From Burkholderiales bacterium (GTDB lineage: Bacteria; Pseudomonadota; Gammaproteobacteria; Burkholderiales; SG8-41): 64,000 nt of DNA. Where the stretch lies: positions 1-64,000 of the forward strand of contig JAURHM010000006.1 in the NCBI GenBank assembly GCA_030833315.1, given 5' to 3'. A program made the translations under genes and the position numbers. A model generated the notes under the pieces. That model made no database searches. It was given only the letters and a program-made list of their open reading frames with translations, and was not told the DNA's origin. Numbering within the stretch: position 1 is the first letter of the stretch; every line of letters begins with the position of its first letter. Positions 1 to 64,000 of the stretch are shown piece by piece.

Positions 1-1112
1 GCCTGCTCGTGATCAACATTGAGCTGCTTGACCAGTCCTTCCAGCGTGTCGGACTTGAACGGCTCGCTGGTCGAGTAACGCGGCTCCAGCAGGTGCATCG
101 ATTTGGCATCAAAGATCTGGTAGACAAGGCTCTTCGGCTGCTTGAGGATCAGGCCGCCGTATTTGGCGTAGGTGAAGGCCTGGAAATCAACGCCTTCGTC
201 GATCCAGCGTTTGCCTTCGACGTTGATCATCACGCCATAGGGGTAGGACAGGCGGTTGGTCTTGTCAGTGAGGTCCTTGCGGCCGTAGTCGGGTGCACTG
301 GCGACGATCGGAGTGGCATGGCATCCACCCCAATGGCCCCAGGGCATCGCGCCGGCGTCGATCGCCATGCGCAGGCCGTCGCCGTAGTTGAAGTTGGAAC
401 CGCGCACTTTGGCGTGACCCCATTCCTGACCGAGGAAGTGGGTGCGCCAGGCCGGGTTGGTTTCAAAACCGCCGCTGCCCAGAATCACCGCCCGCGCCTT
501 GATGGTTTCGAGGCCTTTGTCGCCGCGCACCTTGACGCCGCGCACTGCGCCCTGCCCGTCCATCGACAGGTCGAGCACATGCGCTTCGTAACGGATCTCG
601 ACCCCCATGTCTTCGCAGGTCTTGAACCACTGCTGCGACAGACCGACGCCTTCATGCACGGTGCGCACGATTGCGCCCTTGGGCCATTTGATCTTGTCAC
701 CGACCCTGATGCCCATCACCGACTTGGCCAGTTCAAAGTGGTGTTTGCCGACATCCTGCATCCAGCAGGTGGTGTCGTAGGACTCGTCGATCAGCAGCTT
801 CGACAGTTCGGGATCGGACTTGTTGTCGGTGACGCGCATCAGGTCATCGGTGAACGCCTCATGCGGATAGGTCGGCACACCGGCGCGGAAGCCCGGATAT
901 TCCTCTTCGGCATTCGGCACGAAGCGATCAAGCTCATCCACGTGATTGAATACAAAGCGGAAAATGGCACCGCTGAAATGGGTGTTGCCGCCACGTTGGC
1001 CTTTGGGCGCCTTTTCCAGCAACAACACCTTTTTGGCGCCGTTTTCTCGTGCCGATACAGCCGCTGCGCAAGCCGCATTACCGCCGCCGACAATGATCAC
1101 ATCATATTCCAT
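1..1112 (-). CDS. FAD-dependent dehydrogenase, TcuA/fumarate-reductase-like (C-terminus cut off)
   Basis: The 370 visible codons begin at an ATG at 1112; the reading frame is still open at the window edge, so the C-terminal part is missing. The N-terminus carries a dinucleotide-binding fold with the GGGNAACAA stretch at about residues 8-16, followed near residue 40 by RGGNTHFSG, a FAD-contact pattern of the succinate dehydrogenase/fumarate reductase flavoprotein superfamily. Overall it most resembles FAD-dependent tricarballylate dehydrogenases (TcuA), which oxidise tricarballylate to cis-aconitate; that substrate is inferred from family resemblance only. It is divergent from the MmgE/PrpD gene 230 bp away. 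The partner TcuB iron-sulfur protein is not in view. Confidence 0.8.
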   Translation of the reverse strand, partial: MEYDVIIVGGGNAACAAAVSARENGAKKVLLLEKAPKGQRGGNTHFSGAIFRFVFNHVDELDRFVPNAEEEYPGFRAGVPTYPHEAFTDDLMRVTDNKSDPELSKLLIDESYDTTCWMQDVGKHHFELAKSVMGIRVGDKIKWPKGAIVRTVHEGVGLSQQWFKTCEDMGVEIRYEAHVLDLSMDGQGAVRGVKVRGDKGLETIKARAVILGSGGFETNPAWRTHFLGQEWGHAKVRGSNFNYGDGLRMAIDAGAMPWGHWGGCHATPIVASAPDYGRKDLTDKTNRLSYPYGVMINVEGKRWIDEGVDFQAFTYAKYGGLILKQPKSLVYQIFDAKSMHLLEPRYSTSEPFKSDTLEGLVKQLNVDHEQ

Positions 1113-1327
1113 TTAATGGACTCCCGATCACTTCAAGTTGGTCTGTTGGACCGGAAAATTACCGCGTAAGCTTTGCCTTAACCGCAGAATTCACCAGCGA
1201 CGGAAGTATGCGGCTGCCTATAAAAAAGTGTCAAGAAAGCGTACACGGCATTTTTTTCGTTATATGGACTCTCCATTGCCGCGAGCGTTTGCAAAACGCC
1301 GCGGTGGGGTAAACTGCGCACCAGAAC

Positions 1328-1336
1328 AAGGAGGAG
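1328..1336 (+). promoter_or_regulatory. Ribosome binding site of the MmgE/PrpD gene
   Basis: AAGGAGGAG lies 6 bases before the ATG at 1343. It is a near-perfect anti-16S match and fixes that start. Confidence 0.7.
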
Positions 1337-1342
1337 TCAGCA

Positions 1343-2722
1343 ATGAATAATGACCGTCGCGCCATCGGCGCACCAACCCGCGAACTCGCGGACTGGATCA
1401 GCAGCCTCAAATACGAAGACATCCCGCAACGCACCCGCGAAGTCGTGCGCATTGCGATCCTCGATACGCTGGGCTGCGGTGTTTACGGCTGGTGCACGCC
1501 CTGGGCCGACATGATGCTGAAGTGGGCGCGCAGCGGCAGCAGCGGTAAAGGTGAAGCCACGGTCTGGGGTGAAAAGAACACATCGATGCGCGTCGCTGAC
1601 GCCGCACTGGTCAACGGCGTGGCCTCCCACGCTTTCGAACTCGACGATTATCACAACGCCAAACTGCATGCGGGTGCGGTCGCCGTGCCCGCCGCCATCG
1701 CCATGGCGGAAAAACTCAATGCCGACGGCCGCGCGCTCGTCACCGCGATCGCTGCCGGTTATGAAACCATGATCCGCTCCAGCCTCGCCTCGAATCCGTC
1801 AGCAACACGCCTTCGCGGCTGGCACATCACCGGCATCTACGGCCCCTTCGCCGCCGCAGCGGCCTGCTCCTCGCTGCTTAAACTGAATCCGGAACAGACC
1901 ACATGGGCCTTGGGCCTGGCCGGCACTCAGGGCGCGGGCACCTGGGCCTTTAATGCCGACGGCACGATGAGCAAACGCCTGCACGCCGGCAAGGCCGCGC
2001 ATTCGGGCGTACTCGCCGCGGAACTGGCTGCACTGGGCTTCACCGGCCCGACGCAGATTTATGAATACGGCGACGGCGGCGTGCTGAAAGCGCACTCCGA
2101 TGATTCCGACGCTGCGCTGCTGACGCGTGATCTCGGTCGCGTATGGCATACCGAAACCAATTCGATCAAGCCCTACTCCTGCTGCGGCAGCACGCATGCC
2201 TATATCGATGCCGCGCTGGCGGTGCGCAACAAGATCGGCGCCCCCTGGGATCTGAATCGCAAGGTCAAGGTCGGCCTGTCCAATGTGGTCGATGTGCAGT
2301 GCGGCTTCACCTATGCCCCGGGCAGCGCACTCAATGCGCAAATGAGCCTGCGCTACGTCATCGCAGCCGCATTGGTCGACGGCAAGGTCCTGCCGCCGCA
2401 GTTCACCGACGAACGCATGAAGGATCCGGCACTGATCAAACTCGCCGCACACCTTGACTGCGAACACGATCCCAAACTTGACGCCCTGTATCCGAAACAT
2501 TTCGCCGGCTGGGTCGCCGCCGAAAAAGACGGCCAGTGGGTGCGTACCGACATCCTCAATCCGACGGGGTCAATCGACAACCCGGTGGATGCCAAAGGTG
2601 TCACCGAGAAATTCCGCGGCATCAATCCGCAACTGCCGGTGGATGCCATCGCCAAAGTCGCGCTCGATATCGAAAACCATTCGGTACGCGAGTTGCTGGC
2701 ACTGGCAGCACAACGCGCCTGA
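1343..2722 (+). CDS. MmgE/PrpD family protein
   Basis: The 459-residue product has the length and layout of the MmgE/PrpD family (2-methylcitrate dehydratase PrpD, cis-aconitate decarboxylase and relatives): an all-helical N-terminal domain with the conserved DTLGCGVYG region near residue 35, then the FELDDYHNAKLHAGAV stretch near residue 98, and a C-terminal lid domain. The family acts on small tricarboxylates or their methylated forms, usually by dehydration, decarboxylation or isomerisation in the cytoplasm. A strong Shine-Dalgarno sequence supports the start. It is followed 38 bp later by a ketopantoate-reductase-like gene and two Bug genes on the same strand, so it probably opens a catabolic operon. 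The exact substrate cannot be read from the sequence. Confidence 0.9.
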   Translation: MNNDRRAIGAPTRELADWISSLKYEDIPQRTREVVRIAILDTLGCGVYGWCTPWADMMLKWARSGSSGKGEATVWGEKNTSMRVADAALVNGVASHAFELDDYHNAKLHAGAVAVPAAIAMAEKLNADGRALVTAIAAGYETMIRSSLASNPSATRLRGWHITGIYGPFAAAAACSSLLKLNPEQTTWALGLAGTQGAGTWAFNADGTMSKRLHAGKAAHSGVLAAELAALGFTGPTQIYEYGDGGVLKAHSDDSDAALLTRDLGRVWHTETNSIKPYSCCGSTHAYIDAALAVRNKIGAPWDLNRKVKVGLSNVVDVQCGFTYAPGSALNAQMSLRYVIAAALVDGKVLPPQFTDERMKDPALIKLAAHLDCEHDPKLDALYPKHFAGWVAAEKDGQWVRTDILNPTGSIDNPVDAKGVTEKFRGINPQLPVDAIAKVALDIENHSVRELLALAAQRA

Positions 2723-2760
2723 ACATCCTTCAATAAAAGCAACAAGGAAAGCGGACCGCC

Positions 2761-3822
2761 ATGGCCGTCAAAAAAATCCAGGATAAAAACCGCAAGATCG
2801 CCGTTGTCGGCAGCGGTGCCATCGGCAGCAGCATCGGCGCCGACCTGACGCGCGCCGGGCATGATGTCACTTTGATCGATCAGTGGCCCTCGCATGTGCG
2901 TGCCATGAAAACCAACGGTCTGCAGATCCAGTTCAAGGACGGCTCGCAGTTTCAGGTGCCGGTAAAGGCACTGAACCTGTGCGCGATGTCATCCGAACAG
3001 CTGGAATTCGACATCGTCTTCCTTGCCTGCAAATCCAATGACACACGCTGGATGGCCGAATTCATCAAGCCCTGGCTGAAAGCGGACGGCTTCGTCGTCG
3101 GCGCACAGAACGGCATGAACGATGACGCCATCGCATCCATCGTCGGCCGCAATCGCGTGGTCGGCTGCGTCGTTGAACTGCAGGCGGAACTGTTCACCCA
3201 GGGCACGATCCAGCGCAACACGCTGCGCAAGGGTACCTGGTTCACGGTCGGCGAACTCGACGGCACGCTGACACCGCGGGTCAAGGAAGTCTCCGGCCTG
3301 CTCGGCGAAGTCGGCCGCTGCGACATCACCAGCAACATCTACGGCGCAAAGTGGACCAAGCTGATCGCCAACACCATGACCATGGGGCCGTTCAGCCTGC
3401 TCGGGCTGCGCAATTTCGAAGCCTGCGCCCTGCCCGGCATGATGGATATTTCGGTGCAGCTGGGACGCGAATCGCTGGCTGTCGGCGCCGCACTGGGTTA
3501 CCGCATTGAACCGCTGTTCGGGCTGCGCGCCGATGAATTTGCCGGTTCCAGCGACGACAACCTGATCACCACGATGAAAACACTGATGTCGCATGTCGGC
3601 GGTGGCCGCACCGCGCCGATTCACGACCACCTCAAGGGACGCACCAGCGAAATCGCCTTCATCAGCGGCCTGGTGTCGGCGAAGGGCCGTGAGCTCGGCA
3701 TCGCCACGCCGGCCAACGATGCCGTCACAGCCATCGACCACCAGATCAACCGCCGCGAAATCATCATGGATGCGGAAAACTATGCGCTGTTGCGCAGCAA
3801 GATCGGCCTGCCGCCGGCATAG
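2761..3822 (+). CDS. Ketopantoate reductase (ApbA/PanE) family 2-hydroxyacid dehydrogenase
   Basis: The 353-residue protein opens with a Rossmann nucleotide-binding loop (VVGSGAIGSSIGADLTRAG, about residues 15-33). It also has the family's catalytic lysine region, YGAKWTKLIAN, near residue 196. Known family members reduce 2-dehydropantoate or other 2-oxoacids with NADPH. Biosynthetic PanE is usually close to 300 residues, so this longer copy, embedded between MmgE/PrpD and Bug genes, is more likely a catabolic 2-hydroxyacid/2-oxoacid dehydrogenase; that is inference. An AAGGAAA ribosome site lies 10 bases before the ATG. The gene is probably co-transcribed with its neighbours (36 bp to the next start). 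Confidence 0.85.
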   Translation: MAVKKIQDKNRKIAVVGSGAIGSSIGADLTRAGHDVTLIDQWPSHVRAMKTNGLQIQFKDGSQFQVPVKALNLCAMSSEQLEFDIVFLACKSNDTRWMAEFIKPWLKADGFVVGAQNGMNDDAIASIVGRNRVVGCVVELQAELFTQGTIQRNTLRKGTWFTVGELDGTLTPRVKEVSGLLGEVGRCDITSNIYGAKWTKLIANTMTMGPFSLLGLRNFEACALPGMMDISVQLGRESLAVGAALGYRIEPLFGLRADEFAGSSDDNLITTMKTLMSHVGGGRTAPIHDHLKGRTSEIAFISGLVSAKGRELGIATPANDAVTAIDHQINRREIIMDAENYALLRSKIGLPPA

Positions 3823-3858
3823 GTGGCGATCAACATAAAAAAATTCCGGAGGAGCATC

Positions 3859-4833
3859 ATGGGAACACCTTTTAACCGCGCCGTTGTTCTGGCCTGCATG
3901 GTTGCCGCCGGCGGTATCGCCCCTGTTACCGCCGCAACTTTTCCTGAACGCCCGGTGCGCCTGCTCGCAGCTTCAGCAGCCGGCGGCGGCACCGACATCA
4001 TCGCGCGCCTGCTCGCACAGAAACTCACCGACATCTGGGGCCAGCAGGCGATCGTCGACAACCGCCCGGGTGGCGGCGGCGTGATTGCCACCGACATCAC
4101 CGCGAAGGCGGTACCCGACGGCTACACGCTGCTGCTGCAGAGCGTCGGCATTGCCTATGCACCGGCGCTGTACAAGAACCTGCCCTTCGACGTGAAGCGC
4201 GACATCACTGCGATTTCCATTGTCGGCACGCAACCCTTCGTGCTGGCCCTGCACCCTTCGGTGCCGGCGAAATCGGTGACCGAACTGGTCGCTCTCGCAA
4301 AATCGAAACCCGGCCAGCTGCGTTTTGCCTCAGGCGGCGTCAGCGGCGCATCCCACCTCGGCTCGGAACTGTTCCGCGTCACCGCGGGCGTCGACATGAT
4401 CCATGTGCCGTATAAAGGCACCGGCCCCGGCACCACGGCGCTGTTGACCGGTGAGGTGCAGATGGCAATTGCCGGTGTCGGCACCATCATGCCGCACGCC
4501 AAAAGCGGCAAGGTGCGCGCTCTCGCGGTCACCGGCGCCAAGCGCAGCCCCGTCGCACCCGAGCTGCCGACAGTCGCCGAAAACGGCCTGCCCGGTTATG
4601 CCTTCGATGTCTGGTACGGCGTGTTCGCCACTTCCAAAACGCCGCGCGCGACCCTCGGTAAAATCAACGCCGACATCAACACCGCGGTGCGCGATACCGA
4701 AACCATCAAACGTTTTGCCGGCGCAGGCGTCGACCTGATCGGCGGCAGCGTTGAGGATTCGAACAAGTACCTGCAGGCGGAAATGACCAAGTGGTCGAAA
4801 GTCATCCGTGAAGCAGGCATCAAGGCCGATTGA
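3859..4833 (+). CDS. Bug/TctC-family periplasmic solute-binding protein (copy 1)
   Basis: The product has 324 residues. The ATG at 3859 is chosen over an upstream in-frame GTG at 3823 because CCGGAGGAG ends 4 bases before it and because the protein then starts directly with a signal peptide (hydrophobic VVLACMVAAGG, cleavage near PVTAA-TF). Family marks are visible: the first binding loop AAGGGTDIIAR, VDNRPGGGGVI, the PDGYT turn and the HVPYKGTGPG stretch. Bug proteins bind small carboxylates in the periplasm. The next gene is another Bug protein only 28 bp away with the same type of ribosome site, so the pair looks like a tandem duplication that has since diverged. Confidence 0.93.
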   Translation: MGTPFNRAVVLACMVAAGGIAPVTAATFPERPVRLLAASAAGGGTDIIARLLAQKLTDIWGQQAIVDNRPGGGGVIATDITAKAVPDGYTLLLQSVGIAYAPALYKNLPFDVKRDITAISIVGTQPFVLALHPSVPAKSVTELVALAKSKPGQLRFASGGVSGASHLGSELFRVTAGVDMIHVPYKGTGPGTTALLTGEVQMAIAGVGTIMPHAKSGKVRALAVTGAKRSPVAPELPTVAENGLPGYAFDVWYGVFATSKTPRATLGKINADINTAVRDTETIKRFAGAGVDLIGGSVEDSNKYLQAEMTKWSKVIREAGIKAD

Positions 4834-4861
4834 TTTTTCTGCACAACCGGAGGAGAACTGC

Positions 4862-5839
4862 ATGCAAACCGCAAAATTCCTATCCGCTGCAATGGCGCTG
4901 GCCGCACTCTGCGCAACGCCCCACACGTTTGCAGCACAGGCCGACAAATATCCCAGCCGGCCGGTGCGCATGCTGGTGCCTTTTGCTCCGGGCGGCGGCA
5001 CCGACATCACCGCGCGCCTGATTGCCGCCAACGTCACCACGGCCTTCGGCCAGCAGGTGATCGTCGACAACCGTGCCGGCGGCGGCGGCACGATCGGCGC
5101 CGAGATGGCGGTACGCGCCGCACCCGACGGCTACACCGTGATCATGGTGTCGGGCAGCTACGGCACCAATGCCGCGCTTTACAGCCTGCCCTATGATCCG
5201 GTGAAGGATATCCAGCCCATCGTGATGATCGGCGATACCGGATTCGTGCTGTCGCTGCATCCTTCGGTGCCGGCAAAAACCGTTCAGGAACTGATCAATC
5301 ATGCGAAGGCCAATCCGGGCAAACTGAACTACGCGTCGACCGGTACCGGCGGCATCACCCATCTCGCCACCGAATTGTTCAATCTGATGGCAGTCACCAA
5401 AATGACGCACATTCCCTACAAGGGCACCGGCCCGGCGCTCGCCGATCTGCTCGGCGGACAGGTTCAGCTCATTTTCGGCGCGATGCCGGCGGCGATTCCG
5501 CACGTCAAATCCGGCAAGCTGCGCGGCGTCGGCGTCACCACCGCAAAACGCGCTCCCGCGCTGCCCGACATGCCGACCATCGGCGAAACGGTGAAGGACT
5601 ACGAAGCGCCGCTGTGGTACGGCTTGTGGGGCCCGAAAGGCCTGCCGAAACCGATCATCACGCGCTGGAACCAGGAAGTGGCGAAAGCACTGCAGACCGA
5701 GGAAATGAAAAAGCGGCTCGCCACCGACGGCGTCGAACCGGCCGGCGGACCGCCTGAACAGTTCCTCAATGCCATCGCCCGTGACGTCGAGAAATGGAAG
5801 AAAGTGGTCAAGGCAGCTAATATCAAGGTATCGAGCTGA
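4862..5839 (+). CDS. Bug/TctC-family periplasmic solute-binding protein (copy 2)
   Basis: The 325-residue product starts at the ATG at 4862, preceded by CCGGAGGAG. A clear signal peptide (AAMALAALCATPHTFAA) is followed by the family loops FAPGGGTDITAR, VDNRAGGGGTIG, APDGYT and HIPYKGTGPA. It is the second of two adjacent Bug genes. The two proteins match closely in the ligand loops but differ elsewhere, so they may bind related but different acids. A rho-independent terminator lies about 80 bp downstream, making this the likely last gene of the operon that starts at 1343. Confidence 0.93.
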   Translation: MQTAKFLSAAMALAALCATPHTFAAQADKYPSRPVRMLVPFAPGGGTDITARLIAANVTTAFGQQVIVDNRAGGGGTIGAEMAVRAAPDGYTVIMVSGSYGTNAALYSLPYDPVKDIQPIVMIGDTGFVLSLHPSVPAKTVQELINHAKANPGKLNYASTGTGGITHLATELFNLMAVTKMTHIPYKGTGPALADLLGGQVQLIFGAMPAAIPHVKSGKLRGVGVTTAKRAPALPDMPTIGETVKDYEAPLWYGLWGPKGLPKPIITRWNQEVAKALQTEEMKKRLATDGVEPAGGPPEQFLNAIARDVEKWKKVVKAANIKVSS

Positions 5840-5916
5840 TGGTGAACAGCGGTGTTACGGCTTTTGCAGCACTCGGGAAAACGTAAAAACCGTTTTAAAA
5901 CATAAGCTTAATAAAA

Positions 5917-5946
5917 CCGGCGCCTCAGGGGCGCCGGCGTTTTTTC
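5917..5946 (+). terminator. Rho-independent terminator after the tandem Bug genes
   Basis: Perfect 8-bp stem CCGGCGCC (5917-5924) / GGCGCCGG (5930-5937), a 5-base loop, then TTTTTT at 5940-5945. It separates the Bug pair from the cupin gene at 5979. Confidence 0.85.
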
Positions 5947-5978
5947 AACCCGGCATCACACTGGAGAATGCAGCAATC

Positions 5979-6434
5979 ATGAAATTCCGCAGAGTCGTCA
6001 CCGACACCAACAAAGAAGGCAAGGCCTACATCAAATCCGACGCCGTGATCGACCCGATCCCGATGCGCCCCGGTTTTCACAACATCCCGATGTGGGCGAC
6101 CAAAAAACTGCCTGCGGAGATGACCACAGAAGATCCGAACACCTGGGAACTGGGCACCAGTCTGGCCGGCGGTTCGGTATTCCGCCTCGCCAAGTACGAT
6201 CCGGGCGTCGCCAAACGCTGGCACGTCACCGATTCGGTCGACTACGCGATCTGCCTCGCCGGCGAACTGTGGATGCAGCTGGACGGCGGCGAAGAAGTGC
6301 ACCTGACGCCGGGCACCGTGATCATCCAGCGCCAGACCATGCACAACTGGGAAAACCGCGGCAAGGAACCCTGCATCATGGCCTACGTACTGCTCGCCAC
6401 CGAGGGCGCGAAGACCACCGGCTGGGATCACTGA
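5979..6434 (+). CDS. Small cupin-domain protein
   Basis: The 151-residue protein starts at the ATG at 5979, with a GGAG 12 bases upstream; longer in-frame readings would run back through the terminator and the end of the previous gene. Residues about 70-135 form a single cupin barrel. Motif 1 is degenerate (WHVTDSVDYAICLAGEL in place of the usual H-x-H...E pattern) and motif 2 is PGTVIIQRQTMHNWENRG with one conserved His. Such small cupins are often metal-binding enzymes or sensors in organic acid pathways; no function is assigned. It sits between two hairpins and may have its own promoter. Confidence 0.8.
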   Translation: MKFRRVVTDTNKEGKAYIKSDAVIDPIPMRPGFHNIPMWATKKLPAEMTTEDPNTWELGTSLAGGSVFRLAKYDPGVAKRWHVTDSVDYAICLAGELWMQLDGGEEVHLTPGTVIIQRQTMHNWENRGKEPCIMAYVLLATEGAKTTGWDH

Positions 6435-6441
6435 TCAAGAC

Positions 6442-6474
6442 TGCGGCGCGGAAACATTCCGCGCCGCATCTCTT
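6442..6474 (+). terminator. Candidate terminator after the cupin gene
   Basis: A perfect 12-bp stem (6442-6453 with 6457-6468) closes on a 3-base loop and is followed by TCTCTTC. The pyrimidine tail is not a clean U-run, so this is a weaker call than the other hairpins. Confidence 0.5.
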
Positions 6475-6479
6475 CTGTC

Positions 6480-6875
6480 ATGGCCTACATCGAAGAATCA
6501 CTCTCCGCAGGCGAAGAAATAGCCGGCCTGTTCGAACAGCACTGGATCGTTCGCATCCCGATGGTGATCTGGCTGTTTTTCGTCATCACCCTGCCACTCG
6601 CGGTATATGAATACCTGCGCGTGCGTTACACCGAACTCGGTCTCACCAACAAACGAGTCATCTGCAAGACCGGCATCATCAGCCGCCAATCCGAAGAAAT
6701 GAAACTGACCTCGATCGAAACCGTCGAGATCGATCAGGGGGTCCTTGGCCGCATCCTCGGCTACGGCAATATCCACGTCAGCGGTCGCGGCATCAGCGAT
6801 GTGGTTCTGCGCAGCGTCAAGGACCCGATGGCGGTCAAACGCGCCATCGAAAGCATCAGCAACCCGGCCTCCTGA
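6480..6875 (+). CDS. PH-domain (bPH2/YdbS-like) membrane protein
   Basis: A 131-residue protein with one hydrophobic segment at about residues 22-41 (IPMVIWLFFVITLPLAV), followed by the bacterial pleckstrin-homology-type domain. Its recognisable core runs YTELGLTNKRVICKTGIISR, then LTSIETVEIDQGVLGRILGYG, then VKDPMAVKRAIE. Proteins of this type are cytoplasm-facing, membrane-attached and of unknown role. No gene around it suggests one. Confidence 0.85.
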   Translation: MAYIEESLSAGEEIAGLFEQHWIVRIPMVIWLFFVITLPLAVYEYLRVRYTELGLTNKRVICKTGIISRQSEEMKLTSIETVEIDQGVLGRILGYGNIHVSGRGISDVVLRSVKDPMAVKRAIESISNPAS

Positions 6876-6905
6876 ACCGCCGGAACAGCCCGGGCCGCCT
6901 CCGGC

Positions 6906-8345
6906 TCAAGTCCAGTTCGCCCGCGCGCGCAATCCTGCCGCGCAATCCGCAGCCTCGCGCAGCACCTGAGTGTGATCCAGCGCAGTGAACTGCCCCGCGC
7001 GGCGCAGCACCCGGCCATCCACGATCACCGTATCGACATTGCGCGGCTGCGCGAACGTTACCAGCGCTTCATAGGGATCGCTCATCGGCGACATATTGAT
7101 GTCGCCGGTGCGCACCAGGATGATGTCGGCGCGTTTGCCTGGCGTCAGTGAACCGGTGCGGTCGGCGATGCCCAGATCGACGGCACCGTCGAGGGTCGCC
7201 AGCTGCACCAGCCGCTTTGAAGTCAGGGGTACCTTCGGTCCGATGCGGTGCTGGTGCAGCGCATACAGAATGCGCATGCACTGGAAATAATCGCAGGCGT
7301 AACTGCCGGTATGGTCGATCGAGATACTGACCTTGACCCCTGCCTGCAGCAACTCCGCCAACTGGATCACGCCGGCGCTGGCCGCGCGACGCGACTCCCC
7401 GGTCGGCGAGGTGCTGTAACTGACGCCGTGTTTGCTGAGCATCTGGCGTTCCGCCGCCGTGGTCAGCAATGGATGCACCAGCTGCAGGTCCGGACCGAGC
7501 AGTCCTGTCGATTCCAGCAGCGTGATCGGGCTCGGCCCCGAAGTGTGCATGGTGATCGGCAGACCGAGGGCGCGTGCCCCGCCCCAGTCCTTGCGCGCGG
7601 TGTCCACCGAGATATTGCCGCGCAGCGGATTGGTCGTGTCGCCGACGTTACGCGATGAAATGCCCAGCGTCAGCATTCCGTCATTCGGCATCCACTGGCG
7701 TTTGATCTGCGCCAATCCTTCGAGATCCATCGGCTGCTCATCGGGATAACCCATCGGCGTGCCGTAGGCGAGACGGCCGCGCAGTCCGACGTCGCGCATC
7801 GCGCGCAGCTCGGCATCGGCATGCGCCGGCGAGCGGATGTTGTGCGCCCAGTTGTGCACCGTGGTTGCACCCGCGCTCAAGCCTTCGGCGAGGCCGAGTT
7901 TGACGCTGCGGTAACTGTCTTCCGGCGTGTAGAACCGGCCGAGGCGGTTGGTCACCGGCTGATAACCGCTTTTCGGATTATCAATGCGGATTACCGGACG
8001 CAACACGCTGGTCCACAGATGCCAGTGCGTATCGACAAAACCCGGCATGCAGATCATGCCCCCGGCATCGATCACCGTCGCCGACGGTGCCGCGATGTCG
8101 CGCGCCACGCCGACAATCGCGCCATCGCGCACAAGCACGTCGCCGCGGACAAAATCACCGACTTTGGCGTCCATACTCAGAATGGTCGCGCCGCGAATCA
8201 GATATTCACCACGACCGGGCAGGCCGCCGGCGGCGCCGCTAAGGCCGCCCGTCTGCGCGCAGCCCATTCCCGACGCCAAACCCGTTGCCGCCAGTGCTGT
8301 TGCGGTCTTGAGCCAGCTGCGCCGGCCCGCATTCAGTTCATCCAT
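6906..8345 (-). CDS. Amidohydrolase family protein with a twin-arginine N-terminus (AtzA/TrzN-like)
   Basis: The ATG at 8345 is chosen because GGGAGGGG precedes it and because it directly yields a Tat-type leader (GRRSWLKTATALAATG). The 479-residue protein then has an N-terminal beta-sandwich half and a TIM-barrel metal site: DTHWHLW (HxH), TMHTSG, LVHPLL and SIDHTG supply the expected His, His, His and Asp ligands of Amidohydro_1 enzymes such as atrazine chlorohydrolase and cytosine deaminase. It probably hydrolyses a C-N or C-Cl bond of a heterocyclic or amide compound. The Tat leader implies export with a bound cofactor, which is unusual for this group. A Bug gene follows upstream on the same strand (start 9398). 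Confidence 0.88.
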   Translation of the reverse strand: MDELNAGRRSWLKTATALAATGLASGMGCAQTGGLSGAAGGLPGRGEYLIRGATILSMDAKVGDFVRGDVLVRDGAIVGVARDIAAPSATVIDAGGMICMPGFVDTHWHLWTSVLRPVIRIDNPKSGYQPVTNRLGRFYTPEDSYRSVKLGLAEGLSAGATTVHNWAHNIRSPAHADAELRAMRDVGLRGRLAYGTPMGYPDEQPMDLEGLAQIKRQWMPNDGMLTLGISSRNVGDTTNPLRGNISVDTARKDWGGARALGLPITMHTSGPSPITLLESTGLLGPDLQLVHPLLTTAAERQMLSKHGVSYSTSPTGESRRAASAGVIQLAELLQAGVKVSISIDHTGSYACDYFQCMRILYALHQHRIGPKVPLTSKRLVQLATLDGAVDLGIADRTGSLTPGKRADIILVRTGDINMSPMSDPYEALVTFAQPRNVDTVIVDGRVLRRAGQFTALDHTQVLREAADCAAGLRARANWT

Positions 8346-8426
8346 GATCCCCTCCCTGCAGGCCGTGGTCGGCCCTGTTGGACTGTAATTCTTTATGACC
8401 ATGCTAGCACGCGTTGCGGGGCGCCC

Positions 8427-9398
8427 TCAGTTCCTCATCGGCGTGATTCCGGCGCCGCGGATCACCGTCCCCCACTTGGCGATCTCCTTGCGCACCCGGT
8501 CATCCAACTCCGCCGGTGTCGAGGTTGAAAACTCGGCCCCTTGCGCGACAAAACGCTCGCGGATTTCACGCTGCGTGAACATGGCCACAGTTTCGGAATT
8601 GATCTTGTGGATCACGGTGCCCGGCGTATGCGCAGGGGCAAACAGCGCGAACCAGCCGATCGCCTCATAACCCGGCAGTCCAGCTTCCGCCATCGTCGGC
8701 ACTTCCGGCAACACCGTGGCGCGTCGCAAGCTCGAAATCGCCAGGGCGCGGGTGCGGCCGTTGCGGATATTGGGAAAGGTGGTGGCCAGTCCGCCGAACA
8801 TCACCGAAATCTGTCCACCGAGCAACTCATACATGGCCGGAACCCCGCCTTTGTACGGCACATGGGTAATGAACAATCCCGCGCGCTGCGCAAACAGCAC
8901 GGCCGCCAGATGCGAAGCAGTCCCCACACCGGAACTGCCGTAATCGAGTTCATGCGGACGGCGCCGTGCAAAGTTGATCAGTTCCGCCACCGATTTCACC
9001 GGCAGCGACGGATGCACGATCAAAACGCTGGGCACCTGCGCCACCATGGTCACCGGCGCGAAGTCGCGCAGCGTGTCGTAAGGCAATCGCGTCCACAGCG
9101 AGGGATTGGTGACATGCGAGGTGTATGCCATCAGCAGGTTGTAGCCGTCGGGCGGCGACTTGGCGACCAGTTCGGAGCCGATCATGCCGCCGGCACCGGG
9201 GCGGTTGTCGACGATCACGCCCTGCCCCCAGACCTCGAAAAAATGCGCCGCCAGTGTGCGTGCGAACACGTCGGTGGAGCCGCCGGCCGCAATCGGCACG
9301 ACGATGCGCACGGTACGGCTCGGGTAGGCCTGCGCCGCGGCCGTTGCGGCAGCCGCCAGCAGAATCCAGGCCAAACCGGTGCGATAAAAACGATTCAC
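8427..9398 (-). CDS. Bug/TctC-family periplasmic solute-binding protein (copy 3)
   Basis: The product has 323 residues with a signal peptide (AWILLAAAATAAAQA-YP) and the loops IAAGGSTDVFAR, VDNRPGAGGMIG, PPDGYN and HVPYKGGVPA. It is transcribed toward the amidohydrolase, 81 bp away, so the two may form a unit that binds and hydrolyses one compound. The divergent small gene at 9504 leaves a shared 105-bp upstream region. Confidence 0.93.
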   Translation of the reverse strand: MNRFYRTGLAWILLAAAATAAAQAYPSRTVRIVVPIAAGGSTDVFARTLAAHFFEVWGQGVIVDNRPGAGGMIGSELVAKSPPDGYNLLMAYTSHVTNPSLWTRLPYDTLRDFAPVTMVAQVPSVLIVHPSLPVKSVAELINFARRRPHELDYGSSGVGTASHLAAVLFAQRAGLFITHVPYKGGVPAMYELLGGQISVMFGGLATTFPNIRNGRTRALAISSLRRATVLPEVPTMAEAGLPGYEAIGWFALFAPAHTPGTVIHKINSETVAMFTQREIRERFVAQGAEFSTSTPAELDDRVRKEIAKWGTVIRGAGITPMRN

Positions 9399-9503
9399 GG
9401 GGAAATTGTAATCTGCGGCAAGGGGGTTTCGCGCTAAAATTGGTCCTGTTAAGAGCGGCCCTATTTACCGCAATACGTCACGGCAAAACACGGCAACATC
9501 TCC

Positions 9504-9752
9504 ATGAGCAAACCCACCCTGTTCGAAGGCGAGCTGCACGACGCCATGCAGCAACTCTGTGACGAGACCATTGAGGCCATGCAACTGGCCAAGGTCAGCC
9601 CTGATCTGGATGATCTTTCAGCGGTTTTCGCGGTCGCCCTGCTGAAACTGGGCATGGCCACAGGCTTCGTCGAACAGCAGCACCCCGGCTTCGCCAAGGA
9701 AGTCGAAGAAAAACGTCAGCGGGTGATTGCCGCGCTGACCCAGAAACACTGA
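9504..9752 (+). CDS. Small uncharacterised protein upstream of a cysteine desulfurase
   Basis: The 82-residue, mostly helical, acidic protein has no signal peptide, membrane segment or Cys motif. It contains an amphipathic ELHDAMQQLCDETIEAMQL segment. The stop is 5 bp before the start of the cysteine desulfurase gene, so the two are almost certainly translated from one message and it may be an accessory protein; I do not recognise the family. No good ribosome site is seen before the ATG, so the start is uncertain. Confidence 0.6.
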   Translation: MSKPTLFEGELHDAMQQLCDETIEAMQLAKVSPDLDDLSAVFAVALLKLGMATGFVEQQHPGFAKEVEEKRQRVIAALTQKH

Positions 9753-9757
9753 GGCCC

Positions 9758-10915
<1,158 letters not shown>

Positions 10916-10933
10916 GCCTGACAATACGCTGAA

Positions 10934-11454
10934 TCAGGGCCGCGGCAGCCGGTTTGCGGCTTCCTGCAGATGGATAAAGCTGTGGTCGCCGAAACTGGGT
11001 TCGGCCAGCTCCTGCAAATCTTTGTAAAATCGCTTTGCGGCTCGTGCTCCAGACAGGCGCAAACCGTGGTCACGACATACATGCCCGCAGTGCGCTCGAT
11101 GTAATGCAGGTAACGCCTCCAGCACCACCTGCACATCAACGGCGCCGGAGCGCCGGGTATCGATGGAACGCACCCGCTGGCCGCGCTGCCGCTGGTAATG
11201 CGTCAATGAATCGGAACGCCCCTCAACCAGCAGCTACGGCCCCGTCTGCGGATCGATATCATAGGCGCGGTAAAAGGCTAAGGCGCCATCGGGCTGCGCA
11301 CCAGTTGTTCGTAGGGAATCGCTGCCGATTGCTGGGCCGCCGCCGGTACAAAGGCAAAAATCACCAGCAGCACGCTGCCACAAAAAATCCCTGCTTTGGT
11401 CACGGATTTTTCCACTGCAGGGCTAGTCTGCACCCGCTCCCGGCGGCTGTCCAT
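10934..11454 (-). pseudogene. Decayed gene for a secreted protein (frameshifts and an internal stop)
   Basis: Reading from an ATG at 11454 (or a GTG at 11403) gives a signal-peptide-like start (GSVLLVIFAFVPAAAQQ) and YEQLVRSP, then a stop. Shifting frame recovers DGALAFYRAYDIDPQTGP, an in-frame TAG, then LLVEGRSDSLTHYQRQRGQR. A further shift gives YIERTAGMYVVTTVCACLEH, and another gives FYKDLQELAEPSFGDHSF, up to a stop at 10934. The pieces are collinear and protein-like, so this is most simply one gene of about 170 codons broken by at least three shifts and one nonsense change. I do not recognise the family. It abuts the AT-richer island at 11500. Confidence 0.5.
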
Positions 11455-11525
11455 CGCCTTGGAAAACAGATCGCGTAAGGCAAGTGCGGCTCACTAAAAT
11501 AAGGCTTAAAGCGAACCCAAGAGAC

Positions 11526-11645
11526 ATGGATATGGAACGCATCCACCTCAATCCGCATGACTTATTGACCGACCAAGAATTGAACCTTAAACTAAGTTCG
11601 CATAATTTGAACAGTATTAAGATGGCTGCAGCTACATATACTTAA
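11526..11645 (+). CDS. Possible 39-residue ORF upstream of the VOC gene
   Basis: An ATG at 11526 (second ATG at 11532) opens a 39-codon frame beginning MDMERIHLNPHD and ending at TAA 11643-11645. It has AT-rich codons like the following genes and only a weak AAGAG before it. It may be a real small peptide, a leader, or the leftover start of a lost gene. The rest of 11455-11748 shows nothing else I can name. Confidence 0.25.
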   Translation: MDMERIHLNPHDLLTDQELNLKLSSHNLNSIKMAAATYT

Positions 11646-11748
11646 ACCGAATCAAAGCTGATGCAGCATCCCGCACCCAGCCCCGCTAAATCCCGAAAAA
11701 CGACCGTTAACTCCATTATTTACTGAACTTTTACTAAAGGAATTATTC

Positions 11749-12165
11749 ATGGAAAAGCAAAAGTACAAACTAAGACACATCGCCCTGTCCGTTCGAGATG
11801 TTGCAAAAACACAGAAATTTCTCGAAGACGCATTTGGCATGACCAAGGCAGGCGATGCTCAAAACGGCATCTACATGACCGACGGGACCATTAATATCGC
11901 CGTTCTAAACAAAAAAGGTAACGCGCCCGGAATCGAAACCGGAAAAGAGTTTTATGGAGTCATGCACTTCGGTATGTGGGTCGATGATCTCGCCCAGGCT
12001 GAAGAACAGGTCAAGGCTGCGGGAGCAACCCATTTTCAGGGACGCGCGCCGAACACACCCAACAGCTTTTATGAAGTGAAGTATCGTGACCATGACGGCA
12101 TTGTCTTTGATATAACCGCGAGCGGATGGCGTGGCGCAGTAAAAAACGTGAAGCCTGTGGAATAA
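11749..12165 (+). CDS. VOC (glyoxalase/extradiol dioxygenase-fold) protein
   Basis: The 138-residue protein has the beta-alpha-beta-beta-beta repeat pattern of the vicinal oxygen chelate superfamily. It begins LRHIALSVRDVAKTQKF, with a His at the usual first metal position. A second His is in VMHFGMWVDDLAQAEEQV, and the segment ends YRDHDGIVFDIT, where the usual metal Glu is Asp. Members cleave, isomerise or hydrolyse small oxygenated substrates using a divalent metal. AAAGGAA 6 bases before the ATG supports the start. It is 4 bp from the FAD monooxygenase gene, which suggests the two act on one aromatic or quinone-like compound. Confidence 0.85.
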   Translation: MEKQKYKLRHIALSVRDVAKTQKFLEDAFGMTKAGDAQNGIYMTDGTINIAVLNKKGNAPGIETGKEFYGVMHFGMWVDDLAQAEEQVKAAGATHFQGRAPNTPNSFYEVKYRDHDGIVFDITASGWRGAVKNVKPVE

Positions 12166-12169
12166 ACTG

Positions 12170-13390
12170 ATGACCAACCTCAATAAGCCAGTAGTAATCA
12201 TTGGCGCCGGCCCCGTAGGCATTTGCCTTGCTTTGTATCTGGCCCAGAAAGACATCCGTTCGATCATGATCGAACGACTTGACCCCCAGACCTTTCTTGA
12301 TCAGGAACCCCGGGCGGGCAGCATCCATCCCGCCACGCTTGAAATGCTCGATGACCTTGGACTTTACGAGCGCATGGAACGCAGGGGCCTGATTGCACCA
12401 ACAGTTCAGTATTGGGATCGCGAAACAGACTCGATATTTGCGGAATTTGATCACGCCGTCCTTAAAAACGACACCCGTTTTCCTTATGTTCTGCAATGCG
12501 AACGAACCAAGATAATTGATGAAGCAATGCAGGTTCTTCGCGAAACAAAGATGTGCGATGTCAGGATGTCCACCGAATTTGTATCTTTTACGCAAAATGA
12601 AAAAGGCATTGAGGCACTGATCACTGACAATGCAGGAAATGAAGAACGCATCAGCGGCAGCTATATAGTCAGCGCCGAAGGCGGAAGAAGCATTATCAGA
12701 AAGTCACTGGGTATCGAATTCGAGGGTTACACCTACCCCGAAAGAACCCTGACAGTCGCTGTCTGCTACGACTTTGACAAAGCGCATGGCTACGCGTATA
12801 GAAACTACCTCTCCGACCCCGAGCAATGGTCCAATCTCTTCAAATGGACGCAACCCGAACGCTGGAGAGTTCACTTCCCGACAGATATTCAGGATCCACC
12901 GGAAAAAGTGCTCAGCGACGAGTATATTCAAACCCAGTTGCAGCGCTTTCTCCCCCGCGATCAGCCCTATGAAGTAGTTCACCGCACCACTTATACCGTT
13001 CACCAGCGCATTGCCTCGACCTTCCGTAGCGGGCGTGCAATTCTTGCGGGTGACTCAGCCCATGTGAACAGTCCGATCGGCGGTATGGGAATGAATAGCG
13101 GCGTGCATGATGCAATCAACCTCGGACAAAAGCTTTGCGATATCCTGCAAGGTCGCACCAGCGACGAAGTCCTCGATCGCTACAGCCGGCAGCGCCGGCA
13201 TGTTGCTGTCAACCACACCAAAGCCCAAACAGAACGAAACAAGAAACTGTTAGCCGAGAAAGATCCTGCCGTACGTAAAAAGAATCACGACCAGGTAAAG
13301 CGAACTGCTGAAGACAGCAAACTGTGCCGCGAATTCATGCTACGCACATCTTTGATCAACAGCGTCAAAGAAGCCGCAGAAATACTTTAG
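12170..13390 (+). CDS. FAD-dependent aromatic hydroxylase-type monooxygenase
   Basis: The 406-residue protein belongs to the p-hydroxybenzoate hydroxylase-like family (FAD_binding_3). It has the N-terminal ADP-binding GxGxxG loop (VVIIGAGPVGICLALYLA, residues 8-25), an Arg-rich FAD contact (QEPRAGSIHPATLEML), and the C-terminal GD motif ILAGDSAHVNSPIGGMGMN that binds the flavin ribityl. Family members hydroxylate phenolic rings using NAD(P)H and oxygen. It is shorter than MhpA- or TfdB-type enzymes, which carry a further C-terminal domain. The codons are visibly AT-richer than in genes outside 11500-16280. Confidence 0.9.
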   Translation: MTNLNKPVVIIGAGPVGICLALYLAQKDIRSIMIERLDPQTFLDQEPRAGSIHPATLEMLDDLGLYERMERRGLIAPTVQYWDRETDSIFAEFDHAVLKNDTRFPYVLQCERTKIIDEAMQVLRETKMCDVRMSTEFVSFTQNEKGIEALITDNAGNEERISGSYIVSAEGGRSIIRKSLGIEFEGYTYPERTLTVAVCYDFDKAHGYAYRNYLSDPEQWSNLFKWTQPERWRVHFPTDIQDPPEKVLSDEYIQTQLQRFLPRDQPYEVVHRTTYTVHQRIASTFRSGRAILAGDSAHVNSPIGGMGMNSGVHDAINLGQKLCDILQGRTSDEVLDRYSRQRRHVAVNHTKAQTERNKKLLAEKDPAVRKKNHDQVKRTAEDSKLCREFMLRTSLINSVKEAAEIL

Positions 13391-13394
13391 ATCG

Positions 13395-14216
13395 CTAAAT
13401 CTCATGACAACGGCGCGTCAAACGACGCGCCGCTTCAGCGGTGACCTCAGCAAAAGCGCTGATTTCCTTTTTTGTCATTGCCCCTACCGGGCTTGATACA
13501 ACAAGTACCGCAGTCAGAAGATTGTCCGCTCCCATAATAGGCGCCGCCACACTGAAATAACCCGGCCTGGTCTCCCCCTCACTGACAGCATAACCATGCG
13601 CTCTTACACGGCGAACCGCACTGAAAAATTCTTTTTCAGTTGTCAGGGACTTTGCCGTAAATCGCGGAAGCCCGTATTTTCGTATGAGCCTCCGGGAATC
13701 CTCGTCAGCACGAAATGCGGCCATCACCTGTCCACCGGCACCATAATTCAATGGAACTCTCGCACCTTGAGGAATATGGATAGGAAGATGGGTCAGACTT
13801 TCTATCATGTCGACCACCAGAAGATCGTCGTCAACGACCAAGCGCAGCGAAACGGTTGCCTTTAATTTTCGGGCCAATTTCCTGAGTTCAGGCCTGGACC
13901 AAGCCATCCGGTTGGTCAGCCGCCCCGCCAGAGAGCCCACCTCGAATGTTTTGAAGCCCATCAAATACCGGCGGCTACTGGGATCTCTCCGCAAGAACCC
14001 CATTTCCTCCAGCGTTTTTATGGATCGATGAATCAAACTCTTGTGAAGATTCATCTGATGCGCGATTTCCGTAATGCCCCATTCCGGCCTTTCTTCTGAA
14101 AAAAGGCACAAAATCTCCAGGCCCCGCCGCAAACCTGCGGAACGACCGGGATCATTCGATACAGCAGACACCGCCGTTTTTTTAGTGGTTGAGGCTGATT
14201 TACTTCGGCTCTTCAT
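13395..14216 (-). CDS. IclR-family transcriptional regulator
   Basis: The 273-residue protein has a winged helix-turn-helix at about residues 28-90 (ITEIAHQMNLHKSLIHRSIK is the recognition region) and the IclR effector-binding domain after it (RVPLNYGAGGQVMAAF, and YAVSEGETRPGYFSVAAPI near the end). IclR proteins sense small aromatic or organic acids and control adjacent catabolic genes. It is convergent with the monooxygenase gene and divergent from the Bug gene at 14395; the 178-bp gap holds a 20-bp inverted repeat that is a likely operator. Confidence 0.92.
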   Translation of the reverse strand: MKSRSKSASTTKKTAVSAVSNDPGRSAGLRRGLEILCLFSEERPEWGITEIAHQMNLHKSLIHRSIKTLEEMGFLRRDPSSRRYLMGFKTFEVGSLAGRLTNRMAWSRPELRKLARKLKATVSLRLVVDDDLLVVDMIESLTHLPIHIPQGARVPLNYGAGGQVMAAFRADEDSRRLIRKYGLPRFTAKSLTTEKEFFSAVRRVRAHGYAVSEGETRPGYFSVAAPIMGADNLLTAVLVVSSPVGAMTKKEISAFAEVTAEAARRLTRRCHEI

Positions 14217-14255
14217 ATTCGAATTTCCACTTTCATAAACACCAAAAAGCAGTCG

Positions 14256-14285
14256 TTGCGACGCATCATTTTCTGGTGCTAGACT
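14256..14285 (+). promoter_or_regulatory. Candidate sigma-70 promoter for the Bug/hydrolase pair
   Basis: TTGCGA at 14256-14261 and TAGACT at 14280-14285 are separated by 18 bases. Both are imperfect, but position and the AT-rich gap fit. The inverted repeat at 14292-14311 would lie around the transcription start. Confidence 0.35.
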
Positions 14286-14291
14286 GCATTA

Positions 14292-14311
14292 ATATTGAGT
14301 TATATCAATAT
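14292..14311. promoter_or_regulatory. Likely IclR operator (inverted repeat)
   Basis: ATATTGA (14292-14298), spacer GTTATA, TCAATAT (14305-14311): a perfect 7-bp inverted repeat in the gap between the iclR-type gene and the divergent Bug gene. No binding data; the assignment rests on symmetry and position. Confidence 0.45.
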
Positions 14312-14394
14312 AGTACAAAAGTTTTCATAATCCTTCGTCCGCGCCAAGTTGAGTAACCTGATTTCCAACAAACTGAAATTGAACTGGAGAAATT

Positions 14395-15375
14395 ATGTTG
14401 CGCCGTCTCGCACGACTTATTCCAATTCTGCCGCTGATTTTCCCGTTTTTGGCAGGAATTAACCCGGCATCCGCGCAGACTTATCCCAACAAACCAGTTC
14501 GAATAATTTCAGCCTTTGCAGCGGGCGGAACGAATGACGTAATTGCCCGAACCATAGCCCCCAAGCTATCCGAGCACTTTGGACAACAATTCATCGTTGA
14601 GAACAGACCCGGCGGCGGCGGCGTTATAGGCACTGAATTTGCAGCCAAATCGCCCGCCGATGGTTATACGCTGACCATCGCCACAACAACCACGCATGTA
14701 ATTGCTGCAGCAATGCGCAAACTTCCCTACGATCCCGTAAAGGATTTTTCACCCATCAACTTGATAGGTGCCACCCCTTATATGATTGTTGTTCATCCAT
14801 CCATGCCCGTTAAAAACGTAAAGGACTTGATCGCAGTTGCGAAATCACGTCCGAATCAGGTCGAATTCGGCTCTGGCGGCGTAGGAACACCCGGACATCT
14901 CGCTGGCGCAATGCTCAATACGATGACCGGAATCAAAATGCTGCACGTCCCCTACAAGGCCGGCAATCTCGCGCTCAATGAATTGATTGGAGGACATGTT
15001 TCCCTTACCTTTTCCACAACAATCACTTCCACACAATTTATTCAATCCGGCCGGTTGCGCGGCATTGCAGTGACCAGCATTAACCGCCTGCCTGCCTTCC
15101 CCAATCTGCCCACCGTAGCGGAGTCCGGTGTACCGGGCTATGAATTCAGCCTTTGGCTTGGACTTTCAGCACCGGCAAAAACGCCTGAGCCCGTTATACA
15201 GATGTTAGCTGACGCCGTTGCCAAGGCCCTGCAAAACGAATCGGTACGCAGCACCTTGATCGCACAATCAGTTGAACCGGTATCGATACCAAGGCAAACC
15301 ATTGCTAAACGCATTGAATCAGAACTAATTGCATACGAAAAAATTGTCAAGCAGAGTGGAGCAATGACAAATTGA
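14395..15375 (+). CDS. Bug/TctC-family periplasmic solute-binding protein (copy 4)
   Basis: The product has 326 residues. A signal peptide (LIPILPLIFPFLAG...ASA-QT) is followed by FAAGGTNDVIAR, VENRPGGGGVIG, PADGYT and HVPYKAGNLA. The Asp usually found in the first loop (TD) is present as ND. The coding sequence has the AT-rich codon habit of the island. The stop overlaps a TTG start of the next gene (TTGA), so binding protein and hydrolase are translationally coupled and probably serve the same substrate. Confidence 0.93.
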   Translation: MLRRLARLIPILPLIFPFLAGINPASAQTYPNKPVRIISAFAAGGTNDVIARTIAPKLSEHFGQQFIVENRPGGGGVIGTEFAAKSPADGYTLTIATTTTHVIAAAMRKLPYDPVKDFSPINLIGATPYMIVVHPSMPVKNVKDLIAVAKSRPNQVEFGSGGVGTPGHLAGAMLNTMTGIKMLHVPYKAGNLALNELIGGHVSLTFSTTITSTQFIQSGRLRGIAVTSINRLPAFPNLPTVAESGVPGYEFSLWLGLSAPAKTPEPVIQMLADAVAKALQNESVRSTLIAQSVEPVSIPRQTIAKRIESELIAYEKIVKQSGAMTN

Positions 15376-16280
15376 ATCAGACATTGCAGGAAAGTGACCA
15401 AAAGAACTGCGAAGGAATCGTCTTCCTTCAGTACACCCAAAGTGAACTGGACCACGCCTACAATCAGAGAGCCTTCGCACCGAATTCTGAGCATGTAAGA
15501 AAGCGGCTTTCGGTTCTCAGCAAAGACATCAGATTACGCACCCCTCCCTCAGGACGACATTCTTACGGCACTGAGGAAATCGAACAATTAGACATTTACA
15601 GTGCAGGCAGAACGAATTCGCCGGTGAATATATACATTCATGGCGGCGCATGGCGAAAAGGCAGCGCTGCTGCAAGCGCATATTTGGCGGAAGTTCTCAC
15701 CAAAGCGGGATCAACACTTGTCGTTCCTGATTTTTACAACGTTGAACAAGCCAATGACAGCCTTCGAACCATGGTCAGCCAGGTTCGATCCGCCATTGCC
15801 TGGGTTTATCAAAATTCGAAAAAACTGGGGTTGGATGACAACCGTATCTATGTGTCAGCCCATTCCTCGGGGGCGCACCTTGCAGCCTGCACCCTCATCA
15901 CAGACTGGGTGAAAGATTTTGGCCTCCCTGCCGATATTCTGAAGGGGGCTTTTTTATGCAGCGGCATGTACGATCTCAGAGGGCCGCGATTATCGGCCCG
16001 CAGCTCATACGTCAAGTTCGATGACCCCATGGAAGAAGAACTCAGCCCGCAACGTCATGTAAACAAAATCAACACCCCGATCATATTGGCTTACGGAACA
16101 CAGGAAACCCCGGAGTTTCAGCGGCAAGCCATCGAGTTTGCTTCAACTCTTGAACTGGCCGGAAAACAAGTGGAACTCATTGTTGGTCACGAGTACAACC
16201 ATTATGAAATTCGCGAGACATTTGCAAATCCTTACGGTCTCGCCGGAAAAGCTATTTTGTCCCAGATGAAACTTTCCTAG
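15372..16280 (+). CDS. Alpha/beta hydrolase, kynurenine-formamidase/carboxylesterase-like
   Basis: The 302-residue protein has the HGGAWRKGS oxyanion-hole motif, the nucleophile elbow SAHSSGAH, and a C-terminal HEYNHYEIRETFANP stretch carrying the likely catalytic His. Its N-terminus (LDHAYNQRAFAPN) matches the usual start of arylformamidase-like hydrolases. The start is read as TTG at 15372, overlapping the TGA of the Bug gene, with GTGGAG 10 bases upstream; no ATG exists early in the frame. The family opens amide or ester bonds of aromatic metabolites. Low-GC codon use agrees with the rest of the island. Confidence 0.87.
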   Translation: MNQTLQESDQKNCEGIVFLQYTQSELDHAYNQRAFAPNSEHVRKRLSVLSKDIRLRTPPSGRHSYGTEEIEQLDIYSAGRTNSPVNIYIHGGAWRKGSAAASAYLAEVLTKAGSTLVVPDFYNVEQANDSLRTMVSQVRSAIAWVYQNSKKLGLDDNRIYVSAHSSGAHLAACTLITDWVKDFGLPADILKGAFLCSGMYDLRGPRLSARSSYVKFDDPMEEELSPQRHVNKINTPIILAYGTQETPEFQRQAIEFASTLELAGKQVELIVGHEYNHYEIRETFANPYGLAGKAILSQMKLS

Positions 16281-16327
16281 GCTGTTGACGAACCAACCCC
16301 GCAATTCAAAATAAAAAGAATTTCATC

Positions 16328-17599
16328 ATGTCAGCAATGACCGCAGTAGAAAAAGTGCTGGCCGCAAAAAGCGGCCGCAACTCCGTCAAACCCGGAGATG
16401 TCGTTTCCCCCGATCCCGACTACATCATGATCCACGACGGTGTGGTGATGGCGGCAAAACGCGAACTTGACGCTCTGGGCATCACCCGGCTGGCAACGCC
16501 GGATAAAGTCATGATGGTCACCGACCATGACGTCATTTACGGCAGCGCACGCGCGGCCGAACGCGGCGCCTTCAACCGCAAGGCGGCAGCACAATGGGGA
16601 GTAAAGAATTTCTTTGATGTCGGCCGTGGCGGCCACGGTCATATCTTCCCGATGGAATCCGGACTGCTGCTGCCCGGCATGTTCTATTTCGACAACGACC
16701 GCCATGCCACCAACGCCGGCGCCATCGGCGCCTTCGGTTTCCGCATGGGTACAGAGATTTCACGTGTGCTCGCCACCGGTACCAACTGGGTAATGGTGCC
16801 GAAAACCGTGCGCCTCACCCTCAAAGGCCGGCTGCAGAGCGGCGTGCATGCCCGCGACGTCGGTTTTCATTTTGCGGCAATGCTCAAGCAGGAAAAACTG
16901 TCCGCCGACCTCGATTACCGCGTACTTGAATACGCCGGCGACCTTGAGCAGTTCGATCTCGCTTCACGCGCCGCACTATGCTCCACGCCGACCGAGATCC
17001 GCGCTTACGGCGTGTTCGTGCCGCCGTCACAGGCGATCATTGAACACGCTAGGGCACGCGGTCAGCGGCTGTTCACGGCGGTGTATTCCGACGCCGATGC
17101 GGCTTATGACGCTGATCTGATGCTGGACATTTCAAGACTCGAACCGCAGGTATCGCTGCCGGGCAGCGTCGAAAACGCAGTGGATGTCTCGAAAGTCGAA
17201 GGCACCGTCATTGATCACGCCTTCATCGGCTCCTGCGGCTCCGGCATGTGGGAAGACCTGGTAACAGCGGCTTCCATTCTCAAAGGCCGCCGGCTCGCGC
17301 CAAATGTCCGGTTGTTTGTCGCCCCGGGCTCGGAAACGACCAACCGCCGGCTGGCCAGCGAGGGCCTGCTCGGCATTTTCATCGAAGCCGGCGCAGTCAT
17401 GCTGCCGCCGGGCTGCGGCCCCTGCAATGACGCCGTGATCGGCCCGGTGCATTCGGGTGAGGTTTCGATGTCGACGGCAACCAATAACAATGCCGGGCGC
17501 TTCGGCGCCAAAGACGCGCAGTTGTATCTGGGCAGCCCGGCCACGGTCGCCGCCTCCGCAGTCGCCGGTAAAATCACTGATGCACGCAAGTTGAACTGA
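16328..17599 (+). CDS. Aconitase-superfamily hydratase large subunit (LeuC/homoaconitase-like)
   Basis: The 423-residue protein is an iron-sulfur hydro-lyase of the two-subunit isopropylmalate/homoaconitase branch. The three cluster ligands are visible as Cys303 (GSCGSG), Cys363 and Cys366 (PPGCGPCND), and the substrate-site segment VTDHDVIYGS is near residue 64. It isomerises or hydrates a 2- or 3-hydroxy di/tricarboxylate. The small subunit follows 12 bp later. No leuA or leuB is nearby, and the gene lies among catabolic genes, so a role outside leucine synthesis (for example maleate, citraconate or dimethylmalate-type hydration) is plausible inference. Codon use returns here to the GC-rich pattern. 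Confidence 0.88.
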   Translation: MSAMTAVEKVLAAKSGRNSVKPGDVVSPDPDYIMIHDGVVMAAKRELDALGITRLATPDKVMMVTDHDVIYGSARAAERGAFNRKAAAQWGVKNFFDVGRGGHGHIFPMESGLLLPGMFYFDNDRHATNAGAIGAFGFRMGTEISRVLATGTNWVMVPKTVRLTLKGRLQSGVHARDVGFHFAAMLKQEKLSADLDYRVLEYAGDLEQFDLASRAALCSTPTEIRAYGVFVPPSQAIIEHARARGQRLFTAVYSDADAAYDADLMLDISRLEPQVSLPGSVENAVDVSKVEGTVIDHAFIGSCGSGMWEDLVTAASILKGRRLAPNVRLFVAPGSETTNRRLASEGLLGIFIEAGAVMLPPGCGPCNDAVIGPVHSGEVSMSTATNNNAGRFGAKDAQLYLGSPATVAASAVAGKITDARKLN

Positions 17600-17611
17600 G
17601 AAAGCACGGTC

Positions 17612-18145
17612 ATGAGCGAATTCCAATGGGTTTTGAAAGGCCGCTGCTACAAACTGGGGCATGACGTGTGGCATGCCGGCGGCGTGGTGCCGAGCTGGAT
17701 CATTACCGGGAGACATTTCGATCCCAAGGACATCATCCCGCATCTGTTTGAGGAAACCGACCCCGGCTTCCATACCCGCTGCAAACCCGGCGACATCATC
17801 GTCACCGGAAAAAACTTCGGCATGGGCCCGAAAATGAACGGTTATATCGCGATGCAGGCGCTGGGGCTGGGACTGGTCTGCGAATCGATGCCCTTCCTCG
17901 CCTACCGTGCGGCCATCGGCTGCGGCGTGCGAGTGATGACCGACTGCGTCAACGCCACCGACCTGTGCGACACCGGCGATGAAATTGAAGTCAATTTCCG
18001 CGACGGCTTTTTCATTAATCACACACGCGACATCCGCCGTGAATACCCGCCGATCCCCGATGCGCTGATGGAAATCGTCGAACTCGGCGGCAATGCCGGA
18101 TGGCTGCAGCAGTGGCAGGCCAAACGCGCCACCGCCGTATCGTGA
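17612..18145 (+). CDS. Aconitase-superfamily hydratase small subunit (LeuD-like)
   Basis: The 177-residue partner of the preceding large subunit forms the swivelling lid domain: CKPGDIIVTGKNFGMGPKMN is the substrate-binding loop (LeuD proteins usually have GxNFGCGSSREH). The Cys and the Ser-Ser-Arg run of canonical LeuD are replaced by MGPKMN, which argues for a different substrate. Its stop overlaps the GTG start of the following acetyltransferase gene. Confidence 0.87.
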   Translation: MSEFQWVLKGRCYKLGHDVWHAGGVVPSWIITGRHFDPKDIIPHLFEETDPGFHTRCKPGDIIVTGKNFGMGPKMNGYIAMQALGLGLVCESMPFLAYRAAIGCGVRVMTDCVNATDLCDTGDEIEVNFRDGFFINHTRDIRREYPPIPDALMEIVELGGNAGWLQQWQAKRATAVS

Positions 18146-18873
18146 CGCAACATTTCAACGCGCTGGGCCAGCCGGTCGGATTTCCGCTGCCGGACTGGAC
18201 AGCACCGCCGCGGCCGCCGCGCACAACACTGACCGGACGTTATTGCCGCGTCGAACCGCTGGATGCGCAACGTCATCCCACCGAACTGCACACGGCAAAC
18301 CGGCTTGATCCGAGCGGACGCGCATTCACCTATCTTGCAGCCGGACCTTTTGACAGCCTCGACAGCTACCTGAAGTGGATCAACACCAGCTGTCTCAGCC
18401 CTGATCCGTTGTTCCACGCCATCATCGACGGCGACAGCGGCAAGGCCTTGGGCGTCGCTGCCTATATGCGCATTGATCCGGCCAACGGCGTGATCGAAGT
18501 CGGCCACCTCAATTTTTCACCGCTACTACAGCAGACCCGCGTCGCGACCGAAGCGATGCATCTGATGATGAAAAACGCCTTCGCACTTGGCTACCGGCGT
18601 TACGAATGGAAATGCGACTCGCTGAACGCGCCGTCGCAGGCGGCGGCACGACGGCTGGGCTTTTCCTACGAGGGCCGCTTCATCCAGGCGATCACCTACA
18701 AGGGACGCAACCGCGACACCGACTGGTTCTCGATCACCGACCGCGAATGGCCTGCACTTCGCGCAGCTCATGAACAGTGGCTCGCGCCGGAGAATTTTGA
18801 TGGTGAAGGCCGGCAGCGCCTCAGCCTGTCGGCACTGACCGCGCCGCTGCTGCGCGCCGCGGATAAACAATAA
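18142..18873 (+). CDS. GNAT acetyltransferase (RimJ/RimL-like)
   Basis: Read from a GTG at 18142 that overlaps the preceding stop (GTGA), giving 243 residues beginning VTQHFNALGQPVG. The acetyltransferase fold is seen in GRYCRVEPLDAQRH, FHAIIDGDSGKALGVAAYM, GHLNFSPLLQQTRVATEAM (acetyl-CoA loop region) and RRYEWKCDSLNAPSQAAARR. The group acetylates protein N-termini, amino acids or small amines; no substrate can be named. Its stop (18871-18873) falls inside an AT-rich motif shared with five other places in the window. Confidence 0.85.
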   Translation: MTQHFNALGQPVGFPLPDWTAPPRPPRTTLTGRYCRVEPLDAQRHPTELHTANRLDPSGRAFTYLAAGPFDSLDSYLKWINTSCLSPDPLFHAIIDGDSGKALGVAAYMRIDPANGVIEVGHLNFSPLLQQTRVATEAMHLMMKNAFALGYRRYEWKCDSLNAPSQAAARRLGFSYEGRFIQAITYKGRNRDTDWFSITDREWPALRAAHEQWLAPENFDGEGRQRLSLSALTAPLLRAADKQ

Positions 18874-18889
18874 CTATTTGTTTTTATTG
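18872..18889 (+). repeat. AT-rich 18-bp motif, copy A
   Basis: AACTATTTGTTTTTATTG. The next copy, at 54101, is identical over 20 bases when extended. This copy supplies the stop codons of both converging genes (TAA of the GNAT gene, TAG of the ATP-grasp gene). Confidence 0.6.
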
Positions 18890-19917
18890 TGTTTTTTTGA
18901 ACGCGCCCGACTGAGCGCTTCATTCACAATACGCCGCAGCGCATCCCCCCAGGCAACACCGGCAAAACACTGGTTGTTGCCCATCGCGTGCGGGTGCAGA
19001 TCCGGATTGGCGTTGGCCTCGAGAAACACCAACCGTCCGTCCGGCGTCAACCGGTAATCTATACGCCCGTAATCGCGCTGCTCAAGCGCATGGAAAATTG
19101 CACTGCTGACGGTTTCAATATCCCGCCGCAGATTGCCGGAGATTTTCGCGACACGCCAGCGGATGCGCCAGCGGCTGCGGTAAGCGCCGTCATTTTTCAG
19201 TTTATACGAGGCAAAGGTCGGTGCACCCGGACCGCGACGGCCAATGAACAGTTCAACCGCCGGCATCACATCCGGTTTGTTGCCAAGCAGGGCCACATAC
19301 AGGTCGCGGCCTTCGATGAATTCCTCGCAGATCAGCGGCGCATGCACGCGCTTGCGCAACATGCGCACGCGCTGCAGCAGTTCGCGCTCGTTCTTCACCA
19401 GTGAATTGACGCGCACTTCGTCGGAACCGTCGCCGAACTGCGGCTTGATGATCAGCGGGTAAGGTACACGCGGATTGCGGATCGGGCCCGTCGGCGGAAT
19501 CACGAAGTAACGCGGCACCGCCACGCCAAGGTCGGCAGCAATGTGTTTGGACAGCGCCTTGTCGCGCGCCAGTCGCAGGCCGCCGGGACCGGATCCCGTA
19601 TACGGAATCTTCAGCAGATCGAGCAGGCCTGCAATGGACGCATCCATGCTGCGGTCACCATCGACGCATTCGGTCAGATTGAACACCAGCCGCGGCTTCA
19701 GCGCCCGCAGTTCGGCAATCGTGGCGTCGACACCGGCGACAAAAGGCAGCGCCGTGACCCGCAGGCCTTGACTGCGCAGTTCCGCCAGCAGATAGGCTTC
19801 AACGCTGCTGCGATCGGGAACATAAAGCCCGTTTTTGCGGCGGTCCACCGCCTCCGCATCGACCAGCAGCGCAATGTCGCAACGCACGGCTTCGGCTCGT
19901 TTTTGTTGTTGGGCCAT
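18874..19917 (-). CDS. ATP-grasp ligase, D-alanine-D-alanine ligase-like
   Basis: The 347-residue protein has an N-terminal Rossmann-like domain (residues 12-110), then an ATP-grasp fold: IPYTGSGPGGLRLARDKALS, YPLIIKPQFGDGSDEV (ATP-binding lysine and glycine-rich loop), CEEFIEGRDLYVALLG, and the metal-binding end FLEANANPDLHPHA. It resembles Ddl ligases but lacks close agreement in the substrate region, so it may ligate other amino acids or hydroxyacids. It is convergent with the GNAT gene and divergent from a Bug gene. Its last five codons are provided by the AT-rich motif at 18872-18889. Confidence 0.85.
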   Translation of the reverse strand: MAQQQKRAEAVRCDIALLVDAEAVDRRKNGLYVPDRSSVEAYLLAELRSQGLRVTALPFVAGVDATIAELRALKPRLVFNLTECVDGDRSMDASIAGLLDLLKIPYTGSGPGGLRLARDKALSKHIAADLGVAVPRYFVIPPTGPIRNPRVPYPLIIKPQFGDGSDEVRVNSLVKNERELLQRVRMLRKRVHAPLICEEFIEGRDLYVALLGNKPDVMPAVELFIGRRGPGAPTFASYKLKNDGAYRSRWRIRWRVAKISGNLRRDIETVSSAIFHALEQRDYGRIDYRLTPDGRLVFLEANANPDLHPHAMGNNQCFAGVAWGDALRRIVNEALSRARSKKHNKNK

Positions 19918-20032
19918 GTCCCGATTTTAACCCCGGCGCCGGCACGTTGCGCCCGCCCCCCTGTCGCTGCTATCGTGCCCCCCATCCGCGGAGACCACTT
20001 CGTCTTTCGCAGCAACCACCGGAGGATAGACA

Positions 20033-20989
20033 ATGAAACTCGCAACCATCGCCTCAGCGATCCTGGCGACATTGCTGCTGTATGCCGGCAGCGCAGCTGC
20101 ACAGGCCTGCCCCGAGAAAAACATCAACTACTGGCAGGCCTTTCCCGCCGGCGGCGAATCCGATATTTCGGCGCGGCACCAGCAGCTGGTACTGAAAAAA
20201 CGCTGCCCCGGTATCGAAACCATCGTGCAGTACAAACCCGGTGCAGGAGGTGGCCTGATGTGGGCGCAGATCAACAACATGCCCGCCGACGGCTTCAACG
20301 TGATCGGCGTCAACCTGCCGCATATCGTGCTGCAACCCTTCGAGGGCCAGGTGCAGTACAAGACAGACGATGTGATGCCGGTCTACTGGTTCCATTACAC
20401 GCCGGATGCGCTGGTGGTGCCCGCCGACAGCCCGATCAAATCCTTCCAGGACCTGGTCAAGGCCGCGAAGGCACAACCCGGCAAGCTAACCCTCGCCGGC
20501 TCAGGCACCAACTCCGCCAACCATGCCGCACATGAAAAACTTAATCTGGTCGCCGGCGTGCAGACCACCTATGTGCCGTTCAAGGGCACCGGCGACATGA
20601 CCACCGCCGTGCTCGGCGCGCATGTCACCGGGGCGATGTCGTATTCGGCCTTTGCCATCAACAACAAGGGCAAGGTTCGCGCGCTGGCGGTCGCGATGGA
20701 CAAGCGTCACCCGCTGCTGCCCGACGTGCCGACCTTCAAGGAACTGGGCTTTGACTGGATCGACGGCGCCTACCGCGGCATCGGCATGCCTAAATCGACC
20801 ACCCCGGATGCACGCAAGCGCATGTCGGACCTGTGGGCTGCGCTCAACAATGATCCGGAGATGAAGGAACTCGCCGCCAAAAGCGGATTCGAACTGGTCA
20901 ATGTCGGCGTCGACAAGATGGAGCCCTTCATGAAAGACCGCATCCGCGCCTATACCGAAGTGGCCAAACGCATGGGGCTGACCAAATAA
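20033..20989 (+). CDS. Bug/TctC-family periplasmic solute-binding protein (copy 5, divergent)
   Basis: The product has 318 residues, with ACCGGAGGA before the ATG and a signal peptide (ILATLLLYAGSAAA-QA). It is the most unusual Bug protein here: the first loop reads FPAGGESDISAR, the second YKPGAGGGLMW in place of VDNRxGxGG, and residues Cys26 and Cys54 could form a disulfide. The later blocks (GSGTNSANHAAHEKL, YVPFKGTGDM) are still clear. It probably binds a ligand different from those of the other copies. It stands alone between a divergent ATP-grasp gene and a strong bidirectional terminator. Confidence 0.88.
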   Translation: MKLATIASAILATLLLYAGSAAAQACPEKNINYWQAFPAGGESDISARHQQLVLKKRCPGIETIVQYKPGAGGGLMWAQINNMPADGFNVIGVNLPHIVLQPFEGQVQYKTDDVMPVYWFHYTPDALVVPADSPIKSFQDLVKAAKAQPGKLTLAGSGTNSANHAAHEKLNLVAGVQTTYVPFKGTGDMTTAVLGAHVTGAMSYSAFAINNKGKVRALAVAMDKRHPLLPDVPTFKELGFDWIDGAYRGIGMPKSTTPDARKRMSDLWAALNNDPEMKELAAKSGFELVNVGVDKMEPFMKDRIRAYTEVAKRMGLTK

Positions 20990-21010
20990 GCAATACACCG
21001 CTCAATAAAA

Positions 21011-21032
21011 AACGGGGCCTGCAGGCCCCGTT
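21011..21032. terminator. Bidirectional rho-independent terminator
   Basis: AACGGGGCC (21011-21019) pairs with GGCCCCGTT (21024-21032) around TGCA. T-run 21031-21036 and A-run 21007-21012 let it end both the Bug gene (plus strand) and the molybdenum hydroxylase operon (minus strand). Confidence 0.88.
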
Positions 21033-21053
21033 TTTTATTTCTGCGAACAGCTC

Positions 21054-23288
21054 TCAGGCAAACTTCACGCCGGCCTCGCTCATTGCCTGCTGCACCCGTC
21101 CCGGCAGCAACGGCTGCTGGCGCAAGCGCACACCGGTGAGCTGGTGGAAGGCATTGGCGATTGCCGACGGTACCAGCGGTGTCGCCATCTGGCCGGCGCC
21201 CGTCGGATGGTTGGGCGTCTGCACCAGCTTGATGTGGATGTTCGGGATGTCGCGCATCCGCGGCACGTGGTAATCGAAGAAATTCGACTGCTGCACGAGA
21301 CCGCCGCTGACATCGATATGCTCGGTCAGCGCCAGACCGATACCGTAGACAATCGAACTCTCGGTCTGGGCAACAATGTTGTCGGGCTGAATAGCGACCC
21401 CGGCATCAATCACGCACCAGAAATCATGCACGCGGATGCGGCCGTCCTTGTTCAGTGAGACTTCGGCAATACCCGCGAGCTGGGTGCCGCTGTAATCGAG
21501 ATAGGCCACGCCAAGGCCGCGCCCCTCACGCTTGCGGCCCCATGCGGCCATGCGGGCAACCTCACGCAGCACGTCACGTCCACGCTGTGCACGCGGCGTG
21601 CCCGCCAGCTGGCGAATGCGGAATTCAACCGGATCCACACCCAGCTTCGCCGCGACTTCGTCGATGAATACCTCGTTGGCAAAACTGTTCTGGCCGACAC
21701 CAATGGCGCGCAGCGGCGCGGTGCGGATACCGGTGGGCTGCTGCAGACCTTCAGCCAGGCGATGAGGAATGTCATAAGTCGGCAGTTCGGTGCCGCGCAT
21801 CGCGATATTGTCACGGCCCTGCGAAGCCTTGAAGCGAACCGGATCCATATAGGCCAGCGCCTCGTCGCTGACCACGCGATGGTGCCAGGCGACGATCTTG
21901 CCCTTGTCATCCACCGCTGCGCGGATGCGGTTCACGTATTGCGGACGGAAGCGGCCGTTCTTGACATCGTCCTCGCGCGTCCACAGCACTTTCACCGGCT
22001 TGCCGACGGCTTTGGACAGCAGCGCCGAATCGACCATGAACTCGAGGTCACGGTTGCCGCGACGGCCGAATCCACCGCCAAGCAGCATGCCGTTGAACTT
22101 GATCTTGTCCGCAGACAGGCCAAGCGCCGCAGCCACGGCATCCACGGCAATGGTCTGGCTTTGCGTGCCGCACCAGATCTCGCAGCCGTCCTTGCTCACC
22201 GAGGCCACCGAGTTCAGCGGCTCCATCTGCGCATGATAGGCATAATCGGCGCGATACTCGCCTTCAATGACGTTCTGCGCCTTGCCCAGTTCGGGAACAG
22301 CCTGCCCGACGGTTTCCCAGGCCACGCCTTTTTTGCTGTCATCGCGGGCAATTTTCGTGAACGCTTCAAATCCGCTGCCACTGGAATGTTTCCAGCCGCG
22401 CGCCTCGGAGGACCAGGTCACTTTCAAAGCCTGCTTGGCCTTGAACGCCGCCCATGGCGATTCGGCAATCACGCCGACACCGTATTGCAGCGGCACGATC
22501 TGCAACACGCCGGCTACGGCACGCGCCTCGCGGTCGTCGATCTGCACCGGCTGCGCGCGATCCACCGGTTCACGCAGGATGGCGCCGTAGACCATGCCCG
22601 GCACCTGCACGTCGATGCTGTATTGCGCCGATCCGTTGGTCTTGCCGGCAACATCGACCCGCGGCACATCTTTGCCGATCAGACGGAAATGCGCCTTGTC
22701 GAGCGCATCCAGCTGAACTTCAGGCGCCTGCGCCGGCACCTTGGCAAATGCTGCGATCTCGCCATACGACAGCCGGCGCCCCGACTTCGTATGCTCGGCA
22801 TAACCGGGCCCGCTGACGACTTCCGTCAGCGGCACGCCCCAGCGCTGGGCTGCGTTATCGAGCAACACGTAGCGCACCTGGGCGCCGAACTGGCGCAGAT
22901 TGGTGAAGTAACCGGTGACGGTAGCGCTGCCCGCGGTGTACTGCAGGTAACGGAAGGCCGGATTGCCGTAGATCTGATTGTTCGGCGGCGCCGCGACAAT
23001 GCGCACCTTTGACCAGTCGGCATCCATTTCCTCGGCGACGATCAGCGGCAGCGAAGTCAGCGACCCCTGCCCCATTTCAGCCGCCGGCGACTGGATAACC
23101 ACCGTGCCATCGGTGAATACCGTCACCCAGTTGTTGATTTTGCTGCTGCCGGTCGCCGCCTCCGCGGCGCCGACCACCAGTTCCTGCAGTCCCGGCGACG
23201 CCACAGCGACACCGAAGGTCAGACCGGCAGCACCGGTCATGAAACGGCGGCGCGACGGATTCTTGATCATGGGGTTTTGTGCACTCAT
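21054..23288 (-). CDS. Molybdenum hydroxylase large subunit, IorB/xanthine dehydrogenase family, Tat-exported
   Basis: Read from the ATG at 23288 (GGGGAGG upstream), giving 744 residues. The N-terminus is a Tat signal (PSRRRFMTGAAGLTFG), as in isoquinoline 1-oxidoreductase beta subunits. Moco-binding landmarks include AEMGQGSLTSLP, the GGGFGRRGNRD loop, and AIGVGQNSFANE. At about residue 700 the position of the active-site Glu in the family GxGE motif reads GAGQ, that is, Gln. The enzyme class hydroxylates N-heterocycles or oxidises aldehydes using water as oxygen source. The [2Fe-2S] subunit is encoded directly upstream; no FAD subunit is present, so electrons probably pass to a cytochrome. 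Confidence 0.88.
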   Translation of the reverse strand: MSAQNPMIKNPSRRRFMTGAAGLTFGVAVASPGLQELVVGAAEAATGSSKINNWVTVFTDGTVVIQSPAAEMGQGSLTSLPLIVAEEMDADWSKVRIVAAPPNNQIYGNPAFRYLQYTAGSATVTGYFTNLRQFGAQVRYVLLDNAAQRWGVPLTEVVSGPGYAEHTKSGRRLSYGEIAAFAKVPAQAPEVQLDALDKAHFRLIGKDVPRVDVAGKTNGSAQYSIDVQVPGMVYGAILREPVDRAQPVQIDDREARAVAGVLQIVPLQYGVGVIAESPWAAFKAKQALKVTWSSEARGWKHSSGSGFEAFTKIARDDSKKGVAWETVGQAVPELGKAQNVIEGEYRADYAYHAQMEPLNSVASVSKDGCEIWCGTQSQTIAVDAVAAALGLSADKIKFNGMLLGGGFGRRGNRDLEFMVDSALLSKAVGKPVKVLWTREDDVKNGRFRPQYVNRIRAAVDDKGKIVAWHHRVVSDEALAYMDPVRFKASQGRDNIAMRGTELPTYDIPHRLAEGLQQPTGIRTAPLRAIGVGQNSFANEVFIDEVAAKLGVDPVEFRIRQLAGTPRAQRGRDVLREVARMAAWGRKREGRGLGVAYLDYSGTQLAGIAEVSLNKDGRIRVHDFWCVIDAGVAIQPDNIVAQTESSIVYGIGLALTEHIDVSGGLVQQSNFFDYHVPRMRDIPNIHIKLVQTPNHPTGAGQMATPLVPSAIANAFHQLTGVRLRQQPLLPGRVQQAMSEAGVKFA

Positions 23289-23289
23289 C

Positions 23290-23757
23290 TCACACCTCCC
23301 CTTTCGCGGCGCGCTCAATCGCACGGGCGATACGCACATAGGTGCCGCAGCGGCAGATGTTGGGACTCATGTATTCAACAATATCTTCGCGCGAGGGCCG
23401 TGAATTCTGCTTGAGCAGGCCGGCAGCACGCATGATCTGCCCGGACTGGCAGTAACCGCACTGCGGTACCTGTTCGGCGCGCCAGGCTTTCTGCAAGGGG
23501 TGATTGCCGTCCGGCGACAGACCTTCGATGGTCGTCACCTGCTTGCCATCGACATCCTTGATCGCATGCAGGCAGGATTGCGTTGGCTCGCCGTTCAGGT
23601 GCACGGTGCAAGCGCCGCACTGGCCGACGCCGCAACCGAATTTGGTACCGGTGAGTTTCAGTTGCTCACGCAGCACCCACAACAGCGGCGTATCGGGTGC
23701 AGCGGTGATTGTTTTTCGCTGGCCGTTGATGGTCAGCGTCACGGTAACGTTGCTCAT
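23290..23757 (-). CDS. Molybdenum hydroxylase [2Fe-2S] subunit (IorA-like)
   Basis: The 155-residue protein carries two iron-sulfur clusters. The plant-ferredoxin-type cluster uses Cys42, Cys47, Cys50 and Cys62 ([15 protein letters not shown]). The helical second cluster uses QCGYCQSGQ and the NICRCGTY motif. It transfers electrons from the molybdenum site of the large subunit, whose ATG begins one base after this stop, so the two are translationally coupled. It has no signal peptide and would be co-exported with the Tat-bearing large subunit. Confidence 0.92.
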
Positions 23758-23907
23758 GACCCCCCCTTTGAGATTGGCTTTGCGTCCCTCGTTGCGCGCG
23801 TTCTGCGCCGCGCGCTGCGACGGTTTAGATGTTTAGATATTAGCCCAAACCTTGCTCCCCGAAACCCGCAGCTCGACAGCGCCGCAGGTAATCCCCTGAA
23901 CCTACAT

Positions 23908-23925
23908 AAGTTATTGTTTTTATTA
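23908..23925 (+). repeat. AT-rich 18-bp motif, copy C
   Basis: AAGTTATTGTTTTTATTA, touching the stop codon of the M24 gene (23926). It shares the 17-mer AAGTTATTGTTTTTATT exactly with the copy at 56259-56276 (opposite strand), and both continue into similar AT-rich flanks. Confidence 0.6.
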
Positions 23926-25128
23926 TTAAATATTTTGACCGGCGCGGAACAGCCCTCGTGGCGCGCGATGCAGCGGCTCGCAACCGTCGCGTGTGATGCG
24001 CATCAGCTCACCAACCTGCACGCCGGATCGTTTCGATTCATCCGCTTCGGTGGTTACCGGATTGGGTTGGACCACCACGGTCATGTTTTCTTCCAGCGTC
24101 ATCTGCGGCAAGGCGCGCCCGGCCATGCGGCTTTTCGTACCGATGATCGGCTGGAAATAGCCGCCACCGAAACCGTGCACCAGGTCATCACACACCGTGT
24201 AACCCTTTTGCTCGATCAGTGCGGTGGCGTCCATGATTTCCTGCATGGTCGTGCCATGGCGCAATACCTTGGTCACCGCATCGAAGGTGGCTTCGGCCGT
24301 CGCATGCAGATCCGCATAACGCGGCGTCGGATCGGCATCAACGGTAAAGGTGCGCAGGATCTGCCCGGGATAATCCCACCAGAATGCCGACAGCTCGCAG
24401 AAAATGACATCGCCCGCCCGCACCTTGCGCGGCGAAGGATGCTGCGGCGGCACATAGATATGCGGCTGCGCCATCGACGTCACGCCGATGTAATGGATCA
24501 TCGTCGTGCCGCCGTGTTTGATATAGGCGCTCTCCACCAGCGCGCCGAGTTCACGTTCATCCATGCCCACGCGCGTGCCGGCCACCAGCGCGCGCAGTCC
24601 GGCGTCAGACAGCGCCGCACCGATGCGCAGCCAATCGATTTCCTCTTCCGATTTGCGCATGCGCAACTGGGTGTAGTCAGCATCCAGCAGCTTCACTTCG
24701 AAAGCCGCTTCAAGCTGGCGGCATTTGGACAGCACCAGCGGACCGATCAGACCGATACGTTTCGCGCCACGCCGTTTCAGCTCCTCGATGGTCAGCGCGA
24801 TGCCCTGATGCTGCCCCCAGCGCACATCGACATCGCGGGCGATCTTGCGGCCCAGCGGAAAATGGTTGAACCACTCCATGTGCATGACCATGCGCTCACC
24901 GGGCTTGAACACGACATAGGCCTCGACCGTTCCGGGCCAGCCGGTCAGCCATTGCACGGCATTGCCGGCGCGGTGATCGGTGACCACTAGCAGATGGTCA
25001 CAGCAATGTTTTTCCATCGCTGCCGCCAATGCGGTCTGGCGTCTTACATATTCAGCATCCGAAAAATGCGGGTATTGCTGCTGCATCACTGCCTGCAGAC
25101 GCGGCTCAACCTTCAACACTGCACTCAT
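23926..25128 (-). CDS. M24 (pita-bread fold) family protein with lost metal ligands
   Basis: The 400-residue protein has an N-terminal creatinase-type domain (residues 1-170) and a C-terminal M24 domain. In active aminopeptidases the five metal ligands are Asp, Asp, His, Glu, Glu. Here the first Asp region reads FCELSAFWWDYPGQILRTF (Glu and Gln at the two Asp positions), His is kept in LVHGFGGGYF, the first Glu region reads VVVQPNPV (Gln), and the last reads GVQVGELMR (Gly). At most one or two ligands survive, so it is unlikely to be a metallopeptidase. Metal-free relatives such as creatinase hydrolyse small C-N substrates, which fits its place beside cyclodeaminase and hydrolase genes. Confidence 0.85.
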   Translation of the reverse strand: MSAVLKVEPRLQAVMQQQYPHFSDAEYVRRQTALAAAMEKHCCDHLLVVTDHRAGNAVQWLTGWPGTVEAYVVFKPGERMVMHMEWFNHFPLGRKIARDVDVRWGQHQGIALTIEELKRRGAKRIGLIGPLVLSKCRQLEAAFEVKLLDADYTQLRMRKSEEEIDWLRIGAALSDAGLRALVAGTRVGMDERELGALVESAYIKHGGTTMIHYIGVTSMAQPHIYVPPQHPSPRKVRAGDVIFCELSAFWWDYPGQILRTFTVDADPTPRYADLHATAEATFDAVTKVLRHGTTMQEIMDATALIEQKGYTVCDDLVHGFGGGYFQPIIGTKSRMAGRALPQMTLEENMTVVVQPNPVTTEADESKRSGVQVGELMRITRDGCEPLHRAPRGLFRAGQNI

Positions 25129-25159
25129 TGCTTCTCCTGAATCGGGTAAGTGGAACAGA

Positions 25160-26161
25160 TCAGATGGATTTGGAAAACACCGGACTGACCGGCTCCTTGA
25201 GACTGGGCAGATCGGGCGCGGACGGCAGATCCGTGCGCGAACCGAGCAATTGATGGTAACGCACGGCCAACGCCAGATCCTGCAAGGCCGTGCCTACGGA
25301 TTTGAAGGCGACAAGCCCTGATGCAGGCGGCTTGACCACAGCCGCGACAATATGCGCCAGTGTTGCCTGTTTCGTTTCTGACACGGCACCGGCCTGAACC
25401 GCCCTCTGCAGGTCACCGGCCTCATCCGCAGCACGGGGTGAATCCACCACCACCAGCGCAGCATCGGCAAAACACCGCGCATCGACTTCCACCGATTCGG
25501 GTCGCGTGCTGCCGACCGCGCACAGCAGGCGGCAGCCTTCCAGCCATTCGCCACGCACCAGCGGCTCACTGCCGCGATGGCTGGTCGCGGCAACCACAAC
25601 CGAGTGTCCGCGACAGGCGGCTTCTGCGCTGAAAACCGGTGTAACCGGAATCCCCAGACGGGCCGAGTTGTCCCGCGCAAAACGTTCACGGTTTTCAGAA
25701 GAGCGGCTGAAGACGCTGACCGAGGCCAGCGGATAGACGCTGGCCAGACTGTCGAGTTGCATGCGCGCCTGATGGCCGGAACCGACCAGCCCCACCGACA
25801 CCCGTCCGGCAATGGCAACCTGCCGCGCCAGCACGCCGCTGGCCGCACCGGTGCGCAGATCGGTAATCAGGCGGCCGTCGAGCACTGCCAGCAGTTCACC
25901 GTCGGAGAGACGGTACAAGGACACGACGTAACGCACGCCGTGGCCTTCGCGCAGATGGAACACCTTGGTCGCCGCATAACCCGCGGCGTAATCGGTGGCG
26001 AACATCATGCGCATCCAGCCGCCCTCGAAGGCGGTATTCAGCCGCGGCGACACGAAGGTCTTGCCTGCAGCCTCATTCCGCGACATCGCCTCGAGCAAGT
26101 CGATCGCATCCCGCATGCCCAGCACGCCTTCCAGCGCACCGCTTCCCAGCATCACCGCCAT
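25160..26161 (-). CDS. Ornithine cyclodeaminase / mu-crystallin family dehydrogenase
   Basis: The 333-residue protein has the mu-crystallin layout: an N-terminal segment with EGGWMRMMFATDY and KVFHLREG, the TGAASGVLARQVA region, and a Rossmann NAD(P) site VGLVGSGHQARMQLDSL near residue 123. Members are NAD(P)-dependent ketimine reductases, cyclodeaminases or amino acid dehydrogenases. The EGGW and KVFH stretches replace more usual motifs, so the substrate is open. The downstream M24 start lies 32 bp away and the upstream hydrolase stop 11 bp away, so all are probably one transcript. Confidence 0.88.
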   Translation of the reverse strand: MAVMLGSGALEGVLGMRDAIDLLEAMSRNEAAGKTFVSPRLNTAFEGGWMRMMFATDYAAGYAATKVFHLREGHGVRYVVSLYRLSDGELLAVLDGRLITDLRTGAASGVLARQVAIAGRVSVGLVGSGHQARMQLDSLASVYPLASVSVFSRSSENRERFARDNSARLGIPVTPVFSAEAACRGHSVVVAATSHRGSEPLVRGEWLEGCRLLCAVGSTRPESVEVDARCFADAALVVVDSPRAADEAGDLQRAVQAGAVSETKQATLAHIVAAVVKPPASGLVAFKSVGTALQDLALAVRYHQLLGSRTDLPSAPDLPSLKEPVSPVFSKSI

Positions 26162-26171
26162 CTGCCGCTCC

Positions 26172-27218
26172 CTATTTCAGATGGTCTGCGAGCCAGTCGG
26201 CGATCAGCGGACGCACGATATGGTGCAGGTTGTTGCAGACATGCACGCCGTCGTCATAAACGATTGTTGTCGTCGGCCCCTTCACTTCCTTTTCGACGCG
26301 ATAGGCGTGTTCCGGCGGCGAGGCCTTGTCGAGTCCGCCGTAGATCTGGAGCAGCGGCACCGTCAGCTTCGCCGCGACATCGGCCATGGTGATGCTGTTT
26401 TGCACCTCTTCCGCGTTCTCGCCCATGTACTGCATCAGCCCGACCTGCGACAGCGGATCCATATGCTTGAAACGGCCGGCCGGCGTGTACCAGCTGCTCA
26501 CGGAGACTGCCGCCATGTAACGCTTGTCCAAAGCCGCGGCGCGGCAGGCAAAAATGCCACCATAGGAAATCCCGCCGATGGCCATGCGCGTGGTATCGAG
26601 ATCCTTGCGCGCAGCAACCAGATCGGTGACCGCCTTGATCGGCACTTCGTAGTCGGGACGGATCTTGCTCTGCGTGCTGAGCATGCCCTGCCCCGGGCCG
26701 TCGAAGGCGAGAACGGCCAGGCCGCGGCGGAGCATGTGCTCACCGAAATCGTAAAGCTCTTCCTTGGTCGAGTCGCCGCCGGGCACCAGCACCACCACCG
26801 GCGGCTTCGCCACGCCCTTGGGTTTGCGCAGCCATCCCGGCATGCGCAGGCCTTCAAACGGAATCTCCAGCAACTCCATCGGCGGATCCACCAGCGGCGC
26901 CGCTTTTTTCCAGCATTCGTCCATCGCCAGCATCGCGCCGACAAACTGCTTCTGGTCGTGCACAAACAGGAAATTCGCCCAGTGGTAATACAGCGCCGCG
27001 CGGATATAGGCGCCGCCGGCCGTCAACGCATGACCTTCCTTCGCCGCCTTGTCCCCGGTTGCGGCATGTTGTGCCGCGACCTTGCTCCATTCCTCGCACC
27101 ACTGGTCCCAGCGATCGATGCGCTGTTTCAGTCCGTCGAACTCCCACTGCGAAACCTGCTGCGACAACATGCGCCAGGTAAAACGGTCCAGCGCCACTTG
27201 CGTATTGCGGTCTGCCAT
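26172..27218 (-). CDS. Alpha/beta hydrolase, 2,6-dihydroxypseudooxynicotine-hydrolase-like
   Basis: The 348-residue protein has a helical N-terminal cap (about residues 1-115, with YIRAALYYHWANFLF) and a C-terminal alpha/beta hydrolase core. Visible catalytic elements are VVLVPGGDSTKEE (oxyanion strand), IGGISYGGIF with the nucleophile Ser, YGGLDKASPPEHA (acid), and DGVHVCNN (His). This cap-plus-core layout is that of C-C bond hydrolases such as 2,6-dihydroxypseudooxynicotine hydrolase, which cleave beta-diketone-like substrates. It sits between the Bug and cyclodeaminase genes of the minus-strand catabolic block. Confidence 0.85.
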   Translation of the reverse strand: MADRNTQVALDRFTWRMLSQQVSQWEFDGLKQRIDRWDQWCEEWSKVAAQHAATGDKAAKEGHALTAGGAYIRAALYYHWANFLFVHDQKQFVGAMLAMDECWKKAAPLVDPPMELLEIPFEGLRMPGWLRKPKGVAKPPVVVLVPGGDSTKEELYDFGEHMLRRGLAVLAFDGPGQGMLSTQSKIRPDYEVPIKAVTDLVAARKDLDTTRMAIGGISYGGIFACRAAALDKRYMAAVSVSSWYTPAGRFKHMDPLSQVGLMQYMGENAEEVQNSITMADVAAKLTVPLLQIYGGLDKASPPEHAYRVEKEVKGPTTTIVYDDGVHVCNNLHHIVRPLIADWLADHLK

Positions 27219-27265
27219 TCTGCTGTTCCTTGTTGATGGCCGCGGACGGCCGGTTTCAGGGACGA

Positions 27266-28231
27266 CTATTCGGCTTTTGCGCCACTGGCCTTGATCAGCG
27301 GCACCAGTTTTTCGATTTCGGCGCGCAGGAACCTGGCGAACTCTTCCGGCGTACTGCCGACAAGTACCGAACCTTCACGCGAAAGGTAATCCTTGAACTC
27401 CGTTGTATTCGCCGCTTTCAGCGTCGCTGCGTTGAGCCGGCGCACGACATCCGGCGGCGTACCGGCGGGCACAAAAATCCCCTGCCAGCCGCCGAACTCA
27501 TAACCCGGAAGGGTTTCCGCGATGGCCGGCAGATCCGGCAGATTGGGCAGACGTTTGGGACTGGATACGCCGAGCATGCGCAGCTTGCCTGCCGCCGCCT
27601 GACCGATGGCGGTGGAAACCGGCGAGTACGAGAGATGCGCCTCGCCCGAAACCACAGCAACCACCAGCTGGCCACCGCTCTTGTACGGCACATGCAGCAT
27701 GCGGGTACCACTCATGCTGTTGAACAATGCACCGGCGAGGTGACTGGTCGATCCGTTGCCGGCAGAACCCATCAGCAACTCACCCGGCCGCGCCTTGGCC
27801 AGCGCCACCAGTTCCTTGACGGTTTTGACGGGCAGAGAAGGATGTACGGAGGCGACGTTATAAAACTGCGAAACCAGCGACACCGGCGCAAAGTCCCGGA
27901 GCGAGTCGTAACCGACCTTGGCATACATCGCCGGACTCACCACCATCGACACCGACCCGCCGACATAAATGACATAACCGTCAGCCGGCGATTTTGCTGC
28001 CGCTTCCGTACCGATCACTGCACCCGCACCGCCGCGGTTGTCGACCACGATCTGCTGGCCCACCGCCTCCCCGAGGCGCTGGGCAAACGCACGCGCCATC
28101 ATGTCGGTGCCGCTGCCCGCCGACCAGGGCACGATAAAGCGTATGGGTTTGGCCGGGTAAGACTGCGCCATCGCCAGCGGCGCGGTGCAAAGCGCCAGCA
28201 GGACCACCATCCTCAAATGCCTGGTCAACAT
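27266..28231 (-). CDS. Bug/TctC-family periplasmic solute-binding protein (copy 6)
   Basis: The start is set at the ATG at 28231, preceded by AGGAGGAGA; a longer reading would overlap the neighbouring aldolase gene. The 321-residue product has a signal peptide (MVVLLALCTAPLAMA-QS) and the loops WSAGSGTDMMAR, VDNRGGAGAVIG, PADGYV and HVPYKSGGQL. It lies between the DapA-like and alpha/beta hydrolase genes, so its ligand is probably the substrate of that group. Confidence 0.93.
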   Translation of the reverse strand: MLTRHLRMVVLLALCTAPLAMAQSYPAKPIRFIVPWSAGSGTDMMARAFAQRLGEAVGQQIVVDNRGGAGAVIGTEAAAKSPADGYVIYVGGSVSMVVSPAMYAKVGYDSLRDFAPVSLVSQFYNVASVHPSLPVKTVKELVALAKARPGELLMGSAGNGSTSHLAGALFNSMSGTRMLHVPYKSGGQLVVAVVSGEAHLSYSPVSTAIGQAAAGKLRMLGVSSPKRLPNLPDLPAIAETLPGYEFGGWQGIFVPAGTPPDVVRRLNAATLKAANTTEFKDYLSREGSVLVGSTPEEFARFLRAEIEKLVPLIKASGAKAE

Positions 28232-28277
28232 GTCTCCTCCTATTGGTATTGCTTTTTGTTGTGCCTCTTTTACCGGA

Positions 28278-29276
28278 TCAGGCCGCCCGCGCCGGCGCTG
28301 CAGCGGCATAACGACCCAGCAGCCCGCAACGTTCAAGGTCGGCGCGCATTTCAGCACGCTGCGCATCCGTCACCTGCGGCAGCGGCGCCCGTACGTGGCC
28401 GCCGGCCATACGGATCAGGTCAGCCCAGGCCTTGAGCAGGTGGATGGGGATGAGCTTGTGTTTGAGCCAGGGTTCGCGCATCCATTTCTCGTGCACGTCG
28501 CGCAGCGGCTGGATGCTGTCGCGCAGCGCCTGCGCTTCAGCGAATTTTCCGGCCAGCGCCAGCTCGCCGTAGTCGCGCATCGGCGTCCAGCCCGCAACCT
28601 GCATCAGGAACGGCGCCGCCGAAGACATATGCACCTTCATGTCGTTTTCGCGGACCAGTTTCAGGAACTCCGTTTCCGACGGATGCGAAAACACGATCTT
28701 GTCGCCGCACAGTTTCTGCGCCGTGGCGTAATGATCCAGCGGCCGCGAGCACTTGATACCGCAGATGTTTTCTATTTTTGCAATGCGCGCGGTCAGTTGC
28801 GGTGAAAACGCCACGCCGGAAAACGGCGTATCGAACATCCAGATGCCGATATCAACGCGCGCCGCAACGGTGGCGAACCATTCATACAGCGTGTCTTCGC
28901 TGGCCCATGGATAGTAGGGATTAATGACAATCGCGAAATCGGCGCCGACATCCTGCGCATGGCGGGTCAGGTCGGCGGTCTCGTTCGGCGAATGATGGCC
29001 GGTATGGGCAATGACCTTGCACTTGCCGTGCGCTTCCTCAACGACGATTTCGACGGCGCGTTTGCGCTCTTCCTTGGTCAGCGCCCAGAACTCGCCCATG
29101 GTGCCGGTGCAGAAAATGCCGTCGACACGCAGTGCATCGGTGTAATGGCGCATATTGCGCCGGAGCCCTGCTTCGTCCAGCCGGTCATCCGGCGTAAACG
29201 GCGTCGGTATCGCCGCCCAGACGCCGCGAAACTCGGCGCGTGATGCTTCCTTGGCTTCGGATTTTCGGTAACGCAT
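28278..29276 (-). CDS. DapA/N-acetylneuraminate lyase-family aldolase, non-canonical
   Basis: The 332-residue TIM-barrel protein has the Schiff-base lysine at Lys175 (ICGIKCSRPLDH) and the GTMGEFWALTKEER loop that replaces the family GTTGE...T motif. The catalytic Tyr of the YNxP motif in true DapA is Phe here (WMFDTPFSG), so lysine-pathway dihydrodipicolinate synthase activity is unlikely. It more likely cleaves or forms a C-C bond next to a 2-oxoacid carboxylate in catabolism. A terminator at 29316-29348 separates it from the upstream Bug gene, so it may have its own promoter. Confidence 0.87.
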   Translation of the reverse strand: MRYRKSEAKEASRAEFRGVWAAIPTPFTPDDRLDEAGLRRNMRHYTDALRVDGIFCTGTMGEFWALTKEERKRAVEIVVEEAHGKCKVIAHTGHHSPNETADLTRHAQDVGADFAIVINPYYPWASEDTLYEWFATVAARVDIGIWMFDTPFSGVAFSPQLTARIAKIENICGIKCSRPLDHYATAQKLCGDKIVFSHPSETEFLKLVRENDMKVHMSSAAPFLMQVAGWTPMRDYGELALAGKFAEAQALRDSIQPLRDVHEKWMREPWLKHKLIPIHLLKAWADLIRMAGGHVRAPLPQVTDAQRAEMRADLERCGLLGRYAAAAPARAA

Positions 29277-29315
29277 GCAGGCTCCCCCGGGATTTCTACC
29301 CTTTATGATTTGCAG

Positions 29316-29348
29316 AAAAAAACGGGCGGCGCATGAAGCACCGCCCGT
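29316..29348 (-). terminator. Rho-independent terminator for the upstream part of the catabolic block
   Basis: On the minus strand ACGGGCGG (29348-29341) pairs with CCGCCCGT (29329-29322) over an 11-base loop, followed by seven T (complement of 29316-29322). It lies 29 bases past the Bug stop at 29377. Confidence 0.8.
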
Positions 29349-29376
29349 CCGTTACATGCCGGTCGACACGGTGCGC

Positions 29377-30339
29377 TTACTGCGGCTTGATACCCGCCGC
29401 CTGCAGCACTTTCGCGCCGACTTCAATTTCACTGCGCACGAACTTGGCGAACTGCGCCGGATCCATCTCCATCGGCTCGTTGCCGAGTCCGGCCAGTTTG
29501 GATTTCACGCCGGCATCGTTACCTGCAGCCTTGATCGACTGCGAGATCTTGTTGATCACCGGCTGCGGAACACCGGTGGGTGCCCAGACGCCAAACCACA
29601 ACGAGAAATCAAAACCGGGAACGCCGGATTCGGCGATGGTCGGGATGGTCGGAAGGATACTGCTGCGCTTGATCGTGCTCACCGCAATGGCACGCACCCT
29701 GTTCCCCTGCACATGCGCCAGCGTGGTCGAGATCGGCGCGAAATAGAAGTCAACGCGGTTGCCGAGAACGTCGGCCAGCGCTTCCGCCGAGCCCTTGTAC
29801 GGCACATGGTTCATGTTGATCTTGGCCATCAGCTTCAGCTTCTCGAGATTGAGATGCGTGCCGCTGCCGACACCGGCCGATGCAAAATTCAGCGCGCCGG
29901 GCTTGGCCATCGCTGCTTTCAGAACATCCTGCACTGTCTGGTACGAGGTGCTGGGATGAGTCACCATGACATTGGGCTGCTGCGCCAGCGGGCCGATATC
30001 GACAAAATCCTTCAGCGTGTCGAAGGGCAGCTTGGCATACAGCGAAGGATTGACCGTGTGGCCGGAGGAATGCATCAACAGCGTATAACCGTCGGCCGTC
30101 GATTTCGCCGCGATGGCCGCAGCAATCGAACCCCCGGCGCCCGGCCGGTTGTCGGCAATGACCTGATGCCCCCACATTTCCGTCCACTTCTGGGTATACA
30201 GGCGGCCGACGATGTCGGTGGCGCTGCCAGGAGGGAAAGCCACGATGAAACGCACCGGCTTGTTCGGATAGTCCGCGGCAAATGCCGAAGCACCGGCATA
30301 CGCCAGTGCCGCCAGCATCAGGGTGGTCATTTTTTTCAT
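29377..30339 (-). CDS. Bug/TctC-family periplasmic solute-binding protein (copy 7)
   Basis: The 320-residue protein starts at the ATG at 30339 behind GGAGGAAAA, with a signal peptide (LMLAALAYAGASAFA-AD). Loops FPPGSATDIVGR, ADNRPGAGGSIA, TADGYT and HVPYKGSAEA are visible. It closes the gene run that begins at 37959, directly before a strong terminator, and follows the 3-hydroxyisobutyrate-dehydrogenase-like gene by 29 bp. Confidence 0.93.
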   Translation of the reverse strand: MKKMTTLMLAALAYAGASAFAADYPNKPVRFIVAFPPGSATDIVGRLYTQKWTEMWGHQVIADNRPGAGGSIAAAIAAKSTADGYTLLMHSSGHTVNPSLYAKLPFDTLKDFVDIGPLAQQPNVMVTHPSTSYQTVQDVLKAAMAKPGALNFASAGVGSGTHLNLEKLKLMAKINMNHVPYKGSAEALADVLGNRVDFYFAPISTTLAHVQGNRVRAIAVSTIKRSSILPTIPTIAESGVPGFDFSLWFGVWAPTGVPQPVINKISQSIKAAGNDAGVKSKLAGLGNEPMEMDPAQFAKFVRSEIEVGAKVLQAAGIKPQ

Positions 30340-30368
30340 GTTTTTCCTCCTCCAGGTTGGATCAACGA

Positions 30369-31292
30369 TCAGAGCCCGTCGCCGATGTCCACGTTCTCGG
30401 ATTTGAGTTCGATGCCCGAAGCCTTGGCCTGCAGCAACAGCAGCTGCGAGAAGTCCTGATCATAGCCGTTTCCGATCAGGGTTTGCACCAGATCGCGGGT
30501 GACGCTGGTGGTCGGCATCGGTACGCCAAAAGTGCGGCCGGCGGCCAGACCCAGGTCGATGTCCTTGCGCAGCAGTTCCGGCGTGAAGGTGACATGGAAA
30601 TCGAGGTTCGAAATCGCCGGCGTCTTGTAAGCGGTGAACATCGAGCCCATCACGCTCTTGTTGAGGAAGTCGAGAAAAGCATGGCGCTGCATTCCGGCCT
30701 TTTCGGCAAGCACGGTGATTTCGCAAAGATTCTGGATCACCACACCGAGCATCACGTTGTGACAGATCTTGGCGATACGCGACAGTTCGCCGTCGCCGAC
30801 ATAGGACACGCCGCGGCCAATGGCCTCCAGATAGGGGCTGACCGCCTTGAAAGCATCTTCAGGACCCGACGCCACCACCGTCAGCTTGCCGGCCTTGATG
30901 ACCTTGGCATTGCCGGATACCGGCGCCGCCAGCATCTGGATGCCCTTCTCGCCCAGCTTGGCGCGGATTTCCGCGGACTCTTCCAGAGAGATCGAGGTGC
31001 TGTCGACGATCATCTTCGGCTTGCCGCCCTTGGACATCACGCCGTTCGGTCCGAACAGCACTTCCTTGACATCCTTGCCTGTCGACACCATCGTAAACAC
31101 GATGTCGCAGCCGGCGAGATCAGTCAGGTTGTCGGCGACCTTGGCGCCCGACTTGGCCAGCGGCTCCGCTTTGGATTTGGTACGGTTCCACACGGTGATG
31201 TCGCAACCGGCTTTCGCCAGACGCTCCGCCATCGCGTAACCCATGCGACCGATGCCGATCCAGCCGAGTTTATGTTGTTTCATGTTTGCCAT
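30369..31292 (-). CDS. NAD-dependent beta-hydroxyacid dehydrogenase (3-hydroxyisobutyrate dehydrogenase family)
   Basis: The 307-residue protein has the N-terminal Rossmann loop GWIGIGRMGYAMAERLAKAG and the conserved substrate-site segment AAPVSGNAKVIKAGKLTV. The catalytic lysine is in IAKICHNVMLG. Family members oxidise 3-hydroxyisobutyrate, tartronate semialdehyde relatives and similar beta-hydroxyacids. Placed just downstream of a 2-oxoacid dehydrogenase complex, it could make or remove a short-chain semialdehyde for that pathway. GAGGAAAT 9 bases upstream supports the ATG at 31292; a second ATG three codons in is possible. Confidence 0.9.
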   Translation of the reverse strand: MANMKQHKLGWIGIGRMGYAMAERLAKAGCDITVWNRTKSKAEPLAKSGAKVADNLTDLAGCDIVFTMVSTGKDVKEVLFGPNGVMSKGGKPKMIVDSTSISLEESAEIRAKLGEKGIQMLAAPVSGNAKVIKAGKLTVVASGPEDAFKAVSPYLEAIGRGVSYVGDGELSRIAKICHNVMLGVVIQNLCEITVLAEKAGMQRHAFLDFLNKSVMGSMFTAYKTPAISNLDFHVTFTPELLRKDIDLGLAAGRTFGVPMPTTSVTRDLVQTLIGNGYDQDFSQLLLLQAKASGIELKSENVDIGDGL

Positions 31293-31355
31293 TTTCTTAT
31301 TTCCTCGAAGATTTCAGATTCAATATGAATTCAATAATTCCATGTGACCCGTACA

Positions 31356-32603
31356 TCAGGATTCCAGCGCCTGTTCCCAGTTGCGCGTCTCGATCGCATT
31401 TTTGACCTCAGCGAGAAAAGCCGCGGAATAGGAACCATCGACCGCGCGATGGTCGAAACTCTGCGCGAGCACGCCGACCGGACGGATCGCAATCGAATCG
31501 CCGCCGTCGCTCTCGACCACCACCGGCTTTTTACGGATGCCGTCAGCGGACAGAATCGCCACCTGCGGCTGATTGATGATCGGCGCGGTGATCACGGTGC
31601 CGAAAGCGCCGTTATTGGTGATGGTGTAAGTGCCCTCGGTCATCTCATCCGGGCGCAGCTTGCCGGCGCGGGCGCGCTGAGCCAGATCATTGATCTCGCG
31701 CGCGATCTGCGGCAGCGATTTCGCCGGCACATCCTTAAGCACCGGCACCACCAGCCCGTCGAAGTTCAGATCGACGGCAATGCCGATATTGATCCGGCGA
31801 TGCAGCACGAGGCCGTCGCCCTGCAGGCTGGCGTTAAGCTTGGGAAACTTGCCCAGCGCAATCGACACCGCACGCACGATGAACGGCAGATAGGTCAGCG
31901 AAAAACCTTCACGCGCTTTCCATGCTGCGCCATGCAGCTTGCGCGCCTGATCGACACGCAGGAAATCGGCTTCGGCCACTTGCAAGACATGCGGCGCGGT
32001 CTGCCAGGACTTCGCGGTGTTTTCGGCGACACGCTTGCGGATGCCGTTGAAAGCCACCGTCTGTCCGGCCTGAACCGGTGCGGGTGCAGCAACAGCTGCC
32101 GGCGCAGATGCCGGACGCGAACCACGGCGTGCGATGAACTCCTTGACGTCTTCACGGGTAATGCGGCCGTCGCGGCCGGTACCGGTGATGTCCGACGGAT
32201 TCAGGCTGTGTTCGGCAACCAGACGGCGCACCACCGGCGACAGCCGGTCGGCCGCATTGACCCGCGGCCGGCCCGAAGGTGCCTGAGAAAGCACCGCTGC
32301 GGCAGCAGCAGGAGCAACACTGGCCACAGCGGGCGCAGCAGCCGCGGGTTTCGCAGCCGCCTTGGCGTCACCGGCTTCCCGGATGATCGCCAGCGTCGCA
32401 CCAACCTTGGCAGTCACGCCTTCAGCGACCACGATCTCGGCAACTATCCCCGCCACCGGCGACGGAATCTCGGTGCTGACTTTGTCGGTCTCGACATCGA
32501 ACAGCGTTTCGTCGGCCTTCACGGCATCGCCGACTTTTTTGTACCACTTGGTGACAACGCCCTCGGCGACGGTCTCGCCGAGCTGCGGCATGATGATGTT
32601 CAT
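31356..32603 (-). CDS. Dihydrolipoamide acyltransferase (E2) of a 2-oxoacid/acetoin dehydrogenase complex
   Basis: The 415-residue protein has one lipoyl domain (residues 1-76, lipoyl-lysine Lys41 in VETDKVSTEI), an Ala/Pro-rich linker and a peripheral subunit-binding domain (VRRLVAEHSLNPSDITGTG). The catalytic acyltransferase domain ends in QSFDHRAVDGSYSA, which carries the HRxxDG active-site motif. It transfers an acyl group from E1 to CoA. It is 15 bp from the E1-beta gene. No E3 (dihydrolipoamide dehydrogenase) gene is in the window, so the complex would use a shared E3. Confidence 0.93.
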   Translation of the reverse strand: MNIIMPQLGETVAEGVVTKWYKKVGDAVKADETLFDVETDKVSTEIPSPVAGIVAEIVVAEGVTAKVGATLAIIREAGDAKAAAKPAAAAPAVASVAPAAAAAVLSQAPSGRPRVNAADRLSPVVRRLVAEHSLNPSDITGTGRDGRITREDVKEFIARRGSRPASAPAAVAAPAPVQAGQTVAFNGIRKRVAENTAKSWQTAPHVLQVAEADFLRVDQARKLHGAAWKAREGFSLTYLPFIVRAVSIALGKFPKLNASLQGDGLVLHRRINIGIAVDLNFDGLVVPVLKDVPAKSLPQIAREINDLAQRARAGKLRPDEMTEGTYTITNNGAFGTVITAPIINQPQVAILSADGIRKKPVVVESDGGDSIAIRPVGVLAQSFDHRAVDGSYSAAFLAEVKNAIETRNWEQALES

Positions 32604-32618
32604 CGTTTGCGCCCCCGC

Positions 32619-33596
32619 CTAGTCAATCTTTTCGCGGATTTCGCGCACGATGCGCTCCACCGACGGGATGGTGTTGTCTTCCAGCTGATCGGCTGAAGGC
32701 AGCGGGATATGCGGCGTGGTAATGCGGATGATCGGACCGTCGAGCTCCCAGAAACATTCATCGGCGATGATCGAGGCGATTTCCGCGCCCCAGCCGCAGA
32801 GCCGCGGATTCTCTTCCACCGTGACCAGACGACCGGTCAGCGCCACCTCGGCGAGGATGGTCGCGGTATCCAGCGGCACCAGCGAACGTACGTCGACCAC
32901 CGTACAGGAAATACCATGCTCCTTCTCGAGAATCTCCGCAGCCGCCAGTGCACGGTGCACCATCAGCGCCAGCGCGACAATCGTGCAGTCCTTGCCCCGG
33001 CGCAGCACACGTGCCTTGCCCAGTTCGTCAACATATTCGCCGTCGGGCACCTCGCCCTTCATCGGATACAGCGACTTCTGTTCGAAGATCAGCACCGGAT
33101 CATCGTCGCGCACTGCAGCGGCGATCAGGCCTTTGACGTCAGCGGGGAACGCCGGCGCCACGACCTTGATGCCGGGGATCATCATCGCCCAGTTTTCCAC
33201 CGATTGCGAGTGCTGCGCGCCGAAACGCGAGCCGGCGCCGTTAGCGGTGCGGATCACCAGCGGCATCTGCACCTGGCCGTTGGTCATGTAACGCGACTTC
33301 GCAATCTCGTTGGCCACGATGTCCCAGCACACCGCCAGAAAATCCGAGAACATGATTTCGGCAATTGGCCGCAGGCCGGTCATCGCCGCGCCCATGGCCG
33401 CACCGAGGATGGCCTGTTCCGAGATCGGCGTGTCACGCACGCGCATCGGACCGAATTTGTCGAGCAGGCCGACGGTGGCCTTGAACACGCCGCCGGCGGC
33501 GGCAATATCCTCTCCGAGGAAAACCACGCGCTCATCGCGCGCCATTTCCTGTGCGATACCCGCGGCGACCGCGTCGCGATAGGTCAGTTCCGCCAT
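32619..33596 (-). CDS. 2-oxoacid/acetoin dehydrogenase E1 beta subunit
   Basis: The 325-residue transketolase-like subunit begins LTYRDAVAAGIAQEMARDER and has VVFLGEDIAAAGG, FGPMRVRDTPISE and a C-terminal domain with VVDVRSLVPLDTATIL. It forms the alpha2-beta2 thiamine-diphosphate enzyme with the upstream subunit, whose 3' end overlaps this start by 13 bases. Branched-chain, acetoin and pyruvate versions share these motifs; the catabolic context favours acetoin-type or branched-chain-type activity without proof. Confidence 0.93.
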   Translation of the reverse strand: MAELTYRDAVAAGIAQEMARDERVVFLGEDIAAAGGVFKATVGLLDKFGPMRVRDTPISEQAILGAAMGAAMTGLRPIAEIMFSDFLAVCWDIVANEIAKSRYMTNGQVQMPLVIRTANGAGSRFGAQHSQSVENWAMMIPGIKVVAPAFPADVKGLIAAAVRDDDPVLIFEQKSLYPMKGEVPDGEYVDELGKARVLRRGKDCTIVALALMVHRALAAAEILEKEHGISCTVVDVRSLVPLDTATILAEVALTGRLVTVEENPRLCGWGAEIASIIADECFWELDGPIIRITTPHIPLPSADQLEDNTIPSVERIVREIREKID

Positions 33597-34597
33597 GATG
33601 CACCTCCATCCGCCCAGACATGTTGATGGATGCCGTCCAGTGAAGGCGGCGGCGATGCCTTGGCGATTTCAGTGGCTTCGTTGACCTGTTGATTCACTTC
33701 GTCCTCAATGTCTTTCAGCGTGGCGTCGACAATGCCGAGGCCCAGCAGGCGTTCACGGTAAATTTTGATCGGGTCGCGCTCCAGCCACTTCTCCAACTCG
33801 CCCTCGGGGCGGTATTTCGCCGGATCGGCGCGCGAGTGTCCGGAATGGCGATAGGTCATGCACTCGATCAGCGCCGGACCGCCGCCCTTGCGTGCGCGGT
33901 CGATGTATTTGGTCGCCGTGCGATAGACCGCGTCGGCGTCGTTGCCGTCGACAACAATTTTTTCCAGGTTGTATGCCGAAGCACGATCCGCCGCGGGGTG
34001 TTCCACTGCGGTCACGGTGTGGATCGGCGTGTATTCCATATAGAGATTGTTTTCGCAAACAAAGATCACCGGCAGTTTCCAGATCACCGCGAAGTTCAGC
34101 GCCTCATGGAAAGCACCGATATTGGTGGTGCCGTCGCCGAAGAAACACACGGAAACCTGTTCGGTGCCGCGATACTGCGCGCTCCAGGCCGCACCCGCCG
34201 CCACCGGCAGATGCGCACCGATGATGGCGTAGGAACCCATCGCGCCCTTGGAGACATCGGTCAGGTGCATGGAGCCGCCCTTGCCGCCGAGGAGACCGCA
34301 TTCACGGCCCATCAGCTCGCCGAGCACGCCGCTCATCGAGGCGCCGCGCGCCAGAGTGTGCGCGTGTCCGCGATAGGTACAGAACGTGTAATCATCAGGT
34401 CGCATTGCCACGCCAAAGGCCGCAGCAATCGCCTCCTGTCCGAGCGACAGGTGGCTGGTGCCCTTGATCATGTTCTGCAGGAACAGATCGAAGGCGCGCT
34501 TTTCACAGAGCCGCAGCTCCAGTTGCATGCGGAACAGCTCGAGCCGGATATCGCGGCCGATGTCGTCTTCCGCCACGGCGGTTTTCTTGCTTTTCAC
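33584..34597 (-). CDS. 2-oxoacid/acetoin dehydrogenase E1 alpha subunit
   Basis: The thiamine-diphosphate motif is FFGDGTTNIGAFHEALNFA with CENNLYMEY after it; LMGRECGLLGGKGGSMHLTD and the phosphorylation-loop-like RHSGHSRADPAKYR are also family marks. Two starts are possible. A TTG at 34624 overlaps the preceding stop (TTGA) and gives 346 residues; a GTG at 34597 is chosen because it has AGGA 7 bases upstream, giving 337 residues. The gene lies between the DddP-like M24 gene and E1 beta. Confidence 0.92.
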   Translation of the reverse strand: MKSKKTAVAEDDIGRDIRLELFRMQLELRLCEKRAFDLFLQNMIKGTSHLSLGQEAIAAAFGVAMRPDDYTFCTYRGHAHTLARGASMSGVLGELMGRECGLLGGKGGSMHLTDVSKGAMGSYAIIGAHLPVAAGAAWSAQYRGTEQVSVCFFGDGTTNIGAFHEALNFAVIWKLPVIFVCENNLYMEYTPIHTVTAVEHPAADRASAYNLEKIVVDGNDADAVYRTATKYIDRARKGGGPALIECMTYRHSGHSRADPAKYRPEGELEKWLERDPIKIYRERLLGLGIVDATLKDIEDEVNQQVNEATEIAKASPPPSLDGIHQHVWADGGASWRN

Positions 34598-34620
34598 TTT
34601 GGGTTCCTGTCCTTGAAAAC

Positions 34621-35979
34621 TCAATACTTGTTGGCGATCGGCAGTTCCTGCGCCGGGAACAGCGTGATGATCTTCGCGCCGGTCGGCGTCAGCACCACTT
34701 CTTCTTCTATACGCGCGGCGGAAACGCCATCCTTGGCCGGGCAGAAGGTTTCAACGGCGAACACCATTCCGGCCTTGAGCTCGTACGGATCCTTGAACGA
34801 ATTCAGACGCGAGATCAACGGACGCTCATGCAGGCCAAGACCCAGGCCGTGACAGAAGTTCAGGCCGAAGGCCGCCATCTCGGTTTCAAACCCGATCTCG
34901 GTGCACTTGGGGAAAGCCTTGGCCACAGCCTCGGTGGAGACGCCCGGCTTCAACATCGCAATGGCGTCATCCATCCACTTGCGCGCCCGCTTGTAGGCAT
35001 CATGCTGCGCCGGCGTGGCGCTGCCCACGGTGAAGGTGCGGTAGTAGCAGGTCTTATAGCCCATGTACGAGTGAATCAGGTCGAAATAGGCCTGGTCACC
35101 CGGACGGATCAGCCGGTCGGTGAAGTTGTGCGGATGCGGACTGCAGCGTTCTCCGGCAATCGCGTTGACGGCTTCCACGCAGTCCGAACCCATTTCATAA
35201 AAACGCTTGGCCGCCATCGCGACCACTTCGTTTTCGCGGATGCCCGGCTTCAGGGCTTCGAAAATATCCTGATACACGCCGTCGCCCATCGCCGCTGCAG
35301 TATTGAGGAGAGTGATTTCGTCGTAGCTCTTGATCTCGCGCGCATCGAGCATCACCTGCTGGCCGTCCATCACTTTAAGGCCCAGCTTCTGCAACGCAAA
35401 CAGAAAAGGCGGCTCAACGACGTCGATGCCGATCGGCATGTCGGCGACGCCCTCCTGTTTGAGGATGTCGTAAATCTCTTTCGCCGCGGCTTCGAACAGG
35501 CCGACCTTCGGCGACACCGCGCCGCGTAGTCCCGCCAACCCCGGAATGTTGTGGTTCTTCGGCAGCCACGGCGCGTACAGTTTGTGATGGCGCACAGCGG
35601 AACCGAAGTCCCAGACCCAGGGCTCGCCGTTGCCGGTCAGCAGACACCAGCGCGTGAGTTTGTCGCGTGCCCATTCGCCGATCACCGTACTCGAGATGTA
35701 ACGCATATTGATCTGATCGAACACCAGCAGCGCACCCAGCTTGGATTTTTTCAGCGCATTGCGCGTGCGTGCGAGGCGGTATTCATGCAGGCGCTGGAAA
35801 TTGACGCGTTCTTCAAAGTCGACCTGCATGCGGCCCGGGGCCTGCAGCGGACGCTCCCAGCGATGACCCGGATCGGCCGGATCAAACAGCACATCTGGTG
35901 CTGACGACACGCCCTTGTCCGGGTTGATGCTGGCGGTCTTGATGAGTTTCGGCTCGACCGGTTTTTTCTTCCGCGCCAT
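34621..35979 (-). CDS. M24-fold protein resembling DMSP lyase DddP
   Basis: The 452-residue protein combines an N-terminal domain of about 200 residues with an M24 catalytic domain. Length and the segments GALLVFDQINMRYISST, WVWDFGSAVRHHKL and CSPHPHNF resemble DddP-type proteins more than aminopeptidases. Of the five metal ligands, the first Asp (AYFDLIHSYMG), the His (FCHGLGLGLHERP), and both Glu (FAVETFCPA, ARIEEEV) are present. The second Asp is missing (YKTCYYRTFTVG). DddP is an iron-dependent lyase acting on dimethylsulfoniopropionate; activity on that substrate is not claimed. The downstream E1-alpha gene overlaps or nearly overlaps its stop. Confidence 0.82.
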   Translation of the reverse strand: MARKKKPVEPKLIKTASINPDKGVSSAPDVLFDPADPGHRWERPLQAPGRMQVDFEERVNFQRLHEYRLARTRNALKKSKLGALLVFDQINMRYISSTVIGEWARDKLTRWCLLTGNGEPWVWDFGSAVRHHKLYAPWLPKNHNIPGLAGLRGAVSPKVGLFEAAAKEIYDILKQEGVADMPIGIDVVEPPFLFALQKLGLKVMDGQQVMLDAREIKSYDEITLLNTAAAMGDGVYQDIFEALKPGIRENEVVAMAAKRFYEMGSDCVEAVNAIAGERCSPHPHNFTDRLIRPGDQAYFDLIHSYMGYKTCYYRTFTVGSATPAQHDAYKRARKWMDDAIAMLKPGVSTEAVAKAFPKCTEIGFETEMAAFGLNFCHGLGLGLHERPLISRLNSFKDPYELKAGMVFAVETFCPAKDGVSAARIEEEVVLTPTGAKIITLFPAQELPIANKY

Positions 35980-35990
35980 TAATATTTCTC

Positions 35991-36008
35991 CAGTATAAAC
36001 AAATACTT
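35991..36008 (-). repeat. AT-rich 18-bp motif, copy F (weaker)
   Basis: Read on the minus strand: AAGTATTTGTTTATACTG, two mismatches to the consensus AAGTATTTGTTTTTATTG. It lies in the leader just before the ATG of the M24 gene at 35979. Confidence 0.45.
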
Positions 36009-36032
36009 ATAAATTAACGCTGTGGCCGTACC

Positions 36033-37010
36033 TCAGTCCGCCTTGATGCCGGCGGCCCGGATGATCGGCGTCCATTTTGCCAATTCGCTTTTGACATAGG
36101 CCTGCAGTTCTTCCGGCGTTGTCGGTGAGGCCACTGCACCACGCTGCAACAGGGAAGCCTTGACCTCCTCCGTACTCAGGATGCCGGTGATTTCCTTGTG
36201 CAGCTTGGCAACGATGGGCTTCGGCACTTTCGCCGTGGTGAACAGCCCGAACCACAGTTCGGCTTCCATGCCGGCAATGCCGGCCTCGATCGTGCTGGGA
36301 ATGTCCGGCGCGCCGGGGAAACGCTCCTTGCCCGATACCGCCAAAGCACGCACCTTGCCGGTCTTCAACTGCGCATAAGCGGTGACCGGCGACAGGAAGG
36401 AAATCTGCGTTTCGCCGGAGAGAATGGAGGTCAACGCGAAGCCCGCGCTTTTGTACGGAATGTGCTGCACATCGACCTTGGCAACCTGCTTGAACAGTTC
36501 ACCGGTGAGATGGCTGACCGTACCGTTGCCGGCCGATGCGTAACTGAGATTACGCTGCTTGGACAACGCCACCAGTTCCGGAATGTTTTTCGCCGGCACC
36601 GAAGGGTGGACGACCAGCACAGTGACGCCGGTCGCCGTGCGGGTGATCGGCGAAAAATCCTTCAGCGGGTCGTAAGGCAGGTTCTTGTACAGCGACACCG
36701 CACTGACCATCGGGCCGGCATGGCCCATGATCAGCGAATAACCGTCAGGCGTAGCCTTCGCCACCACTTCCGCCGCCAGCGTGCCGCCGGCACCGGCGCG
36801 ATTGTCGACCACCACCGCCTGGCCCCAGCGTTCAGTCAGCTTCTGGCCGATGTAACGTGACAGGTAATCCGCCGTGCTGCCCGCGCCCTGGCCCATGATG
36901 CGTATCGGTTTTGACGGGAACTTGTCTGCCGATTCCGCCGCAACCACCGGTCCGGCGATCAGAGCCGCGCCCATCACCATGCCGCTTAATGCGTATCCGA
37001 TTTTTCTCAT
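36033..37010 (-). CDS. Bug/TctC-family periplasmic solute-binding protein (copy 8)
   Basis: The ATG at 37010 (GGAGGTG upstream) gives 325 residues with a signal peptide (LSGMVMGAALIAGPVVAA). The first loop is altered: GQGAGSTADYLSR in place of the usual xxPGGxxDxxAR, while VDNRAGAGGTL, TPDGYS and HIPYKSAGFA are normal. It is the second gene of the block facing the GntR-type regulator, 49 bp after a second type of substrate-binding protein. Confidence 0.92.
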   Translation of the reverse strand: MRKIGYALSGMVMGAALIAGPVVAAESADKFPSKPIRIMGQGAGSTADYLSRYIGQKLTERWGQAVVVDNRAGAGGTLAAEVVAKATPDGYSLIMGHAGPMVSAVSLYKNLPYDPLKDFSPITRTATGVTVLVVHPSVPAKNIPELVALSKQRNLSYASAGNGTVSHLTGELFKQVAKVDVQHIPYKSAGFALTSILSGETQISFLSPVTAYAQLKTGKVRALAVSGKERFPGAPDIPSTIEAGIAGMEAELWFGLFTTAKVPKPIVAKLHKEITGILSTEEVKASLLQRGAVASPTTPEELQAYVKSELAKWTPIIRAAGIKAD

Positions 37011-37059
37011 GTGACACCTCCGTGGATTTGGTATTGGTAAGAACTTGTTATGAACGAAA

Positions 37060-37959
37060 TCAGTTGCCGGCGCGCTGCTGATACGACAGATCCATGTATT
37101 TGCCCGGCTCACCCTTGGGCACGGACAGCCCTTCGGCCTGCCAGTAAACATCGATGACCTGGCGCAGGCCCGACGCATCGATCGCCGGCAGCGGACGCGC
37201 GACGAAGGCATCAAAAGCTTTGTTCGCCAGTTCCGGCGCAATCTTCAGGCGCTCGGGCAGCAGCTTGATTGCTTCGGCCTTGTTCGCGGGATCTTTCAGC
37301 CAGCGGCAGGCATTGCGGAAAGCGCGGATAAAAGCCACCAGACGGTCACCGTTCAGGCTCGCCCAGGAACGGCGTGCTGCGGCAATCGAGCCGGGATATT
37401 CGGGGAAAAACTGCATGGTCGTGCCGAGCGAAGCGAAACCTGCAGCAAACAGATTGCGATCAAAGGGCGGATTGAGCCAGCTCGCCACACACTGACCCGA
37501 CTGCAGCGCATCGAAGCGCTCCTGCGAACCGCCGATTTCGATAAAGCGGTAATCGGTTTTGGCCAGACCGTTTTCGGCGAGCAGCTTACGCAGCAGCAGC
37601 GCATATCCGGTATTCGCACCGTCGACGGCAATGTCACGGCCTTTCAGATCGGCGATGGCCTTGATGCCGGGTGCCACCACCAGCGACAGCTCCGGCGCAT
37701 GGCCCTGCGCCATCACGATGCACAGGTCGCTGCCGGTTTCGACGGCGCGCACCACGTGGTCGGACTGCTGGAAACCGATGTCGTAACCGCCGCTGCGCAT
37801 CTGCTCCAGCTGGTGGTTCGAAGAGCCGGTCAGCGTGACATCAACCGCAACGCCTTCCTGCTCAAACAGTTTGCGGCCCTGGGCCACATATAGAGGCCAG
37901 GCATTGACCCCTTCGGAAATGATTGCCAGTTTGACCGGCGTTGCAGCGGCTGCGGACAT
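37060..37959 (-). CDS. NMT1/SsuA-like substrate-binding protein without a signal peptide
   Basis: The 299-residue protein has the NMT1/THI5-like (ABC nitrate/sulfonate/thiamine precursor) binding fold: NAWPLYVAQGRKLFEQEGV, DIGFQQSDHVVRAVE, LKGRDIAVDGANTGYALLL and a C-terminal helical part. Transporter-linked members begin with a signal peptide. This one starts MSAAAATPVKLAI with no hydrophobic stretch, and no permease or ATPase gene is near, so a cytoplasmic binding or enzymatic role should be considered. GAGGAG 3 bases before the ATG fixes the start. It is the first gene of the block divergent from the GntR-type gene. Confidence 0.8.
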   Translation of the reverse strand: MSAAAATPVKLAIISEGVNAWPLYVAQGRKLFEQEGVAVDVTLTGSSNHQLEQMRSGGYDIGFQQSDHVVRAVETGSDLCIVMAQGHAPELSLVVAPGIKAIADLKGRDIAVDGANTGYALLLRKLLAENGLAKTDYRFIEIGGSQERFDALQSGQCVASWLNPPFDRNLFAAGFASLGTTMQFFPEYPGSIAAARRSWASLNGDRLVAFIRAFRNACRWLKDPANKAEAIKLLPERLKIAPELANKAFDAFVARPLPAIDASGLRQVIDVYWQAEGLSVPKGEPGKYMDLSYQQRAGN

Positions 37960-37998
37960 GACTCCTCGCGGATTTTCTTGGAATGGTTACGTATTGTC

Positions 37999-38032
37999 GT
38001 TGATCAACAGCGGTCGTTGATCAAAAGCGGTC
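37999..38032. repeat. Tandem 17-bp direct repeat in the operon leader
   Basis: GTTGATCAACAGCGGTC (37999-38015) is followed at once by GTTGATCAAAAGCGGTC (38016-38032), with one mismatch, then by GTTG. Each unit contains the palindrome TTGATCAA. It lies between the candidate promoter at 38093-38121 and the first gene at 37959. Confidence 0.6.
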
Positions 38033-38092
38033 GTTGCTTGCGGCGTCCAGACCACGGTCCGTAGCCGCAAAACAGCGGTGACAGCGCCCGAA

Positions 38093-38121
38093 ACTCTAGA
38101 CTTGGTTCAACCAATAGTCAA
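38093..38121 (-). promoter_or_regulatory. Candidate promoter of the minus-strand catabolic block
   Basis: On the minus strand TTGACT (38121-38116) and TAGAGT (38098-38093) are separated by exactly 17 bases. The palindrome at 38102-38114 fills the spacer, so a bound repressor would block polymerase. Confidence 0.6.
38102..38114. promoter_or_regulatory. FadR/GntR-type operator
   Basis: TTGGTTCAACCAA contains TGGT-TCA-ACCA, an exact fit to the TGGTnnnACCA core known for FadR-subfamily regulators. It lies between the -35 and -10 of the candidate minus-strand promoter and 195 bp from the gene of a GntR/FadR-type protein. Confidence 0.6.
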
Positions 38122-38134
38122 TGATTGAGCCAAA

Positions 38135-38154
38135 TTGGTTGTTTAATTCAACCA
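38135..38154. promoter_or_regulatory. Second inverted repeat, possible auxiliary operator
   Basis: TGGTTG (38136-38141) and CAACCA (38149-38154) form a 6-bp inverted repeat with a 7-base AT spacer; the half-sites match those of the operator at 38102-38114 but the spacing differs. Confidence 0.4.
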
Positions 38155-38252
38155 GCGCCTTTTCCCTATATGACGCATTGCACAAGAGAGAAAACCCGCC
38201 TTGGCCGGATTGGTGTGCGCATATGATGGTTGCAAATTGGGCGGATTTCACG

Positions 38253-38288
38253 AACCAATTGACCTGAATTGGTTTAAAGCGGCACAAT
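38253..38288 (+). promoter_or_regulatory. Inverted repeat over the candidate promoter of the GntR-type gene
   Basis: AACCAATT (38253-38260) and AATTGGTT (38267-38274) form an 8-bp inverted repeat with a 6-base spacer. A candidate -35 TTGACC (38259-38264) lies inside it and CACAAT (38283-38288) follows 18 bases later, which suggests autoregulation of the regulator gene at 38309. Confidence 0.45.
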
Positions 38289-38308
38289 CCGCCGCAACCG
38301 GAAAAACC

Positions 38309-39013
38309 ATGACCACGATCCGCCGCTCCGAAACCGATCACCACCGCCGCAGCAGCAAGCGCGACGGCGTACAGGAAATCCGCGCCTTCCTGCTGGAGAC
38401 AGTCGCCCAGGGCGCACTGGGGCCCGGCGGCAAACTGCCGACTGAACGCGAACTGGCGACGCGTTTTGCGCTACCGCGAAATACCGTGCGCAAGACGCTG
38501 TCGCAGCTGGAAGCCGAAGGCGCGATCACCCGCCATGTCGGCCGCGGCACCTTTCTCGCCGACATCGGCGGCTTCCCTGCTGACAGCATCACCCACACCA
38601 GTCCTGCCGAACTGATGGAAGCGCGGATGCGCCTGGAACCGACGATGGCGGAATTGATTGTCATCAATGCCACGCCCGCCGATTTCGAACGCATGGAAAC
38701 CTGCCTCGACCGTGCCGAAAGCGGCGCCTCCCTCGATGACTTCGAAGTCTGGGACGCGGCGCTGCACCAGGCTCTGGCCGCCGCCACGCACAACCGTTTC
38801 ATGATCCGCGTCTTCGACATGGCCACCGCCGTCCGTCACCAGACCGAATGGGGCAAGCTGAAAGACCGCGTGGTGACCGCCGAACGGCGGCTGAAATACC
38901 AGCAGGAACACCGCGCCATCGTCGAGGCCTTGAAAGCACGCGACGCCGACCGTGCACGCGCCGCGATCCTCACCCATCTGCAACACGCCCGCCGCAACCT
39001 CTTCGGCTTTTAG
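38309..39013 (+). CDS. GntR/FadR-subfamily transcriptional regulator
   Basis: The ATG at 38309 gives 234 residues. The N-terminal winged helix (GKLPTERELATRF, RNTVRKTLSQLEAEG, HVGRGTF) is of GntR type. The C-terminal all-helical FCD domain starts near MEARMRLEPTMAEL and has DAALHQALAAATHN, the usual metal/ligand site. FCD regulators bind organic acids and repress divergent catabolic genes. The upstream 350 bp (37960-38308) holds three inverted repeats sharing TTGGTT/AACCAA half-sites and candidate promoters in both directions, so this protein most likely controls itself and the block starting at 37959. Confidence 0.92.
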   Translation: MTTIRRSETDHHRRSSKRDGVQEIRAFLLETVAQGALGPGGKLPTERELATRFALPRNTVRKTLSQLEAEGAITRHVGRGTFLADIGGFPADSITHTSPAELMEARMRLEPTMAELIVINATPADFERMETCLDRAESGASLDDFEVWDAALHQALAAATHNRFMIRVFDMATAVRHQTEWGKLKDRVVTAERRLKYQQEHRAIVEALKARDADRARAAILTHLQHARRNLFGF

Positions 39014-39171
39014 GTGCCCCGAATAACCTGCTGCGCGGCGCAATTGCAGCGTCGCCCGGTGCTCGAAGTCTCGCCTATCCACATGATATGTCTCGACTCC
39101 TGCGCGCCGTGCTGCTTGCGCTTGCACCGCTCGCTACGGTGCTTCAGGGCACCTCGGGGTAAACTGTCTTA

Positions 39172-39771
39172 ATGGACGTTTCATTCACCTCGACGCTGGT
39201 CGTGCTGCTGCTGGTCATGGACCCGGTCGGCAATATTCCGGTATTCGCCGCGCTGCTGCGCAATCTCGAACCCGCACGACGGCGCCTGGTGATCCTGCGT
39301 GAATGTGCGATCGCTTTCGGACTGCTGCTGTTTTTCCTGTTTTTCGGCCGCAGCATTCTCGACCTGTTCGGCCTGTCCGATTCCTCGCTGAATATCGCCG
39401 GCGGCGTGATCCTGTTCCTCATCGCGATCCGGCTGATCTTCCAGCACCCCGAAGGCGCTTTCGGCACCGACAGCGTTGATTCAGAACCCTTTATCGTCCC
39501 GCTGGCAATCCCCTCGATTGCCGGCCCCTCGGCCATCGCCACTATCGTGCTGGTGGTGTCACGTTCGCCGGAACGCATCACCGACTGGATCATGGCTCTG
39601 GCCATCGCCAGCACGATCACTCTGCTGTTGCTGCTGGCTGCCGACCGTATCGCCCGTCACATCGGCCGCCGCGGACTGGCGGCGCTGGACCGGATGATGG
39701 GACTGATCCTCACCGCCATCGCCGTGGAAATGCTGCTCAAGGGCATCGAGAGCTTCGTCCGCGGGCTCTAA
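39172..39771 (+). CDS. MarC family inner-membrane protein
   Basis: The 199-residue protein has about six membrane segments and the MarC family pattern: LLVMDPVGNIPVFAALL near the start, LNIAGGVILFLIAIRLIF in the middle, FIVPLAIPSIAGPSAIAT and the C-terminal MMGLILTAIAVEMLLKG. The family's transport role is unknown; the old link to multiple antibiotic resistance is not supported. It is preceded by 158 bp without features after the regulator gene. Confidence 0.93.
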   Translation: MDVSFTSTLVVLLLVMDPVGNIPVFAALLRNLEPARRRLVILRECAIAFGLLLFFLFFGRSILDLFGLSDSSLNIAGGVILFLIAIRLIFQHPEGAFGTDSVDSEPFIVPLAIPSIAGPSAIATIVLVVSRSPERITDWIMALAIASTITLLLLLAADRIARHIGRRGLAALDRMMGLILTAIAVEMLLKGIESFVRGL

Positions 39772-40245
39772 GCCCCCGCCAATCCGTTTTCCAGCGCCCG
39801 AAATGGCTTGACAGCGTCGCAATTGCGGCATGTTGATATCTCACGCATCGCAACAGAACCAGGCCGCTACAAAAGTCGAACAGCACTGTCAATATCCGGG
39901 GTGCCATACAAATGGCACAAGGGGCAAACGAGTGCTAAGTGTTTGACGTAATTAGGCTTTTACGACGTTTTTTTGACAGCATGCAAGCCTTTGTTTTTTA
40001 TGAATAAATCGGCGCTTTCCCCTTGCGAAAATCCGTTCAAAATTTTTTTTCGCGGGTTCGGAGCGCGGTCCGCAAGGTATGCGCCGGGACCGCGCTCACC
40101 GTTCCGGTGCATGGCCCGAAAAAGCATGCACAATTTCTGTGGATAAGTCTGTGAGCAAACCCAAAAATACCGGGCCGGGACTGCGCCACACCGGCGCACA
40201 AATGAGCTTGCCTAAAATTTCATCAATTACGCCACTATCTGTACC
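39772..40245. other. 474-bp intergenic region with a DnaA-box-like 9-mer and an inverted repeat
   Basis: This gap has no convincing gene. It contains several T-tracts (39969-39975, 39993-39998, 40043-40050), a perfect 11-bp inverted repeat GAGCGCGGTCC (40061-40071) / GGACCGCGCTC (40087-40097) with a 15-base spacer, and TGTGGATAA (40138-40146), the complement of the consensus DnaA box TTATCCACA. A 14/18 match to the recurring AT-rich motif is at 39987-40004. It could encode a structured RNA or hold regulatory sites for the gene at 40246. Confidence 0.5.
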
Positions 40246-40908
40246 ATGACCGCCCGGCAGCCCCTTCTTCACCTCATCGCCGCAGTCGCCGCCCTGCTGA
40301 TCACATCAGTTAGTGCGCACGAACCTCTGACGCTGCACATCGCACATCGCGCCGCAATACGCGACCTGCCGGCGCCCGCCGCCACAACACAGTCTCTGGA
40401 GTTACGTGTGGTCAATCTTGATCAATGGCCGGAAGCAGAGATCCACGCTGCTTTGCGCAGCACTGCACAAATCCTCGGCCAGTGCGGCATCCGAGTCACC
40501 CGCGCCGACCTGCTGCAGGTCACCGCGCCTGAAAGCCACCGTCATTTCGACACGCCGCGCTCGCGTGAACTGGCACGCGAGCTGGCACTGCCAAAACCCG
40601 CGGTTTTTTTTACCGCCGGCACGCGCCAGATCCCGGCCTTTGATGCCGAAGCCATCGGCCGCGGCAACAGCCGCACGCGCCCGGAACTTGCTGACACCGT
40701 GTGGATCGCCAAAGGTGCGCGCGACCTGGGTATCGTCGTCGCGCATGAACTCGCTCATGTACTGATGGACAGCGGCGAACATGACAGCAGTTCCGGCAAT
40801 CTGATGAGCGAGTCAACCACGCCGCAGAACACGCAACTCACCGCCGCGCAATGCGAACGCCTCAATGCCACCGGCCGGCGCAACGGCCTGTTGCGCGGCG
40901 TAGACTGA
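40246..40908 (+). CDS. Secreted HEXXH-type putative metallopeptidase
   Basis: The 220-residue protein has a signal peptide (LIAAVAALLITSVSA-HE) and near residue 168 a zinc-site motif, VVAHELAHVLMDSGEHD, followed by SGNLMSEST. The HExxH helix, the later His/Asp and the Met-containing NLM turn are typical of zincin peptidases. It is cysteine-poor and small. I do not recognise a named family. Its stop is 5 bases before the ATG of the P-loop protein, suggesting co-expression. Confidence 0.78.
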   Translation: MTARQPLLHLIAAVAALLITSVSAHEPLTLHIAHRAAIRDLPAPAATTQSLELRVVNLDQWPEAEIHAALRSTAQILGQCGIRVTRADLLQVTAPESHRHFDTPRSRELARELALPKPAVFFTAGTRQIPAFDAEAIGRGNSRTRPELADTVWIAKGARDLGIVVAHELAHVLMDSGEHDSSSGNLMSESTTPQNTQLTAAQCERLNATGRRNGLLRGVD

Positions 40909-40913
40909 CGTTC

Positions 40914-42719
40914 ATGCCGATCACCCTGCAGCTGCAGCTGAGCGAAGGGCCGTGGAATCCGGGGCTGCAATCGCAGATCCCCGCCGATCTGCTGCCGTTG
41001 GCGACGATCTACCGGCCCGAATACGTACGCACCACGCTGCGCGAGGCGCGCGAACTTGCCGACCTCACCGGCCTGGCGATGGAAGAACTGGTGGTCTTCC
41101 GCCCCGAACGCCTGGTCGTGCATGAACTGCTCGCACTCGTCACCGCCGATTTCACGGTGGAAGACGGCCAGAAAACCGAAGATCTCGGCATCAACTTCAG
41201 GCGCATGACCGACGCGCTGCTGGCGCGTCACATCGCGCCGCAGATGCCGCAGATTGTTGCCGCTTACGAAACCGTCCGCAGTCGCCTGCACGAAGCCGCA
41301 ACCGCAGAGCTCGAACGCGGCCTCCACGAAGACATTGCCGCCGCCAAACCGGCGCGCGGCTTCTGGGCGCAGCTGTTCGGCAAACACAAAACCGCACCGG
41401 TCATTGATGAAGGTGAAACCACCGACGTGCGCGCAATCCGTCGCTGGGAAGCACAGTCACAGTCCGCTGCCGATCCGCTGGTTCGCGCCGCAGCTGCCGC
41501 ACTGGCCCGCGTCGCCACCGCGATGCTCAACCGCCATGGCCGGCTGTGGCGCGACCGCGCGCTGATCGCCCGCGTCGCCACCGATCTCGCCTGCAATGAA
41601 TACGGCAGCGAGGAAATCAGCCGGCTGATCGAGCCTTATGTGCAGCGCGGCGCCGACGCTGAAGGTTTCCGCCGCCTGCCGGTGCAGGCGCAGCCGGTGG
41701 TGATGAACACCAAGGGCGCCTCCGCCGCCGGTAAAAGCACATTACGCCCACTGCAGCGCGCGCTCGCCGCACGCATCGGCGTCAGCTGGCAGGATTTCGC
41801 GCTGATCAGCCCGGATATTTTCCGCAAGTTCCTGCTCGACTATTCGACGCTGGGGCCGGCCTATAAATACGCCGGCTCCTTCAGCGGCCACGAACTGCAG
41901 ATCGTCGATCACAAACTCGACCGCACGATGGCGCGCAAGGCCGAGCGCGGCCTGATGTCGCATCTGCTGATCGACCGTTTCCGCTTTGATACCTTCGCGC
42001 CGGCATCGGATGTCGCCGGCAGTAATCTGCTGACGCGTTTCGGCAGCCTCGTCTATCTGTTTTTCTTGATCACGCCGCCGGACGCCACCGTTGAGCGCGC
42101 TTGGTACCGCGGCCTCGAAGTCGGCCGCTACAAGGCTGTCGATGACCTGCTCGCGCACAACGTCGAAGCCTTCTCCGGCGTGCCCGAGGTGTTTTTCACC
42201 TGGGCGCTGGCCGCCGACAAGAAGGTGCATTACGAATTCCTCGACAACAGCGTCGCACTCGGCGAGACACCACGCACCGTGGCCTTCGGCTGGAACGGCG
42301 AAATGCATGTACTCGATGTCGGCGGCATGCTCGACATCGAGCGTTACCGCAAAATCCATGTCGAAGCGCGCACGCCGTGCGAGGTCTACCCCGGTGCCGC
42401 CGAAATGACGCCGGAGAACAACACCCAGTTTCTCGCGCAGTGCATCCGCCGCCTGCCCATCGTCAATTTTGCCGATCGCAGCAGCCAGCGCATCTGGCTG
42501 CGCATGGAACAGGGCAAGCCGGCGTGGTTCGATCCCGCCGCGCTGGCCCTCGCCATCACCGATCCCGAAACCCGCGCCGGCATCGCCGCGATTGCACCGG
42601 AAGCACTGAGCGGCCACAAGCTGCCGGAAGCCACCGCACGCATCCTCGACAGCGAGCGCCTGCACACACTGGGCAACTGGGGCCTCGCATGCGAAGATGT
42701 TGAAAAAATTCCTGAATAA
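40914..42719 (+). CDS. Large P-loop protein with a zeta-toxin-like kinase domain
   Basis: The 601-residue protein starts at the ATG at 40914. Residues 1-260 form an uncharacterised, mostly helical region. At residues 268-275 there is a clear Walker A motif (GASAAGKS), then SPDIFRKFLLDY, which resembles the Asp/Arg substrate segment of zeta-toxin and polynucleotide-kinase-like folds. VYLFFLITPPDATVERAWYRG follows as the lid region. The C-terminal 250 residues are unassigned. Zeta-like enzymes phosphorylate UDP-sugars or nucleotides; no antitoxin gene is adjacent, and the gene size is far above that of zeta toxins. It is flanked by the HEXXH gene and a DUF993 gene. Confidence 0.75.
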   Translation: MPITLQLQLSEGPWNPGLQSQIPADLLPLATIYRPEYVRTTLREARELADLTGLAMEELVVFRPERLVVHELLALVTADFTVEDGQKTEDLGINFRRMTDALLARHIAPQMPQIVAAYETVRSRLHEAATAELERGLHEDIAAAKPARGFWAQLFGKHKTAPVIDEGETTDVRAIRRWEAQSQSAADPLVRAAAAALARVATAMLNRHGRLWRDRALIARVATDLACNEYGSEEISRLIEPYVQRGADAEGFRRLPVQAQPVVMNTKGASAAGKSTLRPLQRALAARIGVSWQDFALISPDIFRKFLLDYSTLGPAYKYAGSFSGHELQIVDHKLDRTMARKAERGLMSHLLIDRFRFDTFAPASDVAGSNLLTRFGSLVYLFFLITPPDATVERAWYRGLEVGRYKAVDDLLAHNVEAFSGVPEVFFTWALAADKKVHYEFLDNSVALGETPRTVAFGWNGEMHVLDVGGMLDIERYRKIHVEARTPCEVYPGAAEMTPENNTQFLAQCIRRLPIVNFADRSSQRIWLRMEQGKPAWFDPAALALAITDPETRAGIAAIAPEALSGHKLPEATARILDSERLHTLGNWGLACEDVEKIPE

Positions 42720-42731
42720 AAACATCGCCCT

Positions 42732-43910
42732 ATGAATATCCTGCTGCCCGGCGCCAATGGCGCCCTGACGACCTACACACTGCGCGGCCCCTGCGCCTTT
42801 GATGCCCCCACAGCGCCGTTCAACCGTGTCGCCTATGCCGCAGCGCATGTCGTCGCCGATCCGCGCGCCGCGATCAATCCCTGGCAGCAGACCGCGATCG
42901 ACTGGGACGCCACGCTCGCCTACCGCCATTACCTTTGGAGTCTCGGTTTCGGCGTCGCTGAAGCGATGGACACCGCACAGCGCGGCATGGGCATGGACTG
43001 GAAGGATTCGCTGGAACTGATTCAGCGCTCAGCGGCAGCAGCGCGCGATGTACCCGGCGCACTGCTCGCCTCCGGCTGCGGCACCGACCAGCTCGCCCTC
43101 GAAGAAGCCAAAACCCTCGACGACGTGATCCGCGCCTATGAAGAACAGATGGCCGCGATCGAACGCGCCGGCGGACGCCTGATCCTGATGGCCAGCCGCG
43201 CGCTGGTGCGCGTCGCGCGCAGCCCTGCCGATTACGAAAAGGTTTACGACCGCTTGCTGCGCCAGGCGCGCGAACCGGTGATCCTGCACTGGCTGGGCGG
43301 AATGTTCGACCCCGCACTGGAAGGTTACTGGGGCAGCCTCGAACTGCCGGGGGCGATCAACACCGCGCTGGGCGTGATCAACGCCAATGCGGCCAAGGTC
43401 GACGGCATCAAGATGTCATTGCTCGACAAGGACATCGAAATCGCGATGCGCCGCCGCCTGCCCGCGGGCGTGCGCATCTACACCGGCGACGATTTCAATT
43501 ACGCCGAACTGATTGCCGGCGACGGTGAAGGTTCGCTGCCCAACCACGGTCACAGCGATGCACTGCTGGGCATTTTTGACACCATCGCGCCGGCCGCCAG
43601 CGCCGCACTCGGCAAACTCGCGCAAGGTGATACAGCCGGCTTCCACCGCATCCTCGAACCGACAGTGCCGCTGTCACGCCATATGTTCCGAGCGCCGACC
43701 TGGCATTACAAAACCGGCGTGGTGTTCATGGCCTGGCTCAACGGCCACCAGGATCACTTCGTGATGGTGGGCGGCCAGCAGAGTGCACGGTCGCTGATGC
43801 ACTTTGTTGAACTGTTCAAACTGGCCGATGCAGCAGGATTGTTGCTGAAACCGGAACTGGCGGTGGCGCGAATGAAGAAGCTACTGAAATTGCACGGCGT
43901 CGGTCAATAA
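42732..43910 (+). CDS. DUF993 protein, DapA-like aldolase fold
   Basis: The 392-residue protein matches the DUF993 pattern from its first residues (LLPGANGALTTYTLRG, FNRVAYAAAHVVADP) and has a TIM-barrel with a Schiff-base-type lysine in VDGIKMSLLDKDIE. DUF993 proteins are annotated as relatives of dihydrodipicolinate synthase and are often found with sugar-acid or inositol genes. It starts 12 bp after the P-loop gene. AATAAAAACA at 42714-42723, between the two genes, is the core of the AT-rich motif found elsewhere in the window. Confidence 0.85.
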   Translation: MNILLPGANGALTTYTLRGPCAFDAPTAPFNRVAYAAAHVVADPRAAINPWQQTAIDWDATLAYRHYLWSLGFGVAEAMDTAQRGMGMDWKDSLELIQRSAAAARDVPGALLASGCGTDQLALEEAKTLDDVIRAYEEQMAAIERAGGRLILMASRALVRVARSPADYEKVYDRLLRQAREPVILHWLGGMFDPALEGYWGSLELPGAINTALGVINANAAKVDGIKMSLLDKDIEIAMRRRLPAGVRIYTGDDFNYAELIAGDGEGSLPNHGHSDALLGIFDTIAPAASAALGKLAQGDTAGFHRILEPTVPLSRHMFRAPTWHYKTGVVFMAWLNGHQDHFVMVGGQQSARSLMHFVELFKLADAAGLLLKPELAVARMKKLLKLHGVGQ

Positions 43911-44272
43911 CCAATATATCTGTCTTTGAGAACAAGTCACAGAAAGTCTGACGAAGCCACAAAATGGGGGCGGTCGCGGGTGTCCGGTTCCGCAACCCGA
44001 AGCGGACATTCAGACCAAACAAATATCCCACCGCAACGGCGCCCCCCTTTTTGTCAGTCAGGGCATAGGATTTGTTCTAAGCGCTACAAAACTGTCACAA
44101 CAGGGTCCGAAGATAATTCGGATGACTGCCACCGGATAAAGTTTTCTTATGCAACCCAAGGCGCCGCGTGACACCCGTTTGACATGGATCAATGCGGTTG
44201 GGCGAAAAAGCGCGTGAAGTAAACATCAACGCAGTTCTTTGAATGCGCACCTTAATACGGAGGAAGCAGGCA
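43911..44272. other. Intergenic region upstream of the cytochrome gene
   Basis: No gene is seen in these 362 bp. A partial inverted repeat GTCCG (43980-43984) / CGGAC (44001-44005) and an FNR/ANR-like box at 44179-44192 are the only structures I can point to. Confidence 0.4.
44179..44192. promoter_or_regulatory. FNR/ANR-like binding site
   Basis: TTGACATGGATCAA differs from the FNR consensus TTGAT-N4-ATCAA by one base. It is centred about 87 bases before the start of a c-type cytochrome gene, a typical target for oxygen-responsive control. Confidence 0.5.
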
Positions 44273-45070
44273 ATGAACGGACTCGCCGCAGGTGCTGTAC
44301 GCTGCCAGCCTTGTGAGTCGTTGTTGCTTGCGGCATCGATGGTCACCGTTCTGCTGACCGTGACGGTCCAGCCCGTATTCGCCCAGCATGGCGAGCGCAG
44401 CGGCAAGCAGGTTGTCGAATCGGTGTGCACCGGCTGCCATGCTGAAGGTCTCAACGGGGCCCCCAAGATCGGCGACAAAAGTGCATGGATTCCGAGGTTG
44501 TCGCATGGTCTGCCACTGCTCTTACAATCCGCGATTCGCGGCCATGGCGGCATGCCACCGCGCGGCGGCGTCGCCAGCCTCACAGACAACGAGATCCGCA
44601 GCGCCATTATTTACATGTTTTATCCGGTTGTGCCGCCGGTTGGCACCCCGGGGATGAGCAGCCGCGAGTCGGGTGCAACTGGCAAGAACGCAGACCCGAA
44701 CTACAGAACGGCTGGGAATATGGAAATCTACCTGGGGATTGCGCCTGCGAGCCGCCTGCGTGGCTTTCCCAGTGGCTCCCCCGAGCGATCGATGCACGGC
44801 GGCCTGCCGGGCGGCGAGAACTATCAGCACGTCAACATTACCCTGCTCGACCAAAAGCGCAAAGCTCCGATTACCGGTGCGAAGGTAGACGTTCGGGTCG
44901 AGCAGCCGAACCTGGCGCGAGTATCGAAGATGCTTGAACCGATGCCGTTCGGGGGATCGTATGGCAACTACGTGAGGATACGGACAGACATTGGTTACCG
45001 CATTACCGTCAACGTGCAGATCCCAGGCGCTGCGCGGCCGACCGAGGTCCACTTTGAGCATGAGCACTGA
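44273..45070 (+). CDS. Secreted mono-heme c-type cytochrome fused to an uncharacterised C-terminal domain
   Basis: Read from the ATG at 44273 with CGGAGGAAG upstream, giving 265 residues; an in-frame ATG 10 codons earlier is possible. The hydrophobic stretch at residues 19-37 is an export signal or anchor. Residues about 45-115 are a class I cytochrome c domain with CTGCH (Cys52, Cys55, His56) and a likely axial Met94 in GHGGMPPRGG. The C-terminal 115 residues (YQHVNITLLDQKRKAPITGA, YGNYVRIR, VHFEHEH) look like a beta-rich domain that I cannot name; its His-rich end could bind metal. It may pass electrons from a periplasmic dehydrogenase. Confidence 0.82.
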   Translation: MNGLAAGAVRCQPCESLLLAASMVTVLLTVTVQPVFAQHGERSGKQVVESVCTGCHAEGLNGAPKIGDKSAWIPRLSHGLPLLLQSAIRGHGGMPPRGGVASLTDNEIRSAIIYMFYPVVPPVGTPGMSSRESGATGKNADPNYRTAGNMEIYLGIAPASRLRGFPSGSPERSMHGGLPGGENYQHVNITLLDQKRKAPITGAKVDVRVEQPNLARVSKMLEPMPFGGSYGNYVRIRTDIGYRITVNVQIPGAARPTEVHFEHEH

Positions 45071-45145
45071 AAAAACGGAACGGGATCTCACTTCGGCATC
45101 ATTACTGTTCTGCCGCCGTACCGGCGGCAACCCGTTCCAACCCGT

Positions 45146-45228
45146 AGCGGACGGTCTCCACGCAAACAAAAACCCGCCGCGGCGGGCTCAGTAAAAAGTC
45201 TGAATCCGGCTAGCGCGGACCGTCCGCT
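45146..45228. repeat. 11-bp inverted repeat around a hairpin
   Basis: AGCGGACGGTC (45146-45156) and GACCGTCCGCT (45218-45228) are perfect inverted copies, 61 bases apart, enclosing the palindrome at 45173-45186. Confidence 0.5.
45166..45186 (-). terminator. Candidate terminator of the flavin oxidoreductase gene
   Basis: On the minus strand the palindrome CCCGCCGCGGCGGG (45186-45173) is followed by TTTTTGT. It lies about 114 bases past the stop at 45300. Confidence 0.5.
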
Positions 45229-45299
45229 TCTGGCCGATAACAGTCATACGGGTTGGGGAGCGAATTCCAACCTGAAGCGCCAGTACCCCACACAGTAGG

Positions 45300-46775
45300 T
45301 CACGAAATCTTCGCCGCCTTCTTGATCGCCGCCACCTTCGCCATCTCCGGCGACTTCTTGTAATGCGCATCCAGCGGATAACAGCCTGACACCAAGCCGT
45401 GACGCGGCGCGGTGGTGCAGTCGCTGAAGGTGCGGCAAAGACGTTTGCGCTGCAGCGGCCGCCCGGCGAGTACGTCGGCGGGAAGGTCGGGATAGGAGAG
45501 CATCATGCGGCCAAGGCCAACGCTGTCGGTCCAGCCGGCGCGCACCGCCGCCTGTGCAACGTTGGGCAGGAATTCCTGCAGATAGGTGTAACCGCTGCCG
45601 ACGAACACCGCACCCGGGAAGGCCTGCTTGAGTTCGCGCACCACATTCAAATGCCTCATCACCCCGATCAGCGGATCTTCCGGCGGGTGGTAGCCGTCGG
45701 AAGGTGGATACAGCGCGGGGCGCGTCAGGTGCGGGTTGTAATAAGGGCTGCCCAGCGTGATATTGAAAAGGTGAATGCCGAGGTCTCGTGCGATGGCGAT
45801 GACTGACTTGGTTTCACTGAGATCGAAGGCCAGCGGATCGGATTCCTTCGTACCGAAGCCGTAGCGGTACGGCAGCAGATTCGCAAAATCCTCCGGCGCG
45901 CCCGCCCCCATCGCGTCCGCCGTAGTCAGCGCGGGATCGGGACGGAAGGGCACCAGATCCGCAGCGGAAATGCGCATGCCGAACTTCATGCCCGGCGCTT
46001 CGGCTTTGATGCCGGCGACGATTTCACGCAGGAAACGCGTGCGGTTTTCCAGCGAGCCGCCGAATTCACCGTCGCGGGTTTTCGCGGACAGGAACTCGTG
46101 GCCGAGGTAGCCGTGGCAGGCTTTGACATCGACAAACTCGAAACCGAGCTTCGCCGCGCGTTTGGCGGTCTGCACATAATCATCAATCAGCCGGCGGATT
46201 TCGCCGTCGCTGATCAGCGGATAGTCGGGGCCGAGTTTCTGGCGGCGGTCGAGCAGCGGATGCCGGTAGAGGATCATCGGCTCCATCTTGTGATGATCGT
46301 TGGGTTTGCAGAAACGGCCGGAGTGCGTCAGTTGCAGGCCGACGACCAGCCCCTTGTCATCACCCATCGCTGTGCGGTGCGCGGCGACCAGGGATTCGCG
46401 CATCGCACCGATTTCGGCTTCCGTGTGCGCATTGAGCATCAACTGATTCGGATTGGCGCGGCCGTCGGGGCGCACCGCAATCGCTTCGCAACCCCAGATC
46501 AGCTTGGCGCCGGAGGAACCGAAACGCTCCCAGCGCCGCCGCGTATTGTCAGAGGGACACCCGTCGTTCAGCGCATCCCAGCCTTCCATCGGATGTACGG
46601 TATAGCGGTTGCCGATGGTCAGGCCATCGACCTTGAGCGGCGCAGCCATCGGCGACGCAGGCCCGGCTTCAAGTGCATCGTCGCAGGGCATGTCAAGCCC
46701 GAGACGCTGCAGGTTTTCCCGGAATCCCATTGCGGTCTGCAGCGATTTGACCTTGACGTAATCACCGAACTTCAT
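45300..46775 (-). CDS. NADH:flavin oxidoreductase, old yellow enzyme family
   Basis: Read from the ATG at 46775 (GGGGAG upstream), giving 491 residues. The FMN-binding TIM barrel shows VGLQLTHSGRFCKP, the substrate-region stretch VDVKACHGYLGHEFLS, FGGSLENRTRFLREIV and SVGLGRMMLSYPD. Near the C-terminus three cysteines (LCRTFSDCTTAPRHG, VSGCYPLD) follow the barrel, but their spacing does not match the four-Cys Fe-S motif of 2,4-dienoyl-CoA-reductase-type members. The N-terminal extension of about 55 residues is longer than usual. It probably reduces an activated alkene; no substrate can be inferred, and no operon partner is adjacent. Confidence 0.87.
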   Translation of the reverse strand: MKFGDYVKVKSLQTAMGFRENLQRLGLDMPCDDALEAGPASPMAAPLKVDGLTIGNRYTVHPMEGWDALNDGCPSDNTRRRWERFGSSGAKLIWGCEAIAVRPDGRANPNQLMLNAHTEAEIGAMRESLVAAHRTAMGDDKGLVVGLQLTHSGRFCKPNDHHKMEPMILYRHPLLDRRQKLGPDYPLISDGEIRRLIDDYVQTAKRAAKLGFEFVDVKACHGYLGHEFLSAKTRDGEFGGSLENRTRFLREIVAGIKAEAPGMKFGMRISAADLVPFRPDPALTTADAMGAGAPEDFANLLPYRYGFGTKESDPLAFDLSETKSVIAIARDLGIHLFNITLGSPYYNPHLTRPALYPPSDGYHPPEDPLIGVMRHLNVVRELKQAFPGAVFVGSGYTYLQEFLPNVAQAAVRAGWTDSVGLGRMMLSYPDLPADVLAGRPLQRKRLCRTFSDCTTAPRHGLVSGCYPLDAHYKKSPEMAKVAAIKKAAKIS

Positions 46776-47042
46776 GGTTCTCCCCGATCTGCTGCGCCAT
46801 TTTCCGGCCGTTGTTGTCGGGCGGCGACAGCCACCCACAATGATTGTCGCCGTAAGCCGCCACACTGGCAAGAAATCACCCTTTAAAAACGCCGCGGAAA
46901 CATCTGCTTACACATTAATACAGAATGGCACAAGGCAAGCCCTTAATCTGTGGCCGTGGTTCAAAGCAAGGGATCACGCATAAGAACAGTGAACACAGGG
47001 GCACGCGGTACACCACACCGTGGCCACACAAAGGAGACCAGA

Positions 47043-47333
47043 ATGAAACGGATGACAGGTGCAGTGTTGGCGGCGGTGATGCTGGCAGCAGCTCCCGCCT
47101 GGGCGGATCGCGGTGATGACCGCGGCCGGGGTCACGGACATGGGCATGGCCATGAGCATAAACACTGGAAGGATGCGCGGCATTACCACCCGCACTATGC
47201 TCCACCGCGCGTGGTTTACCGCGAAGTGGTGCGCCACCATGCTTACTACGCACCGGCACCGGTGTATTACGCGCCTCGGCCGGCAGCCGGGATCCATGTC
47301 GTGCTGCCGAATATTTATATCCCGATTCGTTAA
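47043..47333 (+). CDS. Small secreted His-rich protein
   Basis: The 96-residue protein has AAGGAGA 5 bases before the ATG at 47043, a signal peptide (VLAAVMLAAAPAWA-DR) and a mature part dominated by His, Gly, Tyr and Pro: GRGHGHGHGHEHKHW, then HHAYYAPAPVYYAPRP. The His run could bind Ni, Zn or Cu in the periplasm; the Tyr/Pro part is low complexity. I recognise no named family beyond this kind of periplasmic His-rich protein. Confidence 0.8.
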   Translation: MKRMTGAVLAAVMLAAAPAWADRGDDRGRGHGHGHGHEHKHWKDARHYHPHYAPPRVVYREVVRHHAYYAPAPVYYAPRPAAGIHVVLPNIYIPIR

Positions 47334-47347
47334 CGGCAGGGCGCAAT

Positions 47348-47379
47348 AAAAACGGCAGGGTATGACACCCTGCCGTTTT
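47348..47379. terminator. Bidirectional terminator between convergent genes
   Basis: AACGGCAGGGT (47351-47361) pairs with ACCCTGCCGTT (47367-47377) over ATGAC, with A5 before and T4 after. It serves the His-rich gene and the converging AroQ-like gene (stop at 47397). Confidence 0.85.
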
Positions 47380-47396
47380 CTTTGTACGGAGCCGGA

Positions 47397-47825
47397 TTAT
47401 TTTTTGAGCAGTGACTTGAGACCGGTCAGCGCGAACCTGTAGCTTTCGATACCGAAGCCGTAAACGCAGGCCTTGCACACCGGCAGCATTACCGAAGTAG
47501 TGCCGCGCGCCGTCGGATTGCTCAAGTGGACTTCGATCACCGGGAATTTCATCTGCGCCACCGCTGCACGCAGCGGACCGGTGACCATGGTAAAGCCGCC
47601 GGGGTTCATCACCACACCGGCGATGTCGCTGTCGAAGGCCTGGTAGAGCTTGTTGACGACTTCTCCTTCGATATTGGAGTGGAAGAACGAGACTTCGATT
47701 CCGAGCTCCCTGGCGTAACCGCGGATATGTTCTTCATACTGCGGCAGCGTCATCGGGCCGAAGACGTCGAGCTGCACCTTGCCTCGCATGTCGAGGCCGG
47801 CGCCGTGGATGACCAGTATTTTCAT
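47397..47825 (-). CDS. AroQ-fold (type II dehydroquinase-like) protein with altered active site
   Basis: The 142-residue protein has the length and flavodoxin-like order of AroQ: LVIHGAGLDMRG, SFFHSNIEGEVVNKLYQAF, VVMNPGGFTMVTGPLRAA and PVIEVHLSNPTARGTTS. Key dehydroquinase residues are altered. The catalytic Tyr of the mobile loop is Phe22, the His of the THTS motif is Met80, and the RExFR segment after the SN motif is absent; only the NP and EVH (His100) elements remain. It is therefore unlikely to be a functional 3-dehydroquinate dehydratase. It lies 16 bases after the stop of a Bug gene, so it may act on another hydroxylated carboxylate. Confidence 0.83.
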   Translation of the reverse strand: MKILVIHGAGLDMRGKVQLDVFGPMTLPQYEEHIRGYARELGIEVSFFHSNIEGEVVNKLYQAFDSDIAGVVMNPGGFTMVTGPLRAAVAQMKFPVIEVHLSNPTARGTTSVMLPVCKACVYGFGIESYRFALTGLKSLLKK

Positions 47826-47841
47826 CGCATTTCTCTCATGG

Positions 47842-48804
47842 TTATTCTTCCTTGATGTTGGCGGCTTTCACCACCTTGCGCCACTTCTCGATTTCAGCCT
47901 TGATGAAGGCCTGGCTCGCCGCCGGCGTCGTGCCGATCATCTCCGCGCTGTATTTTGCGAAGTTCTGCTGCACCTGCGGGGTTTTCATGACCTTATTCAT
48001 GTCTTCATTGATGCGCGTGACAATGGCCTTGGGCGTTTTCGCCGGCGCCAGCATCGCGGTGAAGGTACCCGCCTCAACACCGGTCACGCCGGCCTCCTTG
48101 GTCGTCGGCACTTCCGGCAATTCGGGGGAACGGTTGGTCGCATTCACCGCCAGCGCCCGGACCTTGCCGCCCTTGATATGGCCGATGGCCGAGGAGATCT
48201 GGTCGAACATCACGTCGATACGGCCGCCGATCAGATCGAGCATCGCCGGATTGCCGCCCTTGTACGGCACATGCGTGAACTTTGTGCCGGTGATGCCCTG
48301 AAACAGTTCACCCGCAAGCCGGCCGGTGGAAAAGTTGCCCGACGAGCCCATGATCAATTCGCCGCGGGATTTGGCGTAGGGAATGAACTCCTTCACCGTT
48401 TTCGCCGGCGACGACAGCGGCACCAGCATGATCACCGGCACGTTGGACGCCAGGTTGATGGTTTCGAAATCCTTCACCGGGTCGTAACGCAGCTTGGTGG
48501 AAACGACTGGCGCAATGGTCAGCGAACCGGTCGAGGAAAACAGCAGCGTGTAACCGTCGGGCTGCGAAGTCGCAACGATTTCGGAACCCACGGCGCCGCC
48601 GGCACCGGCGCGGTTATCGATGATCAGGTTACGGCCCAGCAGCTCACCGAGACCCGGCGTGATCGTGCGCGCAGTCAGGTCGACATTGCCGCCGGGTGCG
48701 AAGGGCACGATGACGCGGATCGGGCGCTCGGGCCAGGCTGCGGCGGCATTCATCGCCACCGTCACCAACAGGACGCAGAAAAAGTCGGTAAATCGATATT
48801 TCAT
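47842..48804 (-). CDS. Bug/TctC-family periplasmic solute-binding protein (copy 9)
   Basis: The ATG at 48804 (CCGGAG upstream) is preferred over a GTG eight codons earlier. The 320-residue protein has a signal peptide (FFCVLLVTVAMNAAAA), then FAPGGNVDLTAR, IDNRAGAGGAVG, QPDGYT and HVPYKGGNPA. It is transcribed into the AroQ-like gene, and together they look like a two-gene unit. Confidence 0.93.
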   Translation of the reverse strand: MKYRFTDFFCVLLVTVAMNAAAAWPERPIRVIVPFAPGGNVDLTARTITPGLGELLGRNLIIDNRAGAGGAVGSEIVATSQPDGYTLLFSSTGSLTIAPVVSTKLRYDPVKDFETINLASNVPVIMLVPLSSPAKTVKEFIPYAKSRGELIMGSSGNFSTGRLAGELFQGITGTKFTHVPYKGGNPAMLDLIGGRIDVMFDQISSAIGHIKGGKVRALAVNATNRSPELPEVPTTKEAGVTGVEAGTFTAMLAPAKTPKAIVTRINEDMNKVMKTPQVQQNFAKYSAEMIGTTPAASQAFIKAEIEKWRKVVKAANIKEE

Positions 48805-48967
48805 TGCTGGCTCCGGATCGGGCTTCACAATGAAGCCTTCTTGAGAATGGGTTGCCGGTTTCTACTGAAGATGCCGGGAGATACCCGCTTGGGCGAATCA
48901 AGGGCTTCCGCTAAACTGCGGCTGGATTTTACAGGCATCCAGCCGGTATTTTAATCACGGAGCAAAC

Positions 48968-49351
48968 ATGGACCCGAAACACATCGAAGCCGGTCTCGCC
49001 ATCCGCCGCAAAGTCATGGGCGATCAGCATGTCAACAAGCGCCAGACCAGCACGGACAAGTACACCAGACAACAGCAGGAACTGGTCAATGGATTTTCCT
49101 GGGGCCAGATCTGGACAAGGCCGCAGCTGACGCTCAAGGAACGCAGCCTGGTCACGCTGGCCTTCATCTGCGCCGCCGACAGGATGGATGAGCTGCCCGG
49201 ACATATCCGGGGCGCCCTCAACAACGGCGCGACCCCTGATGAAATCGTCGAGGTTTTCGTGCAAGCTGCCGTTTACTGCGGCTTTCCCTCCTCAAATACC
49301 GCTGTACGGCGGTGCGTGGAGGTTTTCAAGGAGCTGGGCGTCGTTACTTGA
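48968..49351 (+). CDS. Carboxymuconolactone decarboxylase (CMD/PcaC-like) family protein
   Basis: The 127-residue helical protein resembles PcaC: VMGDQHVNKR, FSWGQIWTRPQLTLKERSL, ELPGHIRGALNNGATPDEI and FVQAAVYCGFPSSNTAVR. It lacks the CxxC of the AhpD peroxidase branch, which favours the lactone decarboxylase side of the family (conversion of 4-carboxymuconolactone to the enol-lactone in protocatechuate breakdown, or an analogous reaction). Its last 8 bases overlap the 3' end of the converging Bug gene. Confidence 0.87.
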   Translation: MDPKHIEAGLAIRRKVMGDQHVNKRQTSTDKYTRQQQELVNGFSWGQIWTRPQLTLKERSLVTLAFICAADRMDELPGHIRGALNNGATPDEIVEVFVQAAVYCGFPSSNTAVRRCVEVFKELGVVT

Positions 49352-50342
49352 CGGACATACCCAGATCGTCGAGGGCTTTTTTCAGTTCACCGTACTGCGT
49401 CTTCAGATAGGTCTGGGTCTCCCTGCTCGTCATGAACAGGGCTTCGAACTCGTTGTCATCGATGTCCTTTTTCCATTCCGGCGTTACCGCCATCCGGCCC
49501 AGCGTCGCCTCCCAGTAGGTGACCTGTTGCGGCGTCATCGCCTTGGGGCCCACCATCATGCGGCCGTTGCTGATCACCACGTTGTAACCCTGTTCGCGCA
49601 AAGTCGGTACTGCGGCAAAGGATCCCTCAAGCCGCTTCTCCGATGTCACGCCAAGGACGCGAATCTTGCCCCCCTGCAAGTGGGGCACGACATTGTTGGC
49701 TGCTGAAGCCATCAGATCGACATGTCCACCCAGCACGGCGGTCATGGCCTGGCCGCCACCCTGAAAAACGACTGCACGCAATTTCCGGGGGTCGGAACCC
49801 GACAGCCGCGCCAGGCGCGCCATCGCGATATGGTTGGCGCTGCCGAGACTGCTGCCGACGGAGAAACTGACCGAGGCGGGATCCTTGCGCAAGCGTTCGG
49901 AAAGGTCCTTGATCGAGCGGATCGGCGACTCGGCGCGTACGCTGATCGCCACCGATTCAGTAAACAGGTTGGCGACCATCGTAAGGTCGGTGTAATTGAT
50001 ATTCGAACGACCGGTGATGTGATTGGTCAGCAGCGTCGGATTGGCAATCGCGATGAAATGACCGTCCGCGGCCTTCTGATTGAGATAAGTCCAGGCCACC
50101 AGACCGCCACCACCCGGCTTATTCTGCACCGTGGCCGCCACCGGCAAAATCCGGCCTTCCTGCAAAATCCGCTGAACCGTGCGCGCGGACTTGTCCTGTC
50201 CGCCACCGGCGCCGGTGGCAACAATGATCTCGACCACGCGATCCGGTTTCCACTCAGCCGCGCCAGCTGCGCCGGGCATCGCCAGCATTGCGCAACAGGT
50301 CACAACCCCCAGCCACTGCACTCCCCTGAACCTGACCTCCAT
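49344..50342 (-). CDS. Bug/TctC-family periplasmic solute-binding protein (copy 10, divergent)
   Basis: Two consecutive ATGs (50345, 50342) follow AGGAGG; the second has better spacing and gives 332 residues. The signal peptide is LGVVTCCAMLAMPGAAGA. The first loop ATGAGGGQDKSAR and the QNKPGGGGLVA loop depart from the common pattern, as do the GSANHIAMARL and GGQAMTAVLGGH stretches, so the ligand may differ. The Gfo/Idh/MocA gene is 23 bases upstream on the same strand. Confidence 0.9.
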   Translation of the reverse strand: MEVRFRGVQWLGVVTCCAMLAMPGAAGAAEWKPDRVVEIIVATGAGGGQDKSARTVQRILQEGRILPVAATVQNKPGGGGLVAWTYLNQKAADGHFIAIANPTLLTNHITGRSNINYTDLTMVANLFTESVAISVRAESPIRSIKDLSERLRKDPASVSFSVGSSLGSANHIAMARLARLSGSDPRKLRAVVFQGGGQAMTAVLGGHVDLMASAANNVVPHLQGGKIRVLGVTSEKRLEGSFAAVPTLREQGYNVVISNGRMMVGPKAMTPQQVTYWEATLGRMAVTPEWKKDIDDNEFEALFMTSRETQTYLKTQYGELKKALDDLGMSVK

Positions 50343-50364
50343 CATCTCCTCCTGCCCTGAATAA

Positions 50365-51453
50365 TCACGCTGCCGCATTGACCTTGACCGGTTGACCGGT
50401 TCTGAGCGATTCCTCCATGGCCAGCGTCACCGCAAGCGTCTGGCGTGCCTGGGACGGCGTTGAATGCAGCGCAGGCGTCCCGGCTGTCAGGTGGTCAATC
50501 CAGGCACGCGTTTCGCTTGCCACCGGCCCAAGAAACTCGTCCATGGCCCAGTCGCCCGGCGTGCCGCTGCCGAGGAAAGCCATGTTGACTTCGTGCCCGG
50601 GAATATAGACATGCCCGACGCCATGATCGCTGTAGAGCATGCGGTCGGTATGGTCATCGTCGAGCAGCATCACGCCGTCAGGACCCAGCAGCTCAACGCG
50701 CGCCGCGTGTCCGAGAACCGGAAAACCTTTGGGCAAGGCGTAGCTGACGCTCATCGCGATGACAGCGCCATCGGCACAGGTCAGGATCGCATGCGCGAGA
50801 TCCGTGGTGTTGTGCCCCGAATTCAGCAGCACGCCGCGCTTGCCCCGGGCCACCACTTCGACAACCGGATTGTTCTCGAAAAACCAGCCCATCAGGTCAA
50901 TGTAGTAGGTGAGCCCGGAAGTAGGACTGTTCTCCGGCAGGCGCGAGAGGGTTTGCATCGCCTGCGATCGGGTATTGAACAACCGTACTACCGCACCCGT
51001 CAGCGCACCGAGCCGGCCGCGCCGGAGCTGTTCCTTCGCAATCATGTAACGCTTTTTGAAGCGACGGCTGAAGCCGACATGCAGCGTTGCGCCCCGATCG
51101 GCATGCCGGCGCGCGGTATCGATCAGCAGATCGGCGTCAGCCAGCTTCAGCGCTATGGGTTTTTCGACAAAAACTTTTTTGCCCATCTCCAGCGCCTGCA
51201 CCACCGGCTGCACATGCTCGAGTTCGATCGTCGATACCACGACCGCATCAACCTCCGGCCTCGAAATCACTTCAAGATTGTCGCCGGACCAGAACTGAGC
51301 GCCGCATTGTGCTGCCAGCTTTTCCGCCTTTGCAGGCTCACGGTCGGACACCGCCACAAAATTTACTGCAGGGTGACGGGACGCCATGACGGCCCGCAAG
51401 GTGCCAATCCGCCCGGATCCGACGACGGCAACGCCGATTGTTTTCTGATGCAT
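50365..51453 (-). CDS. Gfo/Idh/MocA family oxidoreductase
   Basis: The 362-residue NAD(P)-dependent enzyme has the N-terminal Rossmann loop VAVVGSGRIGTLRAV, the family EKP motif in KKVFVEKPIALKLADADLL, and a C-terminal alpha/beta substrate domain (YYIDLMGWFFEN, GHNTTDLAHAI). Relatives oxidise inositol, sugars or sugar-like alcohols. It lies between a molybdenum hydroxylase and a Bug gene on the same strand, with short gaps, so it probably belongs to one minus-strand operon from 54090 to 49344. Confidence 0.9.
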   Translation of the reverse strand: MHQKTIGVAVVGSGRIGTLRAVMASRHPAVNFVAVSDREPAKAEKLAAQCGAQFWSGDNLEVISRPEVDAVVVSTIELEHVQPVVQALEMGKKVFVEKPIALKLADADLLIDTARRHADRGATLHVGFSRRFKKRYMIAKEQLRRGRLGALTGAVVRLFNTRSQAMQTLSRLPENSPTSGLTYYIDLMGWFFENNPVVEVVARGKRGVLLNSGHNTTDLAHAILTCADGAVIAMSVSYALPKGFPVLGHAARVELLGPDGVMLLDDDHTDRMLYSDHGVGHVYIPGHEVNMAFLGSGTPGDWAMDEFLGPVASETRAWIDHLTAGTPALHSTPSQARQTLAVTLAMEESLRTGQPVKVNAAA

Positions 51454-51472
51454 GTCAGGAAGGCTCTGGAAA

Positions 51473-53620
51473 TCAGGCGCTCAGCGCAGCAACAATGCGG
51501 TCGCGCGTGAACGGCATGTCGCGCAGCCGTGCACCGATGGCATTGTAAATGGCATTGCCAATCGCACCCGATACGGGACCCTGCGTGCCCTCGCCTGCGC
51601 CTACCGGCGGCGCTTCGGGCCGGTTGATCAGCGCAACCTCGATCTCCGGCACTTCAACAAAACTGAGGATCGGGTAATCGAGCCAGTTGCGCGTGGTGAT
51701 GCCGACCTTGTCGAAATCGACACGCTCCTTCAGCGTCCAGCTCGCACTCTGGATCATGCCGCCTTCGATCTGGTTGATCACCCCATCGGGATTGATCGCC
51801 TGACCGACATCGACCGCGCCCCACAGCTTGGTGACGCGAACATCTTCGGCAATATGCACTTCGGCGATCACCGCGATATACGCCGCAAGATTCTTGTAAC
51901 GCGCGAAACCGATGCCGCGACCGCGTTCGCCGTCGCCCTTCTCATTGGGTTTCCACCTCGCCATCTGTGCCACTTTTTCGATGACCGCCTTGGCGCGGGG
52001 ATCTATCAGGTGGCGCAGGCGGAATTCCACCGGATCGGCGCCCGCCGCTTCCGCCAGCTCATCGATGAAACATTCGATGGCATAGGCGTTGGCATGACCG
52101 CCCAGCGCGCGCAGCGCAGAAGTGCGCAGCGGCGATTGGCGGATCAGGTGGTTGGTGACTTTCTGGTTGGGGAAATCGTACAGCGGCACCGCATTGCGAT
52201 GGCTGCCGCCGCCGGGCAGCGGCGGATTGCCGGGCTTGGCTGCGGGCAGTGGTTTTTCCAGATGCCAGGCCGCCAGCAGGTTGACACCACCCTTGCCGCC
52301 GGGCCGCGTGCTGTGCGCGTGACTCCACAACTCATGCCCCCAATTGACGATATTGCCTTTGTCGTCGAGCGAGGCATTGAGCCTGACCACCATCGGTGAA
52401 CTGAAGGGCTCCCAGGCGAATTCATCTTCGCGCATCCACTGCACACGCACCGGCTTGCCGGGCACCGCGCGCGCCAGCAGCACGGCGTCGAGCGTGACGT
52501 CGTCGGCGGCGTTGTGGCCGTAACAGCCTGCCCCTTCGGCGTGGGTGATGATGATGTCCTGCTCGGGCATGCCCAGCACCTGCGCCATGTCACCGCGCAG
52601 CGGATAAATGCCCTGGCTGTGCGTCCAGATCCACAACTTGCCGCTGTCCGCACCGCTACCCCACTGCGCCAGCGCGCAGGACGGCGCGAGTGAAGCGTGG
52701 GCGAGATAGGGTTTGGTGTATTCGGCGCTGAGCTGCTTCGCGCCCGCAGTCGACGGATCGCCCTTGGTGCTGATGACTTCGCTTTCGGCCTGCGCCTGCA
52801 ACGTCAGCAGATGGCGCGGATCGTTGGCGGGCAATTCGGGGCCGTTATTCCATTGCGCAATGCGCGCAAGACGGCGCTCGGCGCGGATCGCCTGCTCTTC
52901 GCGCTGGGCCACCACGCCGAGGAAATTGCCGTCGCGCACGACGGCAACGACGCCCGGCATCTGCTCGACTTCCTTGAGATCGATGGCTTTCAGCGTCGCC
53001 TTCGGTCCCGGCGGACGGCTGATGCGTCCATGCAGCAGCCCTTCCGGCTGCATGTCCTGCACAAAGGACGGCTTGCCCGTGACCTTGTTCGGGATGTCGA
53101 CGCGCTCCAGCGAAGTGCCAACAACGACATGTTCCTGCGGCAGCTTGGCGGTGATATCGAAGGTCGCCTCGCGCGCCAGCAGATCCGGCGTGGCGAGTTC
53201 CCAATACGTAACCGATCCGCCGCCGCGCGCCGAGACCACGCCGTCGGCAACCGTGAGGCTTTCCAGCGTCACACCAAGCTTCTGCGCCGCGCGGGTCAGC
53301 AGCAGGTCGCGCGTTTCGGCGGCGACATGGCGCAATGCTAATCCACTTTCCTGGATCGAGCGGCTGCCCGAGGTGATGCCTTCATCGGGGCTGAATGCGG
53401 TGCTCGCGGCCTTCAAACGGATGCGCGAGACATCGATGTCGAGTTCTTCGGCGGTCATTTGCATCACCGCGGTGAGAATGCCCTGACCGATTTCGACTTT
53501 GCCGGTGTACAGCGTCACTGTGCCGTCGGCGTTGATGGATAACCAGCGATCGAGACGGCGGTTGGTATCGAGACTGCCCGGCAGTTTGCGTGCGGGGGCT
53601 GCGGTATTGGCCTGTGCCAT
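51473..53620 (-). CDS. Molybdenum hydroxylase large subunit, second copy (IorB/NicB-like, no Tat leader)
   Basis: The ATG at 53620 shares its A with the stop of the upstream subunit (TAATG). The 715-residue protein begins LPGSLDTNRRLDRWLS without a signal peptide. Moco landmarks are KVEIGQGILTAVMQM, AEGAGCYGHNAADDV and SALRALGGHANAYAIECF. The active-site Glu is present in the C-terminal GAGEGTQGP motif, unlike in the copy at 21054. Nicotinate- and isoquinoline-type hydroxylases share this two-subunit form. The FAD subunit is absent, so another electron acceptor is needed. No obvious XdhC/CoxG-type maturation gene is near. Confidence 0.9.
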   Translation of the reverse strand: MAQANTAAPARKLPGSLDTNRRLDRWLSINADGTVTLYTGKVEIGQGILTAVMQMTAEELDIDVSRIRLKAASTAFSPDEGITSGSRSIQESGLALRHVAAETRDLLLTRAAQKLGVTLESLTVADGVVSARGGGSVTYWELATPDLLAREATFDITAKLPQEHVVVGTSLERVDIPNKVTGKPSFVQDMQPEGLLHGRISRPPGPKATLKAIDLKEVEQMPGVVAVVRDGNFLGVVAQREEQAIRAERRLARIAQWNNGPELPANDPRHLLTLQAQAESEVISTKGDPSTAGAKQLSAEYTKPYLAHASLAPSCALAQWGSGADSGKLWIWTHSQGIYPLRGDMAQVLGMPEQDIIITHAEGAGCYGHNAADDVTLDAVLLARAVPGKPVRVQWMREDEFAWEPFSSPMVVRLNASLDDKGNIVNWGHELWSHAHSTRPGGKGGVNLLAAWHLEKPLPAAKPGNPPLPGGGSHRNAVPLYDFPNQKVTNHLIRQSPLRTSALRALGGHANAYAIECFIDELAEAAGADPVEFRLRHLIDPRAKAVIEKVAQMARWKPNEKGDGERGRGIGFARYKNLAAYIAVIAEVHIAEDVRVTKLWGAVDVGQAINPDGVINQIEGGMIQSASWTLKERVDFDKVGITTRNWLDYPILSFVEVPEIEVALINRPEAPPVGAGEGTQGPVSGAIGNAIYNAIGARLRDMPFTRDRIVAALSA

Positions 53621-54090
53621 TATTGTTCTCCCCGGAGTTCTTTGGCTGCGCGCTTGATCGCACGCAGGATGCGACTGTGCGTGCCGCAGCGGCAAAGATT
53701 GCCTTCGAGCGCCTTGCGGATCTCGGCGTCGGACGGGTTGTTGTTGACGTCAAGCAAGGCTTTCGCCGACATCAGGATGCCGCTGGCGCAATAACCGCAC
53801 TGCGCGGCCTGTTCGGCGATGAAGGCCTGCTGCAGCGGATGCATGGCCGCATCAGTGCCGAGCGCTTCGACGGTGGTGATCGGTTTGCCGACCACCGCGG
53901 ACACCGGTACGTCGCAGGACTGCACCGGTTTGCCATCGATGATCACGGTGCATGCGCCGCACTGGCCGAGGCCGCAGCCGTAACGCGAGCCGATCAGTCC
54001 AAGGTCGTTGCGCAGGGCATAGAGCAGCGGGGTTTCCGCGTCGGCCTGAACCTCACGCGGTTTGCCGTTTACCTGTATCGTCAGAGCCAT
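53620..54090 (-). CDS. Molybdenum hydroxylase [2Fe-2S] subunit, second copy
   Basis: The 156-residue protein has Cys39, Cys44, Cys47 and Cys59 for the first cluster ([15 protein letters not shown]) and QCGYCASG plus NLCRCGTH for the second. It is coupled to the large subunit by a one-base stop/start overlap. Similar in length to the copy at 23290, but clearly divergent in sequence, so the two enzymes are old paralogues rather than a recent duplication. Confidence 0.92.
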   Translation of the reverse strand: MALTIQVNGKPREVQADAETPLLYALRNDLGLIGSRYGCGLGQCGACTVIIDGKPVQSCDVPVSAVVGKPITTVEALGTDAAMHPLQQAFIAEQAAQCGYCASGILMSAKALLDVNNNPSDAEIRKALEGNLCRCGTHSRILRAIKRAAKELRGEQ

Positions 54091-54100
54091 ATAAATTTAC

Positions 54101-54118
54101 CAATAAAAACAAATAGTT
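54101..54118 (-). repeat. AT-rich 18-bp motif, copy B
   Basis: On the minus strand AACTATTTGTTTTTATTG, identical to copy A. It lies 10 bases before the start of the [2Fe-2S] gene, occupying its leader. Confidence 0.6.
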
Positions 54119-54194
54119 ATAAATAACCCGCCTTGCCGTTGCCGGCCTGCAGGCCTATACTGCGCTTCCCCTCAACTGCCGTTCCGCACCCCTC

Positions 54195-54404
54195 ATGTCC
54201 GACCGCAACGAGACCGACGCCATCGAAGCACGCATCGCCGAGCTCAAGCTGGAGCATCGCGATCTCGATGACGTGATCTTGCGGCTCACGCAAACGCCGG
54301 TGATCGATCAACTGCAGCTGCAGCGGATGAAAAAACGCAAGCTGATGGTCAAGGACCAGATCGCGCTGCTCGAGCGGCAACTGACGCCGGACATTCCCGC
54401 CTAA
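54195..54404 (+). CDS. YdcH family protein (DUF465)
   Basis: The 69-residue helical-hairpin protein shows the YdcH pattern: a first helix (AIEARIAELKLEHRDLDDV) and a second with QLQRMKKRKLMVKDQIALLE. The family has no known function and is common in betaproteobacteria. Its stop overlaps the converging DsbB gene by 4 bases. Confidence 0.88.
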   Translation: MSDRNETDAIEARIAELKLEHRDLDDVILRLTQTPVIDQLQLQRMKKRKLMVKDQIALLERQLTPDIPA

Positions 54405-54904
54405 GCAGTACTGCGGCGGGAGCGCATCGCCAGCCACACCAGCGCAACACCCAGCAGGACAAACCACAGCAGCGACCAGCCGGGTATCGTCAGCCCGAGA
54501 AAACGCCATCCGGCTTCGGCACATTCGCCCGAACCCGACAAGACCTTTTCCAGCATGCGCGTCACCGCATACTGCTCCAGCATGTATGACAAGCCTGGCC
54601 CACAGGCCGGCACCTGGTCCGGCGGCAGGCTTTGCAGCCAGACATGGCGCGCGGCAATACCCGCGCCGGTCAATGCAAACAATCCGCCGAGCAGGGCATA
54701 AACTGCCGCACCGGTTTTGCCCGGGCCATGCAGTGCAGCGACCACAAAAACCAGACCCAGCGCGATAAACGCGACGCGCTGGAATACACACAGCGGGCAG
54801 GGTTCCAGGCCTTCAACATGCTGCAGATAGAGACCGAAACCCAGCAGTGCGGCGCAGATGAGCGCACCCAGCAGATAAGCGATACGTTTGTTCATAAGCT
54901 CCAT
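54401..54904 (-). CDS. dsbB: Disulfide bond formation protein B
   Basis: The 167-residue inner-membrane protein has four membrane segments. The first Cys pair lies in EPCPLCVFQR (Cys36, Cys39) and the second pair in the periplasmic loop (PACGPGLSYM ... GSGECAEAGW). DsbB re-oxidises DsbA and passes electrons to quinone. An in-frame ATG three codons later (54895) is an alternative start. Confidence 0.93.
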   Translation of the reverse strand: MELMNKRIAYLLGALICAALLGFGLYLQHVEGLEPCPLCVFQRVAFIALGLVFVVAALHGPGKTGAAVYALLGGLFALTGAGIAARHVWLQSLPPDQVPACGPGLSYMLEQYAVTRMLEKVLSGSGECAEAGWRFLGLTIPGWSLLWFVLLGVALVWLAMRSRRSTA

Positions 54905-54907
54905 ACT

Positions 54908-55396
54908 TTACACATAAGCCAGCAGTCGGCCGCAGGCAATGATACCGATCCAGATCAGCAGCGAAACCGCTGCATGCAATTTGGCAAGCGCAGGCACCGC
55001 AACATTGCTGTCCCAGACGGCCGCGCCGCGAAACACGCCGGCGTGAAACAGTGCCGCATTAAGTCCGGCGCAGAACAGCAAAGACATCTTGATCACAAAC
55101 GCCGGGTTGGCAATCAGATCCCCGGCGTGCGCGATGAACATCAGAAACCCCGACGGCACGATCAGCAGCAGCGCGCCGAAACTCCACGGCAGTGCATGAC
55201 GCGCCAGCGCTCGCACCGGCAACGCCCGGGTCAATCCCAGCAGCCGCAGGTCGAACACCAGCACCGACCCCACCAGTATGACAAAACCGAGGATGTGCAC
55301 AATCTCGACCGCAGGATACAGCCAGAGTTCCTGGCGCATGGCGACCGCCAGCGGCAGGCGCTCGATCGCAGCAAGCGGCGCGCCGGGATCGGTCAT
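54908..55396 (-). CDS. Four-helix membrane protein (DUF6644-like)
   Basis: The 162-residue protein has about four membrane segments, with His residues in AVEIVHILGFVILVG, HALPWSFGALL and LFHAGVF that could ligate heme, as in small b-type cytochromes. It follows a DUF6152 gene with an ATGA overlap, a pairing that suggests one function. I do not know the role. Confidence 0.75.
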   Translation of the reverse strand: MTDPGAPLAAIERLPLAVAMRQELWLYPAVEIVHILGFVILVGSVLVFDLRLLGLTRALPVRALARHALPWSFGALLLIVPSGFLMFIAHAGDLIANPAFVIKMSLLFCAGLNAALFHAGVFRGAAVWDSNVAVPALAKLHAAVSLLIWIGIIACGRLLAYV

Positions 55397-55749
55397 CGCA
55401 GCTCGACGGTTTTGCCGCCGACGATGATGCGCTCGGCGCGCATTTCATCCGGTTTGCTGCGATTGGGGTAACCAACAACGGTCACCGTGCTTCCCGACTT
55501 GAGGTCAGCCGGCGGCAGTCCGCGCGCGGTCATCCGCGACGGCGGCGCGAGTACGGCATGCCAGGTCTTGCCCGGCACCACCAGCTGGATATGACCGTGC
55601 GGATGTTCATATCCGGATTCGGCGATGGTGCCGGTCAGCTTGAGTTCCTTGCTGCTGTCGTATTCGCTCCAGCCATGGTGCGCCAGCGCCGGCAGACCCA
55701 GCACGGCCGCCAATGTTGTTGATGCGGCCAACAATAGAATTTTCAGCAT
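55393..55749 (-). CDS. Secreted DUF6152-type small protein
   Basis: The 118-residue protein has a signal peptide (MLKILLLAASTTLAAVLG...ALA-HH). A His-rich mature N-terminus (HHGWSEYD) is followed by a small OB-like beta-barrel (LTGTIAESGYEHPHGHIQLV, TVTVVGYPNRSKPDEMRAE). The two genes overlap by 4 bases (ATGA), so it is probably a periplasmic partner of the membrane protein. Confidence 0.82.
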   Translation of the reverse strand: MLKILLLAASTTLAAVLGLPALAHHGWSEYDSSKELKLTGTIAESGYEHPHGHIQLVVPGKTWHAVLAPPSRMTARGLPPADLKSGSTVTVVGYPNRSKPDEMRAERIIVGGKTVELR

Positions 55750-55810
55750 GTCCGGGCTCCTCTTGCGCCACGCGGATTGCGCGGGCGCGTTACTTTATAC
55801 TTAATCGAAT

Positions 55811-56227
55811 ATGCGAGTCACGCGCAGCATCACCATTGACGAATCGGAGTTGACCGAGCGTTTCATCCTGGCCTCCGGACCCGGCGGCCAGAACGTCAAC
55901 AAGGTCGCCACTGCGGTCGAGCTGCGCTTTGATGTCGCCCATTCAAAAAGCCTGCCCGCAGCGGTGCGCGAACGCCTGATTGCACTCGCCGGCAAACGCT
56001 TGTCCTCTGCCGGCATCCTGGTGATTGCCGCGCAACGCTTCCGCAGCCAGCCGCGTAACCGCGAGGACGCGCGTGAACGCCTCGCCGCACTGATCCGCGA
56101 AGCCGCGACACCGCCCAAGCTGCGCCGCGCCACCAGCCCGTCGAGGGCCGCCAAACGTCGGCGTGTCGATGACAAGCGTCAGTTGGGCGCGCGCAAACGC
56201 GAGCGCAGCGGCAGCGGCTGGGATTGA
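55811..56227 (+). CDS. arfB: Alternative ribosome-rescue factor / peptidyl-tRNA hydrolase ArfB
   Basis: The 138-residue protein has the release-factor-like GGQ loop (LASGPGGQNVNKV, near residues 25-37) and a basic C-terminal tail (KRRRVDDKRQLGARKRERSG) that enters the empty mRNA channel of stalled ribosomes. It hydrolyses the peptidyl-tRNA ester. Length and both elements match ArfB (YaeJ). Confidence 0.93.
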   Translation: MRVTRSITIDESELTERFILASGPGGQNVNKVATAVELRFDVAHSKSLPAAVRERLIALAGKRLSSAGILVIAAQRFRSQPRNREDARERLAALIREAATPPKLRRATSPSRAAKRRRVDDKRQLGARKRERSGSGWD

Positions 56228-56258
56228 ATGTATCAGTATCCTTTAAAACTCTAATATT

Positions 56259-56276
56259 TAATAAAAACAATAACTT
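56259..56276 (-). repeat. AT-rich 18-bp motif, copy D
   Basis: On the minus strand AAGTTATTGTTTTTATTA, identical to copy C at 23908-23925, in the gap between arfB and the cytochrome c' gene. Confidence 0.6.
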
Positions 56277-56421
56277 GAGCCGATAGACCGGCACTGAAAT
56301 CCCGATCAAATGGTTATAACAAACTGCTAAACTGCGTCGCCTCAAGAAATAAAGCCGTTCCTGCAAGCGCTTGCCAGCGGCAAGTGATTGAATCGCATTA
56401 ACAACCCACGGGAGATTATTC

Positions 56422-56877
56422 ATGAAGCACGCTCTGATCACCGCACTCATCGGCACCTCGACGCTACTGGCCAGCGGCACCGCGTCCGCGCAAGCGAAAC
56501 CGGAAGATGTCATCAAATACCGTAAGGCGCTGATGGTGATGCAGGCCAACAGTGTGCGTCCGCTCGCCGCAATGGCCAAAGGCCAGCGCCCCTACGACAA
56601 GGACATCGCCATCCGCAACGCCGCCATTCTGGAACTGACTGGCAAAATGATGATGGAAACCGTCGCTGCCGGCTCCGACAAAGGCGCCGAGACCCGCGCC
56701 AAGCCGGAAATCTGGTCGGACGCTGCCGGATATAAGAAAGTCTCGGACAACTACAGTGCTGAAGCCGCCAAACTTTCGGAAGCTGCAAAAGCCGGAAACG
56801 TTGACGCGCTCAAGGCCCAGATCGGCGGCGTCATCAAAGCCTGCGACTCCTGTCACGACGCGTATCGCAGCAAATAA
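56422..56877 (+). CDS. Cytochrome c' (class II, high-spin)
   Basis: The 151-residue protein has a signal peptide (LITALIGTSTLLASGTASA-QA), a four-helix-bundle body and the heme-binding motif CDSCH at residues 141-145 close to the C-terminus, as in all class II cytochromes c. Cytochromes c' bind NO and CO and are thought to protect against NO. A cytochrome b561-type gene converges from the other side of a terminator. Confidence 0.92.
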   Translation: MKHALITALIGTSTLLASGTASAQAKPEDVIKYRKALMVMQANSVRPLAAMAKGQRPYDKDIAIRNAAILELTGKMMMETVAAGSDKGAETRAKPEIWSDAAGYKKVSDNYSAEAAKLSEAAKAGNVDALKAQIGGVIKACDSCHDAYRSK

Positions 56878-56902
56878 GCCTTCATAAACCGCGTCACGAA
56901 AA

Positions 56903-56926
56903 AAGCCGCCTCCGGGCGGCTTTTTT
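56903..56926 (+). terminator. Rho-independent terminator after cytochrome c'
   Basis: AAGCCGCC (56903-56910) pairs with GGCGGCTT (56915-56922) over TCCG, followed by TTTTTT. Confidence 0.88.
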
Positions 56927-56944
56927 ATTGCCGGAGTTGCACCC

Positions 56945-57613
56945 TCAGATTCTGATCAGCGCCCAAACCCCTGCCGCACAGACCGCCAGCAATATCACAG
57001 CCAGCAACGCGCTGCGCATCGTCGCCGGCGCAGTACCCGCAGGCAGGTGCTTGCATCCGGTAAACATCGGCTTGATCAGATTCTCCGATTTATAGAACAG
57101 GTAAAACAGCACCGCGCTGATGTGCACACCGATCAGCGCCAGCAACAAATTGAAGTTGTATTTGTGGATGGTCGTCAGCCAGTCACTTAGCTCCTTGGTG
57201 ACATGCTTATAGAGCGGACCTTCAGTCAGTATGTCGTCATTGGAAAACAGCCCGGTGCCCGCCTGCACCAGAACGCAGAGCAGGATCAGCACGACACTGA
57301 TTCCGCCCAGCGGATTATGTCCGGCGAACTTCGCAGCGGTACGCGACGGCAAGGTGCGGATATAGGCAATGACGGCGCCGGGGCCGTAAATGAAACTGCT
57401 GAAACGCGCATGAGTACTGCCGACAAAACCCCAAATCACGCGGAACAGCACGAGCGCGAGCACGGCATACCCGGAATACAGATGCCATTCCATCCAGCCC
57501 ATCTCGCCGGACAGCCAAGAGAATGCAATCAGCAGCACCAGCGTCCAGTGGAAAAACCGTACCGGAATATCCCAGACCGGGGTTGCGCCGTTGTTGTGTT
57601 GCGTTTCTGGCAT
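56945..57613 (-). CDS. Cytochrome b561-type membrane protein (cytochrome b/b6 domain)
   Basis: The 222-residue protein has four to five membrane segments. His residues are at heme-ligand positions: PVRFFHWTLVLLIAFSW, MEWHLYSGYAVL, TIHKYNFNLLLALIGVH. Relatives carry electrons between the quinone pool and a soluble c-type cytochrome. Convergent with the cytochrome c' gene, so a partnership is plausible but not shown. Confidence 0.88.
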   Translation of the reverse strand: MPETQHNNGATPVWDIPVRFFHWTLVLLIAFSWLSGEMGWMEWHLYSGYAVLALVLFRVIWGFVGSTHARFSSFIYGPGAVIAYIRTLPSRTAAKFAGHNPLGGISVVLILLCVLVQAGTGLFSNDDILTEGPLYKHVTKELSDWLTTIHKYNFNLLLALIGVHISAVLFYLFYKSENLIKPMFTGCKHLPAGTAPATMRSALLAVILLAVCAAGVWALIRI

Positions 57614-57661
57614 ATTCAGCCTCCCCTTTAAACCGTTACCGGAATGAGCATGCTCCCGACA

Positions 57662-57975
57662 TTATGACAGCGACTGCTGTTCAAGCGTCACGCAATCCAC
57701 CTTCAATACCCGCCGCACTACCGCCAGATCCTGCGCATTGATCAGCCGCGCTGCGAACAGCAGTGCAATGCGGTCCAGCTTGGGATCGGTGGTCAGCAAC
57801 ACCGTGCTTTCACCGGTATTGGTCATTTCCACCAGCGCGGCATGTTTGAAATCGGGCGCTTCCCGGCAAGCGAAGTGCTCGGCTCGCTCCAGCGACACTA
57901 ATTCACCTGCGATCTTGGCGAAACATTTGACGCGGCCGTGGATTGTGAAAAACCGTCCTCATCGACGCTGACTAC
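57662..57975 (-). pseudogene. Fragment of an Aas-type acyl-ACP synthetase / acyltransferase C-terminus
   Basis: Reading on the minus strand from 57975 gives VVSVDEDGF. After a one-base shift in a T-run it continues FTIHGRVKCFAKIAGELVSL and then ALVEMTNTGESTVLLTTDPK, ending VVRRVLKVDCVTLE and a stop at 57662. This matches the C-terminal lobe of the AMP-binding domain of Aas-like enzymes (DGFxTIxGRxKRFAKIxGE). The upstream 90% of such a gene is absent and the end is eroded. The frameshift sits in a homopolymer, so a sequencing error there cannot be excluded, but the truncation stands. Confidence 0.6.
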
Positions 57976-58149
57976 GCCTTTACCCAGGATCTGAGTGACT
58001 CCGAGGAAAGCCGGGTATTCGTCAAAGCCGTCAACGGCCTTACCTGTGACCTCAAGCGACAGGTGATCGCCAAGAGCGTCGAGACGGAACTGATGCTGAA
58101 TCTGCTGAAGGATGCCAGCTTGCTGTATGCCGGCTCGCTGTATGCCTAG
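57955..58149 (+). pseudogene. Fragment of an EAL-domain (cyclic-di-GMP phosphodiesterase-like) gene
   Basis: The plus strand reads VLIDADYAFTQDLSD, then VFVKAVNGLTCDLKRQVIAK, then SVETELMLNLLKDASLLYAG, ending at TAG 58147-58149. The order corresponds to the KIDGSFVRDL ... AEGVET ... LLKELGxDYxQG part of EAL domains, with the catalytic residues eroded. A stop lies three codons upstream, and nothing before it belongs to an EAL gene. The bases up to 58265 hold no further recognisable coding. Confidence 0.5.
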
Positions 58150-58265
58150 GGAGATTATTTCCAGCCGGCCGCCCCGCTGGCCTCGTCCATTCCGGCCCCC
58201 GACCGGAAAACTTCTCTCGGCTGGCTGACCTGCGGCGCCGCAAGACGCTGGCGTACATCAAAACC

Positions 58266-58826
58266 CTACCACTCGCCTTTGGCAATTTTCTCGGCCCACA
58301 GCAGGCCGAGAACGGTTTTTGAATCGCTGATCCGGCCTTCGACCACCCAGTCCAGCGCCTCGCGTAGCGATACGGTCATGACTTCAAGAAACTCCCCCTC
58401 GTCGAGCCGGTCGCCGACATGCTGCAAATCCGTGGCGAGGAACAGCTCAACACGTTCATCGGCATAGCCGATGCAGGGATGCAGCGTGGTCAGGTGCCGC
58501 CATTGCCCGGCGATGTAGCCGCACTCCTCCTGCAGTTCCCGTTCAGCAGTAGTCATTGGTTCTTCACCTTGATCGATCTTGCCAGCCGGCAGTTCGATGA
58601 AATGCCGGCCCACCGGATAACGGAACTGCCGCTCCATCAGTACCGACTGCGGATCGGGCTGGGCGATAACGATGACGGCGCCGGGGTGTTTGATGTATTC
58701 GCGGGTGGCGGTGCCGCCATCCGGCAGGCGCACGGTGTCGCGATGCACGCGCAGCAACTGGCCCTCGAACACCGGCTCCGAGGATAGCTTTGTTTCGGTG
58801 AAATCAGCAGGATCGCGCGGCTTCAT
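58266..58826 (-). CDS. Nudix hydrolase, ADP-ribose pyrophosphatase-like
   Basis: The 186-residue protein (ATG at 58826) has a complete Nudix box at residues 82-104 (G-x5-E-x7-REUxEExGU as GKIDQGEE...RELQEECGY). The upstream GRHFIELPAG and downstream DEGEFLEVMTVSLREAL elements are typical of NudF/ADP-ribose pyrophosphatases. It hydrolyses nucleoside diphosphate sugars. It follows the DUF2818 gene by 11 bases, an association common at the end of betaproteobacterial nuo operons. Confidence 0.92.
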   Translation of the reverse strand: MKPRDPADFTETKLSSEPVFEGQLLRVHRDTVRLPDGGTATREYIKHPGAVIVIAQPDPQSVLMERQFRYPVGRHFIELPAGKIDQGEEPMTTAERELQEECGYIAGQWRHLTTLHPCIGYADERVELFLATDLQHVGDRLDEGEFLEVMTVSLREALDWVVEGRISDSKTVLGLLWAEKIAKGEW

Positions 58827-58837
58827 GCCGACAGCAC

Positions 58838-59140
58838 TCAGAGCCCCGGCCTGCGCCAGAGGAAGCGATAGACAAAACCGGGGTAGGCAAACACCAGGAA
58901 CAGGCAGACGGTCACCGCGTAGAACTCCCAGCGCTGGGGATGGACCTGCCCGGCGCGGCCTTCCATCAGCCAGGCCGCGGTGCCGACGACGCAGTACAGC
59001 AGCACGAGTTCCAGCAGACGCCACCCTCCTGCCTTGTGGCCACCCGGGGCGGGCCTCACCAGCAGAATGCGTTCAGACAGAAACGGCAGGTTGGCGAGAA
59101 CCAGCGCCAGCAACAGCAGCGCGGCGGCACTCCAGTTCAT
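58838..59140 (-). CDS. DUF2818 family membrane protein
   Basis: The 100-residue protein begins MNWSAAALLLLALVLANLPF and has three membrane segments (LLELVLLYCVVGTAAW and FYAVTVCLFLVFAYPGFVYRF are the later ones). DUF2818 genes typically follow nuoN directly, as here (start 2 bases after the nuoN stop), suggesting a link to complex I assembly or stability. No function has been shown that I know of. Confidence 0.87.
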   Translation of the reverse strand: MNWSAAALLLLALVLANLPFLSERILLVRPAPGGHKAGGWRLLELVLLYCVVGTAAWLMEGRAGQVHPQRWEFYAVTVCLFLVFAYPGFVYRFLWRRPGL

Positions 59141-59142
59141 GA

Positions 59143-60591
59143 TCAGATCGAGGCGCGGACGGCTTCGATGCAGAGCACCAGCAGCGGTTGCGGTGCGATG
59201 CCCAGGACCAGCACGGCGAGGCCGTTGGCCGACAGCAGCGCACGCACGTCGCCGGAAGCGGCGATCGGTGCGGTATCGACCGGCGCATCGAAATACATCA
59301 GCTTGACGATACGCAGGTAGTAGAAGGCGCCGATCAGCGAGAACACCACGGCGACGACGGCAATCCACCACATGCCGATGCTCACCACGGCCTGCAGCAC
59401 CGACAACTTGGCGTAAAAGCCCACGGTCGGCGGAATGCCGGCCATCGAGAACATCAGCAGCAGCATCAGGAAGGCATACCAGGGGTTACGCTGATTGAGA
59501 CCTTTGTAGTCCTCGAGGTTTTCAGCCTCGAAACCGCTGCGCGCGAGCAGCAGGATGATGCCGAAGGAACCCAGCGTCATCAGCACGTAAACCACGACAT
59601 AGAACATGCCGGCGCCGTAACCGTCGATGGTGCCCGACAGCACGCCGAGCAGCAGGAAGCCCATGTGCGAGATCGTCGAATAGGCCAGCATGCGTTTCAG
59701 ATTGGTCTGCATGATGGCCGTCAGGTTGCCGATGACCAAGGACAGGATCGCCATCACCGTCAGCATATGGCGCCATTCATCCACGAGCATTTCCGCACCC
59801 AGACTCTGCGCCAGCAGGCGCATCACCATCGCGAACGCGGCGAACTTCGGCGCCGAGCCGATGAACAGGGTTACAGCCGTCGGGGCGCCCTGATAAACGT
59901 CGGGCACCCACATGTGGAAAGGTACGGCGCCGAGCTTGAAGCCGAGGCCGGCGACTATGAAAACCAGGCCGAAGACCAGCACCAGCTGTGCCTGCACGCC
60001 TTGCGTCGACAGCTGCGCGAGTTCGGTGATTTCAAGCGTGCCGGTGGCGCCGTAGAGCATCGACATGCCGTACAGCAGTACGCCGGAAGCCAACGCGCCA
60101 AGCACAAAATATTTCATCGCCGCCTCGGTCGCACGCACCGAATCGCGCTGCAGCGCGACCATCGCATACAGCGACAGCGACAGCAGCTCAAGGCCCAGAT
60201 ACAGCGTCAGCAGGTGGTTGGCGGAGATCATCACCATCATGCCCAGCGTGGCAAACAGCGCCAGCGTGAAAAACTCGCCGCGGAACATGCCGCGCGCGGC
60301 GTTATAGGCGCGGGCATAGACCATCACCATGATCACCGAGACACAGGTCAGCAGTTTCAGCACATCGGCCATCAGGTCGTCGACGAACATGCCGCTGAAG
60401 GTATAGACGGGCTCGGGATTGCCGGTGAAGAAGGTCAGCAGCGCGCAGCCGGCCAGCGTGAACTGGGTCAGCCCGTAGGTGACGATCCGGTTGTCGTCGC
60501 TGACAAACAGATCAACGATCAGGACCACGCACGTCATCACGAGCAGGAACAGCTCGGGGTAGGCGGGCCACAGCGGCATGATGAATTCCAT
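59143..60591 (-). CDS. nuoN: NADH-quinone oxidoreductase subunit N
   Basis: The 482-residue antiporter-like proton-channel subunit of complex I has about 14 membrane segments. Typical features include [64 protein letters not shown] and [14 protein letters not shown]. The last in the conserved nuoL-M-N order, 8 bases after nuoM. Confidence 0.96.
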
Positions 60592-60599
60592 AGTCAGCT

Positions 60600-62093
60600 C
60601 TATTGCGCCGGCAGCTTGCTGAAGGACACGTGCGCCAGCAGTTCATTGACCGAAACGTGCAGCACATCGGCGAAAGGCTGCGGCCAGACGCCCATCACCA
60701 GCACGAGCACGGCGAGGACGCCCAGCACCAGGAACTCGCGGGCGTTGAGGTCCTGCAGTTCATCGACATGGGCATTGGCCACTGCACCGAAAATCACCCG
60801 CTTGTACATCCACAGCGTATAGGCGGCGCCGAAGATCAGCGTGATCGCGGCAGCAAAGGCAAACCAGAAATTCACCTGCATCGCGCCCATGATCACCAGG
60901 AATTCGCCGACAAAACCGCTGGTGCCCGGAAGGCCGGCATTGGCCATCGAGAAGAACATGAACAGCGCGGCGAACACCGGCATCCTGTTGGCGACGCCGC
61001 CGTAATCGGCAATCAGCCGCGAATGCATGCGGTCATACAGCACGCCGACGCAGAGGAACATGGCGCCGGAAATGAAGCCGTGCGAAATCATCTGGATGAT
61101 CGCGCCTTCCATGCCCTGCGCGTTGAACAGGAAAGTGCCCAGCGTGACGAAGCCCATGTGCGAGATCGACGAATAGGCGATCAGCTTTTTCATGTCGGTC
61201 TGCACCAGCGCGACAAGGCCGATGTAGACCACGGCGATCAGCGACAGGCCGATGACAATCGGCGCCAGCAGGTGACTGGCATCAGGCACGATCGGCAGCG
61301 ACAGCCGCAGGAAGCCATAACCGCCCAGCTTCAGCATCACCGCGGCCAGCACCACGGAGCCGCCGGTAGGCGCTTCGACGTGGGCGTCGGGCAGCCAGGT
61401 GTGCACCGGCCACATCGGCACCTTGACTGCAAATGCCATAAAAAATGCAATAAAAACAGATACTTGCAAAACAAGCGGCAGCTGCGTCTGGTAGAAATCA
61501 AACAGGCTGAAACTGCCGCCGGCGGAGAAATACAGGTAAATCAGCGCAACCAGTGACAGCAGCGAACCCATCAGCGTGTAGAGGAAGAACTTGACCGCCG
61601 CATAAACACGGTTAGGTCCGCCCCAGACACCGATGATGATGAACATCGGGATCAGCGTCGCCTCAAAGAACACATAGAACAGCAGCGCGTCGAGCGAGGA
61701 GAACACGCCGTTCATCAGGCCCGACAGGAACAGGAAGGCCGCCATGTACTGCGACACACGCGATTCAATGACCTGCCAGCCCGCCGCCACCACCAGCACC
61801 GTGGTCAGGCTGTTGAGCAGAATCAACAACAGCGAAATACCGTCGATGCCGATATGGTAGTTGGCGTTAAGCGTGTCGATCCAGGTACGCATTTCGACGA
61901 ACTGGAAGCCACCCTGCTGCAGATCGAAGCCGGTGTAGAGCGGTATCGTCACCGCGAAACCGATCAGCGCACCGATCAGCGCGATCACCCGCGCGGCCTG
62001 GGCATTGCGGTCGCCACCGGTCAGCAATACCGCCACGCCGGCGATGATCGGCGCCCAGATGGCGAGGCTCAGTAGTGGTAATCCCTGCATCAT
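60600..62093 (-). CDS. nuoM: NADH-quinone oxidoreductase subunit M
   Basis: The 497-residue complex I subunit has [18 protein letters not shown] (key Glu of the proton path), [39 protein letters not shown] and [14 protein letters not shown]. At 61431-61470 the gene changes to strikingly AT-rich codons (encoding about [13 protein letters not shown]) and contains a copy of the AT-rich 18-bp motif. Confidence 0.96.
61448..61465 (-). repeat. AT-rich 18-bp motif, copy E (inside nuoM)
   Basis: On the minus strand AAGTATCTGTTTTTATTG, one mismatch to the consensus AAGTATTTGTTTTTATTG. It lies within the coding sequence, where neighbouring codons are GC-rich. Confidence 0.55.
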
Positions 62094-62112
62094 GAGGTCT
62101 TTTTCTTCAATT

Positions 62113-64000
<1,888 letters not shown>

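Follow-up and report, generated by a model that had tools for sequence, protein, structure and literature searches.

Members of the M24 family carry their metal ligands at five positions, which read Asp, Asp, His, Glu and Glu, and several described proteins of the same fold depart from peptidase function or from this metal set. Creatinase (1CHM, 1KP0, 7YTO) is a homologue without the metal set and with a catabolic role; checked against the 1CHM sequence, its five positions read Asn249, Ala260, His324, Glu358 and His. Of its other residues, we take His232 and Glu262 to be catalytic, with Glu262 and Glu358 binding the guanidino group. DoeA/EutD (6TWJ, 6TWK, 6YO9) has likewise lost the metal set, and reads Glu, Pro, Tyr, Met and Thr at the same positions. 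The Glu at ligand position 1 of DoeA, which should be residue 255 of the solved protein, is presumably catalytic. The DMSP lyase DddP (4B28, 4RZY) has the M24 fold without being a peptidase, and is described as a metalloenzyme in the title of PMC4108388. Finally, PA2G4/Ebp1 is an M24-fold protein that acts as a non-peptidase pseudoenzyme (PMC3888471).

The protein compared here with these systems, P0001, is encoded in a window of 64,000 nucleotides, the whole stretch of Burkholderiales DNA that was analysed:

23926..25128, minus strand: M24-fold protein P0001, 400 aa (open reading frame and translation)

The start codon lies at 25128 and the stop at 23926, giving 400 codons on the minus strand; the coordinates given in the preliminary description stand, to which the strand, left unstated there, is now added. 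A plus-strand reading over 23926-25128 was discarded as a spurious overlap. The C-terminal pita-bread domain is recognised by Pfam M24 (76.5 bits, cut-off 23), and P0001 falls below the cut-off of every NCBIfam model. The top NCBIfam match is ectoine hydrolase (46.7 of 575 bits for NF038259, 37.7 of 613 for TIGR02993), and no DddP model is among the matches listed. The AlphaFold model (pLDDT 94.7, pTM 0.92) shows the full two-domain fold of prolidases and creatinase, and resembles prolidases, creatinase, DoeA and DddP alike (TM 0.69-0.78 by query length). The prolidases and aminopeptidases P (1PV9, 2ZSG, 1A16) give the top sequence and fold matches, with a TM of 0.78 for the X-Pro aminopeptidase of T. 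maritima, while creatinase reaches 0.73-0.77 and DoeA 0.73-0.75. In a maximum-likelihood tree in which several outgroup branches are long and creatinase is represented by a fragment only, P0001 and its relatives form a clade (support 99/96) apart from PepP, methionine aminopeptidase, DoeA, creatinase and the DddP-like protein of the same gene cluster. Membership of the DoeA family was rejected on the scores given above. By its position in the tree, P0001 belongs to a so far uncharacterised and widespread M24-fold branch of bacteria and haloarchaea; a literature search on M24 proteins with pseudooxynicotine hydrolase, or on metal-less M24 pseudoenzymes, returned nothing on this branch.

Where the M24 ligands are Asp, Asp, His, Glu and Glu, P0001 reads Glu245, Gln256, His318, Gln354 and Gly373. 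The codons of these residues, and of two others discussed below, are as follows:

24394..24396, minus strand: Glu245, ligand position 1; Asp in peptidases, Glu in DoeA, Asn249 in creatinase
24361..24363, minus strand: Gln256, ligand position 2; Asp in peptidases, Ala260 in creatinase, Pro in DoeA
24175..24177, minus strand: His318, ligand position 3, the metal His (from the subfamily motif and the alignment to the methionine aminopeptidase profile)
24067..24069, minus strand: Gln354, ligand position 4; Glu in peptidases, Glu358 in creatinase
24061-24063, minus strand: invariant Asn356, in the motif QPN with Gln354
24010..24012, minus strand: Gly373, ligand position 5; Glu in peptidases
24445..24447, minus strand: Pro228, at the position of prolidase His192 and creatinase His232; Pro, Arg, Ala, Thr or Ser among orthologues

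Profile alignments of 41 family members against solved prolidases, with which single-sequence alignments concur, place Glu245, Gln256, Gln354 and Gly373 unambiguously on Asp209, Asp220, Glu313 and Glu327 of Pyrococcus furiosus prolidase. The register of His318 differs with the partner: against prolidase 1PV9 and PepP it is shifted by four residues, onto the neighbouring His280, whereas against T. maritima aminopeptidase P, methionine aminopeptidase and other M24 proteins or mixed M24 profiles it falls on the metal His284. The former alignments would suggest that the metal His has been lost as well, a reading overruled by the latter and by divergent members of the clade. His318 is assigned as the former metal His because these members read HGWGLQI-EPPR against the prolidase motif HGVGLEIHEWPR, the second His of which is gone in the P0001 clade. 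The five residues named in the preliminary description are thereby upheld. On these alignments, the dinuclear metal site is absent from P0001 whichever His register holds. That description had also named an alignment with the ligands elsewhere as its counter-evidence; when 85 clade members were compared, no conserved replacement set was found within the metal-site motifs. Glu374, directly after Gly373, varies across the clade; most paralogues and archaeal relatives have Asn, Gly or Ser there instead.

Genome contigs were scanned for relatives of P0001, and 110 stretches encoding such proteins were found; the best 80 were retained, most of them from uncultured Beta- and Alphaproteobacteria and some from Actinobacteria. 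Among these best 80 of 110, all 76 full-length orthologues (44-93% identity) carry the identical Glu/Gln/His/Gln/Gly set, and the underlying codons differ synonymously (GAG/GAA for Glu, CAG/CAA for Gln, CAC/CAT for His, all four for Gly). With 76 of 76 orthologues identical while their codons vary, the set is, on this comparison, conserved far beyond chance. The dN/dS of P0001 against its close relatives is 0.05-0.11 which, together with the fixed residues at the ligand positions, rules out a decayed gene. The set is also retained in divergent paralogues of 33-38% identity, one of which is encoded in the same genome, and in a relative from Haloarcula sp. GH36; the relative from Haladaptatus halobius differs in the five residues only by a Glu at 354. 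Across the clade of 85 sequences (76 orthologues and nine paralogues or archaeal relatives), Glu245 (76/76 and 9/9), Gln256, Arg259, His318, Asn356 and Gly373 are invariant, Gln354 and Gln371 are conserved in all members but one, and Asp314 is found in 76/76 orthologues and 8/9 of the others. Trp64, Glu69, His212, Asp315 and Arg334, on the other hand, are fixed or nearly so in the orthologues and different in other subgroups. An invariant core with subgroup-variable residues around it is, as far as conservation can tell, the pattern of a common catalytic core with changing specificity.

As for distribution, a strong match is present in most of the genomes sampled from the window's own family, while a sample of 274 genomes spread over the class yielded one in the window's own genome alone. 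Several environmental contigs from metagenome-assembled genomes that carry relatives of this betaproteobacterial gene are titled Bordetella parapertussis (L051, L053, L071, L083, L102, L110) or Chitinophaga pinensis (L101), and look like mislabelled bins. As a separate observation, an M24-like protein a few genes away from one orthologue (L064:5556-6833 and L033:7762-9039, the same contig from two sources) reads Glu, Lys, His, Glu and Ser at the ligand positions. Further M24 proteins of the window's order, at L136:1468-2562 and L139:1405-2661, also have altered residues there, so that M24 homologues without a full metal set seem to be common in this group.

Comparison with the two metal-free enzymes shows where the likeness of P0001 to each of them ends. 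The catalytic and guanidino-binding residues assumed for creatinase, His232, Glu262 and Glu358, correspond to Pro228, Leu258 and Gln354 in P0001, and creatinase-like catalysis was rejected on these grounds. DoeA and P0001 have the Glu at ligand position 1 in common, and resemble each other in the WLTG motif of the N-domain and in a P-x-x-G turn that follows the His/Tyr motif; judged by its residue at ligand position 1, DoeA is the nearest parallel to P0001, and a better analogue than creatinase. DoeA differs at the remaining four positions, however, and retains a His at the position of Pro228. Since this His, used by creatinase and kept by DoeA, is missing from P0001, the mechanism of neither enzyme can be transferred to it. 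A deacetylase partner of the eutE/doeB type was not found among the window neighbours scanned, nor at the loci of relatives, where the search covered the recurrent gene clusters only.

P0001 sits within a run of catabolic genes on the same strand:

21054-23339, minus strand: molybdenum hydroxylase large subunit (Pfam MoCoBD_1/2)
23290-23757, minus strand: molybdenum hydroxylase small [2Fe-2S] subunit (Pfam Fer2, Fer2_2)
25160..26161, minus strand: ornithine cyclodeaminase/mu-crystallin family (OCD) protein (Pfam, 133 bits), 31 bp from P0001
26172..27218, minus strand: alpha/beta hydrolase, relative of 2,6-dihydroxypseudooxynicotine (DHPON) hydrolase (PDB 2JBW, E=1.6e-37)
27266-28366, minus strand: TctC receptor (Pfam)
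28278-29276, minus strand: DHDPS-family protein, flanked by two TctC receptors (Pfam)
29377-30339, minus strand: second TctC receptor (similarity to relatives)
30369..35979, minus strand: HIBADH-like dehydrogenase, 2-oxoacid dehydrogenase E2, E1b and E1a, and DddP-like M24 protein

Close relatives conserve the block at 30369..35979 in the vicinity of their M24 gene, and an ornithine cyclodeaminase family gene recurs near the orthologues. The window as a whole contains at least nine TctC-like receptor genes (3823-4833, 4808-5839, 8427-9398, 14395-15375, 20033-20989, 27266-28366, 29377-30339, 36033-37241 and 47842-48828), two of them checked with Pfam and the remainder judged from their translations. 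The DddP-like M24 protein (34621-35979, minus strand) has a ligand set of its own, Asp, Cys, His, Glu and Glu, in which Cys311 replaces the second metal Asp; this Cys is invariant in 32 of 32 sequences, some from overlapping loci and one at 60% identity.

Around the relatives, the commonest gene directly upstream encodes an FMN-dependent hydroxyacid dehydrogenase (17 loci). Nitrilase genes and an SsuBC-like ABC transporter also recur, and the alphaproteobacterial relatives have a 3-carboxymuconate-cycloisomerase-like lyase nearby. Of the 32 distant loci (M24 identity below 60%), which are phylogenetically not all independent, 11 have a gene resembling DHPON hydrolase, a C-C bond hydrolase, within 8 kb. 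The 3.1 Mb genome of the window itself contains seven copies of this family at E<=1e-15, so that proximity by chance is roughly estimated at 4% per locus. Such homologues adjoin M24 relatives in Alpha-, Beta- and Actinobacteria and in Haloarcula. The partner is not universal: among genomes of the same genus, a close orthologue of the DHPON-hydrolase-like protein occurs only in the window's own and in one other (G008).

With one fixed set of residues standing in for the metal site, P0001 is probably a metal-free small-molecule hydrolase and not a peptidase. The reading that we favour, with a probability of roughly 0.55, is that P0001 hydrolyses a small catabolic intermediate without the help of metal, the dinuclear site being replaced by the fixed polar set Glu245, Gln256, His318, Gln354, Asn356 and Gly373; that P0001 is an enzyme, and that it is free of metal, are both likely on the residues conserved. 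From the fold relatives and the neighbouring genes, the bond attacked is probably a C-N bond of an amide, imide, lactam or amidine-like compound rather than a peptide bond. In such a mechanism, Glu245 may act as nucleophile or general base, a role that the corresponding Glu of DoeA appears to play, His318 could serve as acid/base, and Gln256, Gln354 and Asn356 would hold the substrate and the oxyanion. P0001 may work jointly with the C-C hydrolase related to pseudooxynicotine hydrolase. The more specific proposal, that this is a further metal-independent M24-fold family besides creatinase and DoeA, with a Glu/His/Gln/Asn centre at the old dinuclear site, a nitrogen-containing substrate and a C-C hydrolase as partner, is put forward tentatively and at slightly less than even odds.

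Other readings have to be weighed against the metal-free hydrolase. A rebuilt mononuclear metal site, made up for instance of Glu245, His318 and Asp314, would agree with the conservation of these three residues and with their location within or next to the ancestral metal-site motifs. The bridging Gln256 and Gly373, and Gln354 at position 4, are however unable to bind metal as the ancestral Asp and Glu did, and the motifs hold no other conserved Asp, Glu, His or Cys, the only nearby substitute being the variable Glu374; a metal-dependent enzyme of this kind is considered unlikely. Lost ligands and the precedent of PA2G4/Ebp1 would also suit a pseudoenzyme that binds a small molecule or a protein within the catabolic operon. 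This is judged equally unlikely: the polar core is invariant in bacteria and in two haloarchaeal relatives, and the gene clusters are repeatedly metabolic, not regulatory. The preliminary description had offered a pure binding protein as an alternative, one that loses ground because the core of the clade is invariant while other conserved residues vary by subgroup. Its suggestion of a metal-free hydrolase remains plausible and fits the catabolic surroundings, but not in the manner of creatinase, given the Pro, Leu and Gln at the three positions compared above.

On the model of DddP, P0001 might instead act on a small acid as a lyase or by some other non-hydrolytic route, but this would be less probable still. 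DddP shows that the fold is capable of elimination, and the cluster encodes a second, DddP-like M24 protein; it is this protein that DddP resembles, in a different part of the tree from P0001, and P0001 has no metal site like that of DddP. By far the least credible is the ordinary Xaa-Pro aminopeptidase or prolidase of automatic annotation, although the Pfam M24 match points that way and RefSeq relatives are indeed named 'Xaa-Pro peptidase family protein' or 'M24 family metallopeptidase', as had been anticipated. The four acidic ligands and the substrate-binding His192 of prolidase are all replaced, the ligand replacements being fixed in the orthologues and the His192 position variable, in keeping with the earlier view that P0001 is not a conventional peptidase, and separate PepP-like and methionine aminopeptidase genes are present in its own genome.

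The favoured reading, a metal-free hydrolase, bears on annotation as well as on enzyme evolution. M24 proteins are routinely labelled Xaa-Pro peptidases; the branch of P0001 is very unlikely to use peptidase chemistry, and many such labels are therefore probably wrong. If P0001 is a metal-free enzyme, it would represent another route by which this fold has exchanged its dinuclear metal centre, and the genes that recur beside it would offer a way into a catabolic pathway of bacteria that are largely uncultured.
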